Assembly: GCF_907165195.1 (NCBI RefSeq) | Contig: NZ_OU015584.1 | Location: 2,800,978 to 2,864,977, forward strand | DNA: 64,000 nucleotides | From: Parvicella tangerina | GTDB taxonomy: Bacteria; Bacteroidota; Bacteroidia; Flavobacteriales_D; Parvicellaceae | Reading direction: 5' to 3' | Shown: positions 1 through 64,000 of the stretch, piece by piece | How positions within the stretch are numbered: position 1 is the first letter of the stretch | Layout of the letters: every line of letters starts with the position of its first letter | Made by a program: the position numbers and the translations under genes | The notes under the pieces: model-generated | What the model was told of the DNA's origin: nothing | Databases searched by the model: none | What the model saw: only the letters and a program-made list of their open reading frames with translations

Positions 1-234
1 AATAGAGATCTGATCGGCAGGCATTCCTCCAAAAGCAGCCCCAGTCCACAAAGCTTCTGTTCCAGTCTTGTCTCTAAAGTCTTTGACTTCCTTAGACATT
101 CCCTGATACATCGTAATATCATGAGTTTCAAGAGAATTCTCAAAAGCTGGATAGAAATATATAATACTAAAGATTAAAAGTATAGCTAACGCAACAACGT
201 GTGGGAGTATCTTAGTCCAATTTATTTTGTTCAT
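1..234 (-). CDS. YfhO-like membrane protein, N-terminal part (cut by window edge)
   Basis: Only the first 78 codons are present; the frame is open to position 1. The start shows a short cytoplasmic end, then one hydrophobic segment (about residues 9-30, PHVVALAILLIFSIIYFYP), then a soluble stretch ending in the motif LWTGAAFGGMPADQIS. Large multi-pass YfhO-family proteins of Bacteroidota carry a very similar FGGMPAYQIS motif just after the first membrane helix, so I place it there by family knowledge. Its start overlaps the end of the upstream small gene by 23 bases, which suggests translational coupling. The rest of the protein, and so its exact family, cannot be seen. Confidence 0.6.
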   Translation of the reverse strand, partial: MNKINWTKILPHVVALAILLIFSIIYFYPAFENSLETHDITMYQGMSKEVKDFRDKTGTEALWTGAAFGGMPADQISI

Positions 235-427
235 CTTGATTATTTTCTTCTACTATTTCATAATCAACATACTCTCCTTCTTTGGAGGCAGAGGTCTTTC
301 GATTATCGTGTTCTAAATTATCATTAATTTTCGACAATACCCTTCCCTTTATCAAACCATTATAAATTAAGATAGCAACTAAGATGATCAGCAGAATTTC
401 GTATAAGCCAGAATAACCTGCAATCAT
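212..427 (-). CDS. Small DUF4834-like membrane protein
   Basis: A 71-residue protein with one hydrophobic segment near the N-terminus (about residues 8-25, LYEILLIILVAILIYNGLI) followed by a charged tail that ends in GEYVDYEIVEE. The single anchor plus a GEYVDYE-type end is what I remember of DUF4834, a small Bacteroidota family of unknown function; this assignment is from memory of the family. It starts on the last base of carB and overlaps the YfhO-like gene, so carB, this gene and the YfhO-like gene probably form one transcript. Confidence 0.6.
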   Translation of the reverse strand: MIAGYSGLYEILLIILVAILIYNGLIKGRVLSKINDNLEHDNRKTSASKEGEYVDYEIVEENNQDEQNKLD

Positions 428-3243
428 TACTTACTCAAATAGAGGTTACGTTCAGAGTAGACTTTTCTAAAAAATGGATCTTTCAAGTCTTTGATAAACT
501 GTATCGCTTCACCTGTTGATTTCATCTCAGGACCTAATTCTTTGTTAACATTTGGAAACTTGTTAAATGAGAAAACGGGTATTTTTATTGCATAGCCCTC
601 CTTAACAGGTTTGAAATCAAAATCAGTCACCTTCTTGTCTCCAAGCATAACTTTTGTAGCATAATTCACATAAGGTTCTTGATAGGCTTTCGCAATAAAT
701 GGAACCGTTCTTGACGCTCTTGGGTTGGCCTCAATGATGTAAACAATATCATCCTTTATCGCAAACTGAATGTTGATTAATCCAACTGTTTCTAAAGCAA
801 CCGCTATTTTCTTTGTATGCTCTTCAATCTGAGTGATTATGAAGTCTCCAAGGTTATACGGAGGAAGAACAGCATAGGAGTCCCCAGAGTGGATACCCGC
901 AGGTTCAATGTGCTGCATAATCCCAATAATGTAAACATTTTCTCCATCACATATCGCATCAGCCTCAGCCTCAATAGCACCTCCTAAGAACTGATCCAGA
1001 AGAATCTTGTTGTCTGGCATATCACGCAAAATATCAACCACATGATGCTCAAGTTCTTCCTCATTAATTACAATTTTCATCTTTTGTCCTCCTAACACAT
1101 AAGAAGGTCGCACTAATAAAGGGAATGATAACTCTTTAGACAATTCAATAGCTTGTTCAGCGCTTTCAACAACTCCAAACTTTGGATAAGGAATTTCTAG
1201 TTTTTTCAACATCTTCGAGAAGCTTCCTCTATCTTCAGCTAAATCTAATGCTTCATAACTAGTTCCTAGTATTTTCACTCCATATCTTTCTAACTTCTCA
1301 GCTAATTTCAGAGCCGTTTGCCCTCCCAATTGAACGATAACTCCAACAGGTTTTTCATGAAGTATAATATCGTAGATATGCTCCCAAAAGACAGGTTCAA
1401 AATACAACTTATCAGCTGTATCAAAATCAGTTGAAACCGTTTCGGGATTACAATTAATCATAATGGTTTCATATCCGCACTCCTTGGCTGCTAGGACACC
1501 ATGCACACAGGAATAATCAAATTCAATTCCTTGTCCTATCCGATTCGGACCTGACCCTAACACAACAACCTTGGGTTTTTCAGTAACTGTCGACTCATTC
1601 TCAGACTCAAAAGTTGAATAATAGTATGGAGTTTCGGCTTTAAATTCCGCAGCACAGGTATCAACGAGTTTAAAAACCCTTTTGATACCTAGATCATTCC
1701 GTTTCTTAAAAACTTCACTCTCTAAACATCTAAGTAAGTGTGCAATTTGTCTATCTGCATACCCTTTCTGTTTCGCTTCAAATAATAACTCTTTGGGAAT
1801 ATCATCGATTCGATACTTTTCAATACTTCTTTCTAAATTGATCAAATCCTCAATTTCCCTCAAAAACCATTCATCTATTCTAGTTTTCTCACGAATGGTT
1901 TTAAATGGTATCCCAAGTTTTATTGCATCGTAGATATGAAATAACCTATTCCAGCTAGGATTACCAAGGCTCTGGAGTATCTCATCCTGATTTCTCAACT
2001 CTTTTCCGTCAGCACCAAGGCCGTTTCTTCCAATTTCAAGAGATTGACAAGCCTTTTGTAATGCTTCTTGAAAAGTACGTCCAATCCCCATTACCTCACC
2101 AACTGACTTCATTTGTAAGCCTAGCCTACGATCAGCTCCTTTAAACTTGTCAAAATTCCACCTAGGAATCTTTACTATCACATAATCAAGAGTTGGCTCA
2201 AATAATGCAGAAGTAGATTTTGTAATTTGATTATCAAGCTCATCTAATGTGTATCCGATAGCCAACTTTGCTGCTATCTTGGCAATAGGGTAGCCTGTAG
2301 CCTTTGATGCTAATGCAGATGATCTACTAACCCGCGGGTTGATTTCGATAGCAATAATGTCCTCATTCTCATCATCACTCACGGCAAACTGAACATTGCA
2401 TCCACCTGCAAAATCACCAATTGACCGCATCATCAATATTGCCATATCTCTCATCTTTTGATATGTCCTATCACTAAGAGTCATCGCAGGAGCTACTGTA
2501 ATCGAATCCCCTGTGTGTATCCCCATTGGATCCATATTTTCAATGGAACAAATAATGACTACGTTGTCATTCTTATCTCTAAGCAACTCTAATTCATATT
2601 CCTTCCACCCCAAAACAGCCTTATCTATCATAACTTCATGAATAGGAGATTCATGAAGCCCATGTGTTAACATTCCTTCCAGCTCTGATTCTTGGTATAC
2701 GAAACCAGCACCGCTACCTCCAAGAGTATAACTAGCTCTTATACACAGTGGATAACCAAATTTTTGAGCGATATTTTTACCTTCAAGAAAACTCTTGGCC
2801 GTAGCTTGTGGAGCCATACCTACTCCAATTTCTTCCATTAAATTCCTAAATTTCTCCCGGTCCTCTGTAATTTCTATGGCATCAATATCAACTCCTAGTA
2901 TTTTAACATTATGATCATCCCAAATACCAATATCCTGACATTCTATACACAGGTTAAGAGCAGTTTGTCCCCCCATTGTTGGTAGGACAGCATCAATTTC
3001 ATGCTCGTCTAATATTTCCTCTATTGATTCAGGTGTGAGCGGCCTAAGGTAAACATGATCAGCAACCACTGAATCAGTCATGATCGTTGCAGGATTAGAA
3101 TTTATCAATGTTACCTCAATTCCTTCTTCCCGAAGGGATCTGGCAGCTTGCGAGCCTGAGTAATCAAATTCACATGCCTGACCAATCACAATTGGCCCAC
3201 TTCCGATAATTAAAATAGATTTTATAGAGTTGTCTCGTGCCAT
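427..3243 (-). CDS. carB: Carbamoyl-phosphate synthase large subunit, short form
   Basis: The synthetase subunit makes carbamoyl phosphate for pyrimidine and arginine synthesis from bicarbonate, ATP and ammonia delivered by CarA. The two homologous halves are plain: SILIIGSGPIVIGQACEFDY at the start and VVVLGSGPNRIGQGIEFDYS near residue 550, each followed by an ATP-grasp domain. I start at the MARDNSIK methionine, not six codons upstream, because family members begin just before the first GSGP motif. The protein has 938 residues against about 1070 in E. coli: it stops soon after the motif MKSTGE, so the C-terminal MGS-like allosteric domain (UMP and ornithine control) is absent, as is usual in Flavobacteriia. 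Confidence 0.95.
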   Translation of the reverse strand: MARDNSIKSILIIGSGPIVIGQACEFDYSGSQAARSLREEGIEVTLINSNPATIMTDSVVADHVYLRPLTPESIEEILDEHEIDAVLPTMGGQTALNLCIECQDIGIWDDHNVKILGVDIDAIEITEDREKFRNLMEEIGVGMAPQATAKSFLEGKNIAQKFGYPLCIRASYTLGGSGAGFVYQESELEGMLTHGLHESPIHEVMIDKAVLGWKEYELELLRDKNDNVVIICSIENMDPMGIHTGDSITVAPAMTLSDRTYQKMRDMAILMMRSIGDFAGGCNVQFAVSDDENEDIIAIEINPRVSRSSALASKATGYPIAKIAAKLAIGYTLDELDNQITKSTSALFEPTLDYVIVKIPRWNFDKFKGADRRLGLQMKSVGEVMGIGRTFQEALQKACQSLEIGRNGLGADGKELRNQDEILQSLGNPSWNRLFHIYDAIKLGIPFKTIREKTRIDEWFLREIEDLINLERSIEKYRIDDIPKELLFEAKQKGYADRQIAHLLRCLESEVFKKRNDLGIKRVFKLVDTCAAEFKAETPYYYSTFESENESTVTEKPKVVVLGSGPNRIGQGIEFDYSCVHGVLAAKECGYETIMINCNPETVSTDFDTADKLYFEPVFWEHIYDIILHEKPVGVIVQLGGQTALKLAEKLERYGVKILGTSYEALDLAEDRGSFSKMLKKLEIPYPKFGVVESAEQAIELSKELSFPLLVRPSYVLGGQKMKIVINEEELEHHVVDILRDMPDNKILLDQFLGGAIEAEADAICDGENVYIIGIMQHIEPAGIHSGDSYAVLPPYNLGDFIITQIEEHTKKIAVALETVGLINIQFAIKDDIVYIIEANPRASRTVPFIAKAYQEPYVNYATKVMLGDKKVTDFDFKPVKEGYAIKIPVFSFNKFPNVNKELGPEMKSTGEAIQFIKDLKDPFFRKVYSERNLYLSK

Positions 3244-3324
3244 ACAGAAATTTTGGCACAAAACTAATGACCTAGAACTAATATAAACTCAAAAGAATAG
3301 TAATCTTGTAAAGAATTTATTAAC

Positions 3325-3354
3325 AAAAAAAAAGCCTCCCAAATTGGGAGGCTT
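3325..3354 (-). terminator. Terminator of the rRNA operon
   Basis: A stem GCCTCCCAA / TTGGGAGGC with almost no loop is followed on the minus strand by a run of T (the A-run at 3325-3333). It lies directly behind 5S rRNA, as expected of an intrinsic terminator for the whole rrn transcript. Confidence 0.85.
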
Positions 3355-3359
3355 AAACT

Positions 3360-3468
<109 letters not shown>

Positions 3469-3519
3469 TTTTAAATAACAAACATATTGAATCATCAGAA
3501 AAATCAAAATAAACTGTGC

Positions 3520-6311
<2,792 letters not shown>

Positions 6312-6389
6312 TAAGTAACAATTTATTTTGATTTGATTCTGATTAAATTCAATATGTCAAAGAACATTTCCTTGTAATAGTAAGGATAG

Positions 6390-6463
6390 TGGAGAATATC
6401 GGAGTCGAACCGATGACCTCCTGCGTGCAAGGCAGGCGCTCTAGCCAGCTGAGCTAATTCCCC
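6390..6463 (-). tRNA. tRNA-Ala (anticodon TGC)
   Basis: The minus strand begins GGGGAATTAGCTCAGCTGG, has anticodon arm GCCTTGCACGC (TGC) and T-arm GGTTCGACTCC. The acceptor stem pairs GGGGAAT with ATTCTCC with one G-T pair. CCA is not encoded. It sits in the 16S-23S spacer next to 23S. Confidence 0.95.
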
Positions 6464-6473
6464 AAAAGCATTG

Positions 6474-6547
6474 TAGTCCCTCGCAGATTTGAACTGCGGA
6501 CCTCTACATTATCAGTGTAGCGCTCTAACCAACTGAGCTAAGGGACT
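6474..6547 (-). tRNA. tRNA-Ile (anticodon GAT)
   Basis: The minus strand begins AGTCCCTTAGCTCAGTTGG with anticodon loop CTGATAA (GAT) and T-arm AGTTCAAATCT. Acceptor arms AGTCCCT and AGGGACT pair fully. CCA is not encoded. The Ile-Ala pair in the spacer is the common bacterial arrangement. Confidence 0.95.
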
Positions 6548-6664
6548 CTGTACCTTGCTCGGTGTTGATTATAAGTCTCTTCACTGAGCCTTTTGGAAAT
6601 ATTATAAAGAAGTAAGAAGAAGCAATAGTATCTAGTTAAAGATAAAGTTCCGAAACCTCTCTAA

Positions 6665-8188
<1,524 letters not shown>

Positions 8189-8374
8189 AATTATAATCTT
8201 AAATTTGACTTGAGCTTCAGAGCTTCCAAATATTCCGAAGAACATTTTGGCTATTGCTAGTAATTGCTAATAATAAATATTAGCTTTTCTTTTTCATCTT
8301 CTTACTTCAATAATTCAAAGAACTTTCTGTTTCGAAACCCGTGATAAAAACCGTTGTTTTCATTGTCGGGGCGG
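8189..8374 (-). other. rrn leader between promoter P1 and 16S
   Basis: About 185 transcribed bases with no gene. It holds the upstream half of the 16S processing stem (8298-8308) and a segment reading AGAAAGTTCTTTGAATTATT, part of which (GTTCTTTGA) recurs in the 16S-23S spacer near 6356-6366. Such a shared segment could serve processing or antitermination; that role is inference only. Confidence 0.6.
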
Positions 8375-8404
8375 CAAAGGTAATAACACTTTTTTAATCC
8401 GCAA
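8375..8404 (-). promoter_or_regulatory. rrn promoter P1 (nearest 16S)
   Basis: On the minus strand, -33 TTG at 8404-8402, a 19-base spacer and -7 TACCTTTG at 8382-8375 match the Bacteroidota sigma-ABfr promoter. An A/T tract lies directly upstream of the -33 box and may act as an UP element. Confidence 0.85.
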
Positions 8405-8483
8405 GAAAAATTTTTATTTTTTTTTTCTTTTTCTCCGCTTCAGATATTTCAAGAACGTTTTCTTGTTTTCTGTAACGGGGCGG

Positions 8484-8513
8484 CAAAGATATATACTCTT
8501 TTTTAATCCGCAA
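8484..8513 (-). promoter_or_regulatory. rrn promoter P2
   Basis: -33 TTG (8513-8511), a 19-base spacer and -7 TATCTTTG (8491-8484), in the second repeat unit. The upstream A/T tract is conserved. Confidence 0.85.
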
Positions 8514-8590
8514 GAAAAATTTTTATTTTTTTTCTTTTTCTCCGCCTCAGATATTTAAAGAGCGTTTTCTTGTTTTCTGTAACGGGGCGG

Positions 8591-8620
8591 CAAAGATATA
8601 TACTCTTTTTTAATCCGCAA
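8591..8620 (-). promoter_or_regulatory. rrn promoter P3
   Basis: -33 TTG (8620-8618), a 19-base spacer and -7 TATCTTTG (8598-8591). The core is identical to P2. Confidence 0.85.
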
Positions 8621-8695
8621 GAAAAATTTTTATTTTTTTTCTTTTTCTCCGCCTCAGATATTTAAAGAACGTTTCTTGTTTTCTGAAGCGGTCGG

Positions 8696-8725
8696 CAAAG
8701 GTATGTAAGAAAGTTAAACCCGCAA
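8696..8725 (-). promoter_or_regulatory. rrn promoter P4 (outermost)
   Basis: -33 TTG (8725-8723), again a 19-base spacer, and -7 TACCTTTG (8703-8696). The spacer sequence has diverged while box sequences and distance are kept, which suggests selection for promoter function. The A/T tract upstream differs from the other units. Confidence 0.75.
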
Positions 8726-8790
8726 GTATTATAGACGTTTTTTTAAAAGTTTTTTTTAGTCACTTCTGCGACTAGCTGAAAACTAACACT

Positions 8791-9474
8791 TTAAGGAGTT
8801 GATACCGAGACAGGCAGTATCTTACCATTGTAAAATCTAGATGTCACCGTGACAAACTCAGCGATATACTCAGCCATTTCAGCAGCCTGAATAGGCGCCT
8901 CATAACCAGGAAAAGCACTCTCAAGCATTTCTGTTTGAACAGCACCCAAAGCCAATGCATTACATCTAATGTTTCGTTCCTTCAATTCTTCAGCCATGCA
9001 CTCTGAGAGAATACTCAGTGCACCTTTACTAGAACTATAAGCTGCCAGACCAGGAAATTTTGCCGAACCTTGCACTCCTCCCATACTTGATATATTGCAA
9101 ACAGAAGCATCATCACTTAGGTATGGAATCAAATGACGCACAATTCTCATTGGAGCAATGACGTTTACTTTGAACTGATTAAAGATTTCTTCATCAGAGT
9201 GATCCAAGATACTTTTGTTAACCAGATATCCTGCATTATTGACAACATGGTCAATTTTGAGATTTTTCGCATGCTCCACCAATGGAGATAGATCTTCTGT
9301 TATATCCATTCGTATAACGGCTAAATGATCGTTCTTCTGAGCAAGTAACTCTAAGTCAGTTGTTGATCTTGAAACTGCGATAACCGAATGTCCTTGAGAC
9401 AACAGTCTTTTGGTCAACGCAAAACCAATTCCCTTAGAAGCTCCAGTTATTAATATTCTTTTCGGTGCAATCAC
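8791..9474 (-). CDS. Short-chain dehydrogenase/reductase (SDR)
   Basis: A 227-residue classical SDR, expected to be a cytoplasmic NAD(P)H-dependent oxidoreductase. It has the nucleotide-binding motif TGASKGIG (10-17), NNAG (79-82), and the catalytic set Ser129/130, Tyr146 and Lys150 (YSSSK). The length is slightly short for the family but all core motifs are present. The substrate cannot be told from sequence. It stands alone between the rrn promoters and the DUF983 gene, with no sign of an operon. Confidence 0.88.
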   Translation of the reverse strand: MIAPKRILITGASKGIGFALTKRLLSQGHSVIAVSRSTTDLELLAQKNDHLAVIRMDITEDLSPLVEHAKNLKIDHVVNNAGYLVNKSILDHSDEEIFNQFKVNVIAPMRIVRHLIPYLSDDASVCNISSMGGVQGSAKFPGLAAYSSSKGALSILSECMAEELKERNIRCNALALGAVQTEMLESAFPGYEAPIQAAEMAEYIAEFVTVTSRFYNGKILPVSVSTP

Positions 9475-9559
9475 GATACAAACGTAATATTATAAGTTCA
9501 TCGTTTTGCATCTTCAGCGTTCAGATTATTAATGTTGATTTGTTAATTCTACCAACTCA

Positions 9560-9940
9560 TTATTTGTTATCCTTCTTAGACAACGCATCTTTATCGTAAT
9601 GATAAAAGAAGTTCGCCCAGATAATTTTAGAAAGTGGATATGTGAAAGGGAAAGCCAAAACCATTCCGCCTAGAGTAATCCACATATACTCATCAAACCC
9701 TCCAGAGGGATACAACACCAACGAAGCCACCCAGAACGTCACCATTGAAGCAACGCCCAATGCATATACGACATAATAAGACCCCTGAAAGAAACCTGGT
9801 TCCTTTTCATACTTCAAATGACATTTATCACACTCTTTCTTTGGCACTCCTTTAAAGTAGGAGCCTTCAAAAAACTCTCCTTCATGACATCTTGGACACT
9901 TTCTCTTAAATATTGAATATAATCTACTCCCTTTTAACAT
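9560..9940 (-). CDS. DUF983 family membrane protein
   Basis: A 126-residue protein with two CxxC pairs near the N-terminus (CPRCHEG and CDKCHLKY), like a zinc ribbon, then two hydrophobic segments (VVYALGVASMVTFWVASLVL and ITLGGMVLAFPFTYPLS). This is the DUF983 pattern; the function is unknown. I start at MLKGSRLYSIF and not 11 codons upstream for two reasons: relatives begin this way, and a strong -7 box TACTTTTG at 9967-9960 would place the transcription start downstream of the longer start. The promoter carries the palindrome shared with the sulfide locus, so the gene probably belongs to that regulon. Confidence 0.85.
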   Translation of the reverse strand: MLKGSRLYSIFKRKCPRCHEGEFFEGSYFKGVPKKECDKCHLKYEKEPGFFQGSYYVVYALGVASMVTFWVASLVLYPSGGFDEYMWITLGGMVLAFPFTYPLSKIIWANFFYHYDKDALSKKDNK

Positions 9941-9959
9941 TACTTCTTGCTTTATTGTC

Positions 9960-10004
9960 CAAAAGTACTGCACTCAGATTTTTCGATTGGTGACTTTTGT
10001 CACA
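9960..10004 (-). promoter_or_regulatory. Crp/Fnr-type operator and promoter of the DUF983 gene
   Basis: The palindrome TGTGAC-AAAA-GTCACC (10004-9989 on the minus strand) is centred 29.5 bp upstream of the first T of the -7 box TACTTTTG (9967-9960). Geometry is identical to the four promoters of the sulfide locus. The -7 box and half-sites are seen; binding by a Crp/Fnr protein is inference. Confidence 0.7.
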
Positions 10005-10016
10005 TTTATTGACCAG

Positions 10017-10535
10017 TTACGTCAATAATAGCTGGTATAGTAACTCCGATTCCCATCCGGAATCCGTCTTAAACCATTCCTTTCTCTCTCCTACTCGACT
10101 AAACCCTACACTCTCGAATAACTCTAAACTAATTTGATTAGACGCATGCATTGAACAATAGAGCTGATTCAGCTTTAATACACTCTTGGCATATTTCAAT
10201 AAGATAAGCAAGCTATCCTTGGCAATACCTTTATTTAGAAATTCTTTATCGGAAACAACAATTCCTACCCCTGCTCTTCTGTGTATTTGGTTGTAATCAA
10301 ATAAATCTATCATACCCACTGGGGTTCCGGTGCGAATATGTTCTATAATGAACCTGTATTGTCCCTGCGAATGTAAATCATGAACACTTTCAGCATATTT
10401 TTGGAGTGTATGTCTCGTGAACGGAATTAAAGTCTCACTCACCTGCCAAAGAGAGGTATCATTCTCGGCCATAAACAGGTAATCCACATCTTCTGGCTCG
10501 ACTCCTCTTAACTTTATTCTATCGTTTTCTAACAT
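10017..10535 (-). CDS. GNAT N-acetyltransferase (RimJ/RimL type)
   Basis: A 172-residue single-domain GNAT protein of the RimJ/RimL/SpeG-like group, expected to move an acetyl group from acetyl-CoA to an amine. The order fits: IKLRGVEPEDVDYLF at the start, VGMIDLFDYN in beta 4, the GVGIVVSDKEFLNKGIAKDS acetyl-CoA loop (a Q/RxxGxG-like turn), and NQISLELFESVGF near the end. The substrate is unknown. It overlaps the upstream gene by 7 bases, so it probably sits in an operon with dapF and the unknown gene between them. Confidence 0.85.
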   Translation of the reverse strand: MLENDRIKLRGVEPEDVDYLFMAENDTSLWQVSETLIPFTRHTLQKYAESVHDLHSQGQYRFIIEHIRTGTPVGMIDLFDYNQIHRRAGVGIVVSDKEFLNKGIAKDSLLILLKYAKSVLKLNQLYCSMHASNQISLELFESVGFSRVGERKEWFKTDSGWESELLYQLLLT

Positions 10536-11038
10536 GGTCTTTTCGCATCTAATATAGCTTTATCAATGTCTTCTTGCGTATATTTCTTTAGTGAAATACT
10601 ACCGTTGGAAATGAATTTTTCACAATTAAGGTGTTCAACCTTCTGTATATAACCTTCTTTAAGTAATAAATCAAGTAGATCAAACAAGTACTTTACCTCC
10701 TTTATTGCTTCGTTCGATCTACCCATCATTTCTTTGATCGGGTTTAAACACGATTCACCTTTTGACAGGTTACTTCCTATAAAAAACTGATCTGGATCTA
10801 AGGAGAGCCCATTCAGTTCGATGACAATCGTAGGCAATCCTTTTCGATTTATGGAACTAATCACTTTGTTAAAGTCAAATTTCCTCTTCACTCCTTGAGA
10901 GCTTTTTGAGTAATAGTATTGATTCTGAACATAACCAATATGTGGTGGTATTTTGTCGACACCAAACAAAACTAAATAATTACCAGTCATTTCATCAGAG
11001 TGAAAATCCGAAATATTTGACAAGGTATAGTTAGACAT
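10529..11038 (-). CDS. Unknown protein between dapF and GNAT
   Basis: A 169-residue soluble protein I do not recognise. It has no signal peptide and no membrane segment. It begins MSNYTLSNISDFHSDEMTGN and has a lysine/acidic C-terminal half with a predicted helical stretch (EAIKEVKYLFDLLDLLLKEGY). It overlaps dapF by 8 bases upstream and the GNAT gene by 7 bases downstream, so the three are almost certainly co-translated. The tight overlaps show that it is a real gene. No function can be assigned. Confidence 0.8.
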   Translation of the reverse strand: MSNYTLSNISDFHSDEMTGNYLVLFGVDKIPPHIGYVQNQYYYSKSSQGVKRKFDFNKVISSINRKGLPTIVIELNGLSLDPDQFFIGSNLSKGESCLNPIKEMMGRSNEAIKEVKYLFDLLDLLLKEGYIQKVEHLNCEKFISNGSISLKKYTQEDIDKAILDAKRPC

Positions 11039-11816
11039 TTACTTCTCCTTTAAACACAAATTTAGCTGGTCCGGTCAATTTAATGTCTCTAGCCTGACTA
11101 CTTTTCACCTCTCCAACCTCCACTGATAAATTACCTCCTTTAGTCAAAACGTTAATCACACCACTCTCTTTCTTATTCTTCAGTAATTGCGAAATAGCGC
11201 ATGCCGTCACTCCTGTTCCACACGCCAGTGTTTCATTCTCAACTCCTCTTTCATAGGTTCTAACTCTGATGTCAGCATCACTTATTACATCAATTATATT
11301 AACATTGGTTCCCACTTGAGCGAACCGATCATTATAGCGAATGGATCTTGCGAGTGGTAGTAGGTCAACATTGTCTATATTCTCGACATACAGATTATAA
11401 TGTGGAGATCCTGTATCTATGAAATGGTACTCTTCTGTTAGCTCCATATTCGAGACATCAAACATGCTTAATTCTATAGCATTTTCGTTTACTACCCTAG
11501 CCGTATTACGTCCATGAATACTGTTAAACGTACAGTCCTTTCCAACCATTCCCATGTGAAATGCAAACATTACTGCGCATCGACTTCCATTCCCACAGAA
11601 TGATTGGGATCCATCCGGATTATAGAATTCCATGTAGAAATCAAAATCATCATCCTCTTGAATAAGTATCAGTCCATCACTTCCAATCCCAAAATGTCGT
11701 TTACACAAAGTACTCACCACCTCTTTTCTATTCTTCTTAGGAAATGCATTCGTTCGATTATCTAGAATAATAAAATCATTTCCAGCCCCGTGATATTTGA
11801 AAAACTCTAACTCCAT
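11031..11816 (-). CDS. dapF: Diaminopimelate epimerase
   Basis: Converts LL-diaminopimelate to the meso form, the direct precursor of peptidoglycan cross-links and of lysine. The 261 residues start with the typical FFKYHGAGNDFIILDN. Both catalytic cysteines are in place: Cys74 in SFCGNGSRC and Cys199 in ETLACGTGVTA, with the GSPH motif (about 136-139) between them. It is first in a three-gene overlapping set with an unknown protein and a GNAT, and is divergent from the HtrA gene. Confidence 0.95.
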   Translation of the reverse strand: MELEFFKYHGAGNDFIILDNRTNAFPKKNRKEVVSTLCKRHFGIGSDGLILIQEDDDFDFYMEFYNPDGSQSFCGNGSRCAVMFAFHMGMVGKDCTFNSIHGRNTARVVNENAIELSMFDVSNMELTEEYHFIDTGSPHYNLYVENIDNVDLLPLARSIRYNDRFAQVGTNVNIIDVISDADIRVRTYERGVENETLACGTGVTACAISQLLKNKKESGVINVLTKGGNLSVEVGEVKSSQARDIKLTGPAKFVFKGEVNV

Positions 11817-11934
11817 TGATTAACATTTTTTAACTCTAACCCCTTGTAACGTAGTGGTTTTTAAACGTTATCACTACTAACTTTGAACATATACAAAGTA
11901 AATCATTCAATTCATATAACTAAAATTAAATACC

Positions 11935-13089
11935 ATGAAATCATTGACATCAGTTTTTATCAGCAGTATTCTTGGGGCTTCAATAGCGCTTGGTATTTAT
12001 CATGGCGTTTCGAAGGAAAACACAAAAATCATTGTCAAGGAAACGGCTAGTGACTCCTCTTCAACTTCTGAAAATAGGCCATACCAGCTTACGAACTACA
12101 ATAATAATAGTTTGCCGTTGAATGTTGATTTTACAGAGGCAGCTTCTAATTCATTGGATGCAGTAGTCCATATCAACACAAGAATTACCGTTGGACAGGT
12201 TAATGACCCCGTTTACCGACTTTTTTACGGAAATGCTAAAATCGAGCAGAAAGCAAGTGGATCGGGTGTTGTGATCTCTCCAGAAGGTTATATAGTTACG
12301 AATAATCATGTTGTAGCTGACGCTAACAGCATTGAAGTAACCTTAAACAACTCTGAAACATATAAAGCCGAGCTAATAGGTACTGATCCTTCTACCGACC
12401 TTGCTTTGCTTAAGGTAAATGCTAAGAACCTTCATACTATTCAATTTGCGAACAGTGATGACGTAAAGGTTGGAGAATGGGCGCTAGCAGTTGGAAATCC
12501 GTTCAATCTCACGAGTACGGTTACAGCGGGAATTGTAAGTGCTAAAGCAAGGAACATTCACATTCTGCAAGGAAATTACGAAAAAGAAATCTTTCCAATC
12601 GAGTCATTTATTCAGACTGATGCAGCCGTGAACCCAGGTAATAGTGGTGGAGCTCTTGTAAACTCTCGAGGAGAGTTAATTGGAATCAACACTGCCATCG
12701 CATCAAAAACAGGATCTTACAGTGGGTATAGTTTTGCTATTCCTTCGAACCTTGTTAAAAAAGTAGCTGGTGACCTTGCTAAGTATGGTTCTGTTCAGAG
12801 AGGATTCATAGGTGTGAACCTGAAGGAAATCAATACTGATCTACTTCAATCTTATGACTTACCTAATCTTGATGGTGTATTAATTGCAGGTGTTATTCCC
12901 GAGAGTGGAGCGGATGATGCTGGAATTGTCCCAGGAGATGTTGTTCTTGCGGTTGGCGACATCGAAGTACACAACATTCCAGGACTGCAAGAACAAATAG
13001 GAAAGTACAGTCCAGGAGACAGCGTTCCATTATTATTAAGAAGGGGTAACAAAACCATACATAAAGAAGTTCAGCTAAAGAAGATATGA
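11935..13089 (+). CDS. HtrA/DegP-type periplasmic serine protease
   Basis: An envelope quality-control protease of 384 residues. The N-terminus has a hydrophobic segment (about 6-22) that can be a signal peptide or a membrane anchor, as in DegS. The trypsin-like domain carries His125 (NNHVV), Asp155 (TDLALLKV) and Ser237 (NPGNSGGAL), so the triad is complete. One PDZ domain follows (about 285-380); DegP would have two. It could be DegS-like or a one-PDZ DegP/DegQ. The gene is divergent from dapF; the shared intergenic region has an inverted repeat GTAGTG-N15-CACTAC (11851-11877) of unknown role. Confidence 0.92.
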   Translation: MKSLTSVFISSILGASIALGIYHGVSKENTKIIVKETASDSSSTSENRPYQLTNYNNNSLPLNVDFTEAASNSLDAVVHINTRITVGQVNDPVYRLFYGNAKIEQKASGSGVVISPEGYIVTNNHVVADANSIEVTLNNSETYKAELIGTDPSTDLALLKVNAKNLHTIQFANSDDVKVGEWALAVGNPFNLTSTVTAGIVSAKARNIHILQGNYEKEIFPIESFIQTDAAVNPGNSGGALVNSRGELIGINTAIASKTGSYSGYSFAIPSNLVKKVAGDLAKYGSVQRGFIGVNLKEINTDLLQSYDLPNLDGVLIAGVIPESGADDAGIVPGDVVLAVGDIEVHNIPGLQEQIGKYSPGDSVPLLLRRGNKTIHKEVQLKKI

Positions 13090-13111
13090 TCAATTTCTTT
13101 GCTTAATGTAT

Positions 13112-13149
13112 AAAAAAGCCTCTTTTATCATTTTGACAAAAGAGGCTTT
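13112..13149. terminator. Terminator shared by the HtrA and aminotransferase genes
   Basis: The stem GCCTCTTTT / AAAAGAGGC has a loop of about 11 bases. The minus-strand side is followed by six T and the plus side by three T, so it mainly ends the aminotransferase transcript and may also end the convergent HtrA transcript. Confidence 0.8.
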
Positions 13150-13170
13150 CACTTAATTATTCATCTTTAT

Positions 13171-14364
13171 TTACTTCAACTTACTCAGTGCTTTATCTAT
13201 TCTTTGCATCGCTTCTTTCAATTCTTCATCACTTGCAGCGTAGGATATTCTAATACAATTCTTATTGCCGAAGGCATTTCCTGTAACGGTTGCAACTTCT
13301 GCCTCCATTAACAAATACATTGTTAAGTCATCCGCATTTTGAATTTTAGTGTCTCCATTTGACTTTCCAAAAAATGATGAGACATCAGGAAAAACATAAA
13401 AAGCTCCTTCAGGCACATTAATATTCACTCCTTCCATTTTATTCAGTTCTGTAAGCACAAAATCTCTTCGTCTTTTAAATGCGTCTCTCATTTCATGTGT
13501 AACCGAAGGATCTGCATTCAACGCAGCTATTGCGGCTCTCTGTGCAATTGAGCAGGTTCCACTTGTTACCTGACCTTGCATTTTGATACATGCTTTCGCA
13601 ATCCATGAAGGCGCACCAATATACCCTAAACGCCAACCCGTCATTGCGAAAGCTTTTGAAAGTCCATTTACAGTAACTACTTGATCAAAAACATCATTAA
13701 ATTGTGCTAAACTCTGGTGCTTTCCAACAAAATTAATATGCTCATATATTTCATCACTGATAACTATGAGGTCTGGATGTTTTACAATCACATCAGCTAA
13801 CGCTCTTAATTCTTCTTTACTGTAAAGACTTCCCGTGGGATTACATGGCGAACTAAAAATCATGAGCTTCGTCTTAGGGGTAATTGCCTCTTCCAATTCC
13901 TTAGCTGTGATTTTGAAATCATTATCAATTGAGGTTTCGATGACTACAGGTGTTCCTTCCGCCAATTTTACAATCTCTTCATAAGTCACCCAATAAGGTG
14001 CTGGAACAATTACTTCATCACCGGGGTTAACAAGGCTAAGCATTACGTTTGCAATTGACTGTTTTGCCCCTGTGGAAACCACAATTTGATCCATTCCGTA
14101 CACTAGTCCATTATCTCTTTTGAACTTGTTAATGACCGCTTCCTTTAGATCTGCATACCCTTCCACTGGCGTGTAGCTTGTGTAGTTTTGATCAATCCCT
14201 TCTTTTGCTGCATCCTTAATAAAGTCAGGCGTGTTAAAATCTGGCTCACCTAAGCTCAAGCCGATAATGTTTTTGCCTTCCGCCTTTAACTCTCTTGTTT
14301 TTCTTGCCATCGCAAGCGTTGCTGATTCTGATAACCTATTCAATCGTTCCGATACCTGTGTCAT
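13171..14364 (-). CDS. Class I aspartate-type aminotransferase
   Basis: A PLP-dependent aminotransferase of subgroup I-gamma/aspartate type with 397 residues. It shows SLGEPDFNTPDFI, SYTPVEGYADLKEA, the SSPCNPTG motif, the SDEIYEH aspartate-tyrosine pair and the PLP lysine in SKAFAMTGWRLGY (Lys237), then the substrate arginine near NCIRISYA. I start at MTQVSERLNRLSES, seven codons inside the longest frame, because homologues start here and the codon follows the A-rich stretch typical of Bacteroidota starts. The exact substrate (aspartate, tyrosine or others) is not certain. Confidence 0.92.
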   Translation of the reverse strand: MTQVSERLNRLSESATLAMARKTRELKAEGKNIIGLSLGEPDFNTPDFIKDAAKEGIDQNYTSYTPVEGYADLKEAVINKFKRDNGLVYGMDQIVVSTGAKQSIANVMLSLVNPGDEVIVPAPYWVTYEEIVKLAEGTPVVIETSIDNDFKITAKELEEAITPKTKLMIFSSPCNPTGSLYSKEELRALADVIVKHPDLIVISDEIYEHINFVGKHQSLAQFNDVFDQVVTVNGLSKAFAMTGWRLGYIGAPSWIAKACIKMQGQVTSGTCSIAQRAAIAALNADPSVTHEMRDAFKRRRDFVLTELNKMEGVNINVPEGAFYVFPDVSSFFGKSNGDTKIQNADDLTMYLLMEAEVATVTGNAFGNKNCIRISYAASDEELKEAMQRIDKALSKLK

Positions 14365-14438
14365 TTTTTTAAGATTTAATATCACAAAGCTAAAAAATGC
14401 ACATTGTTTTCAGCGGGAAAGTTTTAAACAAAACGAGA

Positions 14439-15281
14439 TTATTTAACTTTTGCTTCAACCGGGTACTTCAGCCCTTTATAAGAAGTAAGATATGCCTTGA
14501 CAGACCCAACTAAAATCTCAGCTTGAATAAGCACGGGAATTCTGTTTCTGTCATCTGTTACAAAAACATCCATATATTCTCCATCCTCAAAAATGGTTCC
14601 TTCAATTAGTAGCGGTCTAAATTTAATGCAGTTATAAATAGTTCCGTCTTCTCCTTTCACTCTTTCCTTTCCAGCGTACCTGATGAAAACGCCATCATAT
14701 ATCTGCTTATCTATCATCATTGGGAGCGGTATTGTATCATCTTTTTTCAGGTTATTAAAGTCTAATGTTCTTGCGTAATACACAGCAGTCATAACGTCAA
14801 AAACGCAATTTGGAAACTTAATCTCTTCATGCTGATCTGGGTTATTCTCATTAGCATAAACTGTAGCTTTATTTTTCTCTGCATCGATGTGATAATCGTA
14901 AAACAATTTAAAGCCACCTTCTCTAACCTTTCTTGTAAATCGAACGGGAGTAAGATCATTTTTTCTCGCTATAGAGGCATAATGGTCTCGAACCATAAAG
15001 AAGTAGTCATAACTTTTCAATGATTTGCCTTTACCATCAAAATGAAAACAATCTTGACCTTCATAGGTACTATCTTTTACTTCGAAGCGAACTTTTCCTG
15101 CTGGAACCCACAGTTTTTTCAGGTGATAGTAAGCATCATAATTCAGTTCTTCGCCAGCCTGAAACGGTATTGTTAAAGGCTTACATTGCGAAAATGTTGA
15201 ATTATTCAATATCAAAAAAGCCAATACAAAAGATGCATTGGCTAAGGTACGTTTTAGTATTTCGGGGAAACTACTTTTCAA
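14439..15281 (-). CDS. Secreted DUF3108 domain protein
   Basis: A 280-residue exported protein. A signal peptide (about 1-31, ASFVLAFLILNNSTFSQ) precedes a beta-rich domain starting FQAGEELNYDAYYHLKKLWV, which matches DUF3108, a family of envelope proteins without a known role. There are no membrane segments after the signal. It starts 11 bases before the end of the upstream DUF1573 gene, so the two are coupled; they lie in a run of envelope genes from 18.6 to 14.4 kb. Confidence 0.8.
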   Translation of the reverse strand: MKSSFPEILKRTLANASFVLAFLILNNSTFSQCKPLTIPFQAGEELNYDAYYHLKKLWVPAGKVRFEVKDSTYEGQDCFHFDGKGKSLKSYDYFFMVRDHYASIARKNDLTPVRFTRKVREGGFKLFYDYHIDAEKNKATVYANENNPDQHEEIKFPNCVFDVMTAVYYARTLDFNNLKKDDTIPLPMMIDKQIYDGVFIRYAGKERVKGEDGTIYNCIKFRPLLIEGTIFEDGEYMDVFVTDDRNRIPVLIQAEILVGSVKAYLTSYKGLKYPVEAKVK

Positions 15282-15840
15282 CTACATTCGCTTTAATTCT
15301 TACCATGGTATTTTCTGGAACCGTATTCGCGGTAACGGTAACGACTTTTTCAACTTCTTGACCAGCCTGACCTTTGTTTGGTGTAAACTTAACGTCAATA
15401 TTTGCTGTTTGACCTGGCATAATAGGCTCTTTTGGCCATTGAGGAACCGTACATCCACAAGACCCTTTAGCGTTGGAAATCGTTAATGGCTCATTTCCTG
15501 TGTTCGAAAATTCAAAAGAATAGAGGTTTTCGCTTTCTACTTCCACCGTGCCGAAGTGATGAAGTTCTTCCGCAAACTTAATGGAAGTTGTTGGCCCCTG
15601 AGGCTTTGTATTGTTAGTGGGTAACGGGTTCTTGTTTTCTATTTTTGTTGTGATCTTATTCGGATCATTTGTTCCAGTACTTGGTACCGAATTATTCATT
15701 GTTTTCAGCGAACTAAGGTTAGCAGTCATATCATTTCTTAGGTCACTGATCTCTCCTTTCAAAGAGGATATCTGATAAACGCTTAGTGCACTAATTACCA
15801 ATACAAGTCCTAGTAAGCCCAGTTTTACCTTATCCAACAT
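15271..15840 (-). CDS. DUF1573 domain protein, membrane-anchored
   Basis: A 189-residue protein. An N-terminal hydrophobic segment (about 5-22) is followed by a short coiled-coil-like and low-complexity linker, then one DUF1573 domain (about 85-185). The diagnostic pattern is all there: HHFGTVEVESENLYSFEFSN, GNEPLTI, GSCGCTVPQWPKEPI and PGQTANIDVKFTP. DUF1573 is an Ig-like domain common in Bacteroidota envelope proteins, with unknown function. It overlaps the DUF3108 gene and follows the lipoprotein gene by 24 bases. Confidence 0.88.
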   Translation of the reverse strand: MLDKVKLGLLGLVLVISALSVYQISSLKGEISDLRNDMTANLSSLKTMNNSVPSTGTNDPNKITTKIENKNPLPTNNTKPQGPTTSIKFAEELHHFGTVEVESENLYSFEFSNTGNEPLTISNAKGSCGCTVPQWPKEPIMPGQTANIDVKFTPNKGQAGQEVEKVVTVTANTVPENTMVRIKANVVEK

Positions 15841-15864
15841 AATTTATTGTTTTTGTTTTAGTTA

Positions 15865-16482
15865 TTAATTTGCTAACAGTTTATCCCTTTTATTGTTCAG
15901 AATCTCCACTTGCTTCTTGAAAGCCTCATTTTGAGAGCACTGAAACATTTGAGGTTTAGAGGCAAAGCTATATAAATATTCTTCTTGTTCTGGTCTTGCA
16001 ATCATCAAATTAATATCATCTGGATTCGCTTCGATTTTATCAGCCAAACTAGCAAATGATTTGATCGCGTCCGCATATTCTTCTAAGAAGGCTTTACACT
16101 CATCAGAAATCGGATCTTCTTTTTCTTCTTCAATCTCTTTAATCTCTAGGGACAAATCATTTTCATAAGCTGCCTGAGCAGAGTCCTTTTCAACCTTTGT
16201 TAAGGTATCCATCATGGTAATTTCTTCACCTAAACAATTCTTGATCATCACCGTTCTATCGATTGAATCTTGTTCAGTTTGAGGAACTGGATAGAAAGTA
16301 GCACAAGCCTCTACGTTCTCAGGAAGCGAATCCAAGCACGTGCAGAAATCAATATCTGGCTCTACTACCTGCTTCTTCACATCGCCTTTCTCTTCTTTAC
16401 CTTCCTTTTCCACTTCGTTGCACGAGATGATGAATCCACTTACCAGAATCAACCATCCTCCAAAAAAAACTATTCTTTTCAT
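15865..16482 (-). CDS. Lipoprotein of unknown function
   Basis: A 205-residue lipoprotein with a signal peptide ending in the lipobox FIISC (Cys21), then a highly acidic and lysine-rich tether and a region with spaced cysteines (DFCTCLDSLPENVEAC). The C-terminal half is helical and includes EYADAIKSFASLADKIEANP. I recognise no family. It starts 4 bases after the SPOR protein stop, so it is probably translated from the same mRNA as that outer-membrane protein. Confidence 0.75.
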   Translation of the reverse strand: MKRIVFFGGWLILVSGFIISCNEVEKEGKEEKGDVKKQVVEPDIDFCTCLDSLPENVEACATFYPVPQTEQDSIDRTVMIKNCLGEEITMMDTLTKVEKDSAQAAYENDLSLEIKEIEEEKEDPISDECKAFLEEYADAIKSFASLADKIEANPDDINLMIARPEQEEYLYSFASKPQMFQCSQNEAFKKQVEILNNKRDKLLAN

Positions 16483-16486
16483 TCAA

Positions 16487-18643
16487 TTACTTTAATAGGT
16501 CAAGCGCTTCTTGCGCGGTGATAATTTTACCGTTGAAATCTCCAACTACAAACGCATCGACTAACCCTTTTTCTTGCAATTCTTTCTTAGCAGCTTCTGC
16601 TTCTTCATAACTATTGTGAGTTCCAATGAAGTACTTAGTCAAACCACTTTCTTCATCTTTCTTAGGCAACACGTTACCAATTGATAAGTAAAGATCCAAT
16701 ATATCCGTTGGAATCTTGTTCTGGAATGCGCCCACCTGAACTTTAAATTTAATCAGATCAGGGTTAACGGCATTTGCAGTAGGTGTTGAGGATTCTTCTT
16801 TTGTATCATTGTGTCCTTCAGTCACTTCAAACCCTCCTTCAGCAAGAGTCAGTCGGTCACCATCATTAAACACGACAATAAATGAACCTTTATAACCTTT
16901 CTCTAAGAGGTTAATTCTATGCTCTGCAGCTTCTTTCTTGTCGGAGAAAGAGCCGGAATAATATCTCCAGAGTCCATCATCTCCTTTAACGTAACTAAGG
17001 TCATTTGCATCTCCAAACACTTTACCACTAAGTTTCTTACTGAAAGCACCAATTTGAACTTTATAGATGGTACCTTTTCCTAAGTTTGCATTACCATCAC
17101 CTTCAGGAAGTTCGTTATCTGGAACTTCAGTTACACTAGTCTTTCCGTTATCACCAGTCTCCGTTTTACCAACCGAAGTATTAAAGCCTTGATCGTTTAA
17201 CTCATTTCTTGCTGCAACTGCATCATTGATATTATCATATTCACCCACAATGTAATAAACATTATCTCCCTCATCAATCACCTTAAACTCTTTGAAAGAA
17301 AGGAATTCATGCAATTCATTAGCTGTTACCCCCGTGGAATCACTCCCAACAATTACGGTGTAACTTTCTTTTGGCCCATCACTAACGATTCCGTCTTGAT
17401 TACCTCCAGCAACGAGTCCTCCTCCTTCAGACTGAGAGGTATTGGTGACTTCCTCTAATGTAGCAAACTCTCCGATAGAATCTTTGTACATTCTATATCT
17501 CAATTCAAAGTCTTCGTCAGTAAGTGCTACTCCATTCTCATCAACAGGCGCACCTTCAGGAGTATCCAATTCATCATCAAGGTTATCAGAAACACCATCC
17601 AGGTCTTGATCAAGTGGACAACCAAACTCATCAACAGGTCTCGCATCTAATGGCGTTTTTGCACAGAGATCAGCCAGATCCCCTACTCCATCTTTATCAT
17701 AATCTGAAGTATCTTGAGCATAAAGGTCCATCCACTCACCAAAATCATCTCCATCACCTTTGCCTCCTTTGCCAAAGGTTAAATCATAGGTCATTGATAC
17801 AGAAGTATAAAGAAATTTATCATTACCCTTCGTACCCGCTCTATTTCCGACACTCTCAGAAGTTACATTATCGATGAGATCCGTTTGCGTAAAGTGCATT
17901 GAAGTACTTACTCTAAAGTTTACTTTATCACTTAAAATAAAATTTGCTCCAACTTCAACGGGAAAAGCCCATGTTCTTTCTGGGTAATTTTCATAACCAT
18001 CAATATTCAATTCTCGAAGGTCCGACTCGTAGGTGTAGTCACGATATATTTCCGTTGCATTTGCCGCACTTGGATCATCTTCTGCCATATCCATAATTCT
18101 CCCATCACTCCAGTAGTAATAATAGTTTCCGTTCGCATCGTATAAATCGGTCTTCGAGAGAAACTCAACAGATTCGATACCTGCCGAAATAAATGGGTGC
18201 ACGTTTGACTTCCACGTTCTTAAGTTCTTGAAGTTATAAGTAAACGTAAGACCTCCAGTGGTGATGTGGGAGTTAAAGTTCAGATTTCTGGTTAATGTTC
18301 TTTCGTTTGCACTTACTTGCCCAAACAGGACATAGAAATTCATATCCAGATAACTCGTAAGCGGGTTAATTAATCGAAGATCATAAGCCAATCTACTTAC
18401 CGTAGGATGATAACCAGTATGGTTAGTCGAAACATCTCCATAAAAAGTGAACATTCCAATTCCCAGACTTAGCTTCGGTCTGAAGATGAAATCCGTTGAG
18501 GGTAGGTCAACTGAAGCCGACTCATTTTCTTTGGCATTCTCATTTTCCTCATTATTATCCGCTATTTCATCTGATTCCTGCCCAAGAAGAGTAAACGGTA
18601 TAAGTAGGCTAATTATGACTATAACTCTGTAAAGTGTAGACAT
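16487..18643 (-). CDS. Outer-membrane protein with TSP3 linker and three SPOR-like domains
   Basis: A 718-residue exported protein. Order seen: signal peptide (about 1-21); an OmpA-type beta-barrel region (about 50-295) with alternating aromatic strands; calcium-binding thrombospondin type 3 repeats (DYDKDGVGDLADLC and DQDLDGVSDNLDD, about 310-355); then three SPOR-like domains, starting near SYTVIVGSDS, IYKVQIGAFSKKL and KFKVQVGAFQNKI. SPOR domains bind denuded peptidoglycan glycan strands in other bacteria, so a barrel tethered to the wall is a fair inference. There is no OmpA peptidoglycan-binding domain at the C-terminus; the SPOR repeats take its place. Confidence 0.82.
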   Translation of the reverse strand: MSTLYRVIVIISLLIPFTLLGQESDEIADNNEENENAKENESASVDLPSTDFIFRPKLSLGIGMFTFYGDVSTNHTGYHPTVSRLAYDLRLINPLTSYLDMNFYVLFGQVSANERTLTRNLNFNSHITTGGLTFTYNFKNLRTWKSNVHPFISAGIESVEFLSKTDLYDANGNYYYYWSDGRIMDMAEDDPSAANATEIYRDYTYESDLRELNIDGYENYPERTWAFPVEVGANFILSDKVNFRVSTSMHFTQTDLIDNVTSESVGNRAGTKGNDKFLYTSVSMTYDLTFGKGGKGDGDDFGEWMDLYAQDTSDYDKDGVGDLADLCAKTPLDARPVDEFGCPLDQDLDGVSDNLDDELDTPEGAPVDENGVALTDEDFELRYRMYKDSIGEFATLEEVTNTSQSEGGGLVAGGNQDGIVSDGPKESYTVIVGSDSTGVTANELHEFLSFKEFKVIDEGDNVYYIVGEYDNINDAVAARNELNDQGFNTSVGKTETGDNGKTSVTEVPDNELPEGDGNANLGKGTIYKVQIGAFSKKLSGKVFGDANDLSYVKGDDGLWRYYSGSFSDKKEAAEHRINLLEKGYKGSFIVVFNDGDRLTLAEGGFEVTEGHNDTKEESSTPTANAVNPDLIKFKVQVGAFQNKIPTDILDLYLSIGNVLPKKDEESGLTKYFIGTHNSYEEAEAAKKELQEKGLVDAFVVGDFNGKIITAQEALDLLK

Positions 18644-18724
18644 CTAAATTTTGGTTATTTTGACCAAGTTAATACGTATTTCTTAGCCGAGGGTTACAAT
18701 TTGTTCAAAATTTGATCAGTTGTA

Positions 18725-19339
18725 TTATTTTATCTTTAAAGATAGGATTTTTTCATCTTCTATAAAACCTTCTAATACGTCTCCAATTTCTGCTTTTCCA
18801 ACTCCAGCGGGAGTGCCTGTGAAAATGAGGTCTCCTATTTTAAGAGTTACAAATTGAGAAATATAACTGATTATCTGATCGATGCTAAAGATCATATCTT
18901 TCGTATTACCCTGTTGAACTTTGTTACCGTTCTTATACAAACTAAAACCCAATTGGTTCACATCTTCAAGCTCAGCAATTTTAATAAAGGTCTCACTCAA
19001 AGGTGCTGAATAATCAAAACCTTTAGCTTTTTCCCAAGGTAAACCTTTTTCCTTACACTCTTTTTGAACATCTCTCGCAGTGAAGTCAATACCAAGGCCA
19101 ATTTCATCATAGTAAGTATTCGCGAATTTTTCCTTAATATTTTTACCTAGTTTATTGATTTTAACAACAACTTCTAACTCATAGTGTAGGTCATTCGTAA
19201 AGTCAGGGATATAAAACGGTTGTTTCTTTGGAAGTATCGAAGTGTCTGGCTTAAAGAAAAAAACAGGCTCTTTCGGAACTTCATTATTGAGTTCTTTCGC
19301 GTGGTCAACATAGTTTCTTCCTATACAAATAATTTTCAT
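18725..19339 (-). CDS. Fumarylacetoacetate hydrolase (FAH) family protein
   Basis: A 204-residue FAH-fold enzyme, of the small group that includes oxaloacetate decarboxylases and acylpyruvases. It starts MKIICIGRNYVDHAKELN and has the metal and substrate signature DLHYELEVVV (acidic residues), the GIDFTARDVQ loop and the GDLIFTGTPAGVG end. I start 22 codons inside the longest frame: the core begins here, and an AGGAAG sequence lies six bases before this ATG. The gene begins 8 bases after the exonuclease stop, so they are probably co-transcribed. The exact reaction is not known. Confidence 0.88.
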   Translation of the reverse strand: MKIICIGRNYVDHAKELNNEVPKEPVFFFKPDTSILPKKQPFYIPDFTNDLHYELEVVVKINKLGKNIKEKFANTYYDEIGLGIDFTARDVQKECKEKGLPWEKAKGFDYSAPLSETFIKIAELEDVNQLGFSLYKNGNKVQQGNTKDMIFSIDQIISYISQFVTLKIGDLIFTGTPAGVGKAEIGDVLEGFIEDEKILSLKIK

Positions 19340-19346
19340 CCGCTTC

Positions 19347-20111
19347 CTATTTAATTGAATTCCAGACTTTTGTAAACTTGGATTTTGTATCCTTCGCAAA
19401 GTCACCGTTCATTATCCATTTGTAGTAATTCGGATCCTTTCGGAAAACGTCCTGAACTTTTCTCCCTTTATGTTTTCCGAAGTTAAATATTGGTTCTCCT
19501 TCCTTATTTACCCCTATCCTTCTGGCAAAGTCAAGCGTTTTCGGTCCTACAACAGAGTATTCATCCAGGAACTCAGCAGTTGGTTCCAGATCCTCATACT
19601 TCAGCAGTTGTGATTCAAGGACTTCAAAAGTCGCATCAACATCAGCCATTGCAGCATGTGCATCAGTTAACTCTTTATTACAGTAGAACTGATAAGCGGC
19701 TGCTAGAGTACGCTGTTCTTTTTTGTGAAAAATGTTTTGAACATCGATAATCTTCCTATCCTCTGTATTAAACTCGAGACCTACCCGATCTAACTCTTCT
19801 ATCAAGAAAGGGATATCAAACTTCTTACAATTGTATCCAACTAGATCAGCATCACCAATAAACTCAATAATTTCTTTACCCACCTCGTTAAGTTTGGGTT
19901 CGTTCAGTACATCTACATCATAAATCCCATGTATTTCGGAAGTTTCAAGTGGAATCGGCATCTCTGGGTTCACTCTTGTTTCGTACTTTTCTCGGGTACC
20001 ATCAGGGTATACTTTGAGAATAGCTATTTCAACAATTCGATCTTTACCAATTTGAACACCAGTTGCTTCGATATCAAAAACCGCTATTGGTTTTATTAAG
20101 TTTAGTCTCAT
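19347..20111 (-). CDS. DnaQ-like 3'-5' exonuclease with C-terminal DUF3820-like domain
   Basis: A 254-residue DEDDh exonuclease. Motif I FDIEATG, motif II with the NCKKFDIPF aspartate, and motif III HAAMADVD (His and Asp) are all present, so it should be active. A C-terminal module containing FNFGKHKGRKVQDVF and ending in a short basic region resembles DUF3820. I start at MRLNLIKPIAVFD, nine codons inside the longest frame, as in relatives. It may act in DNA repair or as a stand-alone proofreading or RNase T-like enzyme; the target is not known. Confidence 0.88.
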   Translation of the reverse strand: MRLNLIKPIAVFDIEATGVQIGKDRIVEIAILKVYPDGTREKYETRVNPEMPIPLETSEIHGIYDVDVLNEPKLNEVGKEIIEFIGDADLVGYNCKKFDIPFLIEELDRVGLEFNTEDRKIIDVQNIFHKKEQRTLAAAYQFYCNKELTDAHAAMADVDATFEVLESQLLKYEDLEPTAEFLDEYSVVGPKTLDFARRIGVNKEGEPIFNFGKHKGRKVQDVFRKDPNYYKWIMNGDFAKDTKSKFTKVWNSIK

Positions 20112-20150
20112 TATGATTGATTTTCCGCAAAATTGCAAAAAACCTACGGA

Positions 20151-21665
20151 CTACTTCTCTAATTTATAGACTTTATTTATGATACCTGAAGTTGTATCAA
20201 ACTCAGAAACCTCAATTTTCATCACCTTGAGCTCGTATCCTGGGGTTTCTATTTCTAAAGAGTACTCTCCTGGATCCAACGTTACAGCGATAGGTTTATC
20301 TTCATTCTGGATAAACTCTCCAATCATTTCATCATTCTCATTAAAAACATAAATCACACTTTCTGACAGTTTCTCATTAGAAACTTTATCTCTTAGGTCC
20401 ACCAAATAAATAGCTGGATTTAACCTCTCTTTGTTAATGGCTACTCTATAAATATCAAAATCTCCATATCCTTCAGGTCTTACTTGAGAAACATATGCAT
20501 GATTCCCATCTGCTGTGTAGCAGATTACTTTATCATCATAGCTTGTATTCAGTGGGTATCCAATGTTTTTGGGTTCACTGAATGAATTATCCTCAGGGTT
20601 CCAAGTGCAGGTAAAGATGTCATATCCACCTAAACCACCATGACCCGTTGAGCAAAAATATAGCGTCTTTCCATCCGAGGCTAGTTTGGGAAAATCTTCA
20701 TGCCCTTCTGTGTTCAATGCCTTAATATTTTGTGGCTCTGCCCAATTGCCATTAGGCAACTTTCTGGTCATATACAAATCCAGCCCCCCTTTTCCTCCAT
20801 CACGATTAGATGCAAAAAAAAGCGTTTGCTCATCGGCAGACATAGAGGCAGATGTTTCTATCGTTTTTGGATTATTTACCCCTTCAGGAATCTTTCTTTT
20901 TTTGGAATAGTTACTACCAGATAACTCTGAATAATAGATTTCACCTGCTTCACTAATGTTATCGTAATAAACAAAAATAGTAGACCCATCTTCGTAAATA
21001 CCCACGACTGACTCGTCATAAGAGGTATTTAATTTAACCATTTTGGCTGTATTAAAATGGACACCGTCATACTTCGTGATCATCACATCAGACGGGTAGT
21101 AACCATCAAACTCCTTCATTCCTTTTCCTTCATCTCTTCGAGTAGTAAAAACTACGTATTCCTCATCTTTTGAACAGAAAGCTCCATAATCAGGGTAAGG
21201 TCCATTTATATTATCCCCCAGATTAAAGAATGAAATATCTAACGGATTATCATAAAGATCCTTAGCTTTTTTATATTGGACTATCAACTTTTTGGCTTCT
21301 TCCTCTTGCTTACCTGGGTCCTTTAAATAAGACTCCATGTTTTCGATGGCTTTTTCATACTCGTATTGTGAAGCATAAGACTGCGCCAAATAAAATAAAC
21401 ACTCATCATCCGGCTTATCAGTATCCAAACACTTCTTAAAATAAGTAACCGCTGCACCTTTGTCTATATTCGTATTGAGGTAACACATTCCAATGTGAAA
21501 CAAAGCTTTGGAATCTTTGGGATCTACTTTTAAGTGCTTTTTAAACTCCTTGGTTGCATCAAGATAGTTAGTCTGCTTGTACAAGTCATAGGCTAAACGA
21601 TAATCTATCTGAGAGAATACTCCTAGATAAACCGAGCAAATAAATATTACCAATAATGCCTTCAT
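20151..21665 (-). CDS. TPR and PD40 propeller protein without OmpA domain (PorE-like)
   Basis: A 504-residue exported protein. It has a signal peptide (MKALLVIFICSVYLGVFSQ), TPR repeats (about 20-125), a PD40/WD40-like beta-propeller (about 150-400, with repeated blades such as TLFFASNRDGGKGGLDLYMT and TLYFCSTGHGGLGGYDIFTC) and a carboxypeptidase-regulatory-like beta domain at the C-terminus. This is the PorE layout of the type IX secretion machinery minus the last OmpA-like domain. I start at the signal-peptide methionine, 19 codons inside the longest frame. Relation to T9SS is inference from layout. Confidence 0.78.
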   Translation of the reverse strand: MKALLVIFICSVYLGVFSQIDYRLAYDLYKQTNYLDATKEFKKHLKVDPKDSKALFHIGMCYLNTNIDKGAAVTYFKKCLDTDKPDDECLFYLAQSYASQYEYEKAIENMESYLKDPGKQEEEAKKLIVQYKKAKDLYDNPLDISFFNLGDNINGPYPDYGAFCSKDEEYVVFTTRRDEGKGMKEFDGYYPSDVMITKYDGVHFNTAKMVKLNTSYDESVVGIYEDGSTIFVYYDNISEAGEIYYSELSGSNYSKKRKIPEGVNNPKTIETSASMSADEQTLFFASNRDGGKGGLDLYMTRKLPNGNWAEPQNIKALNTEGHEDFPKLASDGKTLYFCSTGHGGLGGYDIFTCTWNPEDNSFSEPKNIGYPLNTSYDDKVICYTADGNHAYVSQVRPEGYGDFDIYRVAINKERLNPAIYLVDLRDKVSNEKLSESVIYVFNENDEMIGEFIQNEDKPIAVTLDPGEYSLEIETPGYELKVMKIEVSEFDTTSGIINKVYKLEK

Positions 21666-21732
21666 TTGATTTGTCTTATACAAATAGAATACCAAAGTAA
21701 GAAGATTTACTAAAAAACACAACGGTGTTCTA

Positions 21733-21762
21733 CTAAAAAGAAACAGCGACCAAAGTCGCTGT
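21733..21762 (-). terminator. Terminator behind the 796-residue PorE-like gene
   Basis: The stem AACAGCGAC / GTCGCTGTT has a 4-base loop and is followed on the minus strand by TCTTTTTAG. It separates the two PorE-like genes into different transcripts. Confidence 0.75.
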
Positions 21763-21772
21763 TCATGTTTTC

Positions 21773-24163
21773 TTAGTAAGCTTTCATTTTCAAATACTGG
21801 TACTTTCCGTATTTCTCAGTATTCTTAAAATCGCCTTCATATTTTGGACCTTGAACGCGACTATTCTCTGTGACGAATTTAACTTTTGAAGTATCCACCC
21901 CACGTTTTTTCAATTCCTTCAGCAACTTTTCCTTTCCGTCATTTGCACGTTTTGCACTTAGATCTGAGTTATTCTTATAGGTTCTTGTTGGCACATAAGA
22001 GGCACTACCTTCTACTTCCACCTGTGCATAACCTCTCTTTTCGATTAATTCTGTAACTGTCTCTACGTATTTATCCCACTCCTTCTTTTTATTGACACCT
22101 TTCTTATTATACCCGTAGAATTCCTGATACTCATATTTAGGCAGATCACCAGCTTGAACCACCGATGATTTACATCTCACATCTCGGGTTGTTTCTTTGA
22201 TCAACTTACCGTTTTCATCGTATAGCTTCAATACTAATTTATCGCAGAGTGTTGGGTCGTCAACATCAACAATGATAAGCGGTTTGTCATTACTCTCTAA
22301 TTCACGATACTTAAAGTACCCTTCATCATCGAGCAGTTCAGAGAAAGCAACTAACTCTCCATCCAAGAATTCAACTAACCCAGATTTTAAGTAAGGTTTA
22401 TCATTCACCAAAAGGCGATACTTCCATTTGTCTTTATCTCCTTCTGGCAATTCAGTAGCAGCCGTATCAACTTCTGTTGATGGGTCTTTGCCATCCAATC
22501 GAACACCGTCTAGGTTTAAGACAATATTTGTTTCCTGATAATTAGACTCACAAGGGACTTCGAACTCGGTCGTATAAAACGGTTCATCATTCATTGTATA
22601 CTCCACTTCATACTCATTACATGGCGTAAGCTTAAAGATATAAGATCCATTTCTCTTATTAGGAGAGTACTGCTGAGGTTCTCCCCCCGAAGTGAGGTCA
22701 TAAACATAAATGATAATACCTTCAGGAAGTTTCTCTGCAGACCCTGGGTCGATATAACCTTTTAAGATTGCAAATTTATCCTTCACTGATTTGAATGAAA
22801 CCGTATAAATATCTTTTTGTCCCTGGCCTCCCTTTTTAGCGGAAGAATAGTATCCCTGATCACCACGAGCATTGGTCGTGAAGAAGACATCATCATCAAC
22901 TGTATTCAATGGATACCCCATATTTTGAGGATTCGTCCAGGTTACGTTCCCCATTTCATCCGTACCTTCCTCTGCAAAATAAATATCAAATCCACCAATT
23001 GAATTCTCTCCGTTGCTTGAGTAATAAAGAACATTTCCAAACGGGTGCAAGAATGGGGAATCTTCATCATAGGGAGTATTTATAGGCGCTCCCAAATTAA
23101 GCGCTTTACTCCACTGTCCATTAGGTAATTTTTTACATCTATAGATATCTCTACCACCAAGACCTCCTGGGCGATCGCTCACAAAATATAATGTCTTGCC
23201 ATCAGCTGAAAGTGTGGCATGCGTTTCCCAATATTCTGTGTTGATTTCATCTCCCATAGACATTGGTGTTCCAAAAGTCTCGCCCTCATTCTGAGCAACA
23301 TAAATCTCTCCGTTACCGTTCAGATCTTTGTAGATGAACAACTGCTGACCATCGCTTGAAACACTAATCGTAGCTTGATTCGATTTAGGACTACTAATGG
23401 TTGAAATCACTTCAGGATCTCCCCATTCTTCCTTTTTAAAATCGTAATAAGAAACGTAGACATCCTCATAATGCATTCCATCTTGAGGAGAGAAAAATTT
23501 GATGTTTGAACTATCTGGGCGCAGTCTTCTAGAGGTGAAGTACATCGCACCTTCATCTAAAGTAACCACTGGACTAAAATCCTCATCAGGTCCATTTATC
23601 GGTTCTCCAATATTTGCGATCTTATACTCTTTTGGATCTGCCAATTCTTGCTTTGCAACATTACACTGTTTGATGTACAATTCAGCTTTATCATACAGTA
23701 CGTGCTTCGATTTCACATCATCTAGAAAAGCATTGAAGTTCTCAATTGCATCATCCAGTTTTTCATTCAAGTGATAAGCTCTTGCCAAGTAGAAATGCGT
23801 TTCAAATGGAGATGCTGTTTCCATGGGAGAAAACGGATTGTACTTCTTTGAGATTCCTTTTTCAGCCTTTTTGAGATAAGGCAACGCTTCAGCTCTTCTA
23901 TTGCTGATGTGCAACAAACAATAACCAAGTTTGTAGTTGACATTTGCATTGTCAGGTTGTTCTTCAACCAAACTCTCTAGCACGTCTGCAGCATAGGTAT
24001 ATAGCTGATCTTCCATGAGCAGGTTCGCTGCCTCGAACTTTTCTTCAAAACTTGCTTCCTTTAGCGACTCCTGAAACTTATCTGGATCAAACTGTGTCCA
24101 TGCTGATGAACTCGCAAAGACACCTAAGAATGTAACAAAAAATAATCGTTTAAAAATAGTCAT
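21773..24163 (-). CDS. PorE-like protein: TPR, PD40 propeller, CRD and OmpA-like domain
   Basis: A 796-residue exported protein. Order: signal peptide (about 1-23), TPR region (about 30-165), a six- or seven-blade PD40 propeller (about 190-460), a carboxypeptidase-regulatory-like domain (about 465-550), another beta domain, and a C-terminal OmpA-like region (about 690-796, with VEVEGSASYVPTRTY and LSAKRANDGKEKLLKELKKR). This is the architecture of PorE, which anchors the type IX secretion system to peptidoglycan. Several PorE-like paralogues occur in each Bacteroidota genome, so this may not be the T9SS one. It lies 20 bases behind the E2 gene. Confidence 0.82.
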   Translation of the reverse strand: MTIFKRLFFVTFLGVFASSSAWTQFDPDKFQESLKEASFEEKFEAANLLMEDQLYTYAADVLESLVEEQPDNANVNYKLGYCLLHISNRRAEALPYLKKAEKGISKKYNPFSPMETASPFETHFYLARAYHLNEKLDDAIENFNAFLDDVKSKHVLYDKAELYIKQCNVAKQELADPKEYKIANIGEPINGPDEDFSPVVTLDEGAMYFTSRRLRPDSSNIKFFSPQDGMHYEDVYVSYYDFKKEEWGDPEVISTISSPKSNQATISVSSDGQQLFIYKDLNGNGEIYVAQNEGETFGTPMSMGDEINTEYWETHATLSADGKTLYFVSDRPGGLGGRDIYRCKKLPNGQWSKALNLGAPINTPYDEDSPFLHPFGNVLYYSSNGENSIGGFDIYFAEEGTDEMGNVTWTNPQNMGYPLNTVDDDVFFTTNARGDQGYYSSAKKGGQGQKDIYTVSFKSVKDKFAILKGYIDPGSAEKLPEGIIIYVYDLTSGGEPQQYSPNKRNGSYIFKLTPCNEYEVEYTMNDEPFYTTEFEVPCESNYQETNIVLNLDGVRLDGKDPSTEVDTAATELPEGDKDKWKYRLLVNDKPYLKSGLVEFLDGELVAFSELLDDEGYFKYRELESNDKPLIIVDVDDPTLCDKLVLKLYDENGKLIKETTRDVRCKSSVVQAGDLPKYEYQEFYGYNKKGVNKKKEWDKYVETVTELIEKRGYAQVEVEGSASYVPTRTYKNNSDLSAKRANDGKEKLLKELKKRGVDTSKVKFVTENSRVQGPKYEGDFKNTEKYGKYQYLKMKAY

Positions 24164-24183
24164 TCTATAAAAGTTAGGTTTAG

Positions 24184-25551
24184 TTAAATGGCTCTGTCAA
24201 TATCAAATGCCTCAAGGTATTCTGCAACTCTTTTCACAAAACTACCTCCCAAAGCACCATCAATAATTCTATGGTCATAAGAGTGAGAAAGGAACATTTG
24301 ATGTCTGATACCAATCGTATCACCAAATGGAGTTTCTATTACTGCAGGCTTCTTTCTAATTGCTCCTAAGGCTAAAATTGCACTTTGCGGTTGATTAATA
24401 ATAGGCGTGCCCATTACATTTCCGAATGTACCCACATTAGACACCGTGTAGGTTCCTCCTTGAATATCATCAGGAGATAATTTATTTTCTCTTGCTGCTC
24501 CTGCCAAACTATTTACTTTCTTAGCCAGACCAACCATATTGTACTGATCAGCATTATGAATAACAGGAACGATCAGGTTACCCGTTGGAAGAGCTGTTGC
24601 CATCCCCACATTAATATCCTTCTTCACAACAATTTCTTTACCGTTAAGCATGGTATTAACCATAGGGTAATCTTGAAGCGCTTTCACTACCGCCTCAATG
24701 AAAATAGGCGTGAAAGTTAGTTTCTCTCCTGTTTTTTCCAAGAAAGACTTCTTGTTCTTTTCTCTCCAAAGAACAATATTCGTCACATCTGCCTCGACAA
24801 AAGAAGTTACATGAGGAGAAACGTGAGTAGACATCACCATGTGGTCAGCAATCATCTTTCTCATCCTGTCCATCTCAATGATCTCATCATTAGGACCAAT
24901 TGGAACGGGAGGCGCTTTGTGTATCTGAGTAGCTACCCCATCGCCTGCCGGACCAGCAGTTTTCGGTTTCGCATCTACTTTCTCTTCAACAGGTTTAGCC
25001 ACCTGTACATTCACAGCAGGTGCAGCACCTCTATTATCAAGGTAAGCTAAAATATCTTTTTTGGTTACTCTTCCTTCTTGACCCGTACCTGAAATAGCTT
25101 CTAGTTCTGATAACGTAACTCCTTCCGTTTCTGCAATGCTCCTTACGAGAGGAGAATAGAACTTACCACCATCCGAGGTTTTCGGGATTGAGCTTCCATT
25201 ACCATTTGAACCAGCGGTAACAGGGGCTAATAATTCTTTCTCCACCTCAGTAGAAACTTCTGAAGCCTCTGTTTTAGGAGCAGGTGAACTAGCTGTTGAT
25301 GTTTCCTCACCTTCGGCTCCAATAATAGCAAAAACTGCTCCCACAGGAACAACATCTCCCTCGTTAAACAACACTTCTTTGATAACTCCAGATGCCGGAG
25401 AAGGCACCTCAGAATCCACTTTATCCGTTGCTATCTCTACTATTGGTTCATCCTCTTCAATTGTATCCCCAACACCTTTTAACCAACTTGTAATGGTTGC
25501 TTCTGCAACACTTTCTCCCATTTTTGGTAATAATACCTCAATATCAGCCAT
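24184..25551 (-). CDS. 2-oxo acid dehydrogenase E2 (dihydrolipoyl acyltransferase)
   Basis: The core of a 2-oxo acid dehydrogenase complex, with 455 residues. The N-terminal lipoyl domain carries the lipoylated lysine in EIATDKVDSEVPSP (Lys43). An E1/E3-binding domain follows after a flexible linker (FYSPLVRSIAETEGVTLSEL, about 130-170), then the acyltransferase domain (about 225-455) with the catalytic HSYDHRIIDG. In Bacteroidota such E2 proteins usually serve the branched-chain or 2-oxoglutarate complex; the substrate cannot be fixed here because E1 and E3 are not in the window. Confidence 0.92.
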   Translation of the reverse strand: MADIEVLLPKMGESVAEATITSWLKGVGDTIEEDEPIVEIATDKVDSEVPSPASGVIKEVLFNEGDVVPVGAVFAIIGAEGEETSTASSPAPKTEASEVSTEVEKELLAPVTAGSNGNGSSIPKTSDGGKFYSPLVRSIAETEGVTLSELEAISGTGQEGRVTKKDILAYLDNRGAAPAVNVQVAKPVEEKVDAKPKTAGPAGDGVATQIHKAPPVPIGPNDEIIEMDRMRKMIADHMVMSTHVSPHVTSFVEADVTNIVLWREKNKKSFLEKTGEKLTFTPIFIEAVVKALQDYPMVNTMLNGKEIVVKKDINVGMATALPTGNLIVPVIHNADQYNMVGLAKKVNSLAGAARENKLSPDDIQGGTYTVSNVGTFGNVMGTPIINQPQSAILALGAIRKKPAVIETPFGDTIGIRHQMFLSHSYDHRIIDGALGGSFVKRVAEYLEAFDIDRAI

Positions 25552-25598
25552 TTCTTATTGCGTATATTTCTATATTAAACAGTCTTTCTTTAACCTCA

Positions 25599-25627
25599 CA
25601 AAGGTAAGAAACAATTTACAGTACCAA
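25599..25627 (-). promoter_or_regulatory. Promoter of the E2 gene
   Basis: On the minus strand -33 TTG (25627-25625), an 18-base spacer and -7 TACCTTTG (25606-25599), about 48 bases before the start codon. Confidence 0.65.
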
Positions 25628-25658
25628 AATAATATTTTTTTGTAAGAAATGATTCGAA

Positions 25659-27632
25659 TCACTCCACTCCTGCACCAGCCAAATGGTTGAGAGACCTCAT
25701 TAAGAGCGAAAAGTCTTTGGTCCAGGAATAATCTTTCGCATAAATCTGATTCATTTTCATGACCGTTTTTTGGTCGTGATGGGCAATCAACTCGCAGGGG
25801 ATAACTCCTTTCTTGATACTCGGCACTTTGTTCATGTGCTCTTTGGGCATTTTAAAATATCCAACCCAAGTTCTTTTACCAATCAAAACAAGAAAGACAT
25901 TTTTCAATGCCTGAAAATTCAGTTTATTCAAAACTAGAACTACTGGAAATGCGAGCATTAAAAAAAGTGATGCCAGAAAATCAAACACTCGCTTGGCTCT
26001 TCTGTTGGCTACGCTACTTATGGAATTGAGATCAAGAATATATAAATCTCCAGAAGTATGAATAGAATTACTTCCAATCAGATACATACTGTCTGGTTGT
26101 GCAATTTTATAATCCACGTCTCGCGAGGTCTTCAGAAAAGACATTGTTTCAATAATGCGTTGCATCGACAAGTTTTTGACACTAAAGATCACCTCATTGA
26201 TCTTGTTGATGTAGATGTAGTCTGAAATTCGTTGTAGAGCTCCAATATTTGTTTCGTCTTGTTTATTCTCTAGTTCAGCTGGTAAGAAGCTCCCCAGATA
26301 CGAAATCGTGGTCGTTTGCTTCAACAAAGGTTCAATACGGTCTCTTTCACCTTCATCACCCACCACTAAGAACCGTTTTTTTGTTGCATCTTCCAGAGAA
26401 TATCCTTCCACTTTAACCAAACTAAGCATCCAACGATTTATTGCCACTAAGATTCCGCTTAGCAAACTACCTATCAGGATCACAAATCGTGAAAACTGAT
26501 AATCTTTTGGTAGTAGCCCATACACGGCTAAAATAATTAGCGTTCCGAGCAGCACTCCTTTTGTAGATGACAATAATCGAATGGGTTTATCATATCCTCC
26601 AAACAGAAAAATGGACAACACCACAATCAAAGCAAACAAAGGTAATTCGTAGAGTAACACATCGGTTTCAAATTCAAAACCTTCCTCTAATGATTGTTTG
26701 AATTGCTGATAATAATAACTGATCACTCCAAACCCACCAAAGACCATTAAAAAGTCGATAAACGGCAACGTCATTCTTTTTGCAAAGCGACTAACTATTG
26801 CCATTCCAGCACGAATGTAGATTGCTATATTAATGAAGAAAGAAAATAACTTTGCATTCTTCTCTGAGAAGTGTTTTTTGGCAAAGATGATCATGGCGTT
26901 ATAAAACACAAACACGTAGTTAATCGAACTCTTTTTAGTACTCTCTCCTTTGTAATGAATGATGCTGGTTTCTGGATAATAATAGTTTTTGTAGCCCCCC
27001 AGAATTATTCGATAACTCAAATCAATATCCTCTCCATACATAAAGAATTCCTCATCGAGCAAGCCAACTTTGTCTAAGGTTTCTTTTCGCATCATCATGA
27101 ATGCTCCAGATAGGATTTCGATTTCATTTGTCTCCTCCTTAGGAAGATACCCGAGGTGATATTTTCCAAACTTTTTGCTTTTGGGAAACAACTTTGCCAA
27201 CCCAGATATTTTATAAAAAGCGACTGATGGTGTAGGCAACCCTCTTTTCGATTCTGGAAGAAACTCTCCCTTACCGTCAATCATTTTTACTCCCAAACCT
27301 CCACAGTCCGGATGCTCATCCATAAACCTGATGGTTTTTCTGAACGTATCTTCTTCTACTACTGTATCAGGGTTTAACAACAATACATACCTACCTTCCG
27401 CAATACGAATGGCTTGATTATTTGCTCTGGAAAAACCAACATTTTCCTTGTTAGCGATCAGCTTTACCCAAGGAAATTTTTCCTGAACCATCTCAACCGA
27501 TCCATCGATAGAAATGTTGTCAACAACAAACACCTCCACCGATAGTCCCTTCATAGCGATTGCTACAGAGTTCAGACACTGTTCAAGAAAGTGCTTTACG
27601 TTATAATTGACGATGACAACTGATAAATCCAC
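25659..27632 (-). CDS. GT2 glycosyltransferase fused to a phosphoglycosyltransferase-like remnant
   Basis: A 657-residue membrane protein. Residues 1-260 are a GT2 glycosyltransferase (VVIVNYNVKHFLEQCLNS, LLLNPDTVV as the DxD-like site, and GYGEDIDLSYR-like YGEDIDLSYR), likely for cell-surface polysaccharide. Several membrane segments follow (about 265-415). Then comes a Rossmann-like region (KRFLVVGDEGERDRIEP) as in the CoA-binding part of WbaP/PglC-type sugar transferases, and a helix KRVFDFLASLFLMLAFPVV with GKRTWVGY. The conserved catalytic part of the sugar transferase between these is missing, so this end is probably not catalytic. It lies 12 bases behind recR. Confidence 0.8.
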   Translation of the reverse strand: MDLSVVIVNYNVKHFLEQCLNSVAIAMKGLSVEVFVVDNISIDGSVEMVQEKFPWVKLIANKENVGFSRANNQAIRIAEGRYVLLLNPDTVVEEDTFRKTIRFMDEHPDCGGLGVKMIDGKGEFLPESKRGLPTPSVAFYKISGLAKLFPKSKKFGKYHLGYLPKEETNEIEILSGAFMMMRKETLDKVGLLDEEFFMYGEDIDLSYRIILGGYKNYYYPETSIIHYKGESTKKSSINYVFVFYNAMIIFAKKHFSEKNAKLFSFFINIAIYIRAGMAIVSRFAKRMTLPFIDFLMVFGGFGVISYYYQQFKQSLEEGFEFETDVLLYELPLFALIVVLSIFLFGGYDKPIRLLSSTKGVLLGTLIILAVYGLLPKDYQFSRFVILIGSLLSGILVAINRWMLSLVKVEGYSLEDATKKRFLVVGDEGERDRIEPLLKQTTTISYLGSFLPAELENKQDETNIGALQRISDYIYINKINEVIFSVKNLSMQRIIETMSFLKTSRDVDYKIAQPDSMYLIGSNSIHTSGDLYILDLNSISSVANRRAKRVFDFLASLFLMLAFPVVLVLNKLNFQALKNVFLVLIGKRTWVGYFKMPKEHMNKVPSIKKGVIPCELIAHHDQKTVMKMNQIYAKDYSWTKDFSLLMRSLNHLAGAGVE

Positions 27633-27644
27633 CTACAACATCTT

Positions 27645-28262
27645 TTAGTTAGATATATTCAGATCAAATGGTGAGCGATTAATAATTGATCTCCCTAAGG
27701 TAACCTCATCCGCGTATTCCAACTCACTTCCAACACCAATTCCCCTTGAAATAATCGTCACTTTAACAGGGTATGAATTAATTTTTTTATACAGATAAAA
27801 ATTAGTCGTATCTCCCTCGGTAGTTGCGCTAAGCGCTAGTATTACCTCTAAAGCTCCTTCTGGTTCCAATCGAGAAATCAAGGAGTCAATATTCAAATCG
27901 TTTGGACCTATGCCATCCATTGGTGAAATCACTCCTCCCAAAACGTGATACACGCCTTTGTATTGCATGGTGTTTTCAATGGCCATAATATCGCGAATAT
28001 CACTGACCACACAGATGGTAGACTTATCTCGATTGGGATTACTGCAAATACCACATATTTCCTGATCACTGATATTGTGACAGGTCTTACACATTTTCGT
28101 ATGTTCAATTAAGTCAATAAAACTCTGTGCAAATCCCACCACTTCTCTCTTTTCCTGCTGTAACAAACTCAAGACCAAGCGCAATGCCGTTCGTTTTCCA
28201 ATACCAGGAAGTGAGGACATTTCCTCAACTGCTCTTTGCAAATATTTTGAAGGTAATTCCAT
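27645..28262 (-). CDS. recR: Recombination protein RecR
   Basis: Acts with RecF and RecO to load RecA at gaps. The 205 residues show the helix-hairpin-helix LPGIGKRTALRLVL, the four-cysteine zinc finger (CKTCHNISDQEICGIC) and the Toprim domain with ICVVSDIRDIMAIENT and GVISPMDGIGP. I start at MELPSKYLQRAVEEM, seven codons inside the longest frame, since the family begins here. The GT2 gene follows 12 bases later. Confidence 0.95.
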   Translation of the reverse strand: MELPSKYLQRAVEEMSSLPGIGKRTALRLVLSLLQQEKREVVGFAQSFIDLIEHTKMCKTCHNISDQEICGICSNPNRDKSTICVVSDIRDIMAIENTMQYKGVYHVLGGVISPMDGIGPNDLNIDSLISRLEPEGALEVILALSATTEGDTTNFYLYKKINSYPVKVTIISRGIGVGSELEYADEVTLGRSIINRSPFDLNISN

Positions 28263-28377
28263 GCGCAGCAAATGTACGAACAAAAGACTGATTAGTAATA
28301 ATTACTAAACATAAAGCGTGGATATCCTTTTAGGCTCTGTGAACATTGAGGTTTCTTTATTGTGTTTATTTGCTTAT

Positions 28378-29868
28378 ATGAGTGCAATAACCGTCTTAAC
28401 CATCATCATCATCTACTTTATGGTTCTCATGGGAATCATGTATTTGACTAGCAAAGGTGCCACAAATGAGACCTTCTTTGTAGGAGAGCGAAAGTCTCCC
28501 TGGCACATTGTTGCCTACGGAATGATTGGCGCTTCTCTTTCTGGAGTCACTTTTATTTCAGTACCTGGATGGGTAGAAGGTTCTCAATTCAGCTACATGC
28601 AAATGGTACTTGGATATCTTGTCGGGTATTTTGTCATTGCCTATGTACTCCTTCCCATCTACTACAAATTGAATCTCACATCCATTTACACCTATCTTGA
28701 ACAACGCTTTGGAGTCATCTCTCATAAGACAGGAGCAATTATCTTTCTAGGATCAAGAGTTCTTGGAGCATCCGTTCGGATTCTTTTAGTTGCATCTGTT
28801 TTGGACGCCTTTGTTCTCTCACAATGGAATGTACCTTTTGAAGTTACAGTAATCGCCTCAATTGCTTTGATCTGGGTCTATACTAATCGAGGTGGTATAA
28901 AGACAATTATTTGGACAGACACGCTACAGACTACTTTTATGATCATCGCGGTGATTGTGGCTTGTATAGTGGTGGCTGATCAGCTAGACCTTTTCAGTAA
29001 AGGTGTATTTTCAAGCATCGTTAACAGTGAGTATTCGCAAATCTTTTTCTTTGAAGATATCAATGCAAAGAGTCATTTCCTGAAGTATTTCCTAGGCGGG
29101 ATGTTCATCACCATTGGTATGACCGGACTCGATCAGGATATGATGCAAAAGAACCTTACTTGTAAGTCTCTTAAGGATGCTCAGAAAAACATGATCTTCT
29201 TTTCAGTTATTTTAGTATTCGTCAACTTACTATTTCTTGGTATGGGAGCCTTGTTATATATGTACAGCAATTCAACTGGCATTGGGCAGGGAGTTGATAG
29301 TGCAGACCATTTGTTCCCCTCAATCGCATTGGCCTCTGAGACTGGAAACATCCTAGCCATCTTATTTATAATTGGTCTAATAGCCGCAGCATATTCAAGT
29401 GCGGATAGTGCATTAACCTCACTTACCACCAGCATCAGTTTTGATTTACTCAACATCGAAAAGAAAGAAAAGAAACAACAAAACACACTTAGAAAGCGCG
29501 TTCATGTTGGTGTTTCCTTATTACTCATTCTTGTGGTGCTCATCTTAAAAAAATACACCGATAAAAGTGCCATCGATGCATTAATGTTCTTTGCTGGATT
29601 TACGTATGGCCCACTGATTGGAATTTTTGCTTTTGGCATACTAACCAAGCGACATATTTCCGATCTGCTCGTCCCTATTCTTAGTATTATCTCAATAGGC
29701 ATTTCCGTCTTGCTATCTCTTTATTCTAAAGGAGGCAAGCTTGTAGACGAAGGTGCTCCTGGAATTCTTGGTGACTACGTACTTGGTCATGAATTGATCA
29801 TTATCAATGCATTTATTACGTTTATCTTACTCATTGGGTTCTCCAAAAAAGCAAAACTGGTAGTATAA
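28378..29868 (+). CDS. Sodium:solute symporter (SSS family)
   Basis: A 496-residue inner-membrane transporter with about 13 hydrophobic segments. It shows the SSS landmarks ETFFVGERKSPWHIVAYGMI, GASLSGVTFISVPGWV near helix 2, SRVLGASVRIL and SSADSALTSL around the sodium site (AAAYSSADSALTS). It should move a solute with Na+; the solute is not known. The longest frame begins with GTG at 28318; I prefer the ATG at 28378 because the first membrane helix starts just after it. It is divergent from recR. Confidence 0.88.
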   Translation: MSAITVLTIIIIYFMVLMGIMYLTSKGATNETFFVGERKSPWHIVAYGMIGASLSGVTFISVPGWVEGSQFSYMQMVLGYLVGYFVIAYVLLPIYYKLNLTSIYTYLEQRFGVISHKTGAIIFLGSRVLGASVRILLVASVLDAFVLSQWNVPFEVTVIASIALIWVYTNRGGIKTIIWTDTLQTTFMIIAVIVACIVVADQLDLFSKGVFSSIVNSEYSQIFFFEDINAKSHFLKYFLGGMFITIGMTGLDQDMMQKNLTCKSLKDAQKNMIFFSVILVFVNLLFLGMGALLYMYSNSTGIGQGVDSADHLFPSIALASETGNILAILFIIGLIAAAYSSADSALTSLTTSISFDLLNIEKKEKKQQNTLRKRVHVGVSLLLILVVLILKKYTDKSAIDALMFFAGFTYGPLIGIFAFGILTKRHISDLLVPILSIISIGISVLLSLYSKGGKLVDEGAPGILGDYVLGHELIIINAFITFILLIGFSKKAKLVV

Positions 29869-29935
29869 GACCTCATCACACTCAACCCAAACAACAAAAA
29901 CTCACTTAATCTTCACTATTACAAGTTTTTATTCC

Positions 29936-29943
29936 TACCTTTG
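29936..29943 (+). promoter_or_regulatory. -7 box of rpsA
   Basis: TACCTTTG lies 88 bases before the rpsA start. The -33 side is weak (CTTCAC, about 21 bases upstream). Transcription would begin near 29949, giving a leader of about 80 bases. Confidence 0.55.
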
Positions 29944-29960
29944 CAGCCCATTTAACAAAT

Positions 29961-30012
29961 CAGGCGGCACTGATATGTTTTAAAATCTCTCAAGTTGCCG
30001 CACTTGAGATAC
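29961..30012 (+). promoter_or_regulatory. Structured rpsA leader with a possible pseudoknot
   Basis: The hairpin CTCAAG / CTTGAG (29989-29994 with 30003-30008) has an 8-base loop TTGCCGCA. Six loop bases, TGCCGC (29996-30001), are an exact complement of GCGGCA at 29964-29969, so an H-type pseudoknot can form about 20 bases upstream of the S1 start. S1 genes are often self-regulated through leader structure; that role here is inference. Confidence 0.5.
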
Positions 30013-30030
30013 AAGTAATATACATGCCAT

Positions 30031-31851
30031 ATGGCTGAAGAAACAAAAAAAGAAGTTGCAGAAGAAACAAAAACTGCAGCAGCAGAAGCTGCTCAAGCAG
30101 CACCAGTTGAAGAATTCGATTGGGATGCACTAGAAACAGAAACTGACGGATATTCTGCGTCAGAAAAAACAGAACTTTTTGACAGATACGATGAAACGCT
30201 AAACGCGATCAACCAAGGTGAGGTTGTGAATGGTACGGTGATCGCTATGTCTAAGAAAGAAGTTGTTGTAAACATTGGTTACAAAAGCGAAGGAGTTGTA
30301 TCTAGAAATGAATTCAGATATAATGAAGACCTTAAGATCGGTGACCCTGTAGAGTTATTCATTGAAACACTAGAAGACAAGTCTGGTCAATTAGTGGTAT
30401 CTCACAAGAAAGCAAGAATGCATTCTGCTTGGGACAAAGTAAATGAAGTTCTTGAAACAGGTGAGATCATTACTGGACACGTGAAGTGTAGAACCAAAGG
30501 AGGTTTGATTGCAGATGTATTTGGAATCGAAGCATTCTTACCAGGTTCGCAAATTGATGTTAAGCCAATTAGAGATTACGATCAGTACGTAGGGAAGAAC
30601 ATGGAGTTCAAAGTGGTTAAAATTAACCCTGAATTCAAAAACGTTGTTGTTTCTCACAAAGCACTTATCGAAGCTGAGTTGGAAGAGCAGAAGAAACAAA
30701 TCATGTCTGGACTTGAGAAAGGACAGGTATTGGAAGGAATCGTTAAAAACATTACTTCATACGGTGTATTCATCGACCTTGGAGGTGTTGACGGTCTTAT
30801 CCACATCACTGATCTATCTTGGGGAAGAGTTAATCATCCAGAAGAGATCGTTTCACTAGATGAGAAGATCAACGTAGTAATTCTTGACTTTGATGATGAC
30901 AAGAAGAGAATTGCACTTGGATTGAAGCAACTTCAAGCTCACCCTTGGGATTCACTAGATGCTGAATTGAATGTTGGAGATAAAGTTAAAGGAAAAGTAG
31001 TTGTCCTTGCTGACTATGGTGCGTTCATCGAAATCGCTCCTGGTGTAGAAGGATTGATTCACGTTTCTGAAATGAGCTGGTCTCAGCACTTGAGAACTGC
31101 TAATGACTTCTTGAACATCGGTGACGAAGTTGAAGCTCAAATCTTGACTTTAGATAGAGAAGAAAGAAAAATGTCTCTTGGAATCAAGCAATTAATGCCA
31201 GATCCATGGGAAGGAATTGAAGATAAGTACCCAGTAGATTCTAAGCATAAATCAACGGTTAAAAACTTCACTAACTTCGGTGTATTCGTTGAGTTAGAAG
31301 AAGGTATTGATGGTTTGATCCACATTTCTGACCTTTCTTGGGAGAAAAAGATCAAGCACCCATCAGAATTCTGTAATGTCGGTGATACTATGGAAGTTGT
31401 TGTTCTTGAGCTAGACAAAGAGAACAGAAGACTAAGCCTAGGTCACAAGCAGTTAGAAGACAACCCATGGGATACTTATGCAACAATCTTTACTGAAGGT
31501 TCTGAACACGAAGGAACTGTTGTTAAAGTGAAAGATAAGTCAGGTATTGTTTCATTAACTCACGGAGTTGAAGGATTCTGTCCAGTGAAACACATGGCTA
31601 AAGAAGATGGATCAAGCTTGAATGTTGACGAGAAAGCTACATTCAAAGTAATTGAATTCAACAAGGATTCTAAGAAGATCATTGTATCTCATGCAGCTGT
31701 ATGGGGTGAGATCGAAGAAACTAAGAAAAGAACAAGCGCTGCTAGAACAAGCAAAGCAATGAAGAACCTTAACGATTCTTCTGAGAAGACAACTCTTGGT
31801 GACTTAGATGCACTTGCAGAATTGAAAGAAAAAATGGACAAAGGGAAGTAA
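30031..31851 (+). CDS. rpsA: 30S ribosomal protein S1
   Basis: The 606 residues contain six S1 RNA-binding domains. Their starts read GEVVNGTVIAMSKKEVVVNI, GEIITGHVKCRTKGG, GQVLEGIVKNITSYGVFIDL, GDKVKGKVVVLADYGAFIEI, SKHKSTVKNFTNFGVFVEL and GSEHEGTVVKVKDKSGIVSL. S1 binds mRNA leaders to help initiation, which matters in Bacteroidota where Shine-Dalgarno sites are weak. An acidic/alanine-rich N-terminal tail (about 1-35) precedes domain 1. Codon use is strongly biased as expected for a highly expressed gene. A strong terminator follows, and a structured leader precedes it. Confidence 0.95.
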   Translation: MAEETKKEVAEETKTAAAEAAQAAPVEEFDWDALETETDGYSASEKTELFDRYDETLNAINQGEVVNGTVIAMSKKEVVVNIGYKSEGVVSRNEFRYNEDLKIGDPVELFIETLEDKSGQLVVSHKKARMHSAWDKVNEVLETGEIITGHVKCRTKGGLIADVFGIEAFLPGSQIDVKPIRDYDQYVGKNMEFKVVKINPEFKNVVVSHKALIEAELEEQKKQIMSGLEKGQVLEGIVKNITSYGVFIDLGGVDGLIHITDLSWGRVNHPEEIVSLDEKINVVILDFDDDKKRIALGLKQLQAHPWDSLDAELNVGDKVKGKVVVLADYGAFIEIAPGVEGLIHVSEMSWSQHLRTANDFLNIGDEVEAQILTLDREERKMSLGIKQLMPDPWEGIEDKYPVDSKHKSTVKNFTNFGVFVELEEGIDGLIHISDLSWEKKIKHPSEFCNVGDTMEVVVLELDKENRRLSLGHKQLEDNPWDTYATIFTEGSEHEGTVVKVKDKSGIVSLTHGVEGFCPVKHMAKEDGSSLNVDEKATFKVIEFNKDSKKIIVSHAAVWGEIEETKKRTSAARTSKAMKNLNDSSEKTTLGDLDALAELKEKMDKGK

Positions 31852-31872
31852 TTCTCTTAGAGCTAATATTTT

Positions 31873-31912
31873 AAAGGTCCAGACGCTTCATGCGCTCTGG
31901 ACCTTTTTTTTT
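31873..31912 (+). terminator. Terminator of rpsA
   Basis: A long stem, GGTCCAGACGC / GCGCTCTGGACC with one mismatch, is followed by nine T. Its T-run touches the palindrome of the next promoter. Confidence 0.85.
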
Positions 31913-31956
31913 GTAACAAAGGTTACTGTGTGCTTCGAATGTGCAATGTACTTTTC
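31912..31956 (+). promoter_or_regulatory. Crp/Fnr-type operator and promoter of the T9SS cargo gene
   Basis: The palindrome TGTAAC-AAAG-GTTACT (31912-31927) is centred 29.5 bp before the first T of TACTTTTC (31949-31956), a one-base variant of TAnnTTTG. This is the layout of the sulfide-locus promoters, here on the plus strand. Confidence 0.65.
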
Positions 31957-31971
31957 GAAAAATTATTTTTT

Positions 31972-33564
31972 ATGCGAGTACTTAGCACCTTATCATTATT
32001 TCTTGTTGCTCTGATGACTTACGGACAACAATTCGACTACACACTATCATTAACCCCGGTAACTATTCCAAATCTCACTGGTATTCATTCCTATGCTTTT
32101 GGTCAGGATAATGGAAAGTGGCTCATTGTAGGCGGAAGACTGGATGGAATCCATCCAAGACCAGCAAACAGTTCATTTCCAGCAAGCTCGAACAATACCG
32201 ACCTTTACGTTATTGATCCTCAGACTGAACAATTTTGGTCAGCCCCGTTAAGTAGTTTACCTACCAGTACTCAAGAACAACTTCAGAGTACCAATATGAA
32301 TTTCAGACAAGTGGGTGATACCCTTTACATCATTGGTGGATATGCTTACTCCAATACAGCTGCCGATCACATCACTTTTCCCAACCTGACCACTATTATT
32401 GTTTCCTCAACCATCGATGCAATTGTCAATAACCAATCATTCTCTGGATATTTTCAGCAAATCACAGATCAAGAGTTTGCCATCACCGGGGGACAGCTTG
32501 CCTATCTGGATGACAAGTTTATGCTTGTTGGTGGACATCGATTTGATGGAAGATACAACCCCATGGGTAATCCGTCTTACACTCAAACCTATCATACCGG
32601 TTATAAAACCTTTGAGATCAATAATACTGCTGGAAATTTGAATTATGCTAATCTCGTTCAAACAACCGATGCAGTTCACCTAAGAAGACGTGACTACAAC
32701 CTCATGCCTCAAGTCTATCCAGACGGTACGTTGGGTTACATGATCAGTGCTGGAGTATTTCAGGCCGTTACAGACATGCCCTTTCTCTACCCTGTTGACA
32801 TTAACTCCTCTGGGTATATTCCTCAAACAAGTTTTAATCAATACTTAAGTCATTACCATAGTGCAACAACCTCTATGTATGACGCAACGAATAACAGGAT
32901 GCACAATATCTTCTTTGGAGGTTTAAGTCAGTATTACTACGACAATGGAAGCTTAGTGCAAGACGATAACGTTCCCTTTGTAAAAACGATAAGTCTGGTA
33001 ACTCGAGAGGCGGACAGCACTTTAACAGAATATCAATTACCGCTGGAGATGCCGGGATTAAAAGGAGCAAGCGCTGAATTCATCCCTAATCTTGCACTCG
33101 ATCATTATGAGAATGAAGTCCTAAAACTTAACACCATAAGTGGTGACAGCACCCTACTTGGTTGGATTTTTGGCGGAATAGAGAGTTCTAGTTTAAATCC
33201 ATTCGCAAACAATACGATTGCAGACACACAAGCCGACAACACCATCTATGAAGTTTGGATCAAAGCGGCTCCTTTGGCTGTGGATCAGATTGATGGAAAA
33301 AACCCATACCGTTTTGAAGTTTTGCCCAACCCTGTTGATCAAGAATATACTTTGCGAATTTCAAACCCTTCAGCCAAACGCATGGATTATTACATCGCTG
33401 GGTTGGATGGAAAAATTGTAGAAAAAGACCATTTACTTGACGTCAATCAGGGGACTATTGATTATACGATGACGAGAAGTTCATCTATCAGTCAAGGAAT
33501 TTACCTTATGACTTTAGTCTTTGATGGAAAATATTTCGTAACGAAGAAAGTTGTTTTTGAGTAA
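31972..33564 (+). CDS. Secreted kelch-like propeller protein with T9SS sorting domain
   Basis: A 530-residue exported protein. It has a signal peptide (MRVLSTLSLFLVALMTYGQQ), a large beta-propeller-like region with repeated GG-containing blades (KWLIVGGRLDG, TLYIIGGYAYS, KFMLVGGHRFDG, IFFGGLSQYY, IFGGIESSS) and a C-terminal type A T9SS sorting domain (about 455-530, FEVLPNPVDQEYTLRI to YFVTKKVVFE). It should therefore be exported by the type IX system to the surface or outside. I start at the signal-peptide methionine: the upstream part of the frame overlaps the -7 box. The operator suggests control with sulfide genes; substrate unknown. Confidence 0.82.
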   Translation: MRVLSTLSLFLVALMTYGQQFDYTLSLTPVTIPNLTGIHSYAFGQDNGKWLIVGGRLDGIHPRPANSSFPASSNNTDLYVIDPQTEQFWSAPLSSLPTSTQEQLQSTNMNFRQVGDTLYIIGGYAYSNTAADHITFPNLTTIIVSSTIDAIVNNQSFSGYFQQITDQEFAITGGQLAYLDDKFMLVGGHRFDGRYNPMGNPSYTQTYHTGYKTFEINNTAGNLNYANLVQTTDAVHLRRRDYNLMPQVYPDGTLGYMISAGVFQAVTDMPFLYPVDINSSGYIPQTSFNQYLSHYHSATTSMYDATNNRMHNIFFGGLSQYYYDNGSLVQDDNVPFVKTISLVTREADSTLTEYQLPLEMPGLKGASAEFIPNLALDHYENEVLKLNTISGDSTLLGWIFGGIESSSLNPFANNTIADTQADNTIYEVWIKAAPLAVDQIDGKNPYRFEVLPNPVDQEYTLRISNPSAKRMDYYIAGLDGKIVEKDHLLDVNQGTIDYTMTRSSSISQGIYLMTLVFDGKYFVTKKVVFE

Positions 33565-33687
33565 TTTTAGGCTGCTCAATAATTCCTACCCTTTAAAATC
33601 TAAAGTTCTAGAGCAACTGTTTTATACCTGCATGCTATGGTAAATTCATTAGTACGATAAAAAGTCTTTTGGATTCACTAAATTAGC

Positions 33688-33743
33688 GACTATAACCATA
33701 GTTGTTTTGAATGATATAGGGTTTATGTCTACGTTGCGGTGGC
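33688..33743 (+). mobile_element. Possible attC-like site at left end of the cassette array
   Basis: GACTATAACC (33688-33697) and GGTTTATGTC (33720-33729) can pair with one extrahelical T across a 22-base loop, and R'-like GTTGCGGTGGC follows at 33733-33743. The left R'' arm is not clear, and the loop does not match the other sites, so this is the least certain member. Confidence 0.35.
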
Positions 33744-33781
33744 ATTCCAAAAAAATAATATCAGAATTAAAATAATCTGTT

Positions 33782-33805
33782 TACATTTGTATCCAAGTGA
33801 ATACA
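33782..33805 (+). promoter_or_regulatory. Promoter and operator of the toxin-antitoxin pair
   Basis: -7 TACATTTG (33782-33789) overlaps the inverted repeat TGTAT-N8-ATACA (33788-33805). A repressor bound there would block the promoter, as usual for HigA-type autoregulation. No clear -33 box is seen. Confidence 0.5.
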
Positions 33806-33812
33806 ACTACGT

Positions 33813-34112
33813 ATGTATATAATTGAAAAGACTCCTGAATTTGATAAGTGGTTGAGGAAACTCAAGGACAGAAGAGCTAAAGCTAAAATCTTATTCAGGA
33901 TTCAAAGAATTGAGGAGCAAGGAAATTTTGGAGACTGTCAACCAATAGGAGAAGGACTAAGCGAATTGAGAATTCACTATGCAAAAGGTTACCGAGTATA
34001 TATTAAAGAATATAGCGGAACCATTGTAATTCTTCTGAATGGAGGTGATAAATCAACTCAGTCAAAAGATATTGCAAAAGCAAAAGATTTATGGACGAAA
34101 TACAAGAAATAA
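33813..34112 (+). CDS. RelE/HigB-like toxin (putative addiction module killer)
   Basis: A 99-residue basic protein of the Gp49-like/HigB group in the RelE/ParE superfamily, probably an mRNA-cutting toxin. It shows TPEFDKWLRKLKDRRAKAKI, RIQRIEEQGNFGD, GLSELRIHYAKGYRVYI and the typical end ILLNGGDKSTQSKDIAKAKD. The antitoxin starts inside its stop codon (TAATG), so the order is toxin first, as in higBA. It is the first cassette of the array; toxin-antitoxin pairs commonly stabilise integron arrays. Confidence 0.88.
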   Translation: MYIIEKTPEFDKWLRKLKDRRAKAKILFRIQRIEEQGNFGDCQPIGEGLSELRIHYAKGYRVYIKEYSGTIVILLNGGDKSTQSKDIAKAKDLWTKYKK

Positions 34113-34393
34113 TGAGCACTACAAAATTTAATATAGCAGATTATTTAGATGACAATGAAATGATTGTTGAGTATTTAAACAACATTTTGGAAGAAGGCGA
34201 TTCTTCTGATATTATTTCCGCAATTGGTCACGTTGCGAAAGCAATTGGAATGACTAAAATTGCTGAAGATACAGGTATGAGCCGACCTAGCTTATACAAA
34301 GCACTTTCTGAAAACTCTAAACCTCAGTTTGAAACTATTCTCAAAGTTCTCAGAGCCATCGGAGGTAATATACAGATCAACCCAGCAGCATAA
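34112..34393 (+). CDS. HTH antitoxin of the addiction module
   Basis: A 93-residue helix-turn-helix antitoxin of the family that pairs with Gp49-like toxins. It begins MSTTKFNIADYLDDNEMIV, and the HTH is at MTKIAEDTGMSRPSLYKALS. I use the ATG overlapping the toxin stop (TAATG), not the upstream start seven codons earlier, as this matches homologues. It should bind the toxin and repress the palindrome upstream of the toxin. The stop lies 8 bases before the R'' box of the next attC-like site. Confidence 0.88.
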   Translation: MSTTKFNIADYLDDNEMIVEYLNNILEEGDSSDIISAIGHVAKAIGMTKIAEDTGMSRPSLYKALSENSKPQFETILKVLRAIGGNIQINPAA

Positions 34394-34401
34394 AAAATAA
34401 C

Positions 34402-34475
34402 GCCACACAACAATGAGTAAAAAAGCATACCTTGCCTAATCAAACCGTAACGCTTTTTACTCTAAGCGTTGTGGC
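34402..34475 (+). mobile_element. attC-like site A
   Basis: R'' GCCACACAAC (34402-34411), L'' GAGTAAAAAAGC (34415-34426), a 25-base loop, L' GCTTTTTACTC (34452-34462) and R' GTTGTGGC (34468-34475). L arms pair fully with one extrahelical A. Total 74 bp, within the attC range. The loop contains CCTTGCCTAATCAAACCGT. Confidence 0.7.
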
Positions 34476-34487
34476 TAATTTCGAAGA

Positions 34488-34992
34488 ATGAAAAACATAC
34501 TGCTAATTATCATTGCTATTTTCTTGGTTGCTTGTCAACATGGGATTACAGGTTATAATATTGAGGAATTTGAATCCAAAATTGAGTCTGTAGAAAATTC
34601 CAATATTCAGAATAAAAAACTAGAAGACGGATGGTACGCACCATCACAAGAGAAAAATGATTTTATGAAAATTGATCCAAAAACATCAATGAAAACTTAC
34701 ATTGATCCTAGACCTATAATTTTACCCGAAAACATCAGTAGTTTTGAAGAATTTGAAAATTACGAAGGTTCTAAGGGGTTTAGCAATATACTTTGAGGAA
34801 GCGGGAATTGAGGCTTGGGCTCGAGCTACTGACAAACTTACTGGTTCAAGTATAATTTTCATCTTAGACAATGAAATCTTAACCGTGCAGCAAGTCAACT
34901 CGAAAATTACAAATGGTGCTTCAGCATTTTGGAAATCCGATTTGGACGATCAAGATTGGAAAAGAATAATGAAAATGGTAAAAAATAGCTAA
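34488..34992 (+). pseudogene. Frameshifted lipoprotein with SecD P1-like domain
   Basis: Two overlapping frames form one protein. The first (from 34488) has a lipoprotein signal ending FLVACQ and runs to FEEFENYEGSKG. The second continues GLAIYFEEAGIEAWARATDK and ends DDQDWKRIMKMVKNS at 34992. The break is at GGGGTTT (34775-34781); one base must be skipped, a +1 shift. The second part (IIFILDNEILTVQQVNSKIT) resembles the SecD/SecDF periplasmic P1 head. The rejoined protein would have about 167 residues. A true mutation or a sequence error is likelier than programmed shifting, since no -1 slippery site fits. The gene is in cassette 2. Confidence 0.6.
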
Positions 34993-34998
34993 TCAAAA

Positions 34999-35011
34999 CA
35001 TTGGCAACAAG
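34999..35011 (+). repeat. Direct repeat of an attC R''-like segment
   Basis: TTGGCAACAAGG here recurs as TTGGCAACAAAGG at 35927-35939, where it is the R'' side of site B. No L', loop or R' follows here. It may be the scar of an attC lost by deletion between two former cassettes. Confidence 0.4.
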
Positions 35012-35015
35012 GAAT

Positions 35016-35921
35016 ATGAAAATAAAATTTATAATACCACTTTTGATAATTATTCAAAGCTGTTCTTCTAGCACAACAAATGAAGAACACATGAATAAAA
35101 CTATAGAAGCGGACACTGTAGGTGTTCAATTAAATTATTTAGAAAGCTTTCATAATAGGAAAACCGTGAATGATTTAGATGCTTCTTTGACTGAATATAT
35201 TTTATCAAATCCAAATAGACCAGACTCAATTCATACTACAATTTATTTATTACCATTTGGCAATATGAAGCCAGAAGTAGAACAAATTATATCAAATGAG
35301 ATTGATTATCTAGAAACATTCTTTCAAATGCCTGTAAAAATACTACCTCGAATTACATTTGATGAAGTAAAACAAAATGCGCAAATAAAAACAAGATTTG
35401 TCCCCGATTCAGACTATGGATATTATGAAAAGATGAAAGGTGGAGCCGAAAATTTACGGGAACAAATTGAAGCATCTTCTTTTATGAATAAATATATGAT
35501 TGATCAGAAGCCCGAAGATGCTGTTGCCGTTTTAGGAATCACTGAACATGATATTTATAATTCATCGTATAATTTTTTATTTGGAAGTTCATCTACTAAG
35601 AATGGAGTTGGATTAATCTCTACTTTTAGATTAATCGACTATGGAAAACAAACAAAATATAACATCAGAAAAGTAGTTTCTAAGCAAATTGTAAATCTGT
35701 TTTCCATTCGAAATGTCAAAGACTATGAGTGTCTTCTAAATTTTCACAATAGTAAAGAAGAATTAGAGCTGGGCGAATTTAAATTATCGCCAAGAGCCCT
35801 TGAAAAATTCAAATACAATATTGGATTTGACTACAATAAAAGATTTAAAGAATTAGAGCAGATTTGGTTAGAAGAAGGGAATAAAAGCCTAAGCGAATAT
35901 TATCAAAAGTGTCAAAAATAA
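35016..35921 (+). CDS. Archaemetzincin-like lipoprotein lacking the zinc site
   Basis: A 301-residue lipoprotein (signal ending in lipobox IIQSC, Cys16). It follows the archaemetzincin (M54) plan: IYLLPFGNMKPEVEQIIS, MPVKILPRI, then DAVAVLGITEHDIYNSSYNF with FLFGSSSTKNGVGLISTFRL. Where the family has HExxHxxGxxH, this protein has VVSKQIVNLFSIRN (about 220-233), with neither the histidines nor the glutamate. Most cysteines of the structural zinc knuckle are also gone (only the one in DYEC remains). I infer a non-catalytic homologue. The start is the ATG before the signal peptide; the longer frame begins at a TTG inside a repeat. Confidence 0.65.
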   Translation: MKIKFIIPLLIIIQSCSSSTTNEEHMNKTIEADTVGVQLNYLESFHNRKTVNDLDASLTEYILSNPNRPDSIHTTIYLLPFGNMKPEVEQIISNEIDYLETFFQMPVKILPRITFDEVKQNAQIKTRFVPDSDYGYYEKMKGGAENLREQIEASSFMNKYMIDQKPEDAVAVLGITEHDIYNSSYNFLFGSSSTKNGVGLISTFRLIDYGKQTKYNIRKVVSKQIVNLFSIRNVKDYECLLNFHNSKEELELGEFKLSPRALEKFKYNIGFDYNKRFKELEQIWLEEGNKSLSEYYQKCQK

Positions 35922-35926
35922 ACCAG

Positions 35927-36000
35927 TTGGCAACAAAGGCTAAAACACAAAGTCCTAGCCTACCAAACTGTTTCTTCGTATTTTAACTGCAACGTTGTAG
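35927..36000 (+). mobile_element. attC-like site B
   Basis: R'' TTGGCAAC (35927-35934), L'' GGCTAAAACACAAAG (35938-35952), loop, L' CTTCGTATTTTAACTG (35974-35989), R' GTTGTAG (35994-36000). On the top strand the L arms have mismatches; on the bottom strand these become G-T pairs, giving about 14 continuous pairs. Bottom-strand folding is what integron integrases use. The loop contains CCTAGCCTACCAAACTGTTT. Confidence 0.65.
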
Positions 36001-36012
36001 GTGATTTGAAAA

Positions 36013-36762
36013 ATGACAATTTTAGAGATATTAAATACTACTGAACATAGACCTTGGAAAATTCCAACGGGCAAATGGAAATTCTATCAAGAGTGGAATA
36101 ATGTAGTATTTCTTCATTATCAGGTTGACTTGATTGAATTGAAAAAATTTGTTCCTGAAGAACTGGAAGTTGACCTCTTTGAAGGTAAACCATGGATCTC
36201 AGTAGTTGCCTTCACAATGGAAAAGATAAGACCTAAAAACTTACCCAGTTTTCCACCAATATCAGATTTTGACGAAATCAACATTCGGACTTATGTAAAG
36301 TCACATGGTAAAACTGGAGTTTACTTCTTGAGTATCGAAGGTGGGAAAAATTTATCCTGCAAAGTCGCAAAAGGAATTTCAGAACTTCCATATCGATTTT
36401 CAAAGATAAAAAGGACTGAGCATAAGTATCGACCACAGAATTCGGAACTCAACGACCGCCTTGATATTGAGTATAAAATAGGAAAAGAACAAACTGTGAA
36501 ATCCGAATTGGACAAATGGTTGACTGAGAGATATGCTCTATTTCAAGATACTGGCGACTCGATTAACGAATTTGAAATACACCATTTGGAATGGCCTATA
36601 AATGAAATTGAACTACAGAGTTTGGATATTAATTATCCAAGGTTTGTAAAATTGATCAATGAGAAGCCGAGCAAAACACATTATTCCAGAGGCGTACAAG
36701 TTATTGCATGGGGGAAAATAAAAAAAGAAAAAACTAGCTACAACAACACTTATAGGCAATAG
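36013..36762 (+). CDS. DUF2071 (YqjF-like) protein
   Basis: A 249-residue soluble protein of the DUF2071/YqjF family, whose function is unknown. It shows WNNVVFLHYQVDLIELKKFV, PEELEVDLFEGKPWISVVAF, INIRTYVKSHGKTGVYFLSI and a C-terminal ARGVQVIAW-like SRGVQVIAWG. The last residues (TSYNNTYRQ) are encoded by the R'' and L'' arms of site C, so the reading frame ends inside the recombination site, a common feature of integron cassettes. The gene starts 12 bases after the R' box of site B. Confidence 0.85.
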   Translation: MTILEILNTTEHRPWKIPTGKWKFYQEWNNVVFLHYQVDLIELKKFVPEELEVDLFEGKPWISVVAFTMEKIRPKNLPSFPPISDFDEINIRTYVKSHGKTGVYFLSIEGGKNLSCKVAKGISELPYRFSKIKRTEHKYRPQNSELNDRLDIEYKIGKEQTVKSELDKWLTERYALFQDTGDSINEFEIHHLEWPINEIELQSLDINYPRFVKLINEKPSKTHYSRGVQVIAWGKIKKEKTSYNNTYRQ

Positions 36763-36803
36763 CGCCCTGCGTGACGCTAACGCGCATAGTCCAAATGTTG
36801 GGT
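36737..36803 (+). mobile_element. attC-like site C
   Basis: R'' GCTACAAC (36737-36744) and R' GTTGGGT (36797-36803) flank partly paired arms ending in GCGC (about 36771-36774 and 36782-36785). Arms are less regular and the loop does not carry the shared sequence of sites A, B and D. The R'' is an exact complement of the start of its own cassette (GTTGTAG at 35994). Confidence 0.5.
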
Positions 36804-36827
36804 GTCATCTAAAAAAATCGAAACAGT

Positions 36828-37160
36828 TTGCTGAACCTAAAAGAGACATATCGAAACTCTAGGAACAAAGAATATATTATTCTTACAGCTATCTTAATAT
36901 TGACAGTTGCAATTGCAATAATCTTTTATTTTGGAGAAGTCTCGAGAAACAATACTGAAATTGAGGAATTGAAACAGATTCCATTATCGCATATTCACGA
37001 CAACATCAATGGTGCGAAATATGTCAAATCAAAAAAAATTGTAGAATTGCTCGAGGAGAACAAAAGAACCAGCCTTTGGTATATGTCTTTCTTTAAGATA
37101 GTCGCCTATGTCAATTTTGGAGCGTTCCTAATAGTTCTGCTTTATAAATGGAAAAATTGA
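36828..37160 (+). CDS. Small two-helix membrane protein
   Basis: A 110-residue protein of no family I recognise. It has two membrane segments, near residues 16-36 (EYIILTAILILTVAIAIIFY) and near 86-106 (FFKIVAYVNFGAFLIVLLY), with a charged region between them that would lie on one side of the membrane. The start codon is TTG (first codons TTG CTG AAC), chosen because no ATG precedes the first helix. It is the only gene in its cassette, which begins at 36797 and ends at site D. Confidence 0.6.
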   Translation: MLNLKETYRNSRNKEYIILTAILILTVAIAIIFYFGEVSRNNTEIEELKQIPLSHIHDNINGAKYVKSKKIVELLEENKRTSLWYMSFFKIVAYVNFGAFLIVLLYKWKN

Positions 37161-37161
37161 C

Positions 37162-37237
37162 GACACCTAGCATTGACTAAAATTAAACAGCCTTGCCTAC
37201 CAAACCGTTTCTGCTTATCTTAGTCGAAGCGTTATAC
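37162..37237 (+). mobile_element. attC-like site D
   Basis: R'' GACACCTAGC (37162-37171), L'' GACTAAAATTAAACAG (37175-37190), loop of 20 (37191-37210), L' CTGCTTATCTTAGTC (37211-37225), R' GTTATAC (37231-37237). On the bottom strand the L arms give 15 pairs, two of them G-T, with a single extrahelical base. The loop reads CCTTGCCTACCAAACCGTTT, almost as in sites A and B. This is the clearest site of the set. Confidence 0.72.
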
Positions 37238-37248
37238 GCAATGACAAA

Positions 37249-37994
37249 ATGAGCAGAAAGGATCAAAAAGAACAAGAAAAAAAGACATTGAACTGTTCCT
37301 TTCCCTAAGTGGCATAAAGCACAATTCGTTTGATCTTGACTGTGAAAAACCCGACTGTGACTTTAAGATAAGTAATAAGAATATTGGAATTGAGGTTACA
37401 GAATTTGTTCGATCCAAGGAGTATTGTTCAAAGGTTAGATCTGTAAACGCAACGCTGGACCGAATCAGAAGAGAAACAAAAGCTGAAATAAAAGAATTTA
37501 CTGACATTAATTTGACTCTTAACTTCTCACAACACTCTCCTCCTCCGAGAAAAATCAATATGAATGATCGTTTAAACATAATTAACTTTTTAGTTAATCA
37601 TGTGAAAAAACAGGAAATTCATGATAAACTTGGAAAAGACCTGTTTCACATCGAATATGAATATTCTAAGGACGAAAACGAATTCATTGAATCGGTCAGA
37701 GTTTCAACCTATCCAAATAAGCAAACACTAGATGTCACTGAAAATAAATTCTTCATGACTGGGGTAATTCCTAAAGCAGATATTGATGATATTATTAATG
37801 AAAAAGAGCCCAAAATGGACTTCACAAGAAATGATGAAACTTGGTTATTAATGGTTGTTGCCGAAACTGAATATTCGTCAGGCATTATCAAACCAGATGT
37901 ATTGGAATATAAGTTTGATTCTTGTCTTTTTGACAAGATATTTATGCTAGAACGATTTTCAAAAAATCTTTATGAGTTAAATAAATGCGTATAA
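37249..37994 (+). pseudogene. Frameshifted nuclease-like gene (PD-(D/E)XK-like)
   Basis: The ATG at 37249 opens MSRKDQKEQEKK and runs into a seven-A tract (37277-37283), after which this frame soon stops. The next frame continues without a stop as DIELFLSLSGIKHNSFDLDC to the end at 37994. With one more A the two join into about 248 residues. The joined protein carries EKPDCDFKISNKNIGIEVTE, which looks like the PD...ExxE core of a restriction-type nuclease fold. It could be a dead gene, a sequence error, or rescued by transcriptional slippage on the A-run. It is the last gene of the array and abuts the half-site GCGTATAAC. Confidence 0.6.
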
Positions 37995-37995
37995 C
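37987..37995 (+). mobile_element. Terminal attC half-site (R'' only)
   Basis: GCGTATAAC is the exact complement of GTTATACGC at the start of this cassette (37231-37239). No paired L arms or R' box are visible after it, so the array seems to end in a truncated or decayed attC. Confidence 0.45.
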
Positions 37996-38165
37996 ACCAC
38001 GTACAAAACACTGCCACGATTGCTATTTCGAAGTGTAAATAATTAAAGATGCCGACAAAAGTCAGAAAAAAACATTCATTCAAACGAAGCCCGACTCGAC
38101 TCCTCCCAATTTGCATTTGACAGTTATCCTGCTTAAATTAAGCATAAATCAAAAAGAGATCAATT

Positions 38166-38597
38166 ATGTCAGCAAGAAAAGCAAAAGCCACTTGGAGTGG
38201 CACTTTAAAAGAAGGGAATGGAAAAATGAAATTCAACAACTATGACGGACCGTTTACCTTCGCTTCCCGTTTTGAGGACGGTGAAGGAACAAACCCCGAA
38301 GAATTGGTTGGAGCTGCTCACGCTGGTTGCTATTCTATGTTTCTTTCCGCACTGCTAAGCGCAGAAGAATTAAGTCCGAAAAGTATAGAAACAAATGCCA
38401 CTGTAACTCTTGAAAAAGATGATATAGGACCTAACATTACCGCCATTAATTTAAACTGTACCGTAACTTGTGAAGGGTTAACACAAGAAAAATTTGAGGA
38501 GTTAGCATCGGCAGCTAAAGATAAGTGTCCGATATCAAGACTTTATGCCGGTGGTACAGCAACAATTCATTTAGATGCTAAATTAACGTCTGCATAA
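38166..38597 (+). CDS. OsmC family peroxiredoxin
   Basis: A 143-residue OsmC-type thiol peroxidase that reduces organic hydroperoxides. The two reactive cysteines are present in AAHAGCYSMFLSALL (Cys57) and KDKCPISRLYAGG (about Cys122). The whole sequence fits OsmC more than Ohr (for example the start ARKAKATWSGTLKEGNGKM and the FASRFEDGEGTNPEELVGAA block). It stands alone after the cassette array and marks the return to ordinary chromosomal genes. Confidence 0.92.
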   Translation: MSARKAKATWSGTLKEGNGKMKFNNYDGPFTFASRFEDGEGTNPEELVGAAHAGCYSMFLSALLSAEELSPKSIETNATVTLEKDDIGPNITAINLNCTVTCEGLTQEKFEELASAAKDKCPISRLYAGGTATIHLDAKLTSA

Positions 38598-38825
38598 GTT
38601 TAATCTTCTAACAAAAAATGATATTAAATCTCGTTTAGCTCAACCGTTAACAGCATTAAAATCACATCGATTAATATCAAAATTCAGCTCTTTGGCTCAG
38701 TACTAAAAACAAAATTTGTAACTTCATCCTCAATGGCGCCAACTTCATTAACCCTTTCTTTCAGTACAATGAGTAGTCTAGGTGGGAAGAAGGGCTAATT
38801 TAACCATCAACGAATAAACCATAAG
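38598..38825 (+). other. Intergenic stretch before the histidine kinase
   Basis: About 230 bases without a supported gene. I see no convincing promoter, repeat or RNA element here. Confidence 0.4.
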
Positions 38826-39839
38826 GTGAACAACAAGGAATACTTAAACGTTTTAAACTCTTTGAAAGAAGGATTTCAGATTCTTGACAAGGATTTAAAG
38901 TATGTTTTTTTGAATAGAGCAGCAGAACAGCACAGTAGAATGCCACCAGACAGCCTGATTGGTCGTAAAATGACGGAATGCTATCCTGGTATCGAGAAAA
39001 CCAAACTTTTTGAATTGATTCAGGACACCTTAAATAACAAAAGACACAATGAATTAGACAATGAGTTTTTTTATCCGAGTGGCGAAAAAGGATGGTTCAA
39101 GTTATCTATTCAGTACTCAAACGAACGTATCTTTATTGTTTCTCATGACATCACTGAACTCGTGAATAAAAACAAGGAACTGGAACAGTTTTCATACATA
39201 ACTTCTCACGATCTCCAGGAGCCTATTAATTCCATTATCTCATTTGTTCGATTGCTTGAAAAAGACAAAGAGAAAATGAGTCCGATGAGTCTTAAAAGTA
39301 TTGAAGTAATTGCAAAATCTGCCAACAGAATGAAAGACTTCGTGGTATCCCTTCTGGAGTTTTCTAAGGTTGGGGCAGAAAAAGAAAAGGCAGAAGTCAA
39401 TATTGAAAATTTAGTAAACAACTTAAAAGTAGACCTACACAGTCTTATTGAGCAAAGTCAGGCAACGGTTAATTACCAGGGAGGACCAATAACACTGATG
39501 GCATTTGAATCTGACTTGACCAAGTTATTTCAAAACCTCATTGTCAATGGTATCAAATACACCAAAGAAGGAATTCGTCCTGTAGTCACTATAGACGTTG
39601 AAGAAATGCATGAGAAATACAAATTTTCTGTCACAGATAACGGCATCGGAATAGCTGAAGAACAACACCACAAGATCTTTGAAGTGTTCAGAAGATTACA
39701 TGCCCGTGACGAATATTCAGGAACAGGGATTGGACTTGCGCATTGCAAAAAAGTAGCAGAATTGCATAGCGGTGAGATCTGGTTGACTTCTGAACCTGGC
39801 AAAGGATCTACTTTCTATTTTACCATATCTAAACGTTAA
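38826..39839 (+). CDS. PAS-domain sensor histidine kinase
   Basis: A 337-residue soluble kinase without membrane segments. It has a PAS domain (about 8-112), a HisKA dimerisation helix with the phospho-accepting histidine His128 in FSYITSHDLQEPINSI, and a HATPase domain (about 230-337) with NLIVNGIKYT, VTDNGIGI and GTGIGLAHCKKV. This is the phytochrome-like kinase class, often paired with small response regulators. The start is GTG. The regulator gene begins 5 bases after its stop, so they act as a pair. Confidence 0.9.
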   Translation: MNNKEYLNVLNSLKEGFQILDKDLKYVFLNRAAEQHSRMPPDSLIGRKMTECYPGIEKTKLFELIQDTLNNKRHNELDNEFFYPSGEKGWFKLSIQYSNERIFIVSHDITELVNKNKELEQFSYITSHDLQEPINSIISFVRLLEKDKEKMSPMSLKSIEVIAKSANRMKDFVVSLLEFSKVGAEKEKAEVNIENLVNNLKVDLHSLIEQSQATVNYQGGPITLMAFESDLTKLFQNLIVNGIKYTKEGIRPVVTIDVEEMHEKYKFSVTDNGIGIAEEQHHKIFEVFRRLHARDEYSGTGIGLAHCKKVAELHSGEIWLTSEPGKGSTFYFTISKR

Positions 39840-39844
39840 CAAAA

Positions 39845-40231
39845 ATGCAAAGCCTAAACAGAATTATGCTCGTTGATGACGACTCAGACACCAACTATTT
39901 TAACCAGTATATTTTAGACGAAGAAGGAATTGCTGACAATATTGTTGTCTTTCAACACGCCATCAAAGCTCTTGACTACCTCAAGGAAGGCAATGAAAAG
40001 GTAGACTTGATTCTTCTAGACATTAATATGCCAGTAATGAACGGTTGGGAGTTTTTGCAAGAGTATGAACAATTAGACGATCAACTAAAGGCGACTATCG
40101 TTGTTGTAATGTTAACCTCCTCTGTAAACTACGAGGACAAAAAAAGAGCAGACCAATTGAAGTCGATCGACAAGTTTGTAAATAAACCGTTGACACCAGA
40201 ATTAGTTACCGAAATTTTGGCATTATTTTAA
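39845..40231 (+). CDS. Single-domain response regulator (Rcp1-like)
   Basis: A 128-residue receiver domain without an output domain. The acidic pocket is VDDDSD (Asp11-13), the phosphorylation site is Asp59 in LILLDINMP, with Thr91 (MLTSS) and Lys114 (VNKPLT). It most probably takes phosphate from the kinase just upstream and acts by protein contact or passes phosphate on. Confidence 0.92.
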   Translation: MQSLNRIMLVDDDSDTNYFNQYILDEEGIADNIVVFQHAIKALDYLKEGNEKVDLILLDINMPVMNGWEFLQEYEQLDDQLKATIVVVMLTSSVNYEDKKRADQLKSIDKFVNKPLTPELVTEILALF

Positions 40232-40278
40232 CAATGCTCCTAATGGGGACAAATCTTTAATGCTAACATTAAAAAAAG

Positions 40279-41136
40279 TTAATAGGTACTTGTCATATCT
40301 TCATCCACAACGATGATAAAATCTGCTATACCCAAGTATTCCTCTTCCAACTTCGAGACATCGCTTTGCAGTACCACTGATATATTAAACACCTTTAGTG
40401 CTGGGGCATATTGATTGATATACCACCCAATCCCCTCTTTGTTATCTGAGTGAAAACTTCCGTTAAGGTGGTAAAAGACATTACCCTCTCCCGTTGTAAA
40501 ATTCGTCACAATAAAATGAGCCATGGTCGCATCTTTAATAGCCTGAGCTTTAGGGAAGTTCTCCCCTCCATGTCCTCCCATCATCTCCAACATTTTTTGG
40601 TAACAAGGCACGTTAATATCAAACGGGATGGGTAACGGAGCAATATCTTTTTTCTCATCTTCTGACAAACCTTCTAGTGACTCCAACCCTTGTTTATAGA
40701 CCTGCGAAGCATACTTTCTCACAATGTTCGTTGCGATAAAATCTGCATCAAACTCCTTGGCTAAGTCCACAACGGGCAAGTAATCGGTAAAGAAATTATT
40801 CCAAAGACCTGCAATTGAATCAAACTGCTCTGCCGTAATTTCATCTTTCATGTATTGCGTCAAGAACTCCTGCTCATCACGTTCGAACATTTCTGCACCA
40901 AAGATGATCTCCTCACCATTCTCTAACAAATACTTCCCAACTTCATATTGCAACCAATGCGCAATAGGATTATCATGAAGTTCTCCAAAAAGCACCACAT
41001 CAGCATCCCAAATTTGTTTAGTCATTTTCTTGAAATTTGCTTTCTTTCCTTTCCCTGTAAAAATCTGATAAGCCGCATCTTGAGCGGAGTATAAAGTAAT
41101 GACAAAGCAGAAGATTGATCCGATGAAATATTTCAT
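40279..41136 (-). CDS. ChaN family heme-binding-like protein
   Basis: A 285-residue exported protein with signal peptide MKYFIGSIFCFVITLYSAQ. It has the ChaN signature DADVVLFGELHDNPIAHWLQ, then GAEMFERDEQEFL, QAIKDATMAHFI and FYHLNGSFHSDNKEGIGWYI. ChaN of Campylobacter binds two cofacial hemes; a role in iron uptake is known for that family and is inference here. No lipobox cysteine follows the signal, so it is probably periplasmic. It is convergent with the response regulator gene. Confidence 0.88.
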   Translation of the reverse strand: MKYFIGSIFCFVITLYSAQDAAYQIFTGKGKKANFKKMTKQIWDADVVLFGELHDNPIAHWLQYEVGKYLLENGEEIIFGAEMFERDEQEFLTQYMKDEITAEQFDSIAGLWNNFFTDYLPVVDLAKEFDADFIATNIVRKYASQVYKQGLESLEGLSEDEKKDIAPLPIPFDINVPCYQKMLEMMGGHGGENFPKAQAIKDATMAHFIVTNFTTGEGNVFYHLNGSFHSDNKEGIGWYINQYAPALKVFNISVVLQSDVSKLEEEYLGIADFIIVVDEDMTSTY

Positions 41137-41226
41137 AAAAAGTTGTTTTGTGAGCTACAAAGATAGGCTGATTCTTAAAGCGGATGTTATTTTTAGTTTA
41201 TCCACACATTTTACTCCTAAAATTAG

Positions 41227-41234
41227 TACCTTTG
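41227..41234 (+). promoter_or_regulatory. -7 box of the thrS-infC-rpmI-rplT operon
   Basis: TACCTTTG stands 32 bases before thrS. A -33 box at the usual distance is not clear. Confidence 0.5.
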
Positions 41235-41265
41235 CAACCCTTAAAAGATTACGAGAGAAGAAATT

Positions 41266-43209
41266 ATGATTAAGATAACTTTGCCAGACGGTAGTGTAAG
41301 AGAGTTTGATGGTGCGGTTACATCTATGGATGTAGCAAAAGACATCAGTGAAGGACTTGCGCGCAATGTGCTCGCAGCCAAGGTTAACGGAGAAATCTGG
41401 GACCTCATGCGTCCAATCAACGAAGATGCTTCGGTCAGTTTGTTAACCTGGAATGATGATGGAGGTAAATCTACCATGTGGCATAGTTCTGCTCACCTTT
41501 TAGCTGAAGCACTTGAGTTCTTTTACCCAGGGATTAAGTTAGCTATTGGTCCTCCGATTGAGAATGGTTTCTACTACGATGTTGATTTTGGCGATTACGA
41601 GTTCACTGAGAAAGACTTGAAAAAAGTTGAAGATAAAATGCTCGAACTTGCCAGACAAAAGAACGAATATGTGCGTCAGGAAATCAGCAAGGCTGATGCC
41701 ATCAAATACTATCAAGAAAAAGATGACGAGTATAAGCTCGAGCTTTTGGAAGACTTGGAAGACGGCAATATTACGTTTTACACGCAAGGAAACTTCACTG
41801 ATTTATGTAGAGGACCTCATATTCCTCACACAGGGTATATCAAGGCGGTTAAGTTGATGAGTATTGCTGGTGCTTACTGGAGAGGTGATGAAACTCGTCA
41901 GCAGTTAACACGAGTTTATGGGATTACATTCCCAAAAGCGAAAGAGCTGAAGGAGTATTTAGAGATGCTTGAAGAAGCGAAGAAAAGAGACCATCGAAAA
42001 CTAGGTAAAGAACTTGGTTTGTTTACCTTCTCGCAAAAAGTTGGAATGGGATTGCCCCTATGGCTTCCAAAAGGAACAGCGGTAAGAGACCGTTTGATCG
42101 ACTTTATGAAAGAGGCGCAGATCAAATCAGGTTATTCACCGGTAGCTACTCCTCACATTGCGCACAAGGACTTGTATGTTTGTTCAGGGCACTATGAAAA
42201 ATATGGAGAAGACTCTTTTCAAGCAATAAAAACGCCACATGAAGGTGAGGAATTTTTATTAAAACCAATGAACTGTCCGCACCATTGTGAGATTTTTAAA
42301 GCAGAACCAAAATCCTACAAGGATCTACCCGTTAGATTTGCAGAGTTTGGAACCGTTTACAGGTACGAGCAAAGCGGAGAGCTTCATGGACTCACAAGAG
42401 TAAGAGGCTTTACACAGGATGATGCACATATTTTCTGTCGACCTGACCAAGTTGAAGAAGAATTCAAGAAAGTGATTGACCTTGTTTTATATGTTTTCAA
42501 AGCTCTGGATTTCGAGAACTTTACTGCTCAAGTATCCTTGAGAGATCCAAATAAGGCGGAGAAATATATTGGAAGTAATGAGAATTGGGAGAAAGCGGAG
42601 GCTGCTATCATCAAAGCCACAGAAGAGAAAGGATTGCCAACGGTAATTGAGTATGGTGAAGCTGCTTTCTATGGTCCAAAATTAGATTTCATGGTGAAAG
42701 ATGCTTTGGGTAGAAGCTGGCAGCTTGGAACTATTCAGGTTGATTATAACCTTCCGGAACGTTTTGAACTGGAATATACTGGGTCTGACAATCAAAAACA
42801 CCGACCAGTTATGATCCACCGAGCCCCATTTGGATCGCTAGAAAGATTCATTGCAGTGCTTATTGAGCATACATCAGGTAAGTTTCCTTTATGGCTAAAC
42901 CCTGATCAATATACCATACTTCCTATTAGTGAGAAGTATAATGATTATGCAAATGAAGTTTTGAATTTGCTTAAAAATTACGATATTCGCGGTCTTGTTG
43001 ATGACCGCAACGAAAAAATAGGCAAGAAAATTAGGGATGCTGAAGTAAATAAAATCCCTTATATGCTTATTGTTGGAGAGAATGAAGCTAGTGAAAACAA
43101 AGTAGCTGTGAGACGTCAGGGAGACGGAGATTTGGGAGTTTTCACAATCGAAGAATTCGCTGGAATCATCAACAAGGAAATTGACGAGAAATTAATAAAG
43201 TTTAACTAA
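41266..43209 (+). CDS. thrS: Threonine-tRNA ligase
   Basis: The 647 residues follow the usual plan: TGS domain (about 1-60), an editing domain with [17 protein letters not shown] and the [12 protein letters not shown] motif, the class II core with [12 protein letters not shown] (motif 2 zinc ligands) and [18 protein letters not shown] (motif 3), and the anticodon-binding domain at the end. It charges tRNA-Thr. It is the first gene of the thrS-infC-rpmI-rplT operon, with 12 bases to infC. Confidence 0.97.
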
Positions 43210-43221
43210 AACCTATAAGTT

Positions 43222-43779
43222 ATTAGCAGAAGACCAAACAATAGAGGCTACAGAGGGAGAAGAGATACGAGTGATCAACACAGGATCAACGAACGTATTA
43301 GAATCCCTGAAATCAGATTAGTTGGAGACAATGTAGAAGGCGGAGTTATGCCTACTGCAAAAGCGCTTCAGATTGCAAACGAAATGGAATTGGACTTGGT
43401 GGAGATTTCTCCCAATGCCAAGCCACCTGTTTGTAAGATCATTGATTACAAGAAATTCCTTTATGAGCAAAAGAAAAAGCAGAAGGAGTTAAAAGCTAAA
43501 CAACAGAAAGTTACGGTTAAAGAAATTCGTTTCGGACCTAACACTGATGACCATGATTTTGAATTTAAGCTGAATCATGCTAAGAAGTTTTTGAGTGAAG
43601 GCGCTAAACTAAAAGTTTACGTATTCTTCAAAGGGAGAACGATTGTATATAAAGACAGAGGTGAGATCCTATTGTTGAGATTTGCTCAGGAAGTGGAAGA
43701 TTTAGCAGTAGTAGAACAAATGCCTCAGATGAACGGCAAGAAAATGATCATGCTGTTCGCACCAAAAAAGAAAAAGTAA
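43222..43779 (+). CDS. infC: Translation initiation factor IF-3, AUU start
   Basis: A 185-residue IF-3. I extend it upstream of the first ATG (43348) because the frame stays open and encodes the family's N-domain: [20 protein letters not shown] followed by [20 protein letters not shown]. The frame has a stop TAA at 43216-43218, one codon before an ATT at 43222, so ATT (AUU) is the only plausible start; no ATG, GTG or TTG lies in the window that would give the full N-domain. E. coli infC also starts with AUU and is autoregulated through it. The C-domain runs from [15 protein letters not shown] to [12 protein letters not shown]. Confidence 0.88.
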
Positions 43780-43802
43780 TAATCTATATAAATAGTTGAG
43801 AG

Positions 43803-43997
43803 ATGCCTAAAATGAAAACAGTATCCAGCGCTAAGAAGAGATTTAAATTCACTGGCACTGGAAAAATCAAAAGAAAGCATGCTTATAAAAGTCACATCTT
43901 GACTAAGAAAGCTAAAAAAAGAAAGAGAAATCTTACTAAAACTGGCTTGATTAGTAAAGAAGACTTAGCAAGTGTGAAAAAGCAATTATGTGCTTAA
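43803..43997 (+). CDS. rpmI: 50S ribosomal protein L35
   Basis: A 64-residue, very basic protein: [40 protein letters not shown] and an [11 protein letters not shown] end. The position between infC and rplT is the universal arrangement. It lies 23 bases after infC. Confidence 0.97.
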
Positions 43998-44103
43998 AAT
44001 TTAGATAGCAATGAGCTATCAGGTTTATTAAATTGTTAACCCGATTATTAGTACCCAAGCAGCTTGAAACAGTAGCTCACTGATTGTCAAAAAACTCAAA
44101 ATT
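43998..44103 (+). promoter_or_regulatory. Structured rpmI-rplT intergenic region
   Basis: A hairpin GATAGC / GCTATC lies just after rpmI (about 44005-44021). GAGCTA in its 3' arm can alternatively pair with TAGCTC near 44074-44080. Mutually exclusive pairs fit an L20-type control element, but this is inference. In other bacteria L20 represses through such leaders. Confidence 0.35.
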
Positions 44104-44448
44104 ATGCCAAGAGCAAAAAACAGAGTCGCTAGTAGAGCGAGAAGAAAAAAGATCTTCAAATTGGCTAAAGGTCAATACGGAAGAAGAAAAAATGTATATA
44201 CAGTAGCTAAAAATGCTGTAGAAAAAGGTCTTGTATACGCATACAGAGACAGGAAGAACAAGAAGAGAACATTTCGTTCACTTTGGATTACAAGAATTAA
44301 TGCAGGTGCTCGTCAGCACGGAATGAGTTATTCTGAGTTTATGGGAAAATTGAGTAAGACTGACATCAATTTGAACCGTAAAGTTCTTGCTGACCTTGCA
44401 ATGAATCATCCTGAGGCATTCAAGGCAGTTGTAGACGCAGTAAAATAA
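44104..44448 (+). CDS. rplT: 50S ribosomal protein L20
   Basis: A 114-residue basic protein with the full L20 pattern: [60 protein letters not shown] and [15 protein letters not shown]. It is essential for early 50S assembly. It ends the operon, before a strong terminator. Confidence 0.97.
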
Positions 44449-44474
44449 TTTATTAACGTACAGGTTATTACTTT

Positions 44475-44511
44475 AAATCCTGACGCTCCTTTCGGAGGTC
44501 AGGATTTTTTT
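44475..44511 (+). terminator. Terminator of the rplT operon
   Basis: The stem AAATCCTGAC / GTCAGGATTT with an inner CTCC / GGAG pair is followed by seven T. It lies just before the convergent sulfide:quinone reductase gene. Confidence 0.85.
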
Positions 44512-44513
44512 AT

Positions 44514-45761
44514 TTACACATCCTTGCCTTTCAGCATTTTATTCCAATACAAGTATGGTAGGATATACTTTTTCAACACCCATAATCTCCAATGTTCTTC
44601 TGAAGAGTCCTTGATCAACATTTGTTTCAATTTAGGGTCTGGTGTGAAGTTCCCATCATAATCAAACTCGGCTAGTACCATCTTACCATACCCAGTAACC
44701 AATGGACAAGACGAATAGCCATTATACTTCTTATCTCCTATCCCTTGATCTTTGATCAATCTTGAAATATTCTCGACTACCACTGGAACCTGCTTGCGAA
44801 TTGCTGCTCCAGTTTTAGCGGTTGGTAGCGCTGCAGCATCTCCAATTCCAAATACATTGGGGTATTTCTTATGTTGAAGCGTTCCCGTATCCACGTCTAA
44901 CCACCCAGCATCATTAGCTAGCACCGAATTCCGAACAAAATCAGGAGCCTTTTGAGGTGGAGCTAAATGCAACATATCAAAAGGCATTTCAATGAACTGT
45001 TGTCCAGACATGGTTTCACCTAACTTATCTTCATTGACCACACATTGATTTTCTGCCGAAGATGACCACTTAAACGTTATGATTTTCTTATCCGCATCGA
45101 TCTTAATGGGGGCGTAGTGTGGTTTAAAATGCATTCCATAACGTTGAAGAACTCCCTCTAACGTTTCTCTTACTGGCTTCACTCCAAAGATCACTGAACC
45201 AGGTGTTGCAAAGATCACGTTTGTTTTATCTGACAGTCCCTTCTTTTTAAAATAGTCTGCTGCTAAGTAAGCTATCTTTTGTGGAGCTCCTCCACATTTA
45301 ATAGGTGTAGTGGGTTGAGTAAATACGGCATTACCACCTTTGAAGTTCTTCAACACTTCCCAGGTATGCTTTGGGTCTGTATAGTTACTGCACACTACTC
45401 CTTTTCCCAGGGCCTCTCTCAACCCTTCAATCCCATCAAGATCCATAACTAAACCAGGGCTCAATACTAAATAATCATAGACGACTTCTTTACCGCTCTT
45501 CAGGATCACTGTATTCTTATCTGGTTCTAATGTTTCTGCATATTCCTTGATCCACTCTACACCATCTGGCATAACATCTGCCATCTTTCTTTTCGTCTTC
45601 TCAAAATCGTAGGTATTAGCTCCCACTAGCGTCCATGCGGGTTGATAATAATGATACTCTGCTGGTTCTATTACGGTAACGGAAACGTTTTCTTTTTTCA
45701 GGAACTGAGTTGCGGTCATTATACCTCCCGTTCCTCCTCCTACGATTACTAACTTTTTCAT
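44514..45761 (-). CDS. Sulfide:quinone oxidoreductase
   Basis: A 415-residue FAD protein that oxidises sulfide to persulfide or polysulfide and feeds electrons to quinone. The FAD site is LVIVGGGTGGIMTATQF, the second dinucleotide-fold end is VFGIGDAAALPTAKTGAAIR, and three cysteines match the SQR set: Cys124, Cys156 in TTPIKCGGAPQK and Cys352 in SSCPLVTGYGK. The C-terminal WRLWVLKKYILPYLYWNKML is the membrane-contact helix. It has its own promoter with the palindrome, separate from the rhodanese transcript. It should act before the persulfide dioxygenase upstream. Confidence 0.9.
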   Translation of the reverse strand: MKKLVIVGGGTGGIMTATQFLKKENVSVTVIEPAEYHYYQPAWTLVGANTYDFEKTKRKMADVMPDGVEWIKEYAETLEPDKNTVILKSGKEVVYDYLVLSPGLVMDLDGIEGLREALGKGVVCSNYTDPKHTWEVLKNFKGGNAVFTQPTTPIKCGGAPQKIAYLAADYFKKKGLSDKTNVIFATPGSVIFGVKPVRETLEGVLQRYGMHFKPHYAPIKIDADKKIITFKWSSSAENQCVVNEDKLGETMSGQQFIEMPFDMLHLAPPQKAPDFVRNSVLANDAGWLDVDTGTLQHKKYPNVFGIGDAAALPTAKTGAAIRKQVPVVVENISRLIKDQGIGDKKYNGYSSCPLVTGYGKMVLAEFDYDGNFTPDPKLKQMLIKDSSEEHWRLWVLKKYILPYLYWNKMLKGKDV

Positions 45762-45789
45762 GGTCTGTAGAATTTAATAGTTACTGCAT

Positions 45790-45834
45790 CTAAGGTATTG
45801 AACCTCGTAATCAAAATCCGTAACAAATGTTACG
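45790..45834 (-). promoter_or_regulatory. Crp/Fnr-type operator and promoter of the SQR gene
   Basis: The perfect palindrome CGTAAC-AAAT-GTTACG (45834-45819) is centred 29.5 bp upstream of the first T of TACCTTAG (45797-45790), a one-base variant of TAnnTTTG. This puts the operator near -41, a class II activator position. Confidence 0.7.
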
Positions 45835-45837
45835 CAC

Positions 45838-45863
45838 AAAAAAAGGCGGTCAATGACCGCCTT
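45838..45863 (-). terminator. Terminator of the rhodanese transcript
   Basis: The stem AAGGCGGTC / GACCGCCTT has a short loop, and the minus strand ends in seven T. It lies between the rhodanese gene and the SQR promoter. Confidence 0.8.
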
Positions 45864-45885
45864 AACACAAACTATACTAACCCTC

Positions 45886-46206
45886 TTATAATGCTGGAGT
45901 AACTACTTCTCCATCCCATGCCATCATTCCACCTAGCAGGTTAAATGTATTGGCAAATCCATTACTCTCTAACAGTCCACATGCACTTGCGCTTCTTCCT
46001 CCACTTCTACAGTAAACGTAATAGTTCTTTGACTTATCCATTTTTTCGATACCTGCCATAAACCCTGCTCCATCAAAGAAATCGAGCATTACGGCATTAG
46101 GTTGAACACCTTCCATCCACTCTCCACGAGTTCTTACGTCTAAAATCACTGCATTTGGGTCATTCTTGATCGCTTCTTTCCAGTTTTCTTTTGTTAAATC
46201 TTTCAT
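45886..46206 (-). CDS. Single-domain rhodanese sulfurtransferase
   Basis: A 106-residue rhodanese domain with active Cys66 in the loop YVYCRSGGRSA, preceded by the conserved AVILDVRTRGEW. It should carry sulfane sulfur between SQR-made persulfide and acceptors such as glutathione-like thiols or sulfite. It lies 22 bases after the dioxygenase-rhodanese gene and ahead of the terminator at 45.84 kb. Confidence 0.92.
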   Translation of the reverse strand: MKDLTKENWKEAIKNDPNAVILDVRTRGEWMEGVQPNAVMLDFFDGAGFMAGIEKMDKSKNYYVYCRSGGRSASACGLLESNGFANTFNLLGGMMAWDGEVVTPAL

Positions 46207-46228
46207 TTTACTTCCTTTTATTTTGTTC

Positions 46229-47641
46229 TTATTTTATTGTCGTTGGACATACATAGTCCGTAACCTTTACATTAGCTTCTTTTATTGCCCTAAATCCTCC
46301 CAAAACATCCACAACATTGTGAATTCCTCTTGACTTCAAGATGGAGTTTGCGATCATCGACCGGTATCCACCCAGGCAATGCACGTAATTCGTTTTCTCC
46401 GCATCGAAATCAGTTAAATGCTTGTTCAAAAAGTCCAACGGAGCATTTACCGCATCAATTACATGTTCAGAGATATATTCAGATGGTTTTCTAACATCTA
46501 CCACTTTAATATCTTGAGAGCCGTACAACTTCGCAAAATCTTCTGCTGAAATGGTATCCACAGCATCCACTTCCTTTCCTGCAGCTTTCCATGCTTCAAA
46601 TCCACCTTCCAGATACCCTAGAATATTATCAAATCCAACTCTAGACAATCTTGTAATCACCTCTTCTAGTCTATCCTCTGGAGCAACGAGCAAGATAGGT
46701 TGTTTCACATCTGCTATTAAAGCTCCCACCCAAGGTGCAAATCCTCCATCAATACCTATAAAGATTGATCTAGGAATGAATCCTTTTGCAAACTCAGACT
46801 GATGTCTTACATCCAACACTACAGCCTCTGTTTCATTCGCTGCCGCTTCAAAAGCTTCAGGCGACAATGCGGATTGTCCTCTATCCAAAACCTCATCGAT
46901 ATCTGCATACCCTTGTTTGTTCATTTGAACATTTAATGGGAAGTATTGTGGTGGTGGAGTTAGTCCGTCTGTCACCTCTTTTACAAATTCCTCTTTTGTC
47001 ATATCCGCTCTCAAAGCATAGTTATTCGCCTTCTCATGGCCAATAGAACCAACGGTCTCCTTACTCATGTTCTTGCCACAAGCACTTCCAGCTCCATGAC
47101 CAGGATAAACAATTACATCATCTGGTAAGGTCATGATTTTATTTCTTAAACTATCGAACAATGTTTCCGCCAATTGCTCTTGCGTCATACTAGCTGCTTT
47201 CTGAGCTAAATCAGGTCTTCCAACATCTCCCAAGAACAAAGTGTCTCCACTAAAAATTGCATGCTCTTTTCCGCTTTCATCCAACAGTAGATAAGTTGTA
47301 CTCTCCATCGTATGACCAGGAGTATGCAAAACTCTAATAGTCACATCACCAAGCTGAAATTCTTGGTTATCATCTGCTACGACACAATCGAAATCTGGAG
47401 CAGCATTTGGTCCATAAATAATCGGAGCTCCCGTTTTTTTGGATAGCGTAACATGTCCACTTACGAAATCTGCATGAAAATGCGTCTCGAAAATATATTT
47501 GATCTTTGAATTATTCTCTTCGGCCATATCAATGTATGGCTGAACCTCTCTTAATGGGTCAATAATTGCCACTTCTCCATTACTTTCAATGTAGTAAGCA
47601 CCTTGTGCTAAGCAACCTGTATATATCTGTTCTATCTTCAT
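46229..47641 (-). CDS. Persulfide dioxygenase-like MBL protein with two rhodanese domains
   Basis: A 470-residue fusion. The N-terminal metallo-beta-lactamase domain (1-245) is of the ETHE1/CstB kind: THFHADFVSGH (His54, His56, Asp58, His63), LHTPGHTMESTTYLL, SGDTLFLGDVGRPDL and VYPGHGAGSACG. It should oxidise persulfide to sulfite. The first rhodanese domain (about 265-360) has no cysteine in its active loop (PILLVAPEDR), so it is inactive; the second (about 370-465) has the loop YVHCLGGYRS. A CstB-like role of coupling oxidation to sulfur transfer fits. Confidence 0.92.
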   Translation of the reverse strand: MKIEQIYTGCLAQGAYYIESNGEVAIIDPLREVQPYIDMAEENNSKIKYIFETHFHADFVSGHVTLSKKTGAPIIYGPNAAPDFDCVVADDNQEFQLGDVTIRVLHTPGHTMESTTYLLLDESGKEHAIFSGDTLFLGDVGRPDLAQKAASMTQEQLAETLFDSLRNKIMTLPDDVIVYPGHGAGSACGKNMSKETVGSIGHEKANNYALRADMTKEEFVKEVTDGLTPPPQYFPLNVQMNKQGYADIDEVLDRGQSALSPEAFEAAANETEAVVLDVRHQSEFAKGFIPRSIFIGIDGGFAPWVGALIADVKQPILLVAPEDRLEEVITRLSRVGFDNILGYLEGGFEAWKAAGKEVDAVDTISAEDFAKLYGSQDIKVVDVRKPSEYISEHVIDAVNAPLDFLNKHLTDFDAEKTNYVHCLGGYRSMIANSILKSRGIHNVVDVLGGFRAIKEANVKVTDYVCPTTIK

Positions 47642-47667
47642 TTTTATTAGTTGTTAAGTTTGTGATA

Positions 47668-47734
47668 CAAATGTACTGAATGTTTGACGTACTGTTTGTA
47701 ACCAGAATTACTCAGAAATGTAACTTGAGTTACA
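47668..47734 (-). promoter_or_regulatory. Double Crp/Fnr-type operator and promoter of the dioxygenase-rhodanese gene
   Basis: -7 TACATTTG (47675-47668). A half-degenerate site (TGTAAC with ATTACT, 47697-47712) is centred 29.5 bp upstream of it. A perfect site TGTAAC-TTGA-GTTACA (47719-47734) is centred 22 bp further, two helical turns away. The positions suggest class II and class I sites near -41 and -63. Confidence 0.7.
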
Positions 47735-47749
47735 CTAAAATCATTCAGA

Positions 47750-48550
47750 TTAGAGGATGACCTCTTTAAGTACAATATACACTCCCATGATCAGCACAAA
47801 ATATCCAAACCCTTTTTTCAATTTCTTGCCATCAATGAACTTATTCAGATAGATTCCAACGAAAATTCCGACTGCTGAAAGCGCAGTAAATGATAGTAAG
47901 AAGGTCCAATCTATTTCAACATTTGAGATATCACCTAGAAACCCAATCAATGACTTGATCGCAATGATCATTAAAGAGGTTGCTACTGCTTTCTTCATGG
48001 GTAGTTTTGCTAATAGAACCAAAGCTGGAATAATCAAGAACCCTCCTCCTGCACCAACAATCCCAGTGAGAACTCCAACTACCAATCCTTCAACCACAAT
48101 CATGGGGTAGTTATACTCAATCTCCTTATCTTCATCACCGTCATCTTTTCTACCTTTGATCATGGAGACAGAAGCCACTAACATCACGATTGCAAAAAAT
48201 ACCATGATCGCAACATTCTTGGTTACCTCAAAAGTTCCTACAGTAAACAAATCATCTGGAATCGCTGGAACTAAAAACTTCCTTGTCAAATACACGGCTA
48301 TGAACGCAGGAATTGCGAAAATGATCCCTGTTTTAAAATCAACCATTCCTTTTTGCGCATTACGAATAGCTCCGATCAAAGCAGAAGTACCAACCACAAA
48401 AAGAGAATATGCAGTTGCTGTTACAGGATCAACTGTCAATACATAAACCAAAATGGGAACGGTAAGTATCGACCCTCCCCCACCTATTAAACCTAGTACA
48501 ATTCCGATTAAGAGTGCTCCAAAATATCCGATTATGTCGATAAATTCCAA
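47750..48550 (-). CDS. TauE/SafE family sulfite exporter
   Basis: A 266-residue membrane protein with about eight helices. It shows GYFGALLIGIVLGLIGGGGS at the start, a second inverted half with GLVVGVLTGIVGAGGGFLI, and KKAVATSLMIIAIKSLIGF. TauE/SafE proteins export sulfite or sulfonates, so it likely removes sulfite made by the persulfide dioxygenase. It has its own promoter with the shared operator. Confidence 0.92.
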   Translation of the reverse strand: MEFIDIIGYFGALLIGIVLGLIGGGGSILTVPILVYVLTVDPVTATAYSLFVVGTSALIGAIRNAQKGMVDFKTGIIFAIPAFIAVYLTRKFLVPAIPDDLFTVGTFEVTKNVAIMVFFAIVMLVASVSMIKGRKDDGDEDKEIEYNYPMIVVEGLVVGVLTGIVGAGGGFLIIPALVLLAKLPMKKAVATSLMIIAIKSLIGFLGDISNVEIDWTFLLSFTALSAVGIFVGIYLNKFIDGKKLKKGFGYFVLIMGVYIVLKEVIL

Positions 48551-48575
48551 ACTACTTTATTTATGTTGTTCGAAA

Positions 48576-48620
48576 CAAATGTAAGGCTATCAGCTAGGAA
48601 TATTTGCAACTAAAGTTACC
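48576..48620 (-). promoter_or_regulatory. Crp/Fnr-type operator and promoter of the TauE/SafE gene
   Basis: The minus-strand palindrome GGTAAC-TTTA-GTTGCA (48620-48605) is centred 29.5 bp upstream of the first T of TACATTTG (48583-48576). Confidence 0.7.
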
Positions 48621-48633
48621 AAAGCTTGTGATC

Positions 48634-50055
48634 CTAAAAGTAAACATTCATAATGATGTTGAAATGGTGAAGGTTTGTTTTGTAGAAAGTTTGAGCATAG
48701 GTCAATGACACTGAATCAGGTGTGTATTTCTGAACATACATAAAAGTAAGGTGCACTCCTGTAAGAAACTTCTTTGGACTGTAGTTAACTAAGAGAATGC
48801 CTTGAAAAGAAGACGGTGTTCCGTATTTATTGTTCTGATAGTCGTCACAACCATCCGTAATAATATGTTGAAGTCTGGTATCCAATGACCAGTTAGACCA
48901 ACCGCTTTTCTTAAATTGAAAAACAGATCTGAAAGCAATAATATCTACCTGACCGAATCCTTCTACCCAACTTCTTGGCTGTGACACATAAAATCCTTCT
49001 CTCGTCAACTCTTTTGGAAACAAAAACCGACCTGTATCAAAACCATGCAAATACGCTCCTGTAATTTTTATATTCTTATCCAAAGACCGCCACCCAACTT
49101 GTCCGGCAAGAATATTTGCATGTTCTTCTGGCTGATAATAGCGGTTTTCATAATTTAAATGTACTTGTTGAGGATCGGCAGATTCACGCACATACTGTAG
49201 GCCTGCGATGAAATGTTTTTTTTCATAATCCATTTGGAACCAGTTGATGTTAATTAAATGATGCAGATAGTAATCAAATGCCTTGATCTTAACACCAGGT
49301 GTCAATTCATGCTCTATTCCCAAAACAAATAAGCCATTCGTGTGATTATGCATGTGATAGTCTGCCTTCGATCCATCGGGTTGATAACCATTATTATTTA
49401 ATCCAATTGCTTCAGATAAATTATGCCACTCGGTCATTCCCCGGGCAGAAACTGAATAGATCCACCCTAAATTAATCTTTGTTTTCTTGATTTCGTTAAT
49501 CTCACTCCAGAACCCTTTATACACAAATGGCTTCATTCTTCCATCACGTTTCAAAAGCAGCGGTCCCTGATTGATATCAATCTTCCCAAATGTAGCATAC
49601 GAACTGTTGAAGTGATACTTGATATATAACTCTTCCAATCGATCCAAATCATGCTTAACAAAAGGACGGTTCACATCAAACAGTTCTTTCTCCCATTTAG
49701 CACTTTTGTTCACCAAGGTATCCAGCTCATTCAAATCTGAAGATGCCGTATTAAACGTAAAGATCCCTTTAACCCCAAATTGCCAACCTTTCCAGACGTC
49801 AGTATGGTAAGCTAGTGCTCCACCAGTACCATTTGCCCAATAATCTTTCAGGTCTCCCTGATTGATGGTTGCCATGAAATAATTACGCATGTGCCCCTCT
49901 ACGCATCCTCCCGCAAAGAACTCTTTGATACTATGAACCCCATGAGTGGTATCTTCAGGATGGGTATGATGTTCATAATTGTAGCAATCCTCTTGTGACA
50001 AAATCAAGAAAGAGTTTGCAACACAAAGAAACAATATGATTACTCTGAGTGACAT
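48634..50055 (-). CDS. OprD-like outer-membrane porin of the sulfide locus
   Basis: A 473-residue exported protein. It has a signal peptide (about 1-20, VIILFLCVANSFLILSQ) and then a long run of alternating beta strands rich in Tyr, Trp and Phe that ends in aromatic residues (NIIMNVYF), as in barrel proteins. The start FFAGGCVEGHMRNYFMATIN and AYHTDVWKGWQFGVKG recall the OprD family. Histidine is common in the N-terminal part (EHHTHPEDTTHGVH). A channel for a sulfur compound is a reasonable guess from shared control, not from sequence. Confidence 0.7.
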   Translation of the reverse strand: MSLRVIILFLCVANSFLILSQEDCYNYEHHTHPEDTTHGVHSIKEFFAGGCVEGHMRNYFMATINQGDLKDYWANGTGGALAYHTDVWKGWQFGVKGIFTFNTASSDLNELDTLVNKSAKWEKELFDVNRPFVKHDLDRLEELYIKYHFNSSYATFGKIDINQGPLLLKRDGRMKPFVYKGFWSEINEIKKTKINLGWIYSVSARGMTEWHNLSEAIGLNNNGYQPDGSKADYHMHNHTNGLFVLGIEHELTPGVKIKAFDYYLHHLININWFQMDYEKKHFIAGLQYVRESADPQQVHLNYENRYYQPEEHANILAGQVGWRSLDKNIKITGAYLHGFDTGRFLFPKELTREGFYVSQPRSWVEGFGQVDIIAFRSVFQFKKSGWSNWSLDTRLQHIITDGCDDYQNNKYGTPSSFQGILLVNYSPKKFLTGVHLTFMYVQKYTPDSVSLTYAQTFYKTNLHHFNIIMNVYF

Positions 50056-50064
50056 GAACTACCA

Positions 50065-50109
50065 CAAAATTAATGCGGCACGCTTGTTCATTCCGTCACA
50101 TTGGTTACA
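50065..50109 (-). promoter_or_regulatory. Crp/Fnr-type operator and promoter of the porin gene
   Basis: The minus-strand palindrome TGTAAC-CAAT-GTGACG (50109-50094) is centred 29.5 bp upstream of the first T of TAATTTTG (50072-50065). The transcript would have a very short leader before the ATG at 50055. Confidence 0.65.
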
Positions 50110-50122
50110 GAGGTGTTAGCTA

Positions 50123-51679
50123 TTATTCTATCCGTCTCACGATATACCTAAACCCGATATCTGCTGCAGGAATTTCATTGATAAGTTCTCGAATAGTTAT
50201 CTGCACATAATAATCCCTAGAATTCCAGCCTCCACCTTTGGTAAACTCATTGTTGTTCTTAATCATTTCGCGAACGTTACCTCCCATATTATATAACTCA
50301 TACCCATTGGGATGGTAACTTTCTACTGGAGCACAACCTAAAAAACCATCTTCATCTGCCCCAAACATTTCATGCCTTCCTTTCGGATAAATCACTCCAT
50401 ACTCTCCTGATGGACTTCTCGTTTCAAATGCATTTGGCACGTACCTATGATTGGCAAGTAAACAACCCTTTGAATTTCTAATATATGGTCCTCCCCAAGG
50501 GTACGGACTCAAAGAAAGTCCTCCCCTGGCTAAATATTCCCACTCCTCTTCCGTAGGTAAATCCACCTGAATGTCATAATCATAATAGGGCTGTAATTTT
50601 CTATTCAGCCATTCACAAAAAGCTGCTATATCCTTACGGTTCATACCAACTGCTGGAAAGTTTGTATAATTCTCATGCCAACGATAATTGCATGTAAACC
50701 AATTGCTATAAATAAATTGATCATTCCAAACGGTAGTATCTTGAATTGAATGATTCGTTTCAGTCAGGAATTTATTGTACAACGCATTACTGACTTCAAA
50801 TTTTGACACAAATATTGAGTCTATCTGCACTAATGATTTCTTGACATACTTTTTGTCGATCTCCAAAGACTTTCTTTTAGTAGGTTTTAACCGTACCACT
50901 TCTACCAGATACCTAAAACCTATTCTGGCTGAACTACTATCGGCAGGCATCTCTGAAGTAACCTTAATATCATTTCCATAAGAGTTCCAACTTCCGCCCA
51001 TAGCAACATTATCATCAGCGACTAATTCTGCAACATTTCCCGCACAATTATACAAGCCATAGTCATTTGGCCAGTAAGATTTTACAGGTGCGGTAACATC
51101 TGCATGATCGTTTAAAGAACCTGCGATTCCCATATAATCTCCTCTTCCGCGAATACAGTTTGCTCGCATATCGCCTTGAAACTTACCCTCCTCCCATCGC
51201 AAGGAATGGCCTTTCCATGGGTATTCGTAGTAATCATTACCTCCTTTTGCTGCATCAATCCACTCTTGTTTCGTAGGCAATCTCACGACCACGCTGTCAA
51301 TATCAGATTGATCATCGAGTCGGTAAGATGTTGTCAAAACTTCAGATAACCAACTGCAGAAAGCTTTTGCTTGATCCTTAGAGACTCCTACTACAGGATA
51401 ATCATTATAAGCTGGATGCCTGAAATAATACTCGACATAAGGTTCGTTATAGGATCCTTTATTTCTCCAATCTGTTGTATCAGGTAGCAAAGCCGTAACA
51501 TCCTCTCCCTTTTTTCTCATATCAAACAAGAACTCCCGATAATTAATATTCGACACCTCAGTGACTGACATAAAAACTCGTTCCTTGTAGACAGGTTTAC
51601 ACCCGACAATCTCTCTCTCTTTTTTGGCTTGAATCGAGCTAAAAATAAATAACAGTAGAACTGGTAAAAAAAATTTCAT
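50123..51679 (-). CDS. Exported protein with two FGE-sulfatase (SUMF1) domains
   Basis: A 518-residue exported protein: signal peptide MKFFLPVLLLFIFSSIQAKK, then two formylglycine-generating-enzyme-like domains (about 30-265 and 280-515). Each has the landmarks VSNxxYxxFL, YPVVGVSKDQAKAFCSWL or FPAVGMNRKDIAAFCEWL, LPTKQEWIDAAKGG or LPTEEEWEYLARGG, YNxxGNVxE, and the GFRYLV or GFRYIV end. GldJ/GldK of the gliding and T9SS machinery share this fold, but those have one domain and are lipoproteins; no lipobox is seen here. Function unknown. Confidence 0.85.
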   Translation of the reverse strand: MKFFLPVLLLFIFSSIQAKKEREIVGCKPVYKERVFMSVTEVSNINYREFLFDMRKKGEDVTALLPDTTDWRNKGSYNEPYVEYYFRHPAYNDYPVVGVSKDQAKAFCSWLSEVLTTSYRLDDQSDIDSVVVRLPTKQEWIDAAKGGNDYYEYPWKGHSLRWEEGKFQGDMRANCIRGRGDYMGIAGSLNDHADVTAPVKSYWPNDYGLYNCAGNVAELVADDNVAMGGSWNSYGNDIKVTSEMPADSSSARIGFRYLVEVVRLKPTKRKSLEIDKKYVKKSLVQIDSIFVSKFEVSNALYNKFLTETNHSIQDTTVWNDQFIYSNWFTCNYRWHENYTNFPAVGMNRKDIAAFCEWLNRKLQPYYDYDIQVDLPTEEEWEYLARGGLSLSPYPWGGPYIRNSKGCLLANHRYVPNAFETRSPSGEYGVIYPKGRHEMFGADEDGFLGCAPVESYHPNGYELYNMGGNVREMIKNNNEFTKGGGWNSRDYYVQITIRELINEIPAADIGFRYIVRRIE

Positions 51680-51737
51680 CTTATCGTTTTGGACCTATAA
51701 CTTAAAGATAATTTCTCGTTACACGATCAAAGTTGAC

Positions 51738-52508
51738 TTACTTTTGGAGTTCTATTTTTTCTTTTTTGATCCATTTGATCAAGTTCTCTTGATTACTCAA
51801 TAAATTTCCTACATAATAGGCTTTTGAATACTGAATAGCGTTGCTTTTGTGAAGTTCTTCTTTCATTACTTTCTGTTGATGACTTAGTCCACTGGAATGA
51901 ACGAAGTAAATTTTACCACCTGTCTTTTGAATAAAGCCAACATGATTATCTAGCCCACAAATAAAAACACCATCTTCCTGAGTTTTTACATACGCTAATA
52001 AGGCTTCTACATCATTGTTTCCAATAATCTTTGTCTTGCCTTTTCCACATAAAGTTGTAATAATAACGGAGGCTGCCTGTTGGGCCAAAGCCACTCTGTC
52101 AATATGGTACCCCACATGATCTAAGGTTGTTGTCACGAAATAGCCACAAGCTATACTGCCCTTACCAGGTTGTTCTGTTGTCCCATAAAACTCCCAGGGA
52201 GTATCATACCAGTGACTCCAAATGCTATCGCACAAAGTCGCAAAGATGTATTGTTCTGCCAAAGCAACAAGATCAGCTTGATGCCCTGCGCTCGCTGATA
52301 CATACTCCATTTGAAAAGCGTTTTGCTTTACCATTATTCGCTCTTTCAATGACAGGTACAATGCCAATTGATCTTCATCAGTCATCTCAGCAACAACCTC
52401 ATGATAACCTGAATGGACTTCTTTTTCATCATCAACTATAGACACACAAGAAGTCAATAACGCTGCTAAGCAGAATACCAGAAGTGCCCCAAATCTATTT
52501 ACTATCAT
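51738..52508 (-). CDS. Lipoprotein with a cysteine-peptidase-like fold
   Basis: A 256-residue lipoprotein (lipobox LLTSC, Cys21). A possible NlpC/P60- or CHAP-like catalytic set is visible: Cys in GKGSIACGYFVTTTLDHVGY and His in CGLDNHVGFIQKTGGKIYFV. That would make it a papain-like peptidase or amidase facing the periplasm. I do not know a named family, so this is inference from two motifs. It is divergent from kdsA. Confidence 0.6.
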   Translation of the reverse strand: MIVNRFGALLVFCLAALLTSCVSIVDDEKEVHSGYHEVVAEMTDEDQLALYLSLKERIMVKQNAFQMEYVSASAGHQADLVALAEQYIFATLCDSIWSHWYDTPWEFYGTTEQPGKGSIACGYFVTTTLDHVGYHIDRVALAQQAASVIITTLCGKGKTKIIGNNDVEALLAYVKTQEDGVFICGLDNHVGFIQKTGGKIYFVHSSGLSHQQKVMKEELHKSNAIQYSKAYYVGNLLSNQENLIKWIKKEKIELQK

Positions 52509-52610
52509 AGCTCAAATAAACGCAAAGTCTGACATTCACTTACAACCGCTTTATTATTCGTGAGGATTTTAAAATAATTTGAGAATATGACTTCTACTCA
52601 ACATATCTCG

Positions 52611-52618
52611 TACATTTG
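52611..52618 (+). promoter_or_regulatory. -7 box of kdsA
   Basis: TACATTTG lies 16 bases before the start codon; no convincing -33 box. Confidence 0.5.
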
Positions 52619-52633
52619 CAAAAAAATAATTGA

Positions 52634-53464
52634 ATGAGCATCAAGAAAGTACAAGTTGGGAATGTGAACTGCGGAGCAGATGAGTTATTTCTCATTAGTG
52701 GTCCATGTGTGATTGAAGAAGAGTCAATCATGATGAAGACGGCTGAAAAGATCAAAGAAGTCTCAGAAAAACTAAATATCCCAACGATCTACAAATCTTC
52801 TTTCATGAAAGATAACAGAAGTTCTGTAGATTATTACATGGGTCCAGGAATTGATGAAGGCTTAAGGATTTTAGAAAAGGTAAAAACCGAATTTGGATTC
52901 CCTGTGTTGACTGATGTTCACTATCCAGATCAGGTTGAAGCAGCTGCTGAGGTATGTGATGTGATTCAGATCCCAGCGTATCTAGTAATGCAAACTACTT
53001 TGGCCGTAGCTTCTGGTAAGACAGGTAAAGCAGTTAATTTGAAACATGCTCAATTCTTAGCTCCTGAAAACATGTCTAAACCTGTAGCTAAAATTGAAAG
53101 CACAGGTAATGAAAACATCCTATTGACAGAACGAGGGTATGCTTTTGGTTACAATGACTTGATTGTTGACCCCAGAAGTTTTTATCACATGAGAGAAACG
53201 GGGTATCCTGTAATTTTTGACGTGACACACAGCATACGCAAATATGGAATTCCAAGCGCAGACCCTAATGGTGGAGCAAAACAATACTTAAAAACGCTTG
53301 CTCGAGCTGGTGTGGCATCTGGAGTAGATGGTCTTTTTGTGGAGACTCACCCTTGCCCTAGTGAAGCACTTTGTGATGCGGCAAGTCAACTCGACATGAG
53401 TGAGCTGGAAGAATTCTTAAAGCCTCTTATTGAACTACACGAAGTTGAGGTTAAATGGAGGTAA
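52634..53464 (+). CDS. kdsA: 3-deoxy-8-phosphooctulonate synthase
   Basis: Joins phosphoenolpyruvate to arabinose 5-phosphate to make Kdo-8-phosphate for lipopolysaccharide. The 276 residues show LFLISGPCVIEEESIMM, YKSSFMKDNRSSVDYYMGPG, LTDVHYPDQVEAAAEVCDVI, QIPAYLVMQTTL and the ETHPCPSEALCDAASQL end. This is the expected length and complete motif set. Confidence 0.96.
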   Translation: MSIKKVQVGNVNCGADELFLISGPCVIEEESIMMKTAEKIKEVSEKLNIPTIYKSSFMKDNRSSVDYYMGPGIDEGLRILEKVKTEFGFPVLTDVHYPDQVEAAAEVCDVIQIPAYLVMQTTLAVASGKTGKAVNLKHAQFLAPENMSKPVAKIESTGNENILLTERGYAFGYNDLIVDPRSFYHMRETGYPVIFDVTHSIRKYGIPSADPNGGAKQYLKTLARAGVASGVDGLFVETHPCPSEALCDAASQLDMSELEEFLKPLIELHEVEVKWR

Positions 53465-53735
53465 TTTAACACCTCTTAACCTCTAGTCACAAATAATCCT
53501 AAAGGAACAATTTAGCTTTCTGGATAGTCGTTGATCTTAAAACTAACGGCTATGGATTATAAAAAGTGGGAAACATAATTAAATGTATTGACATATCCAT
53601 CCATAAGGAAAAGATGATGTTTTCTACAAATCAATTATCGGGTAGCCTACATTGATGTTATCTTTCACAATTTATTCTTGCGTTGAAAATTCATCCAGAT
53701 TTAATTTTAACTTTGTGCACATAAATCATGAAATT
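53465..53735 (+). other. Intergenic stretch between kdsA and thioesterase
   Basis: About 270 bases without a supported gene. Near the right end, TAACTTTG (53708-53715) is a good -7 box for the thioesterase, with TTG about 22 bases upstream (53683-53685). I see nothing else. Confidence 0.5.
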
Positions 53736-54158
53736 ATGAAGACACATTCTAACACTCCGGTTGAAGTTCGCTTTTCTGATATTGATATGGCAGGGCATGT
53801 CCACAATAGTAGATACTTATCTTACTTTGAGCAGGCTCGAATCGACTTCATGAGTGAGATGACAGGAGAAGACTGGAACTGGCGAGAAAAAGGAATTGTG
53901 TTAGGTAGAAATGAGATTGATTACATCACCCCGATCTATCTTCATGACAAGATTTATATCATCACCAAGTGTGATCACGTTGGGAATAAGAGTTTCACAT
54001 TGTCTTACGAGCTATACAAAATTGTTGAAGATGGTGATGATATTTTGAGCACAAAAGGAAGAAGCATTTTAGTCTGCATGGATTTCAAGACAGATGAGTC
54101 TCAAGAGCTCTTTGAGGAATGGAAAGAGTACCTGATGGCATCACTTGAGTCCCAATAA
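53736..54158 (+). CDS. Acyl-CoA thioesterase (4HBT hotdog fold)
   Basis: A 140-residue single hotdog-fold thioesterase. It shows VEVRFSDIDMAGHVHNSRYL with the conserved aspartate and YFEQARIDFMSEM, then GIVLGRNEIDYITPIYLHDK. The start at MKTHSNTPVEV is preferred over one 28 codons upstream because the fold begins here and a -7 box TAACTTTG lies 20 bases before it. The acyl substrate is unknown. Confidence 0.9.
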   Translation: MKTHSNTPVEVRFSDIDMAGHVHNSRYLSYFEQARIDFMSEMTGEDWNWREKGIVLGRNEIDYITPIYLHDKIYIITKCDHVGNKSFTLSYELYKIVEDGDDILSTKGRSILVCMDFKTDESQELFEEWKEYLMASLESQ

Positions 54159-54196
54159 TTTTATGGAATTATTCTTGTTCTGCATCTCATAGATAT

Positions 54197-55522
54197 ATGA
54201 AGATGAAGATTCTTATAGTTGTTATTATCGTTCTTTCGTGCTTAGCTACCCAAGCACAGATCAAAATTGAGGGTCAAGTTGTGGATGAAAAAGATCATTC
54301 ACAGGTCATTCCAGATGTCAAGATATTCACCTCCAATTTTCCTGAAAACGAAGTAACAACCAACGAAAGCGGCCAATTCAAAATTACTGTTCCAGCAGAA
54401 GGAACAGATACAATCTTTTTTGAGCACGTTGGTTTTGAATCAAGCTACACGGTCCTATCCCCAACTTTAAAAAAAAGAATTATTAAAAAAGACCAAGGAG
54501 TTCTACTTCTTACGCATGAACTGAGTTTTAAAGAATTGCCAACAGCTGTTATTTACAGTAAAAAAGTGGATACTACCTACGGAAGTCCAAAACATTCTGT
54601 GGAAGACTTTCTCATGACTGAAAAAGGAGACCTATTGCTTCTCGCTTACGAAAAAACTTTAAAAAAAGGGGCAAAGATTGTGCTGGCTAGCTCTAATCAG
54701 GAAGATATTACGGAGGCAACTGTTCCAGGTGATGCGCACTATTTGTTTAAAGACTATGCAGGAATTCCCTACGTAATATGTGAGGACAAGATCTTTGCGA
54801 TTGAAATCGTTAAAAATAAGATTCGGTTTGAATCGGTTTCTCTGAATGACTTTTATGATTTCTACCATCGAGTGATCGATACCATCGAGGATAATTATTA
54901 CTACAGTACCTTCAATGAACTATACCCCGCTGTCTCATTTATTGTGACAAACAAAAATGATAGTAGCCACCACGAGTTAATTGAGATTGAGGATGACTTC
55001 ATGATGGAGCTATACCGTGCACAGTTTAAATACGTATCTGGTCGTGATAAGCTTTGGGCATATCGAAAGGAAATTGAAACGGGTATCGATAAAGAGGTTT
55101 GGATCGGAGCTACAAGCTTCACTCAAGACATTCTGTACAAACCTGTCTATGCACCATTATTCATTATGAGAGATACCGTCCATGTATTCGATCAATACAA
55201 AAAGAAACTGTTCAAATTTGACCGCTATCACAACAAAGTAGATAGCCTCGACCTTGATTTTGTGCAGGAAAGTAACAAAGAAAAATGGGAACAACCGCTC
55301 ATTCATGATCAGGAACAGGACAAGGTTTACGGACTTTACAACAAAGGGGGGTATTACTACATCAAGTCCATCAACTGCCAAGATGGCAAAGTCCTTAAAG
55401 AGCTTAAACTTGCCAACCGCTTTGTGGAACGCATCAAGATCTTCAACGGAAAAGTGTACTACATCTATCGCCCCTATGAATCTCTCCAAAAGAAATTCAT
55501 CTATTCCGAAGAACTACCTTAA
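54197..55522 (+). CDS. Exported CarboxypepD_reg-like protein with beta-propeller-like part
   Basis: A 441-residue exported protein: signal peptide (MKMKILIVVIIVLSCLATQA), a carboxypeptidase-regulatory-like domain (about 22-95, IKIEGQVVDEKDHSQVIPDV to FEHVGFESSY) and a C-terminal part of repeated beta blades (such as DLLLLAYEKTLKKGAKIV and DKVYGLYNKGGYYYIKSI). The first domain is common in Bacteroidota surface and TonB-linked proteins. Function unknown. Confidence 0.72.
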   Translation: MKMKILIVVIIVLSCLATQAQIKIEGQVVDEKDHSQVIPDVKIFTSNFPENEVTTNESGQFKITVPAEGTDTIFFEHVGFESSYTVLSPTLKKRIIKKDQGVLLLTHELSFKELPTAVIYSKKVDTTYGSPKHSVEDFLMTEKGDLLLLAYEKTLKKGAKIVLASSNQEDITEATVPGDAHYLFKDYAGIPYVICEDKIFAIEIVKNKIRFESVSLNDFYDFYHRVIDTIEDNYYYSTFNELYPAVSFIVTNKNDSSHHELIEIEDDFMMELYRAQFKYVSGRDKLWAYRKEIETGIDKEVWIGATSFTQDILYKPVYAPLFIMRDTVHVFDQYKKKLFKFDRYHNKVDSLDLDFVQESNKEKWEQPLIHDQEQDKVYGLYNKGGYYYIKSINCQDGKVLKELKLANRFVERIKIFNGKVYYIYRPYESLQKKFIYSEELP

Positions 55523-55583
55523 CGTGACCTTTTGTCGCAATAAATGAATTGGCATTATCTTTATGGTTGCTATTGCCATCATG

Positions 55584-56288
55584 GGAAAGAAAAAAGTTAA
55601 TCCATTTTTTACCGCTGGTTATGTAGGTGTTGTCTTGCTGTTAATCATGTGGGGGATTTTTATTGCCGATTCAATTCTTCCTTATGATTTTGCACAATGG
55701 GGAGTTTACCCAAGAAAGACTTCAGGACTTTGGGGGATTTTATTCTCCCCTTTCATACACGGCAGCCTGGACCACATAATCAACAACTCCCCTCCTATTT
55801 TAATATTAAGTTGGGCACTTTATTACTTTTATCGCAAGATTGGAACTCAGATTTTGATCATCAGTTGGCTTATTGGAGGACTTTTCGTTTGGATATCAGC
55901 AAGAGATGCCTATCACATTGGCATGAGTGGTGTCATTTATAGTTTGGCCTTTTTTATCTTCTTCAGTGGTCTTTTTAGAAGAGAAACGAAAGTAATGGCC
56001 ATTGCTCTTTTTGTCGCCTTTCTATATGGAAGTATGATTTGGGGAATATTTCCATTAGACCCTAAAGTATCTTTTGAAGCCCATTTGTTTGGAGCTGTAG
56101 TTGGTGTAGCTCTTGCTTATTTTTATCGCAAAGAAGGAGAAACATTCAAAAAAAAAAGGTACCAGTTCGAAATCGATGAAGAGAACGATGCCAGAATGCT
56201 GAAGCAAGGTTATAGAAAGATCGTTGATGAAAATGGGTTCATCATTCGCTGGGAATACAAAGGCAAAGACGACCATCACGTGCTGTAA
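55584..56288 (+). CDS. Rhomboid intramembrane serine protease
   Basis: A 234-residue membrane protease with about six helices. It has Ser116 in YHIGMSGVIYSLA (GxSG) and His168 in FEAHLFGAVVGVAL; the HGSLDHIINN motif precedes helix 2. A soluble C-terminal tail (about 185-234) follows. The longest frame starts at 55563, but a probable -7 box TATCTTTA (55556-55563) sits there, so I start at MGKKKVNPFF. The substrate is unknown. Confidence 0.88.
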   Translation, partial: GKKKVNPFFTAGYVGVVLLLIMWGIFIADSILPYDFAQWGVYPRKTSGLWGILFSPFIHGSLDHIINNSPPILILSWALYYFYRKIGTQILIISWLIGGLFVWISARDAYHIGMSGVIYSLAFFIFFSGLFRRETKVMAIALFVAFLYGSMIWGIFPLDPKVSFEAHLFGAVVGVALAYFYRKEGETFKKKRYQFEIDEENDARMLKQGYRKIVDENGFIIRWEYKGKDDHHVL

Positions 56289-56331
56289 AGCTCAGATATT
56301 AACAAGTGTTAAAATATATTTAACTGATTAC

Positions 56332-56384
56332 TTGACATGAATGGTCGTTTTAGATTACATTTGCCTCCTCATTTCACAAATGAG
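56332..56384 (+). promoter_or_regulatory. Promoter and leader hairpin of the sigma factor gene
   Basis: -33 TTG (56332-56334), a 21-base spacer and -7 TACATTTG (56356-56363). A perfect hairpin CTCATTT-CAC-AAATGAG (56368-56384) lies at the start of the leader. The role of the hairpin is unknown. Confidence 0.6.
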
Positions 56385-56414
56385 TTGTAGGAAATTATTC
56401 ACTAAAGGATTAGA

Positions 56415-57278
56415 ATGAGACAACTTAAGATTACCAAGTCGATCACTAACAGAGAAAGTCAATCTTTAGACAAGTACCTTCAGGAGATCGGGAGAGAGGA
56501 TTTAATCACAGCAGATCAGGAAGTAGAATTAGCACAACGTATTAAGCAAGGCGACCAAAGAGCGTTAGAAAAACTAACTCGAGCGAACTTAAGATTCGTG
56601 GTTTCTGTTGCTAAACAATACCAAAACCAAGGACTTACATTGCCTGATTTGATCAACGAAGGTAACTTGGGATTAATTAAAGCAGCTCAGCGTTTTGATG
56701 AGACTAGAGGTTTTAAATTCATTTCTTATGCCGTTTGGTGGATTAGACAATCCATCCTTCAAGCGTTGGCAGAACAATCAAGAATTGTGAGACTACCTTT
56801 GAATCAGGTAGGTTCTTTGAATAAGATTAATAAAGCATTTTCTAAATTAGAGCAAGAGTTCGAAAGAGCACCAAGTGCTGAAGAGTTGGCTCAAGCGTTA
56901 GATCTTCCAGAAGATAAGATTAAAGATACCATCAAAGTATCAGGTCGACATATTTCAGTTGATGCTCCATTTGTTGACGGAGAAGATAACTCACTTTTAG
57001 ATGTCTTAGTGAATAGTGACTCTCCAAAAGCCGACAAAGAATTGATGCAGGAATCACTGCAAAGAGAAATTGAAAGATCACTCTCTACCCTTACGGAAAG
57101 AGAAAGAGATGTTATCAGACTATTTTTCGGAATTGGAATGCAGCACGGTCTTACATTAGAAGAAATTGGAGGAAAATTTGACCTAACCCGCGAACGTGTG
57201 AGGCAAATTAAGGAGAAGGCAATCAGAAGATTGAGACACACCTCAAGAAGCAAGTTACTAAAATCATACTTAGGTTAA
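56415..57278 (+). CDS. rpoD: Primary RNA polymerase sigma factor (sigma-ABfr)
   Basis: A 287-residue sigma-70 protein. Regions 1.2 to 4.2 are complete: [20 protein letters not shown] (1.2), [17 protein letters not shown] and [19 protein letters not shown] (2.1-2.2), the 2.4 helix [19 protein letters not shown], region 3, and the 4.2 helix [20 protein letters not shown]. Region 1.1 is absent, as is normal for the Bacteroidota housekeeping sigma. It is the factor expected to recognise the TTG/TAnnTTTG promoters seen throughout the window. Confidence 0.94.
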
Positions 57279-57301
57279 TAACCCCTACTATGAAAGAACA
57301 C

Positions 57302-57346
57302 AAAGGTTGATAGTTGATGGAAACACTGGCTCTCAACCTTTTTTTA
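57302..57346 (+). terminator. Terminator of the sigma factor gene
   Basis: AAAGGTTGA pairs with TCAACCTTT around a loop of about 20 bases, followed by seven T. Confidence 0.75.
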
Positions 57347-57379
57347 TACACAACAATTAAATTGTAATTAATACTCAAA

Positions 57380-58840
57380 ATGGAAACGACACTGACAAAA
57401 TCAGGTTACGAAGCAGGCTTAAACGACTATGTTAAGCAAGAAAGAGCAGCAGTTGATCTCATCAACTCTGTAGGTTCACTTATGTATGATAAAGGTGTAG
57501 AATTGGTTTTATTTAGAAATCACCTTGTTAATGTAACGATCTCAGAGGTTATTGATCTGGTAGGTTATGCAGAAAACGTGGTGAACAAACCTATCGATCT
57601 TTACACCAGTGCTGAAGTGGCTAGAGCTATGCTTAAACTTGATCTTGCCCCATCGAAGATTGATATTGGAAAATTGACGAAAGAATACATTGATGAAAAA
57701 TCAAGCTTTGCTTCTATCAATGACTTCCTCAATAATAAACTGGCTGGCTTTATCGGACAGGATAAGCACACCTTTAACCCAAAAGATGTGGTTCTCTATG
57801 GTTTTGGTAGAATCGGTCGATTAGTGGTTAGAGAATTGATCAAACAAGCTGGTAAGGGGCAGCAATTAAGACTAAAAGCTGTCGTTCTGAGAAAAGTGAC
57901 TGCTGATGATTTGGTTAAAAGAGCTTCGCTCCTAAGCAATGATTCCGTTCACAATGCATTCAAAGGATCTGTAGACGTTGATACGGAGAATTTGGCCTTG
58001 ATCATCAACGGTCAGATGGTGAAATTCATTCAAGCTAGTAATCCAGAAGATGTTGATTACACTACTTACGGAATTGATGATGCTTTACTCATTGACAGTA
58101 CAGGTGTTTTTAAAGATAGAGAAGCGCTATCAAGACATACACAAGCAAAGGGTGTTTCAAAAGTTCTTTTGACTGCACCTGGAGCAGGGATTCCAAACAT
58201 CGTTTACGGGATCAACCATAAAGAGCTCGATCTCGAAGGAGAAAACATCTTTTCAGCAGCATCCTGTACCACTAACTGTATTTCACCTGTCTTGAAGGTT
58301 ATTGAAGACAATTTTGGTGTTGAAAAAGGACATATAGAGACCATTCATGCCTACACGAACGATCAAAACTTGTTGGATAACTTCCACAAGAAACCACGAA
58401 GAGGCAGATCAGCAGCAATTAATATGGTCATTACTTCTACAGGAGCTGGTAAAGCAGTAACAAAAGTAATACCATCATTAGATGGAAAGTTAACGGCTAA
58501 TGCGGTTAGGGTACCCACTCCTAATGGTTCTCTGGCAATTATGAACCTTTCGGTAAGTAAAGAGACTTCGGTTGAAGAGGTGAACAATAAAATCAGAGAG
58601 GCTGCGCTAGAAGGAGAATTGGTAAATCAAATTAACTACCAGATCAATCCTGAGCTAGTTTCAAATGATATCATTGGCAACACATGCGCTTCAGTTTTTG
58701 ACAGTAACGCAACCATCGTTTCTAACGATGGAAAAACAATGACGCTTTACGCTTGGTATGACAATGAGTTTGGTTACACGAAACAAGTGATTCGTTTAGC
58801 GAAGTATATTGCAAAGGTGAGAAGACTAATCTACTATTAA
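57380..58840 (+). CDS. Glyceraldehyde-3-phosphate dehydrogenase, long form
   Basis: A glycolytic enzyme of 486 residues. The NAD-binding domain starts at VVLYGFGRIGRLVVREL (about 137), the active Cys296 is in SAASCTTNCISPV, and the end has WYDNEFGYTKQVIRLAKYIA. An extra N-terminal domain of about 130 residues precedes the GAPDH core. This long type is common in Bacteroidota and some others; the extension's role is unknown. Confidence 0.94.
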   Translation: METTLTKSGYEAGLNDYVKQERAAVDLINSVGSLMYDKGVELVLFRNHLVNVTISEVIDLVGYAENVVNKPIDLYTSAEVARAMLKLDLAPSKIDIGKLTKEYIDEKSSFASINDFLNNKLAGFIGQDKHTFNPKDVVLYGFGRIGRLVVRELIKQAGKGQQLRLKAVVLRKVTADDLVKRASLLSNDSVHNAFKGSVDVDTENLALIINGQMVKFIQASNPEDVDYTTYGIDDALLIDSTGVFKDREALSRHTQAKGVSKVLLTAPGAGIPNIVYGINHKELDLEGENIFSAASCTTNCISPVLKVIEDNFGVEKGHIETIHAYTNDQNLLDNFHKKPRRGRSAAINMVITSTGAGKAVTKVIPSLDGKLTANAVRVPTPNGSLAIMNLSVSKETSVEEVNNKIREAALEGELVNQINYQINPELVSNDIIGNTCASVFDSNATIVSNDGKTMTLYAWYDNEFGYTKQVIRLAKYIAKVRRLIYY

Positions 58841-58864
58841 CTCATGCTTTAACCCAACTTTATG

Positions 58865-58896
58865 AAGGCGATTCGAAAATTCGAATCGCCTTTTTT
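58865..58896 (+). terminator. Terminator of the GAPDH gene
   Basis: A perfect stem AAGGCGATTCGA / TCGAATCGCCTT with a short loop, followed by T6. Confidence 0.88.
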
Positions 58897-59027
58897 ATGC
58901 TTCTTTGCCCCTCAAATTTATTCGTTTAACCCACGCATTCGATAAATGGTAAAAATCACACTATGAGCGAGCTATCAAAGCGGATAATTTATTAAATTCA
59001 CCACATCTAACATTAAACAAAACGAAA

Positions 59028-59690
59028 ATGGGATTTTTTAAAAGAATTGGAGACATTTTCAGGTCAAACGTAAACGATGCTTTAGACAAAGCAGAAGATC
59101 CTGAAAAAATGATTAAATTGATGGTGGTGGACATGAAGGAGTCTATCAATCAATCTACAGCTGCTTTAGCAAAAGCTATGGCACATACCAAGCAGATGGA
59201 AAAGAAAATGAACTTCCACAAAAGTCAGTCTGAGGCTTGGCAACAAAAAGCAATGGCCGCTTTACAAGCAGGGAATGAAGGGTTAGCTAAAAAGGCACTA
59301 GCTAAGAAAACTACTGAAGATCAAAACTACGAACAGTACAAAGGAATGTATGAGCAAGCCGATGCTACAACAACCAAACTCAAAGGTCAACTCGAAAAAC
59401 TTAGAGCAAAGTATGATGAGGCTAAAGCGAAAGAGTCCATGTTGATCGCAAGAAGTAAAAATGCTGAAGCACAAGCAGATATTGCAAAAAACATTGGTGG
59501 CCTTAACGATAATGCATTTGCAAACTTTGACAAGTTTGAGCAAAAAATCATGGAAAAAGAAGCTGAAGCTGAAGCTTATACCGATATGTCTGGGGAGGAA
59601 ATTGCCCTAGAAGATGAGTTTGCTGAGCTTGAAACAGACACGGCTGTTGACGCTGAATTAGCGAAACTCAAAGAAATGATGAATCAATAA
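59028..59690 (+). CDS. pspA: PspA/IM30 family protein
   Basis: A 220-residue membrane-stress protein of the ESCRT-III-like family. It starts MGFFKRIGDIFRSNVNDALD with EDPEKMIKLMVVDMKESINQ, then a long coiled coil (about 45-165). These proteins coat and repair damaged inner membranes. It is followed after 26 bases by a YbjN-like gene and then a GIDE-domain gene, all on the plus strand, which supports a PspA-linked membrane-stress operon. Confidence 0.9.
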   Translation: MGFFKRIGDIFRSNVNDALDKAEDPEKMIKLMVVDMKESINQSTAALAKAMAHTKQMEKKMNFHKSQSEAWQQKAMAALQAGNEGLAKKALAKKTTEDQNYEQYKGMYEQADATTTKLKGQLEKLRAKYDEAKAKESMLIARSKNAEAQADIAKNIGGLNDNAFANFDKFEQKIMEKEAEAEAYTDMSGEEIALEDEFAELETDTAVDAELAKLKEMMNQ

Positions 59691-59716
59691 TTGACCACAC
59701 ATTAAACAAGATTAAA

Positions 59717-60154
59717 ATGCCTAAATTTAAAGTATTACATACTGGTGAGAACCAAGCGTTAATTGATGCAACCTACGCAAAAATCGATGGATTCATGAAA
59801 GAAATGTTTCATGAAGATGAAGTTATTAAAATTGATGATCTCTACTCGTTTTCTTTTGGAACAGTAACCGTTAACATCATTGTTAGACCATGGCACTCAG
59901 AGGATGTATTGGTTGATGTTTTCTCCTACCTTGCTGAAGAAGTAGAATTAGACAAAGACCAATTAGAAGAGCTACTCAGAATGAACGCTACAATACCATT
60001 TGGAAGTTTTGGTATCTCGATGGAAAATGCGATCAAATTTTCTTATACTCTGGCGGGTAAGAACATGGATAAGAACGAGTTTTCTGCAGCTATTCAGAAT
60101 ATTGCGGCTATTGCTGACCAATATGACGAGCAATTCGAAGTTGCAGCCTCTTAA
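59717..60154 (+). CDS. YbjN-domain protein
   Basis: A 145-residue small protein with the YbjN / type III secretion chaperone-like fold: YSFSFGTVTVNIIVRPWHSE, LVDVFSYLAEEVELDKD, LLRMNATIPFGSFGIS. It has no signal or membrane segment. Such proteins are often encoded with PspA-like genes. The biochemical role is not known. Confidence 0.78.
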   Translation: MPKFKVLHTGENQALIDATYAKIDGFMKEMFHEDEVIKIDDLYSFSFGTVTVNIIVRPWHSEDVLVDVFSYLAEEVELDKDQLEELLRMNATIPFGSFGISMENAIKFSYTLAGKNMDKNEFSAAIQNIAAIADQYDEQFEVAAS

Positions 60155-60165
60155 GCGAACAGACC

Positions 60166-60945
60166 ATGTGGGTAATTGGAGCTATATTAATAGCAGTTGG
60201 TATTGGTTTGTTCTTCTACAAAAAGAAGGTTGAAGATAAATTACTTGATGTAAAATACTACGACCAAACAGATATTAAATCAGCTGTGGAAACTTGCTTG
60301 AGTATTAGTAAAGAGTTAGGAACTGGACACTATTCTCAAATGGTAAAAATATCTGCTAGAGCGAAGAGTGACACTCCTCTAACTGGTGAGTTCAGCAACG
60401 AACCATGCGTCTATTACGAGGCATCTGTAATTCATGAGTTCGAAAAACTGGTGGAACGGAAAGATAATGATGGAAAAATTCACCGGAATTGGGTTGCTGA
60501 TACTGAGACCATAGGTTCTATTCGGCAGGGAGGCGAATTCGGATTGAATGATGGTACTGGGGATGTCTTGGTTGACATTGAAGGGGCGGATCTGACCATT
60601 GATCATTCGATTGATCAGCTTAAAACATCTAGGGAGTCTGTTTCATTTTCTTTTGGGACTTATCATCCGGAAAATACCAGACAGAAAAGATCAAAAGGTT
60701 ATCGCGAAATAGAACGAAATATACCTGTTGGCCAACAATTATTTATTTTGGGTGAATTGCATGACAGAAACGGGGTTCCAACGATTACCATTTCTAAGGA
60801 GAAAGGAAATCCTTTTATCGTTTCGATTAAATCTGAAGAAGAAGTTGTAAGCGGGTTAGAGAATAAAGCTAAAATGGTTTACTACGGGGCAATCGCCTGC
60901 GTTGTGATTGGACCAATTTTAATTGTTGCCAATTTCTTTGTTTAG
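60166..60945 (+). CDS. GIDE-domain membrane protein
   Basis: A 259-residue protein with one membrane segment at each end (VIGAILIAVGIGLFFYK, about 3-19, and MVYYGAIACVVIGPILIV, about 237-254). The part between is a GIDE domain, seen in E3 ligase MUL1/MAPL: SNEPCVYYEASVIHEFEK, FGLNDGTGDVLVDIEGADL, IPVGQQLFILGELHDRNG. It lacks a RING domain, as bacterial members do. It sits 11 bases after the YbjN-like gene and ends the operon with PspA. Confidence 0.85.
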   Translation: MWVIGAILIAVGIGLFFYKKKVEDKLLDVKYYDQTDIKSAVETCLSISKELGTGHYSQMVKISARAKSDTPLTGEFSNEPCVYYEASVIHEFEKLVERKDNDGKIHRNWVADTETIGSIRQGGEFGLNDGTGDVLVDIEGADLTIDHSIDQLKTSRESVSFSFGTYHPENTRQKRSKGYREIERNIPVGQQLFILGELHDRNGVPTITISKEKGNPFIVSIKSEEEVVSGLENKAKMVYYGAIACVVIGPILIVANFFV

Positions 60946-60971
60946 TCGAACGAACTAAATTCTACTTATGT

Positions 60972-61000
60972 AAAGGCTACTCAAACGAGTAGCCTTTTTT
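60972..61000 (+). terminator. Terminator of the PspA operon
   Basis: A stem AAAGGCTACTC / GAGTAGCCTTT with a 4-base loop, followed by T6. Confidence 0.85.
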
Positions 61001-61146
61001 GTTTCCAATATGAAAAAAACGGCTCCATATTTGAAATAAAAAAATCCAGCAGACATTACAAAGCACTAACTATCAACACTATAAAATTCACCTCTTCTAG
61101 TGGCACGATCATTTCGTCATCAATAGCGAACCAAAATAACATTGCT

Positions 61147-61878
61147 ATGAAAATTTTGAAATTATTACTAATGGCCGTTCTGTTAATTGGGACAATGAAT
61201 AATTGTAGAAAAGAAAACGGGGTCTTCGATATAAAGCCTGAACACTTTTTAGCTTCAGACAAATACAACTCTTTAAAGTTGGAGTTGGTCGCTGTGGAAG
61301 GATTTGAACCCCACCCCGAAGCCATTGACAATCTGGTCAGTTTCCTGGAGAATCGATTGAACAAACCAGAAGGTATCGAATTCGTTCAAAAAACTATTTC
61401 TAGCCCAGAAAACAACTCATTCACTCCAGAAGACCTTCGAGATTTGGAGAAGGATATACGGTCTGAATATGCCCACAAAGATGATTTAACAGCGTTCATA
61501 TTTTATGCGGATCGAGGCTACCACACGGACAGTCAAAACGCTAAAACTTTGGGCGTTGCCTACAGTTCAACAAGTATGTGTATCTTTAAAAACACTGTCG
61601 ATGAAAACAGTGGTGGGTTGACTCAGGTATCAGAAGTAGAACTTGAATCAGCAGTATTAATTCACGAGTTCAGCCATATTCTAGGCTTAGTAAACAATGG
61701 AACTCCAATGCATCAGGATCATGAAGACCCTTCAAATCCTGGGCATTGCGACAATGAGAATTGTTTAATGTATTACTCATCCTCTACTTCAGAGCTGCTA
61801 CCAATTCTACAAAATAATTCATTTCCTACTCTGGATAATCAATGTTTAACAGACTTACGCCAATCTGGAGGGAAATAG
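61147..61878 (+). CDS. Metzincin-like lipoprotein
   Basis: A 243-residue lipoprotein (signal with MNNC lipobox, Cys20). A zinc-protease motif is visible in HEFSHILGLVNNGTPMHQDH: HExxH, then Gly, and a third ligand farther on. GHCDNENCLMYYS supplies the Met-turn-like end (LMYY). It should be an envelope metalloprotease of the metzincin clan; the family within it is not clear, and the spacing of the third ligand is longer than the classic HExxHxxGxxH. Confidence 0.75.
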   Translation: MKILKLLLMAVLLIGTMNNCRKENGVFDIKPEHFLASDKYNSLKLELVAVEGFEPHPEAIDNLVSFLENRLNKPEGIEFVQKTISSPENNSFTPEDLRDLEKDIRSEYAHKDDLTAFIFYADRGYHTDSQNAKTLGVAYSSTSMCIFKNTVDENSGGLTQVSEVELESAVLIHEFSHILGLVNNGTPMHQDHEDPSNPGHCDNENCLMYYSSSTSELLPILQNNSFPTLDNQCLTDLRQSGGK

Positions 61879-61921
61879 CACATTATTCGTGAAGCACCGA
61901 CTAAATGAACCTGTTGAAAAC

Positions 61922-61954
61922 AAAAAACCCGTTCGATATTGAACGGGTTTTTTA
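61922..61954. terminator. Bidirectional terminator between lipoprotein and tRNA-Arg
   Basis: AAAAAACCCGTTC / GAACGGGTTTTTT with a 6-base loop has T runs on both strands, so it can end the lipoprotein transcript and the convergent tRNA. Confidence 0.88.
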
Positions 61955-61959
61955 CTAAG

Positions 61960-62033
<74 letters not shown>

Positions 62034-62089
62034 ATCCTCTTTTGGAGGGTGCAAAAATAGTATTTTTTTCTTTATCTCAAAAAAATCTT

Positions 62090-63055
62090 TCATTTTTCAG
62101 AATTCCAACCCAAAAAGCGTTTGAGACCAATCCATTGTCCAACAAAAAAGTTCGTTTTGTTGTAGGGGTTATGATCTATACCGATTTTACAAAACTCTTT
62201 CGGATGTGCATACGTTCCAAACAATTTATCCCACCATATAAAGAAAGTACCATAATTTCTGTTGTAATCTTTTGCTGAAATGCTGTGATGCAATCGGTGT
62301 GCAGCAGGGCTGATCAAAATGTACTTACCAACCCATCCCAGCTTCCAGTTTACATCAGAATGCAGTAAATACTGATAGCCCTCTCTGATCGCATTCAGGT
62401 AAAACACCACTTCTAACAAATCATCTCCTCCAACCAAAGCATAAAACATACCTGCAAACAAAAAATAAATTGCGCCTTCCAAAACATGACCTCTGCTCGT
62501 TGTTAAGAGTGTAAATTCTTCTGCAGAATGATGATAAGCGTGCAGTTCCCAAAAAGGTCTATAGTGCATGAATCGATGTTGTAGGTAATGTAACAGATCC
62601 AAAAGAACAAAAACTACAAGCAATTTCAACCAATCATTTTCAATGTAATTCGACAAACTAAATTGAAAGTATTTCAAGAAGACACTTGCCAGAAAATAAC
62701 TTAGTCCTAAAGACGCCACTAAAGAAAGTACATCGAAGATTCGAACCACACTTAGCAAATAACTCCAGATGTCATTCCATACAGATTGATCACTTCCTTT
62801 GAACAATTTTCTCAGTCCACTTTTTTCCCACCCCAGCGCTACTAAATCAACAATTGCCGCTACCAAAAAAAGACCAATGGTGACAGCCGTAGCTTTTGTA
62901 AAAACATCTGATAAGTTCGTTGCATCCAATATCAACTTCCAAAAACGTGATGGATCCTGCCACAAAACACTGATTTTTGGCCAATAGTAAACCAACATAA
63001 GAGGGATCGCAGACAATCCCAAAATGAATAATATGATGGTAACTTTCTTTCTCAT
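62090..63055 (-). CDS. Fatty acid hydroxylase/sterol desaturase family protein
   Basis: A 321-residue membrane di-iron enzyme with at least five hydrophobic segments. The histidine boxes are intact: HYLQHRFMH, WELHAYHHSAEEF and AAHRLHHS. It inserts a hydroxyl or double bond into a lipid acyl chain, perhaps an ornithine or glycine lipid or a sphingolipid; the substrate cannot be told. It is followed by tRNA-Arg on the same strand. Confidence 0.9.
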   Translation of the reverse strand: MRKKVTIILFILGLSAIPLMLVYYWPKISVLWQDPSRFWKLILDATNLSDVFTKATAVTIGLFLVAAIVDLVALGWEKSGLRKLFKGSDQSVWNDIWSYLLSVVRIFDVLSLVASLGLSYFLASVFLKYFQFSLSNYIENDWLKLLVVFVLLDLLHYLQHRFMHYRPFWELHAYHHSAEEFTLLTTSRGHVLEGAIYFLFAGMFYALVGGDDLLEVVFYLNAIREGYQYLLHSDVNWKLGWVGKYILISPAAHRLHHSISAKDYNRNYGTFFIWWDKLFGTYAHPKEFCKIGIDHNPYNKTNFFVGQWIGLKRFLGWNSEK

Positions 63056-63136
63056 AGATGAATCTTTTTCAAAACTACAACATCTAACAGTTCATACTGC
63101 AGGAATTCTTAACTTTAGACCACTAAATAGATTTAT

Positions 63137-64000
63137 ATGAAACTTGCTGCCATAGACATTGGTTCAAATGCTGTAAGATTACTCATCGAAGAAGCTATAA
63201 AAACAGGGAAGAATGATCACTATTTCAAAAAGATTTCGCTAACAAGGGTTCCTATTCGATTGGGTGAAGATGTTTTCACCGATGGCATAATCACTGATGA
63301 TAAGGCAAAAAAGTTAGTAAAGGCCATGAAGGCGTTTCGTTTTTTGATGGAAGCTAATGACGTTGAAGCGTTCAGAGCCTGTGCTACATCAGCTATGCGT
63401 GAGGCAATTAACGGAAAAGACGTTCAAAAACTGATTAAAAAAAATGCCAAGTTGAATGTGGAGTTAATCTCAGGAGAAGAAGAAGCCGATCTTATTTTTG
63501 GAAACTTTGACAATTCGAACTTTGAATTAGATAAAACAAAAACCTACCTCTACATAGATGTGGGGGGTGGTAGTACAGAGGTTACTTTGATTAAACGGGG
63601 AGAGCGTGTAGACTCCTATTCCTTTCGATTAGGGTCAGTACGATTGCTCAAAGACAAAGTCCCTGATTTTGTATGGGATGATGCATGCAAAAAAATCAAA
63701 AAACTGGTTAAAGGAGAAAGTAATGTAACTGCTATCGGAACTGGGGGAAATATTAACCGAATCCACAAGGAAAGCCGACACCGTTTTGGAGAAGAGATAA
63801 AAGTCTCCGAGATCAATAAGATTGTCAGTGAAATTGAAGAGTATACTTATGAAGATCGAATCAGAAAACTGAAACTTAAGCCAGACAGAGCGGATGTTAT
63901 TGTTCCTGCGGGCAAGATCTATTCAACATTCATGAAAGCAGGAAATTCAAAACGAATGATCGTCCCGAAGGTAGGGTTATCTGATGGAATCATTTCAAAG
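63137..64000 (+). CDS. Ppx/GppA family exopolyphosphatase (cut by window edge)
   Basis: The first 288 codons of a Ppx/GppA phosphatase, open at position 64000. It shows the ASKHA phosphate loop MKLAAIDIGSNAVRLLIEE, FRACATSAMREAIN, ELISGEEEADLIF and YIDVGGGSTEVTLIK, as well as TAIGTGGNINRI. It should cleave polyphosphate or pppGpp. The C-terminal part lies outside the window. Confidence 0.9.
   Translation, partial: MKLAAIDIGSNAVRLLIEEAIKTGKNDHYFKKISLTRVPIRLGEDVFTDGIITDDKAKKLVKAMKAFRFLMEANDVEAFRACATSAMREAINGKDVQKLIKKNAKLNVELISGEEEADLIFGNFDNSNFELDKTKTYLYIDVGGGSTEVTLIKRGERVDSYSFRLGSVRLLKDKVPDFVWDDACKKIKKLVKGESNVTAIGTGGNINRIHKESRHRFGEEIKVSEINKIVSEIEEYTYEDRIRKLKLKPDRADVIVPAGKIYSTFMKAGNSKRMIVPKVGLSDGIISK

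Follow-up and report, generated by a model that had tools for sequence, protein, structure and literature searches.

Do the genes at positions 33733-37995 of a 64,000-nucleotide stretch of the Parvicella tangerina chromosome (the window) form an integron cassette array, and which enzyme put them there? An earlier note had read the cluster, from the sequence alone, as an integron-like array without an integrase, with three attC-like sites (A, B and D). A covariance model, R1, was trained on 39 sites from other genomes and zero sites from the window. Covariation in the training set amounts to 170 double-change cells; shuffled controls gave 67.8 and slid ones 26-47. For the model, an alignment of equal-length arms (A3) replaced a MAFFT alignment of whole short sites (A2), in which the arms were misplaced; in the covariance searches, long-loop sites were missed with the filters off and found with the default filters. 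The core-motif pattern tried initially, GCCTANYCAAACYGTWWC, matched 109 times, against 153 times in the reversed control, and was abandoned as too loose, but it had pointed to a site at genome position 3941551.

R1 recovered all three sites at the positions described: A (34401-34479, 41.8 bits, E 8e-9), B (35924-36005, 25.3 bits, E 8e-5) and D (37161-37242, 30.1 bits, E 5e-6), the last with a degenerate R'' (CCTAGC). An additional site, C (36734-36808, 16.7 bits, E 0.009 in 6 kb), was also found. The matches are all on the + strand, and the next best match in 33000-39000 scores 7.2 bits, below all four. The earlier reading of the region as an integron-like array in a chromosome of the phylum Bacteroidota holds. 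The proposed R''-L''-loop-L'-R' order with GTT/AAC ends is borne out by the covariation, the stem columns and the window matches. Across the whole 3.98 Mb genome, R1 gave 17 matches at E <= 1, with A, D and B among them. Similar sites occur in the rest of the genome and in relatives; site A, for example, has a similar short site at genome position 3941518. By free-energy folding only site A stands out (z about -2.3, both strands), and folding alone gave no support for B, C and D (z between -0.8 and +0.7). A search of the region against Rfam gave no RNA family, attC-like or otherwise, that reached its gathering score, and the weak matches (E <= 10) were dismissed as chance.

The genes of the cluster all run in one direction, as had been claimed. 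The left border of the cluster, from about 33713, is formed by a degenerate attI-like element, GATATAGGGTTTATGTC-TAC-GTT (33713-33735, +), a weak assignment made by eye against the attI-like dyads behind integrases. All five cassettes are on the + strand. Cassette 1 (33733-34467), which begins with GTTGCGGTGGCAT at 33733 and has borders at GTT(33733) and GTT(34468), carries the type II toxin-antitoxin pair that the first reading had recognised: a RelE/ParE family toxin (upstrm_HI1419/Gp49; 33813-34112, +; TIGR02683 122.9 bits, cut-off 62.85; PF05973) and its antitoxin (dnstrm_HI1420; 34091-34393, +; TIGR02684 108.9 bits, cut-off 53.7; PF21716). A homologue 66% identical to the toxin, with a partner 74% identical to the antitoxin, is found in an integrase-linked array of Aquimarina agarilytica (L089). 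Cassette 2 (34468-35993) contains ORFs at 34488-34796 (short, lipoprotein-like), 34744-34992 and about 35031-35921. Cassette 3 (35994-36796) encodes a DUF2071 protein (36013-36762, PF09844 190.7 bits), and cassette 4 (36797-37230) a 110-residue ORF (36828-37160). Cassette 5 (37231-37995) has an open frame at about 37290-37994, for which a Pfam search gave no family, and ends in an R'' (TGCGTATAAC, 37986-37995); an L'-R' was sought downstream of this terminal R'' and not found. With A-D lying in 2.8 kb and an integrase absent nearby, the cluster has the make-up of a CALIN (a cluster of attC sites lacking an integron-integrase), for which two or more sites within 4 kb are required, as judged by our own model.

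A second array, here called the main array, lies 1.08 Mb from the window. It comprises 17 sites, is also matched by the independent model R1, and starts right behind a tyrosine recombinase gene (genome 3916379-3917521, G000:C1). The start of a cassette there is reverse-complementary to its own end at 9-10 of 10 bases in 15 of the 17 cassettes, while other cassette pairs match at about 5.3/10, the background. This circular-cassette signature is present in the window, but uneven: cassette 5 matches at 10/10 (D start GTTATACGCA against its end at 37986-37995), cassettes 3 (B start, C end) and 4 (C start, D end) at 8/10, cassette 1 at 6/10 ungapped (boundary at 33733 against the end of A), and cassette 2 (A start, B end) at 4/10, which is at background level. 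The border of cassette 2 has therefore probably decayed, or the cassette is composite. Site C is weak by itself and is supported by the own-end matches on either side of it. Given the weak matches of cassettes 1 and 2, together with R1 scores for B, C and D below those of main-array sites, the window array may be inert.

One 464-bp cassette is present five times in the genome; identity stops at GTT on both sides and the flanks differ. A tandem cassette duplication was also observed. The same borders enclose an erm(F) cassette on four plasmids, from Parabacteroides, Riemerella and Flagellimonas, which represent three contexts. Together, the own-end signature, the five exact-border copies and the plasmid copies imply that cassettes have moved as units in the past, as far as sequence comparison can tell. 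Content at the locus itself also varies. Using rpsA and ChaN as synteny anchors, since the OsmC neighbour is not conserved in relatives and is thus of no use for this purpose, the interval in a genome of the same genus (G002) is about 1.0 kb and holds one cassette, other than those of the window. The earlier note had named three outcomes that would tell against its reading: no covariance-model matches, no similar sites elsewhere and identical gene content in related strains. All three came out the other way, and its interpretation is partly supported.

The part that requires revision concerns the integrase. No recombinase gene is among the ORFs of 31000-41000, so that "without an integrase" stands for the window cluster, but a candidate integrase heads the main array. 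There the integrase adjoins the array and a primary insertion site, as in an integron; the window cluster itself is not adjacent. The suggested search for intI returned no IntI over cut-off. The array-linked recombinase scores 204.6 bits with TIGR02249 (cut-off 265), 217.5 with NCBIfam NF040815 ("site-specific tyrosine recombinase/integron integrase"), just below its cut-off of 220, and 191.9 and 174.4 with the XerD and XerC equivalogs, also below their cut-offs (329.6 and 335.15). The spacing between the KG.KDR and H.LRH motifs is 64-72 residues in 89/89 family members examined, compared with 106 in 29/29 canonical IntI of the phylum; a 107-residue outlier was a regex artefact. By sequence, then, all 89 are without the IntI-specific insertion (I2, the IntI additional domain). 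Because this domain is missing, the array-linked recombinase and its relatives are not IntI, and the window cluster is therefore not an ordinary CALIN of a known integron. Family members mostly carry an N-terminal domain of about 70 residues, for which a Pfam search gave no credible family; its structural matches to the XPB damage-recognition domain (Z 7.0) and SMARCAL1 HARP (Foldseek E 0.087) score too low to demonstrate kinship. A divergent small zinc-finger-like gene accompanies most family integrases.

Linkage to arrays is a property of the family. At least three chained cassettes lie downstream of family recombinases in 33/50 loci (Flavobacteriia) and upstream in 1/50, the upstream regions serving as control since the reverse strand is symmetric by construction and hence no control. 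Applied to the entire window with need=8, the chain test gave chance chains of 17, and this version was discarded. In most family loci a short attI-like dyad is found near the integrase stop. Arrays had been thought rare in this phylum; they are instead common in Flavobacteriia.

The bottom-strand asymmetry first noticed at single sites is real for the site family, with the bottom L stem predicted to be more stable in 148/160 sites (mean -2.5 kcal/mol); single extrahelical bases do not characterise it: 117/160 sites are collinear. Columns 7 and 12 are each A.C on the top strand in 68% of sites, giving G.T on the bottom strand. The asymmetry arises mainly via G.T wobbles and not via the extrahelical bases by which IntI integrons select the bottom strand.

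We conclude that the window cluster is very probably a partly decayed satellite array, served in trans by the recombinase some 1.08 Mb away and belonging to an integron-like system that differs from IntI integrons. This I2-less enzyme most likely produced and moved the window cassettes. The bottom strand of a cassette site would form a hairpin with R''/R' ends GTTR...YAAC and an L stem of 6+4+4 pairs with two G.T wobbles between, the spacers being 3 nt and 5-6 nt. The recombinase would exchange strands at the conserved CGTT, the putative crossover, and the cassette would be excised as a circle. Re-entry could take place behind the integrase gene, at the short attI-like dyad with its terminal GTT; similar dyads in other places, or other sites, could also receive the circle. 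Either the N-terminal domain or the G.T pairs may do the job of I2 and the extrahelical bases.

The alternative that survives best departs from this explanation at a single step and otherwise largely agrees with it: it accepts the array but has the cassettes move through double-stranded, Xer-like site recombination, with the hairpin and its asymmetry not being the substrate. The Xer-like catalytic spacing of the recombinase, its best fold match to XerA (5hxy, Z 24.8; IntI 2a3v, Z 22.3) and the perfect short dyads of the attI-like sites all fit this. It appears unlikely nonetheless, as two conserved A.C columns (G.T on the bottom only) and 148 bottom-stable sites would have no reason to persist. 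Considerably less probable is that host XerC/XerD or another tyrosine recombinase moves the cassettes, as in Xer-exploiting elements, while the array-linked one has another role. Several further tyrosine recombinases are encoded in the genome and could act on the sites, which counts against our preferred explanation, and Xer is able to integrate the folded single-stranded genome of CTX phage (PMC4792948); nevertheless, dozens of loci in many genera have an attI-like dyad and an array that begins within tens of bases of the stop of this gene. We give equally little credence to the idea that the cluster is the CALIN remnant of a canonical IntI integron since lost, with the I2-less recombinase merely an unrelated neighbour of the main array. 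CALINs are common (PMC8618304), and 84/296 genomes of the phylum have canonical IntI over cut-off, but there is none in this genome and only one genome in the same class in the sample does (G096); furthermore, R1, which recognises the window sites, was trained on sites linked to I2-less recombinases, whose loci run directly into arrays in 33 of 50 cases. Dispersed terminator or REP-like hairpins with horizontally acquired genes between them can hardly be the answer, for although the hairpins are intergenic and three window sites fold no better than shuffles, such repeats predict neither start-to-own-end complementarity of each unit, nor exact-border copies at five places, nor the same borders on plasmids of other orders, nor one-strand-only G.T pairs, and the first three of these largely refute the idea already.

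An I2-less enzyme capturing cassettes is unexpected, since I2 is held necessary for capture by IntI (Messier and Roy 2001 and later work, as cited in PMC7790495). According to PMC7790495 no other protein contains I2; where it came from is presented there as an unanswered question, with regret at the lack of intermediates. According to PMC4792948, I2 and the extrahelical bases evolved together. The origin of I2 becomes testable with a family that has the anatomy of an integron but neither I2 nor, in most sites, extrahelical bases. On balance we lean slightly towards a broader reading of these sequences as a second integron lineage, in which the integrase never had or lost I2, the sites use G.T wobbles in place of extrahelical bases, and cassettes are captured across Flavobacteriia and other Bacteroidota; the lineage would supply mobile resistance cassettes, erm(F) among them. 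If true, it would represent either a pre-I2 stage of integron evolution that has survived or a separate invention, in which the role of I2 may be filled by an N-terminal domain with an XPB/HARP-like fold. In the literature searched (subscription papers and preprints outside its scope), we found neither a published link of I2-less recombinases to arrays nor a description of such a system. Unexplained direct repeats have been reported around Riemerella erm/ere genes (PMC4481100), and these may be sites of the cassette system. With IntegronFinder 2.0, just one complete integron was reported for Bacteroidetes (PMC9024848), compared with arrays in 33 loci by our chain test. A large cassette pool, including the antibiotic-resistance gene erm(F), whose same-border plasmids are from gut and poultry bacteria, as well as a class D beta-lactamase gene, mercury resistance and phage-defence genes, has seemingly been overlooked.

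Taken alone, the window cluster would count as a CALIN, with several attC-like sites less than 4 kb apart and the integrase not adjacent, but the site family it draws on is tied to a recombinase other than IntI. Xer recombinases resolve dimers at dif on double-stranded DNA, whereas the recombinase gene here heads cassette arrays. In sequence and fold it is like XerA, Xer and the "integron-like" tyrosine recombinases, a subgroup in which the CAT insertion is not fully conserved (Smyshlyaev 2021, PMC8138268). Group II introns of this genome lie antisense within sites at RYYYA^ACAA (TTGT/T on the bottom strand), which is the target that group IIC-attC introns are reported to use; the introns here were typed by the Rfam models for D1-D4 and by a reverse transcriptase of the group II kind. 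With sedentary chromosomal IntI integrons, such as the Vibrio superintegron, the system shares a tyrosine recombinase beside an attI-like site, a one-directional array, folded sites with R and L arms, a GTT crossover motif, bottom-strand bias, toxin-antitoxin and resistance cassettes, and satellite clusters without an integrase. It differs in that the recombinase lacks I2 and mostly has the additional N-terminal domain, the L stems mostly have two G.T wobbles instead of extrahelical bases, the R complementarity is about 10 bp and cassette-specific, the integrase is co-directional with the cassettes, the attI-like site is a short dyad, and most integrases are accompanied by the divergent zinc-finger-like gene.

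A covariance model (R1) was built from 39 sites adjoining integrases in other genomes, the window sites being left out of training to avoid circularity. R1 matches the three attC-like sites of the earlier note, A (41.8 bits), D (30.1 bits) and B (25.3 bits), all on the + strand, and their presence in the window cluster (33733-37995) was confirmed. Scoring of every position in 33000-39000 added a fourth match, site C (16.7 bits, + strand), with the best remaining match at 7.2 bits. In plain folding, sites B, C and D were indistinguishable from shuffled sequence; their support therefore comes from R1 and the cassette ends. The cluster is bounded on the left by a degenerate attI-like element (a short dyad ending in GTT; 33713-33735) and on the right by the R'' box TGCGTATAAC (37986-37995). 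ORF reading agreed that the genes between the sites share one direction and include a toxin-antitoxin pair, a RelE/ParE-type toxin (TIGR02683) and antitoxin (TIGR02684), both above cut-off, with a counterpart 66%/74% identical in an integrase-linked array of Aquimarina agarilytica. The remaining cassette genes are one for a DUF2071 protein, one 110-aa ORF, an open frame of 234 codons, and three further ORFs with weak matches or no family. Elsewhere in the window, the minus strand carries a complete rRNA operon (3356-8188) that includes tRNA-Ile and tRNA-Ala.

The array had been described as lacking an integrase. None lies beside the window cluster, but a candidate is found elsewhere in this single-contig genome of 3.98 Mb, at genome positions 3916379-3917521, the window spanning 2800978-2864977. 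A search for intI, as the earlier note proposed, yielded no gene above the cut-off of the IntI model TIGR02249; the candidate is the top match (204.6 bits versus a cut-off of 265). Immediately behind it begins a one-directional array of 17 sites (the main array) reaching 3941585, with additional site matches up to 3946154. In 15 of its 17 cassettes, the first ten bases (GTTR...) are 9-10/10 identical to the reverse complement of the cassette's own last ten, while non-own start/end pairings average ~5.3/10; the two exceptions are due to a missed short site (3924858) and a three-base shift. At the level of sequence, this own-end complementarity is the trace expected of a circular cassette opened at one site.

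Across 160 sites, every AAC is followed by A and every GTT is preceded by C. The R box (consensus GTTR(N6)A(T)) is cassette-specific, with 109 different heptamers. Stem columns 1-6, which served for site selection, are paired in 97-100%, and columns 8-11 and 13-16, outside the selection, in ~70-90%. Columns 7 and 12 carry top-strand A.C in 68% each, and therefore G.T on the bottom strand. The bottom-strand asymmetry reported for the window sites is general, the bottom L stem being the stabler in 148/160 sites (mean -2.5 kcal/mol); L stems are bulge-free in 117/160. Covariation in the R1 training set amounts to 170 cells changed on both sides, versus 67.8 for a shuffle control that takes no account of relatedness among sites, and 26-47 for slid controls. 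Four group II introns were located in clusters of attC-like sites, in sequence stretches L041 (which includes part of the main array; intron at 17180-19000), L205 (4008-4460 and 6936-7235) and L206. Such introns (RF02001, 110-112 bits) lie antisense in family sites at RYYYA^ACAA, with the three junctions read all antisense at A^ACAA. On the bottom strand this corresponds to TTGT/T, which group IIC-attC introns are reported to target. By position, the introns are an independent witness for the attC-like sites.

A 464-bp cassette occurs five times in the genome. Two copies belong to the main array; the three remote ones, at ~1.342, 1.725 and 0.189 Mb, are each preceded by a short attI-like dyad. 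The flanks of the five copies differ, and identity stops at GTT on each side. The genome contains four copies of one such dyad sequence, against none in the reversed control, and a 787-bp cassette is duplicated in tandem. Comparison with a same-genus genome (G002) revealed an rpsA-ChaN interval of ~1.0 kb versus 8.4 kb in the genome of the window cluster, holding one cassette different from those of the window, with an own-end match of 10/10. Judging by such borders and flanks, cassettes have moved. Cassette clusters without integrase (L202, L203, L204 and L206) lie downstream of ordinary genes, one of them coproporphyrinogen oxidase-like, and each follows a short dyad nearly identical to those of the others; it appears as if the attI-like element itself was copied.

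The main array carries a one-gene Erm(F) cassette (599.2 bits, cut-off 575), single and reversed within the chromosomal array (genome 3927648-3928944; L041 648-1944). Further cargo comprises a class D beta-lactamase gene; MerTP, MerA and an ArsR-like regulator, all in a single region (L041 6148-8814); and phage-defence genes, namely those for a type II methyltransferase and its nuclease-like partner (L039 10905-12886) and a UzuA homologue (L041 1993-2793). Further copies of the erm(F) cassette occur in plasmids at 95-97% identity. In the four plasmids read (uncultured pRGF00034, Parabacteroides faecis, Riemerella anatipestifer and Flagellimonas marinaquae), the cassette borders are identical (start GTTATGCGG, end CGTT), and both flanks differ save that pRGF00034 and P. 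faecis share theirs. An R. anatipestifer plasmid, NZ_CP072192.1, chains five cassettes (catB, estT, erm(F), ere(D) and one more unit; 10638-16257), with no integrase accompanying that chain. The 'direct repeats' DR2/DR3 reported earlier around erm/ere genes of Riemerella may be attC-like sites. On the Flagellimonas plasmid, a 'xerA' recombinase (L231 5093-5911) immediately adjoins the erm(F) cassette.

When species genomes of bacteria and archaea were scanned with the integrase alignment, at least 534 relatives were returned, the best 80 of which are mostly from Flavobacteriia (including Aquimarina, Winogradskyella, Gillisia, Tenacibaculum and Maribacter), with some MAGs of Saprospiraceae, Flammeovirgaceae and Prolixibacteraceae. 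Among the 50 loci where the sequence behind the integrase gene extends for 800 bases or more, at least three chained cassettes were found downstream in 33 and upstream in 1. A short dyad with GTTR lies near the integrase stop codon in most loci extending far enough. Upstream of most family integrases, in divergent orientation, lies a gene encoding a small zinc-finger-like protein (e.g. L039 7495-7884; weak DUF2116 similarity), a possible partner or regulator.

The family recombinases lack I2, the additional insertion specific to IntI: the KG.KDR-to-H.LRH distance is 106 in 29/29 canonical IntI of the phylum versus 64-72 in 89/89 family proteins. Of 296 genomes from the phylum, 84 have a canonical IntI above cut-off, and just one of these belongs to the same class. 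In a tree of 37 sequences, a small sampling with an uncertain root, IntI forms a single clade (100/100) that excludes the new family; two Xer-like proteins encoded in this genome stand apart from both groups. The predicted integrase fold (residues 100-374) matches XerA (5hxy, Z 24.8) and IntI (2a3v, Z 22.3). The N-terminal 70 residues have a confident predicted fold (pLDDT 91), with the XPB damage-recognition domain (Z 7.0) and SMARCAL1 HARP as top structural matches. Both modules recognise DNA that is distorted or forked; the matches are too weak to prove kinship and offer a lead from prediction. Shorter I2-less relatives (e.g. L062) also head cassettes.

Anatomy, linkage to a recombinase, exact borders and strand asymmetry can be read directly from the DNA. 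We infer that the array-linked recombinase would cut the folded bottom strand within CGTT, and that cassettes would circulate and then insert again at attI-like dyads or secondary sites. Filling of the window cluster probably took place in trans; the weak ends of cassettes 1 and 2 and the degenerate R'' of D suggest that the cluster is decaying. For the cutting step, the main rival to a single-strand substrate is a double-strand, Xer-like reaction.

No prior description of the system was found in the literature searched, outside subscription papers and preprints; Bacteroidota are named there among integron-bearing groups, meaning IntI integrons. The earlier reading of an integron-like array in a Bacteroidota chromosome stands as regards anatomy, but the recombinase is not IntI, and the integron-like system with its I2-less recombinase is, from the loci compared, widespread rather than rare in Flavobacteriia. 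It resembles IntI integrons on all sequence-readable features save two, the extra insertion in the integrase and extrahelical bases in the sites, and is not filed as an IntI integron because the IntI test failed.

Follow-up and report, generated by a model that had tools for sequence, protein, structure and literature searches.

The stretch of DNA analysed here (the window, 64,000 nucleotides, positions 2800978-2864977 of the complete 3.98 Mb chromosome of Parvicella tangerina) carries a short row of genes separated by attC-like sites, and it raises the question of whether these genes are integron cassettes and, if so, of which enzyme would have moved them. A sequence-only reading of the locus had claimed that the two ends of each of three cassettes are complementary, as circular excision would require, and our re-examination agrees with it. 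The cassette at 35994 starts with GTTGTAG and ends with the exact complement over 7 positions, CTACAAC (36738-36744), or 8/10 when the comparison is extended; the start of the cassette at 37231, GTTATACGC, matches 37987-37995 at 9/9 positions and in fact at 10/10; and the start of the cassette at 36797, GTTGGGTGTC, matches GACACCTAGC at 37162-37171 at 8/10. Because both mismatches of this last pair fall in the R'' core region (AAC to AGC, and the preceding C to T), we regard that half-site as damaged. When ends were swapped among the three cassettes, 4-6/10 positions matched. By themselves these cassettes are modest evidence, and it is the related arrays described below that settle the matter and confirm the covariation.

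Table. Features of the window array (window coordinates)
Feature	Position	Strand	Details
Toxin-antitoxin cassette	33733-34467	+	Start GTTGCGGTGGC, end CGCCACACAAC; ends pair only with an indel; left boundary tentative
Gp49/HigB-like toxin	33813-34112	+	Pfam PF05973, 3.9e-8
HI1420-type antidote	34091-34393	+	Pfam PF21716, 4.2e-44
attC-like site	34401-34474	+	R'' CGCCACACAAC, AAT, L'' GAGTAAAAA ... L' TTTTTACTC, TAAGC, R' GTTGTGG; site scan L score 20, spacers 3/5
Remnant, about two cassettes fused	34468-35993	+	Lipoprotein-like ORF 34488-34992 (frameshift) and ORF 35001-35921
attC-like site	35923-36000	+	GCCTACCAAACYGTTTCT common to the site at 37171-37230 and to one at genome position 2132207
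DUF2071 cassette	35994-36796	+	Start GTTGTAGGTGATTT; end R'' 36731-36744 AAACTAGCTACAAC
DUF2071 (COG2071) gene	36013-36762	+	PF09844, 3.3e-56
attC-like site	36738-36803	+	R'' CTACAAC to R' GTTGGGT
Small membrane-protein cassette	36797-37230	+	ORF 36828-37160; start GTTGGGTGTCATC, end GACGACACCTAGC
attC-like site	37171-37237	+	GACTAAAAT ... CTTAGTC, GAAGC, R' GTTATAC
Cassette with frameshifted ORF	37231-37998	+	Frameshift near 37290, open to 37994; start GTTATACGCAATGA, end R'' 37982-37995 TAAATGCGTATAAC
Truncated last site	37993-38165	+	R'' alone, no L'/R' found

Toxin-antitoxin pairs, of which the HigB/HigA-like pair at 33813-34393 is an example, are common stabilising content of chromosomal integrons. 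The closest homologue of the DUF2071 gene, with 77% identity and located in another genome of the class, also lies in a cassette, with arms (GTTGTAGCCAATTT / reverse complement GTTTTAGCCAGTTT) that match each other and are different from those of the window cassette; DUF2071 homologues at 64% identity or less were not found in cassettes.

In related arrays, consecutive sites were delimited from the pairing of their L arms and from sequence context, and the variable R bases were left out of this step and kept for testing. Chaining GTT/AAC arms alone had proved too permissive, with equally good chains on both strands and at unrelated loci, and sites were therefore defined by L-arm pairing; scanning for L arms with no requirement for the AACAA and C-GTT context returned many false sites. 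With sites so defined, 44 of 61 cassettes (61 pairs of consecutive sites) agreed at 6/6 variable positions, against a mean of 1.15 and a maximum of 7 in 20,000 shuffles, and the agreement lies within the cassette rather than across the site, as had been claimed for the window, since pairs taken across the site average 2.52/6. These results also bear on the possibility that the ends are the inverted repeats of some other mobile element, such as small transposons or MITEs, and not those of integron cassettes. Although the cassette ends are indeed inverted repeats of about 14 bp, the ends of a transposon are fixed per family, whereas here the repeat differs from one cassette to the next while the two ends of each agree; moreover, the elements stand head-to-tail with one shared junction each, and the junctions fold as L''/L' hairpins with a strand bias. 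We thus find this explanation extremely unlikely, and continue to treat the units as integron cassettes.

Complementary ends are already a known hallmark of integrons and are not in themselves new, as in canonical integrons cassette ends are complementary over 9-11 nt (Bouvier 2009, PMC2727003). The anatomy of the arms is a different matter. In a set of 44 cassettes, nearly all of which were selected on positions 1-9 only, pairing at these positions was 98-100%; position 11 had A opposite C in 77% of cassettes, and positions 12-14 paired again (89, 86 and 73%). The signature is also present in the window cassette at 36797-37230, whose R'' core is damaged (AGC for AAC). An A/C pair is a mismatch on the top strand and a G.T wobble on the bottom strand only, and the extensions of the L arm were likewise skewed (A/C 23 vs G/T 2). 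Upon folding, the bottom strand was the more stable in 107 of 116 reconstituted sites (p about 3e-19); the comparison of stability between circle and integrated forms is, on the other hand, partly built in by the way cassettes were selected. Bottom-strand folding is known for canonical attC (PMC2727003), and the wobble together with the strand bias is what selection for bottom-strand folding would be expected to produce. Canonical control arrays, taken from other classes of the phylum, showed 11 bp of complementarity that then stops, and the position-11 signature was absent from them. Because of this, the complementary ends are a hallmark shared with integrons in general, and the wobble pattern is particular to the type found in Bacteroidia.

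The search for an enzyme was conducted in the same chromosome, where sites were sought in selected stretches and through targeted searches. A profile search of the genome returned no TIGR02249 match within the window range, and the attI core ACCACTAGTGG is absent from the window beyond chance. A complete system does exist 1.08 Mb from the window, with a tyrosine recombinase, an attI-like site that is a palindrome, and genes interspersed with attC-like sites. At the head of this third array is the best integron-integrase (TIGR02249) match of the genome, at 3916718-3917515; the recombinase is followed directly by the palindrome ACAACCACTAGTGGCTGTT and then by cassettes with matching ends, one of which is an exact tandem duplication. 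A second array, reached through the motif common to two of the window sites, lies at 2.13 Mb, and its cassettes have the ends GTTGTGGCAC/GTGCCACAAC, GTTAGGCTCC/GAGCCTAAC, and GTTGGGCACA/TGTGCCCAAT. Because a copy of the third array's palindrome stands at its head after the final codons of the recombinase gene, the rest of which is missing (positions 3540-3602 of the 2.13 Mb stretch), the second array probably once had an integrase of its own and would now be a decapitated integron. The same stretch contains two near-identical ORF-less group II introns on the minus strand (Rfam RF02001 and RF01998; about 8817-9500 and 11663-12400), located at the R'' side of attC-like sites and reminiscent of the group II introns that target attC, as well as a transposase-like insertion in or beside an attC-like site (about 4870-6060).

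An overlooked IntI acting in trans on what would be a canonical integron was considered at this point, given that the sites have the integron layout and that elsewhere in the phylum canonical IntI is frequent (105/395 genomes phylum-wide exceed the cut-off), in arrays that also have complementary ends. In this complete genome, however, TIGR02249 finds its best match in the new recombinase, whose 204.6 bits fall short of the cut-off of 265; a canonical IntI above the cut-off is present in a single one of the 295 genomes of the class, the new recombinase heads the arrays, and the end signatures differ from the canonical ones. Such an enzyme is in our opinion very improbable, and the idea is already largely refuted. 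As for the window array, its site-like junctions number at least four and no integrase lies nearby, which places it within the definition of a CALIN (at least two attC sites and no integrase nearby), and we are confident that it is a short, integrase-less remnant of this type, derived from an integron-like cassette system of Bacteroidota. The fused remnant starts with GTTGTGGCTAA, which has no matching end, and contains an R''-like GTTGGCAAC at 35926-35934, which has no matching start; the site at 36738-36803 folds weakly (bottom strand, -11.2 kcal/mol), and the array stops before an OsmC gene at 38166-38597. The damaged R'' at 37171, the frameshifted genes (34488-34992 and near 37290), the boundary lost near 35000 and the incomplete last site suggest, as far as the sequence can tell, that the array is a fossil. 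It is perhaps dead, because an R'' is damaged and no integrase is close by, and excision of its cassettes at present appears doubtful.

The recombinase that heads the complete array is not an IntI in the accepted sense. Its best NCBIfam match is NF040815 (217.6 bits, cut-off 220), a family named 'site-specific tyrosine recombinase/integron integrase', and its alignment to IntI4 (PDB 2a3v) has a gap over most of residues 180-245. The spacing from KxxKxR to HxLRH is 65-66 aa in 58/58 members of its family vs 107 aa in 28/28 canonical IntI, and the 41-42-residue IntI-specific domain is missing from all 58 measured members, which is the reason why we do not regard the recombinase as a canonical IntI. 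That additional domain, near patch III, defines IntI according to Messier and Roy (2001, as cited in PMC9668308); it has been called necessary for integron recombination, and is the search criterion of the main surveys and tools (PMC9668308, PMC2426708; tool: PMC9024848). The insertion was reported as 'not fully conserved' in an integron-like subgroup by a study that also termed it essential (PMC8138268). A structure modelled for a family member from Maribacter (mean pLDDT 81) had XerA and IntI4 as its best matches. In a quick tree, which is unrooted and has long branches, canonical IntI formed one clade (SH-aLRT 100) with the family as a grade beside it, and IntI and the family together were set apart from the Xer proteins of the genome (100). 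Members were found in 148 of the 295 sampled genomes of the class (Bacteroidia); by class, canonical IntI and the family seem to be mutually exclusive. IntegronFinder 2.0 reported very few complete integrons in Bacteroidetes (PMC9024848), and our search, which covered the open-access literature, came upon no previous account of integrons in Flavobacteriia or Bacteroidia.

Relatives of the recombinase were studied at 46 loci from named, mostly Bacteroidota contigs, and in further genomes. Directly 3' of most family genes is an inverted repeat, and after it come 6-10 nt and GTT; the best arm of the repeat reaches at least 8 after 39% of genes vs 1.6% of random 60-mers. In canonical integrons the primary attachment site attI adjoins the integrase gene, and in most loci the palindrome and GTT do so here, which makes them a candidate attI on sequence grounds. 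What follows appears to be an array of cassettes separated by R''/L''/L'/R' sites with a putative GTT crossover, and the density of sites on the coding strand downstream of the recombinase is 0.30/kb vs 0.04-0.08/kb in other regions and strands, or, with a stricter scan, 0.109/kb, compared with 0.011/kb for the other strand and 0.008/kb around Xer loci. Signs of movement are also seen. One cassette (97.6% identity over 1,059 nt) is found at attI in two genomes with different flanking sequences, and the homology starts exactly at GTT and stops just after the CC|GTTAGC of the next site; a Kordia cassette occupies the second place of one array and the first place of a different one, and here too homology begins at GTT. 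The view that the ends reflect an integron is supported by all of these lines together: covariation within cassettes, the R''-L''...L'-R' layout, a dedicated integrase with an attI-like site in the genome, and context that changes at GTT.

Among first cassettes adjacent to the integrase, 38/58 had at least 9 contiguous complementary nucleotides vs 11.5% for swapped arms; at the other 20 loci no such cassette was found, possibly because the search was limited, the contig ended, the array had decayed, or the integrase serves a different purpose. These members outside detectable arrays, along with the fact that the enzymatic role of the recombinase is a predicted one, would agree with the recombinase being an unrelated neighbour, for example that of a transposon, placed beside arrays made by another enzyme. 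The association, however, holds across many genera and always on the same strand, with a palindromic attI-like site between the gene and the first cassette; the arms of first cassettes match their own array, and the Xer loci of the P. tangerina genome have no such sites. A chance neighbour is accordingly unlikely, and we favor the recombinase as the enzyme of the arrays.

Insertions were also noticed in comparable arrays. In Maribacter litopenaei, an element of ~370 nt has three copies downstream of the integrase, each just before the GTT of a different attC; it begins with CGATGATGTCGA and ends with GCGCGGC|GTTG, as if it targeted the crossover point, and has no Rfam match. Annotated IS110-family transposases are present in arrays on Chryseobacterium and Rufibacter plasmids (stretch positions 10104-11105 and 12704-12864), and resemble the known IS1111/IS110 elements that target attC. 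Many draft contigs stop within some hundreds of bases past the integrase, which is what assembly breaks at repeated attC sites would produce, and arrays are probably undercounted in draft genomes.

A search of plasmids with the recombinase led to Acinetobacter records, matched at 54.6% identity. There, the 'xerD' that directly precedes tet(X3) or tet(X5) belongs to the family in truncated form (plasmid stretch positions 5353 and 4034), and the attI-like palindrome ATATACGCCATTTGGCGTAT and GTTATGTGCCATTTT lie between it and the resistance gene. In the Myroides plasmid p63039 (stretch 6001-7328), tet(X2) starts with GTTATGTGCCATTTT as well, after a different site; its cassette ends with AAAACGGCACATAAC, after which a 20-bp hairpin site leads to the next GTT, and the two ends form ten pairs, have A/C at position 11, and then pair again. 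Judging from this sequence, tet(X2) is here a complete cassette of the Bacteroidia type, between two attC-like sites, and the cassettes of this integron type appear to include tet(X), a tigecycline-resistance gene. The linkage of xerD and tet(X) in Acinetobacter and Empedobacter has been published without an integron explanation and with the role of xerD left open (PMC7494873, PMC7473080). We consider it fairly probable, as a whole, that half of Bacteroidia carry an unrecognised class of integron without the IntI-specific domain, that tet(X) is one of its cassettes, and that the tet(X3)/tet(X5) regions of Acinetobacter are pieces of it, namely the integrase tail, attI and the first cassette.

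Taken together, our data make it very likely that an integron-like cassette system run by a tyrosine recombinase without the IntI-specific domain is widespread in Bacteroidota. A complete copy consists of the recombinase gene, the attI-like palindrome directly after it on the same strand, and tandem cassettes, each of which starts with GTT, ends with NNNNNNNAAC as the reverse complement of its own start, and continues into a hairpin region (L''...L'). A cassette would be excised as a circle through recombination at G^TT, and the circle would join the two ends of the cassette into one attC, whose single bottom strand would fold into a long hairpin; the recombinase would then bind this hairpin and insert the cassette at attI or at another attC. 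The architecture, the covariation within cassettes, the bottom-strand bias, the GTT boundaries, the association with the recombinase and the distribution are the parts of this scheme that sequence comparison shows, and from them we infer catalysis, strand use, the circles and the family recombinase as the active enzyme. If this is indeed a working integron, the search criterion in use has concealed a large store of mobile genes across an entire bacterial class, and the origin of IntI becomes testable. The link to tet(X) offers a concrete answer to why 'xerD' adjoins this resistance gene of last resort, and with it a means of monitoring the escape of further genes from Bacteroidota.

In comparison with known systems, the arrays resemble canonical integrons, including the chromosomal ones of other classes of the phylum, in their tandem cassettes in one orientation, their R''-L''...L'-R' attC sites, a crossover that would fit G^TT, cassette ends that pair over about 11 bp, hairpins biased toward the bottom strand, and toxin-antitoxin cassettes. 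They differ from them in that the Bacteroidia integrase lacks the 41-42-aa IntI domain and has an N-terminal extension of about 100 aa, that attI is at the 3' end of the integrase gene, on the cassette strand and with a palindrome, that the end arms consist of 9-10 bp, the fixed A/C and 3-4 bp more, and that they occur in Bacteroidia, a class with almost no canonical IntI. The window array shares with a CALIN the presence of several attC-like sites in the absence of a neighbouring integrase, but these attC-like sites belong to the new type. The recombinase is similar in fold and overall sequence to simple tyrosine recombinases of the XerA/Xer type (NF040815, PDB 5hxy, 4a8e); unlike these, its family heads cassette arrays, and the unrooted quick tree places it beside IntI and not with the Xer proteins of its own genome. 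Finally, the 'xerD'-tet(X) modules of Acinetobacter and Empedobacter share with the arrays the truncated family member (54.6% identity) followed by the attI-like palindrome and GTTATGTGCCATTTT, although no integron was reported in these modules as published.
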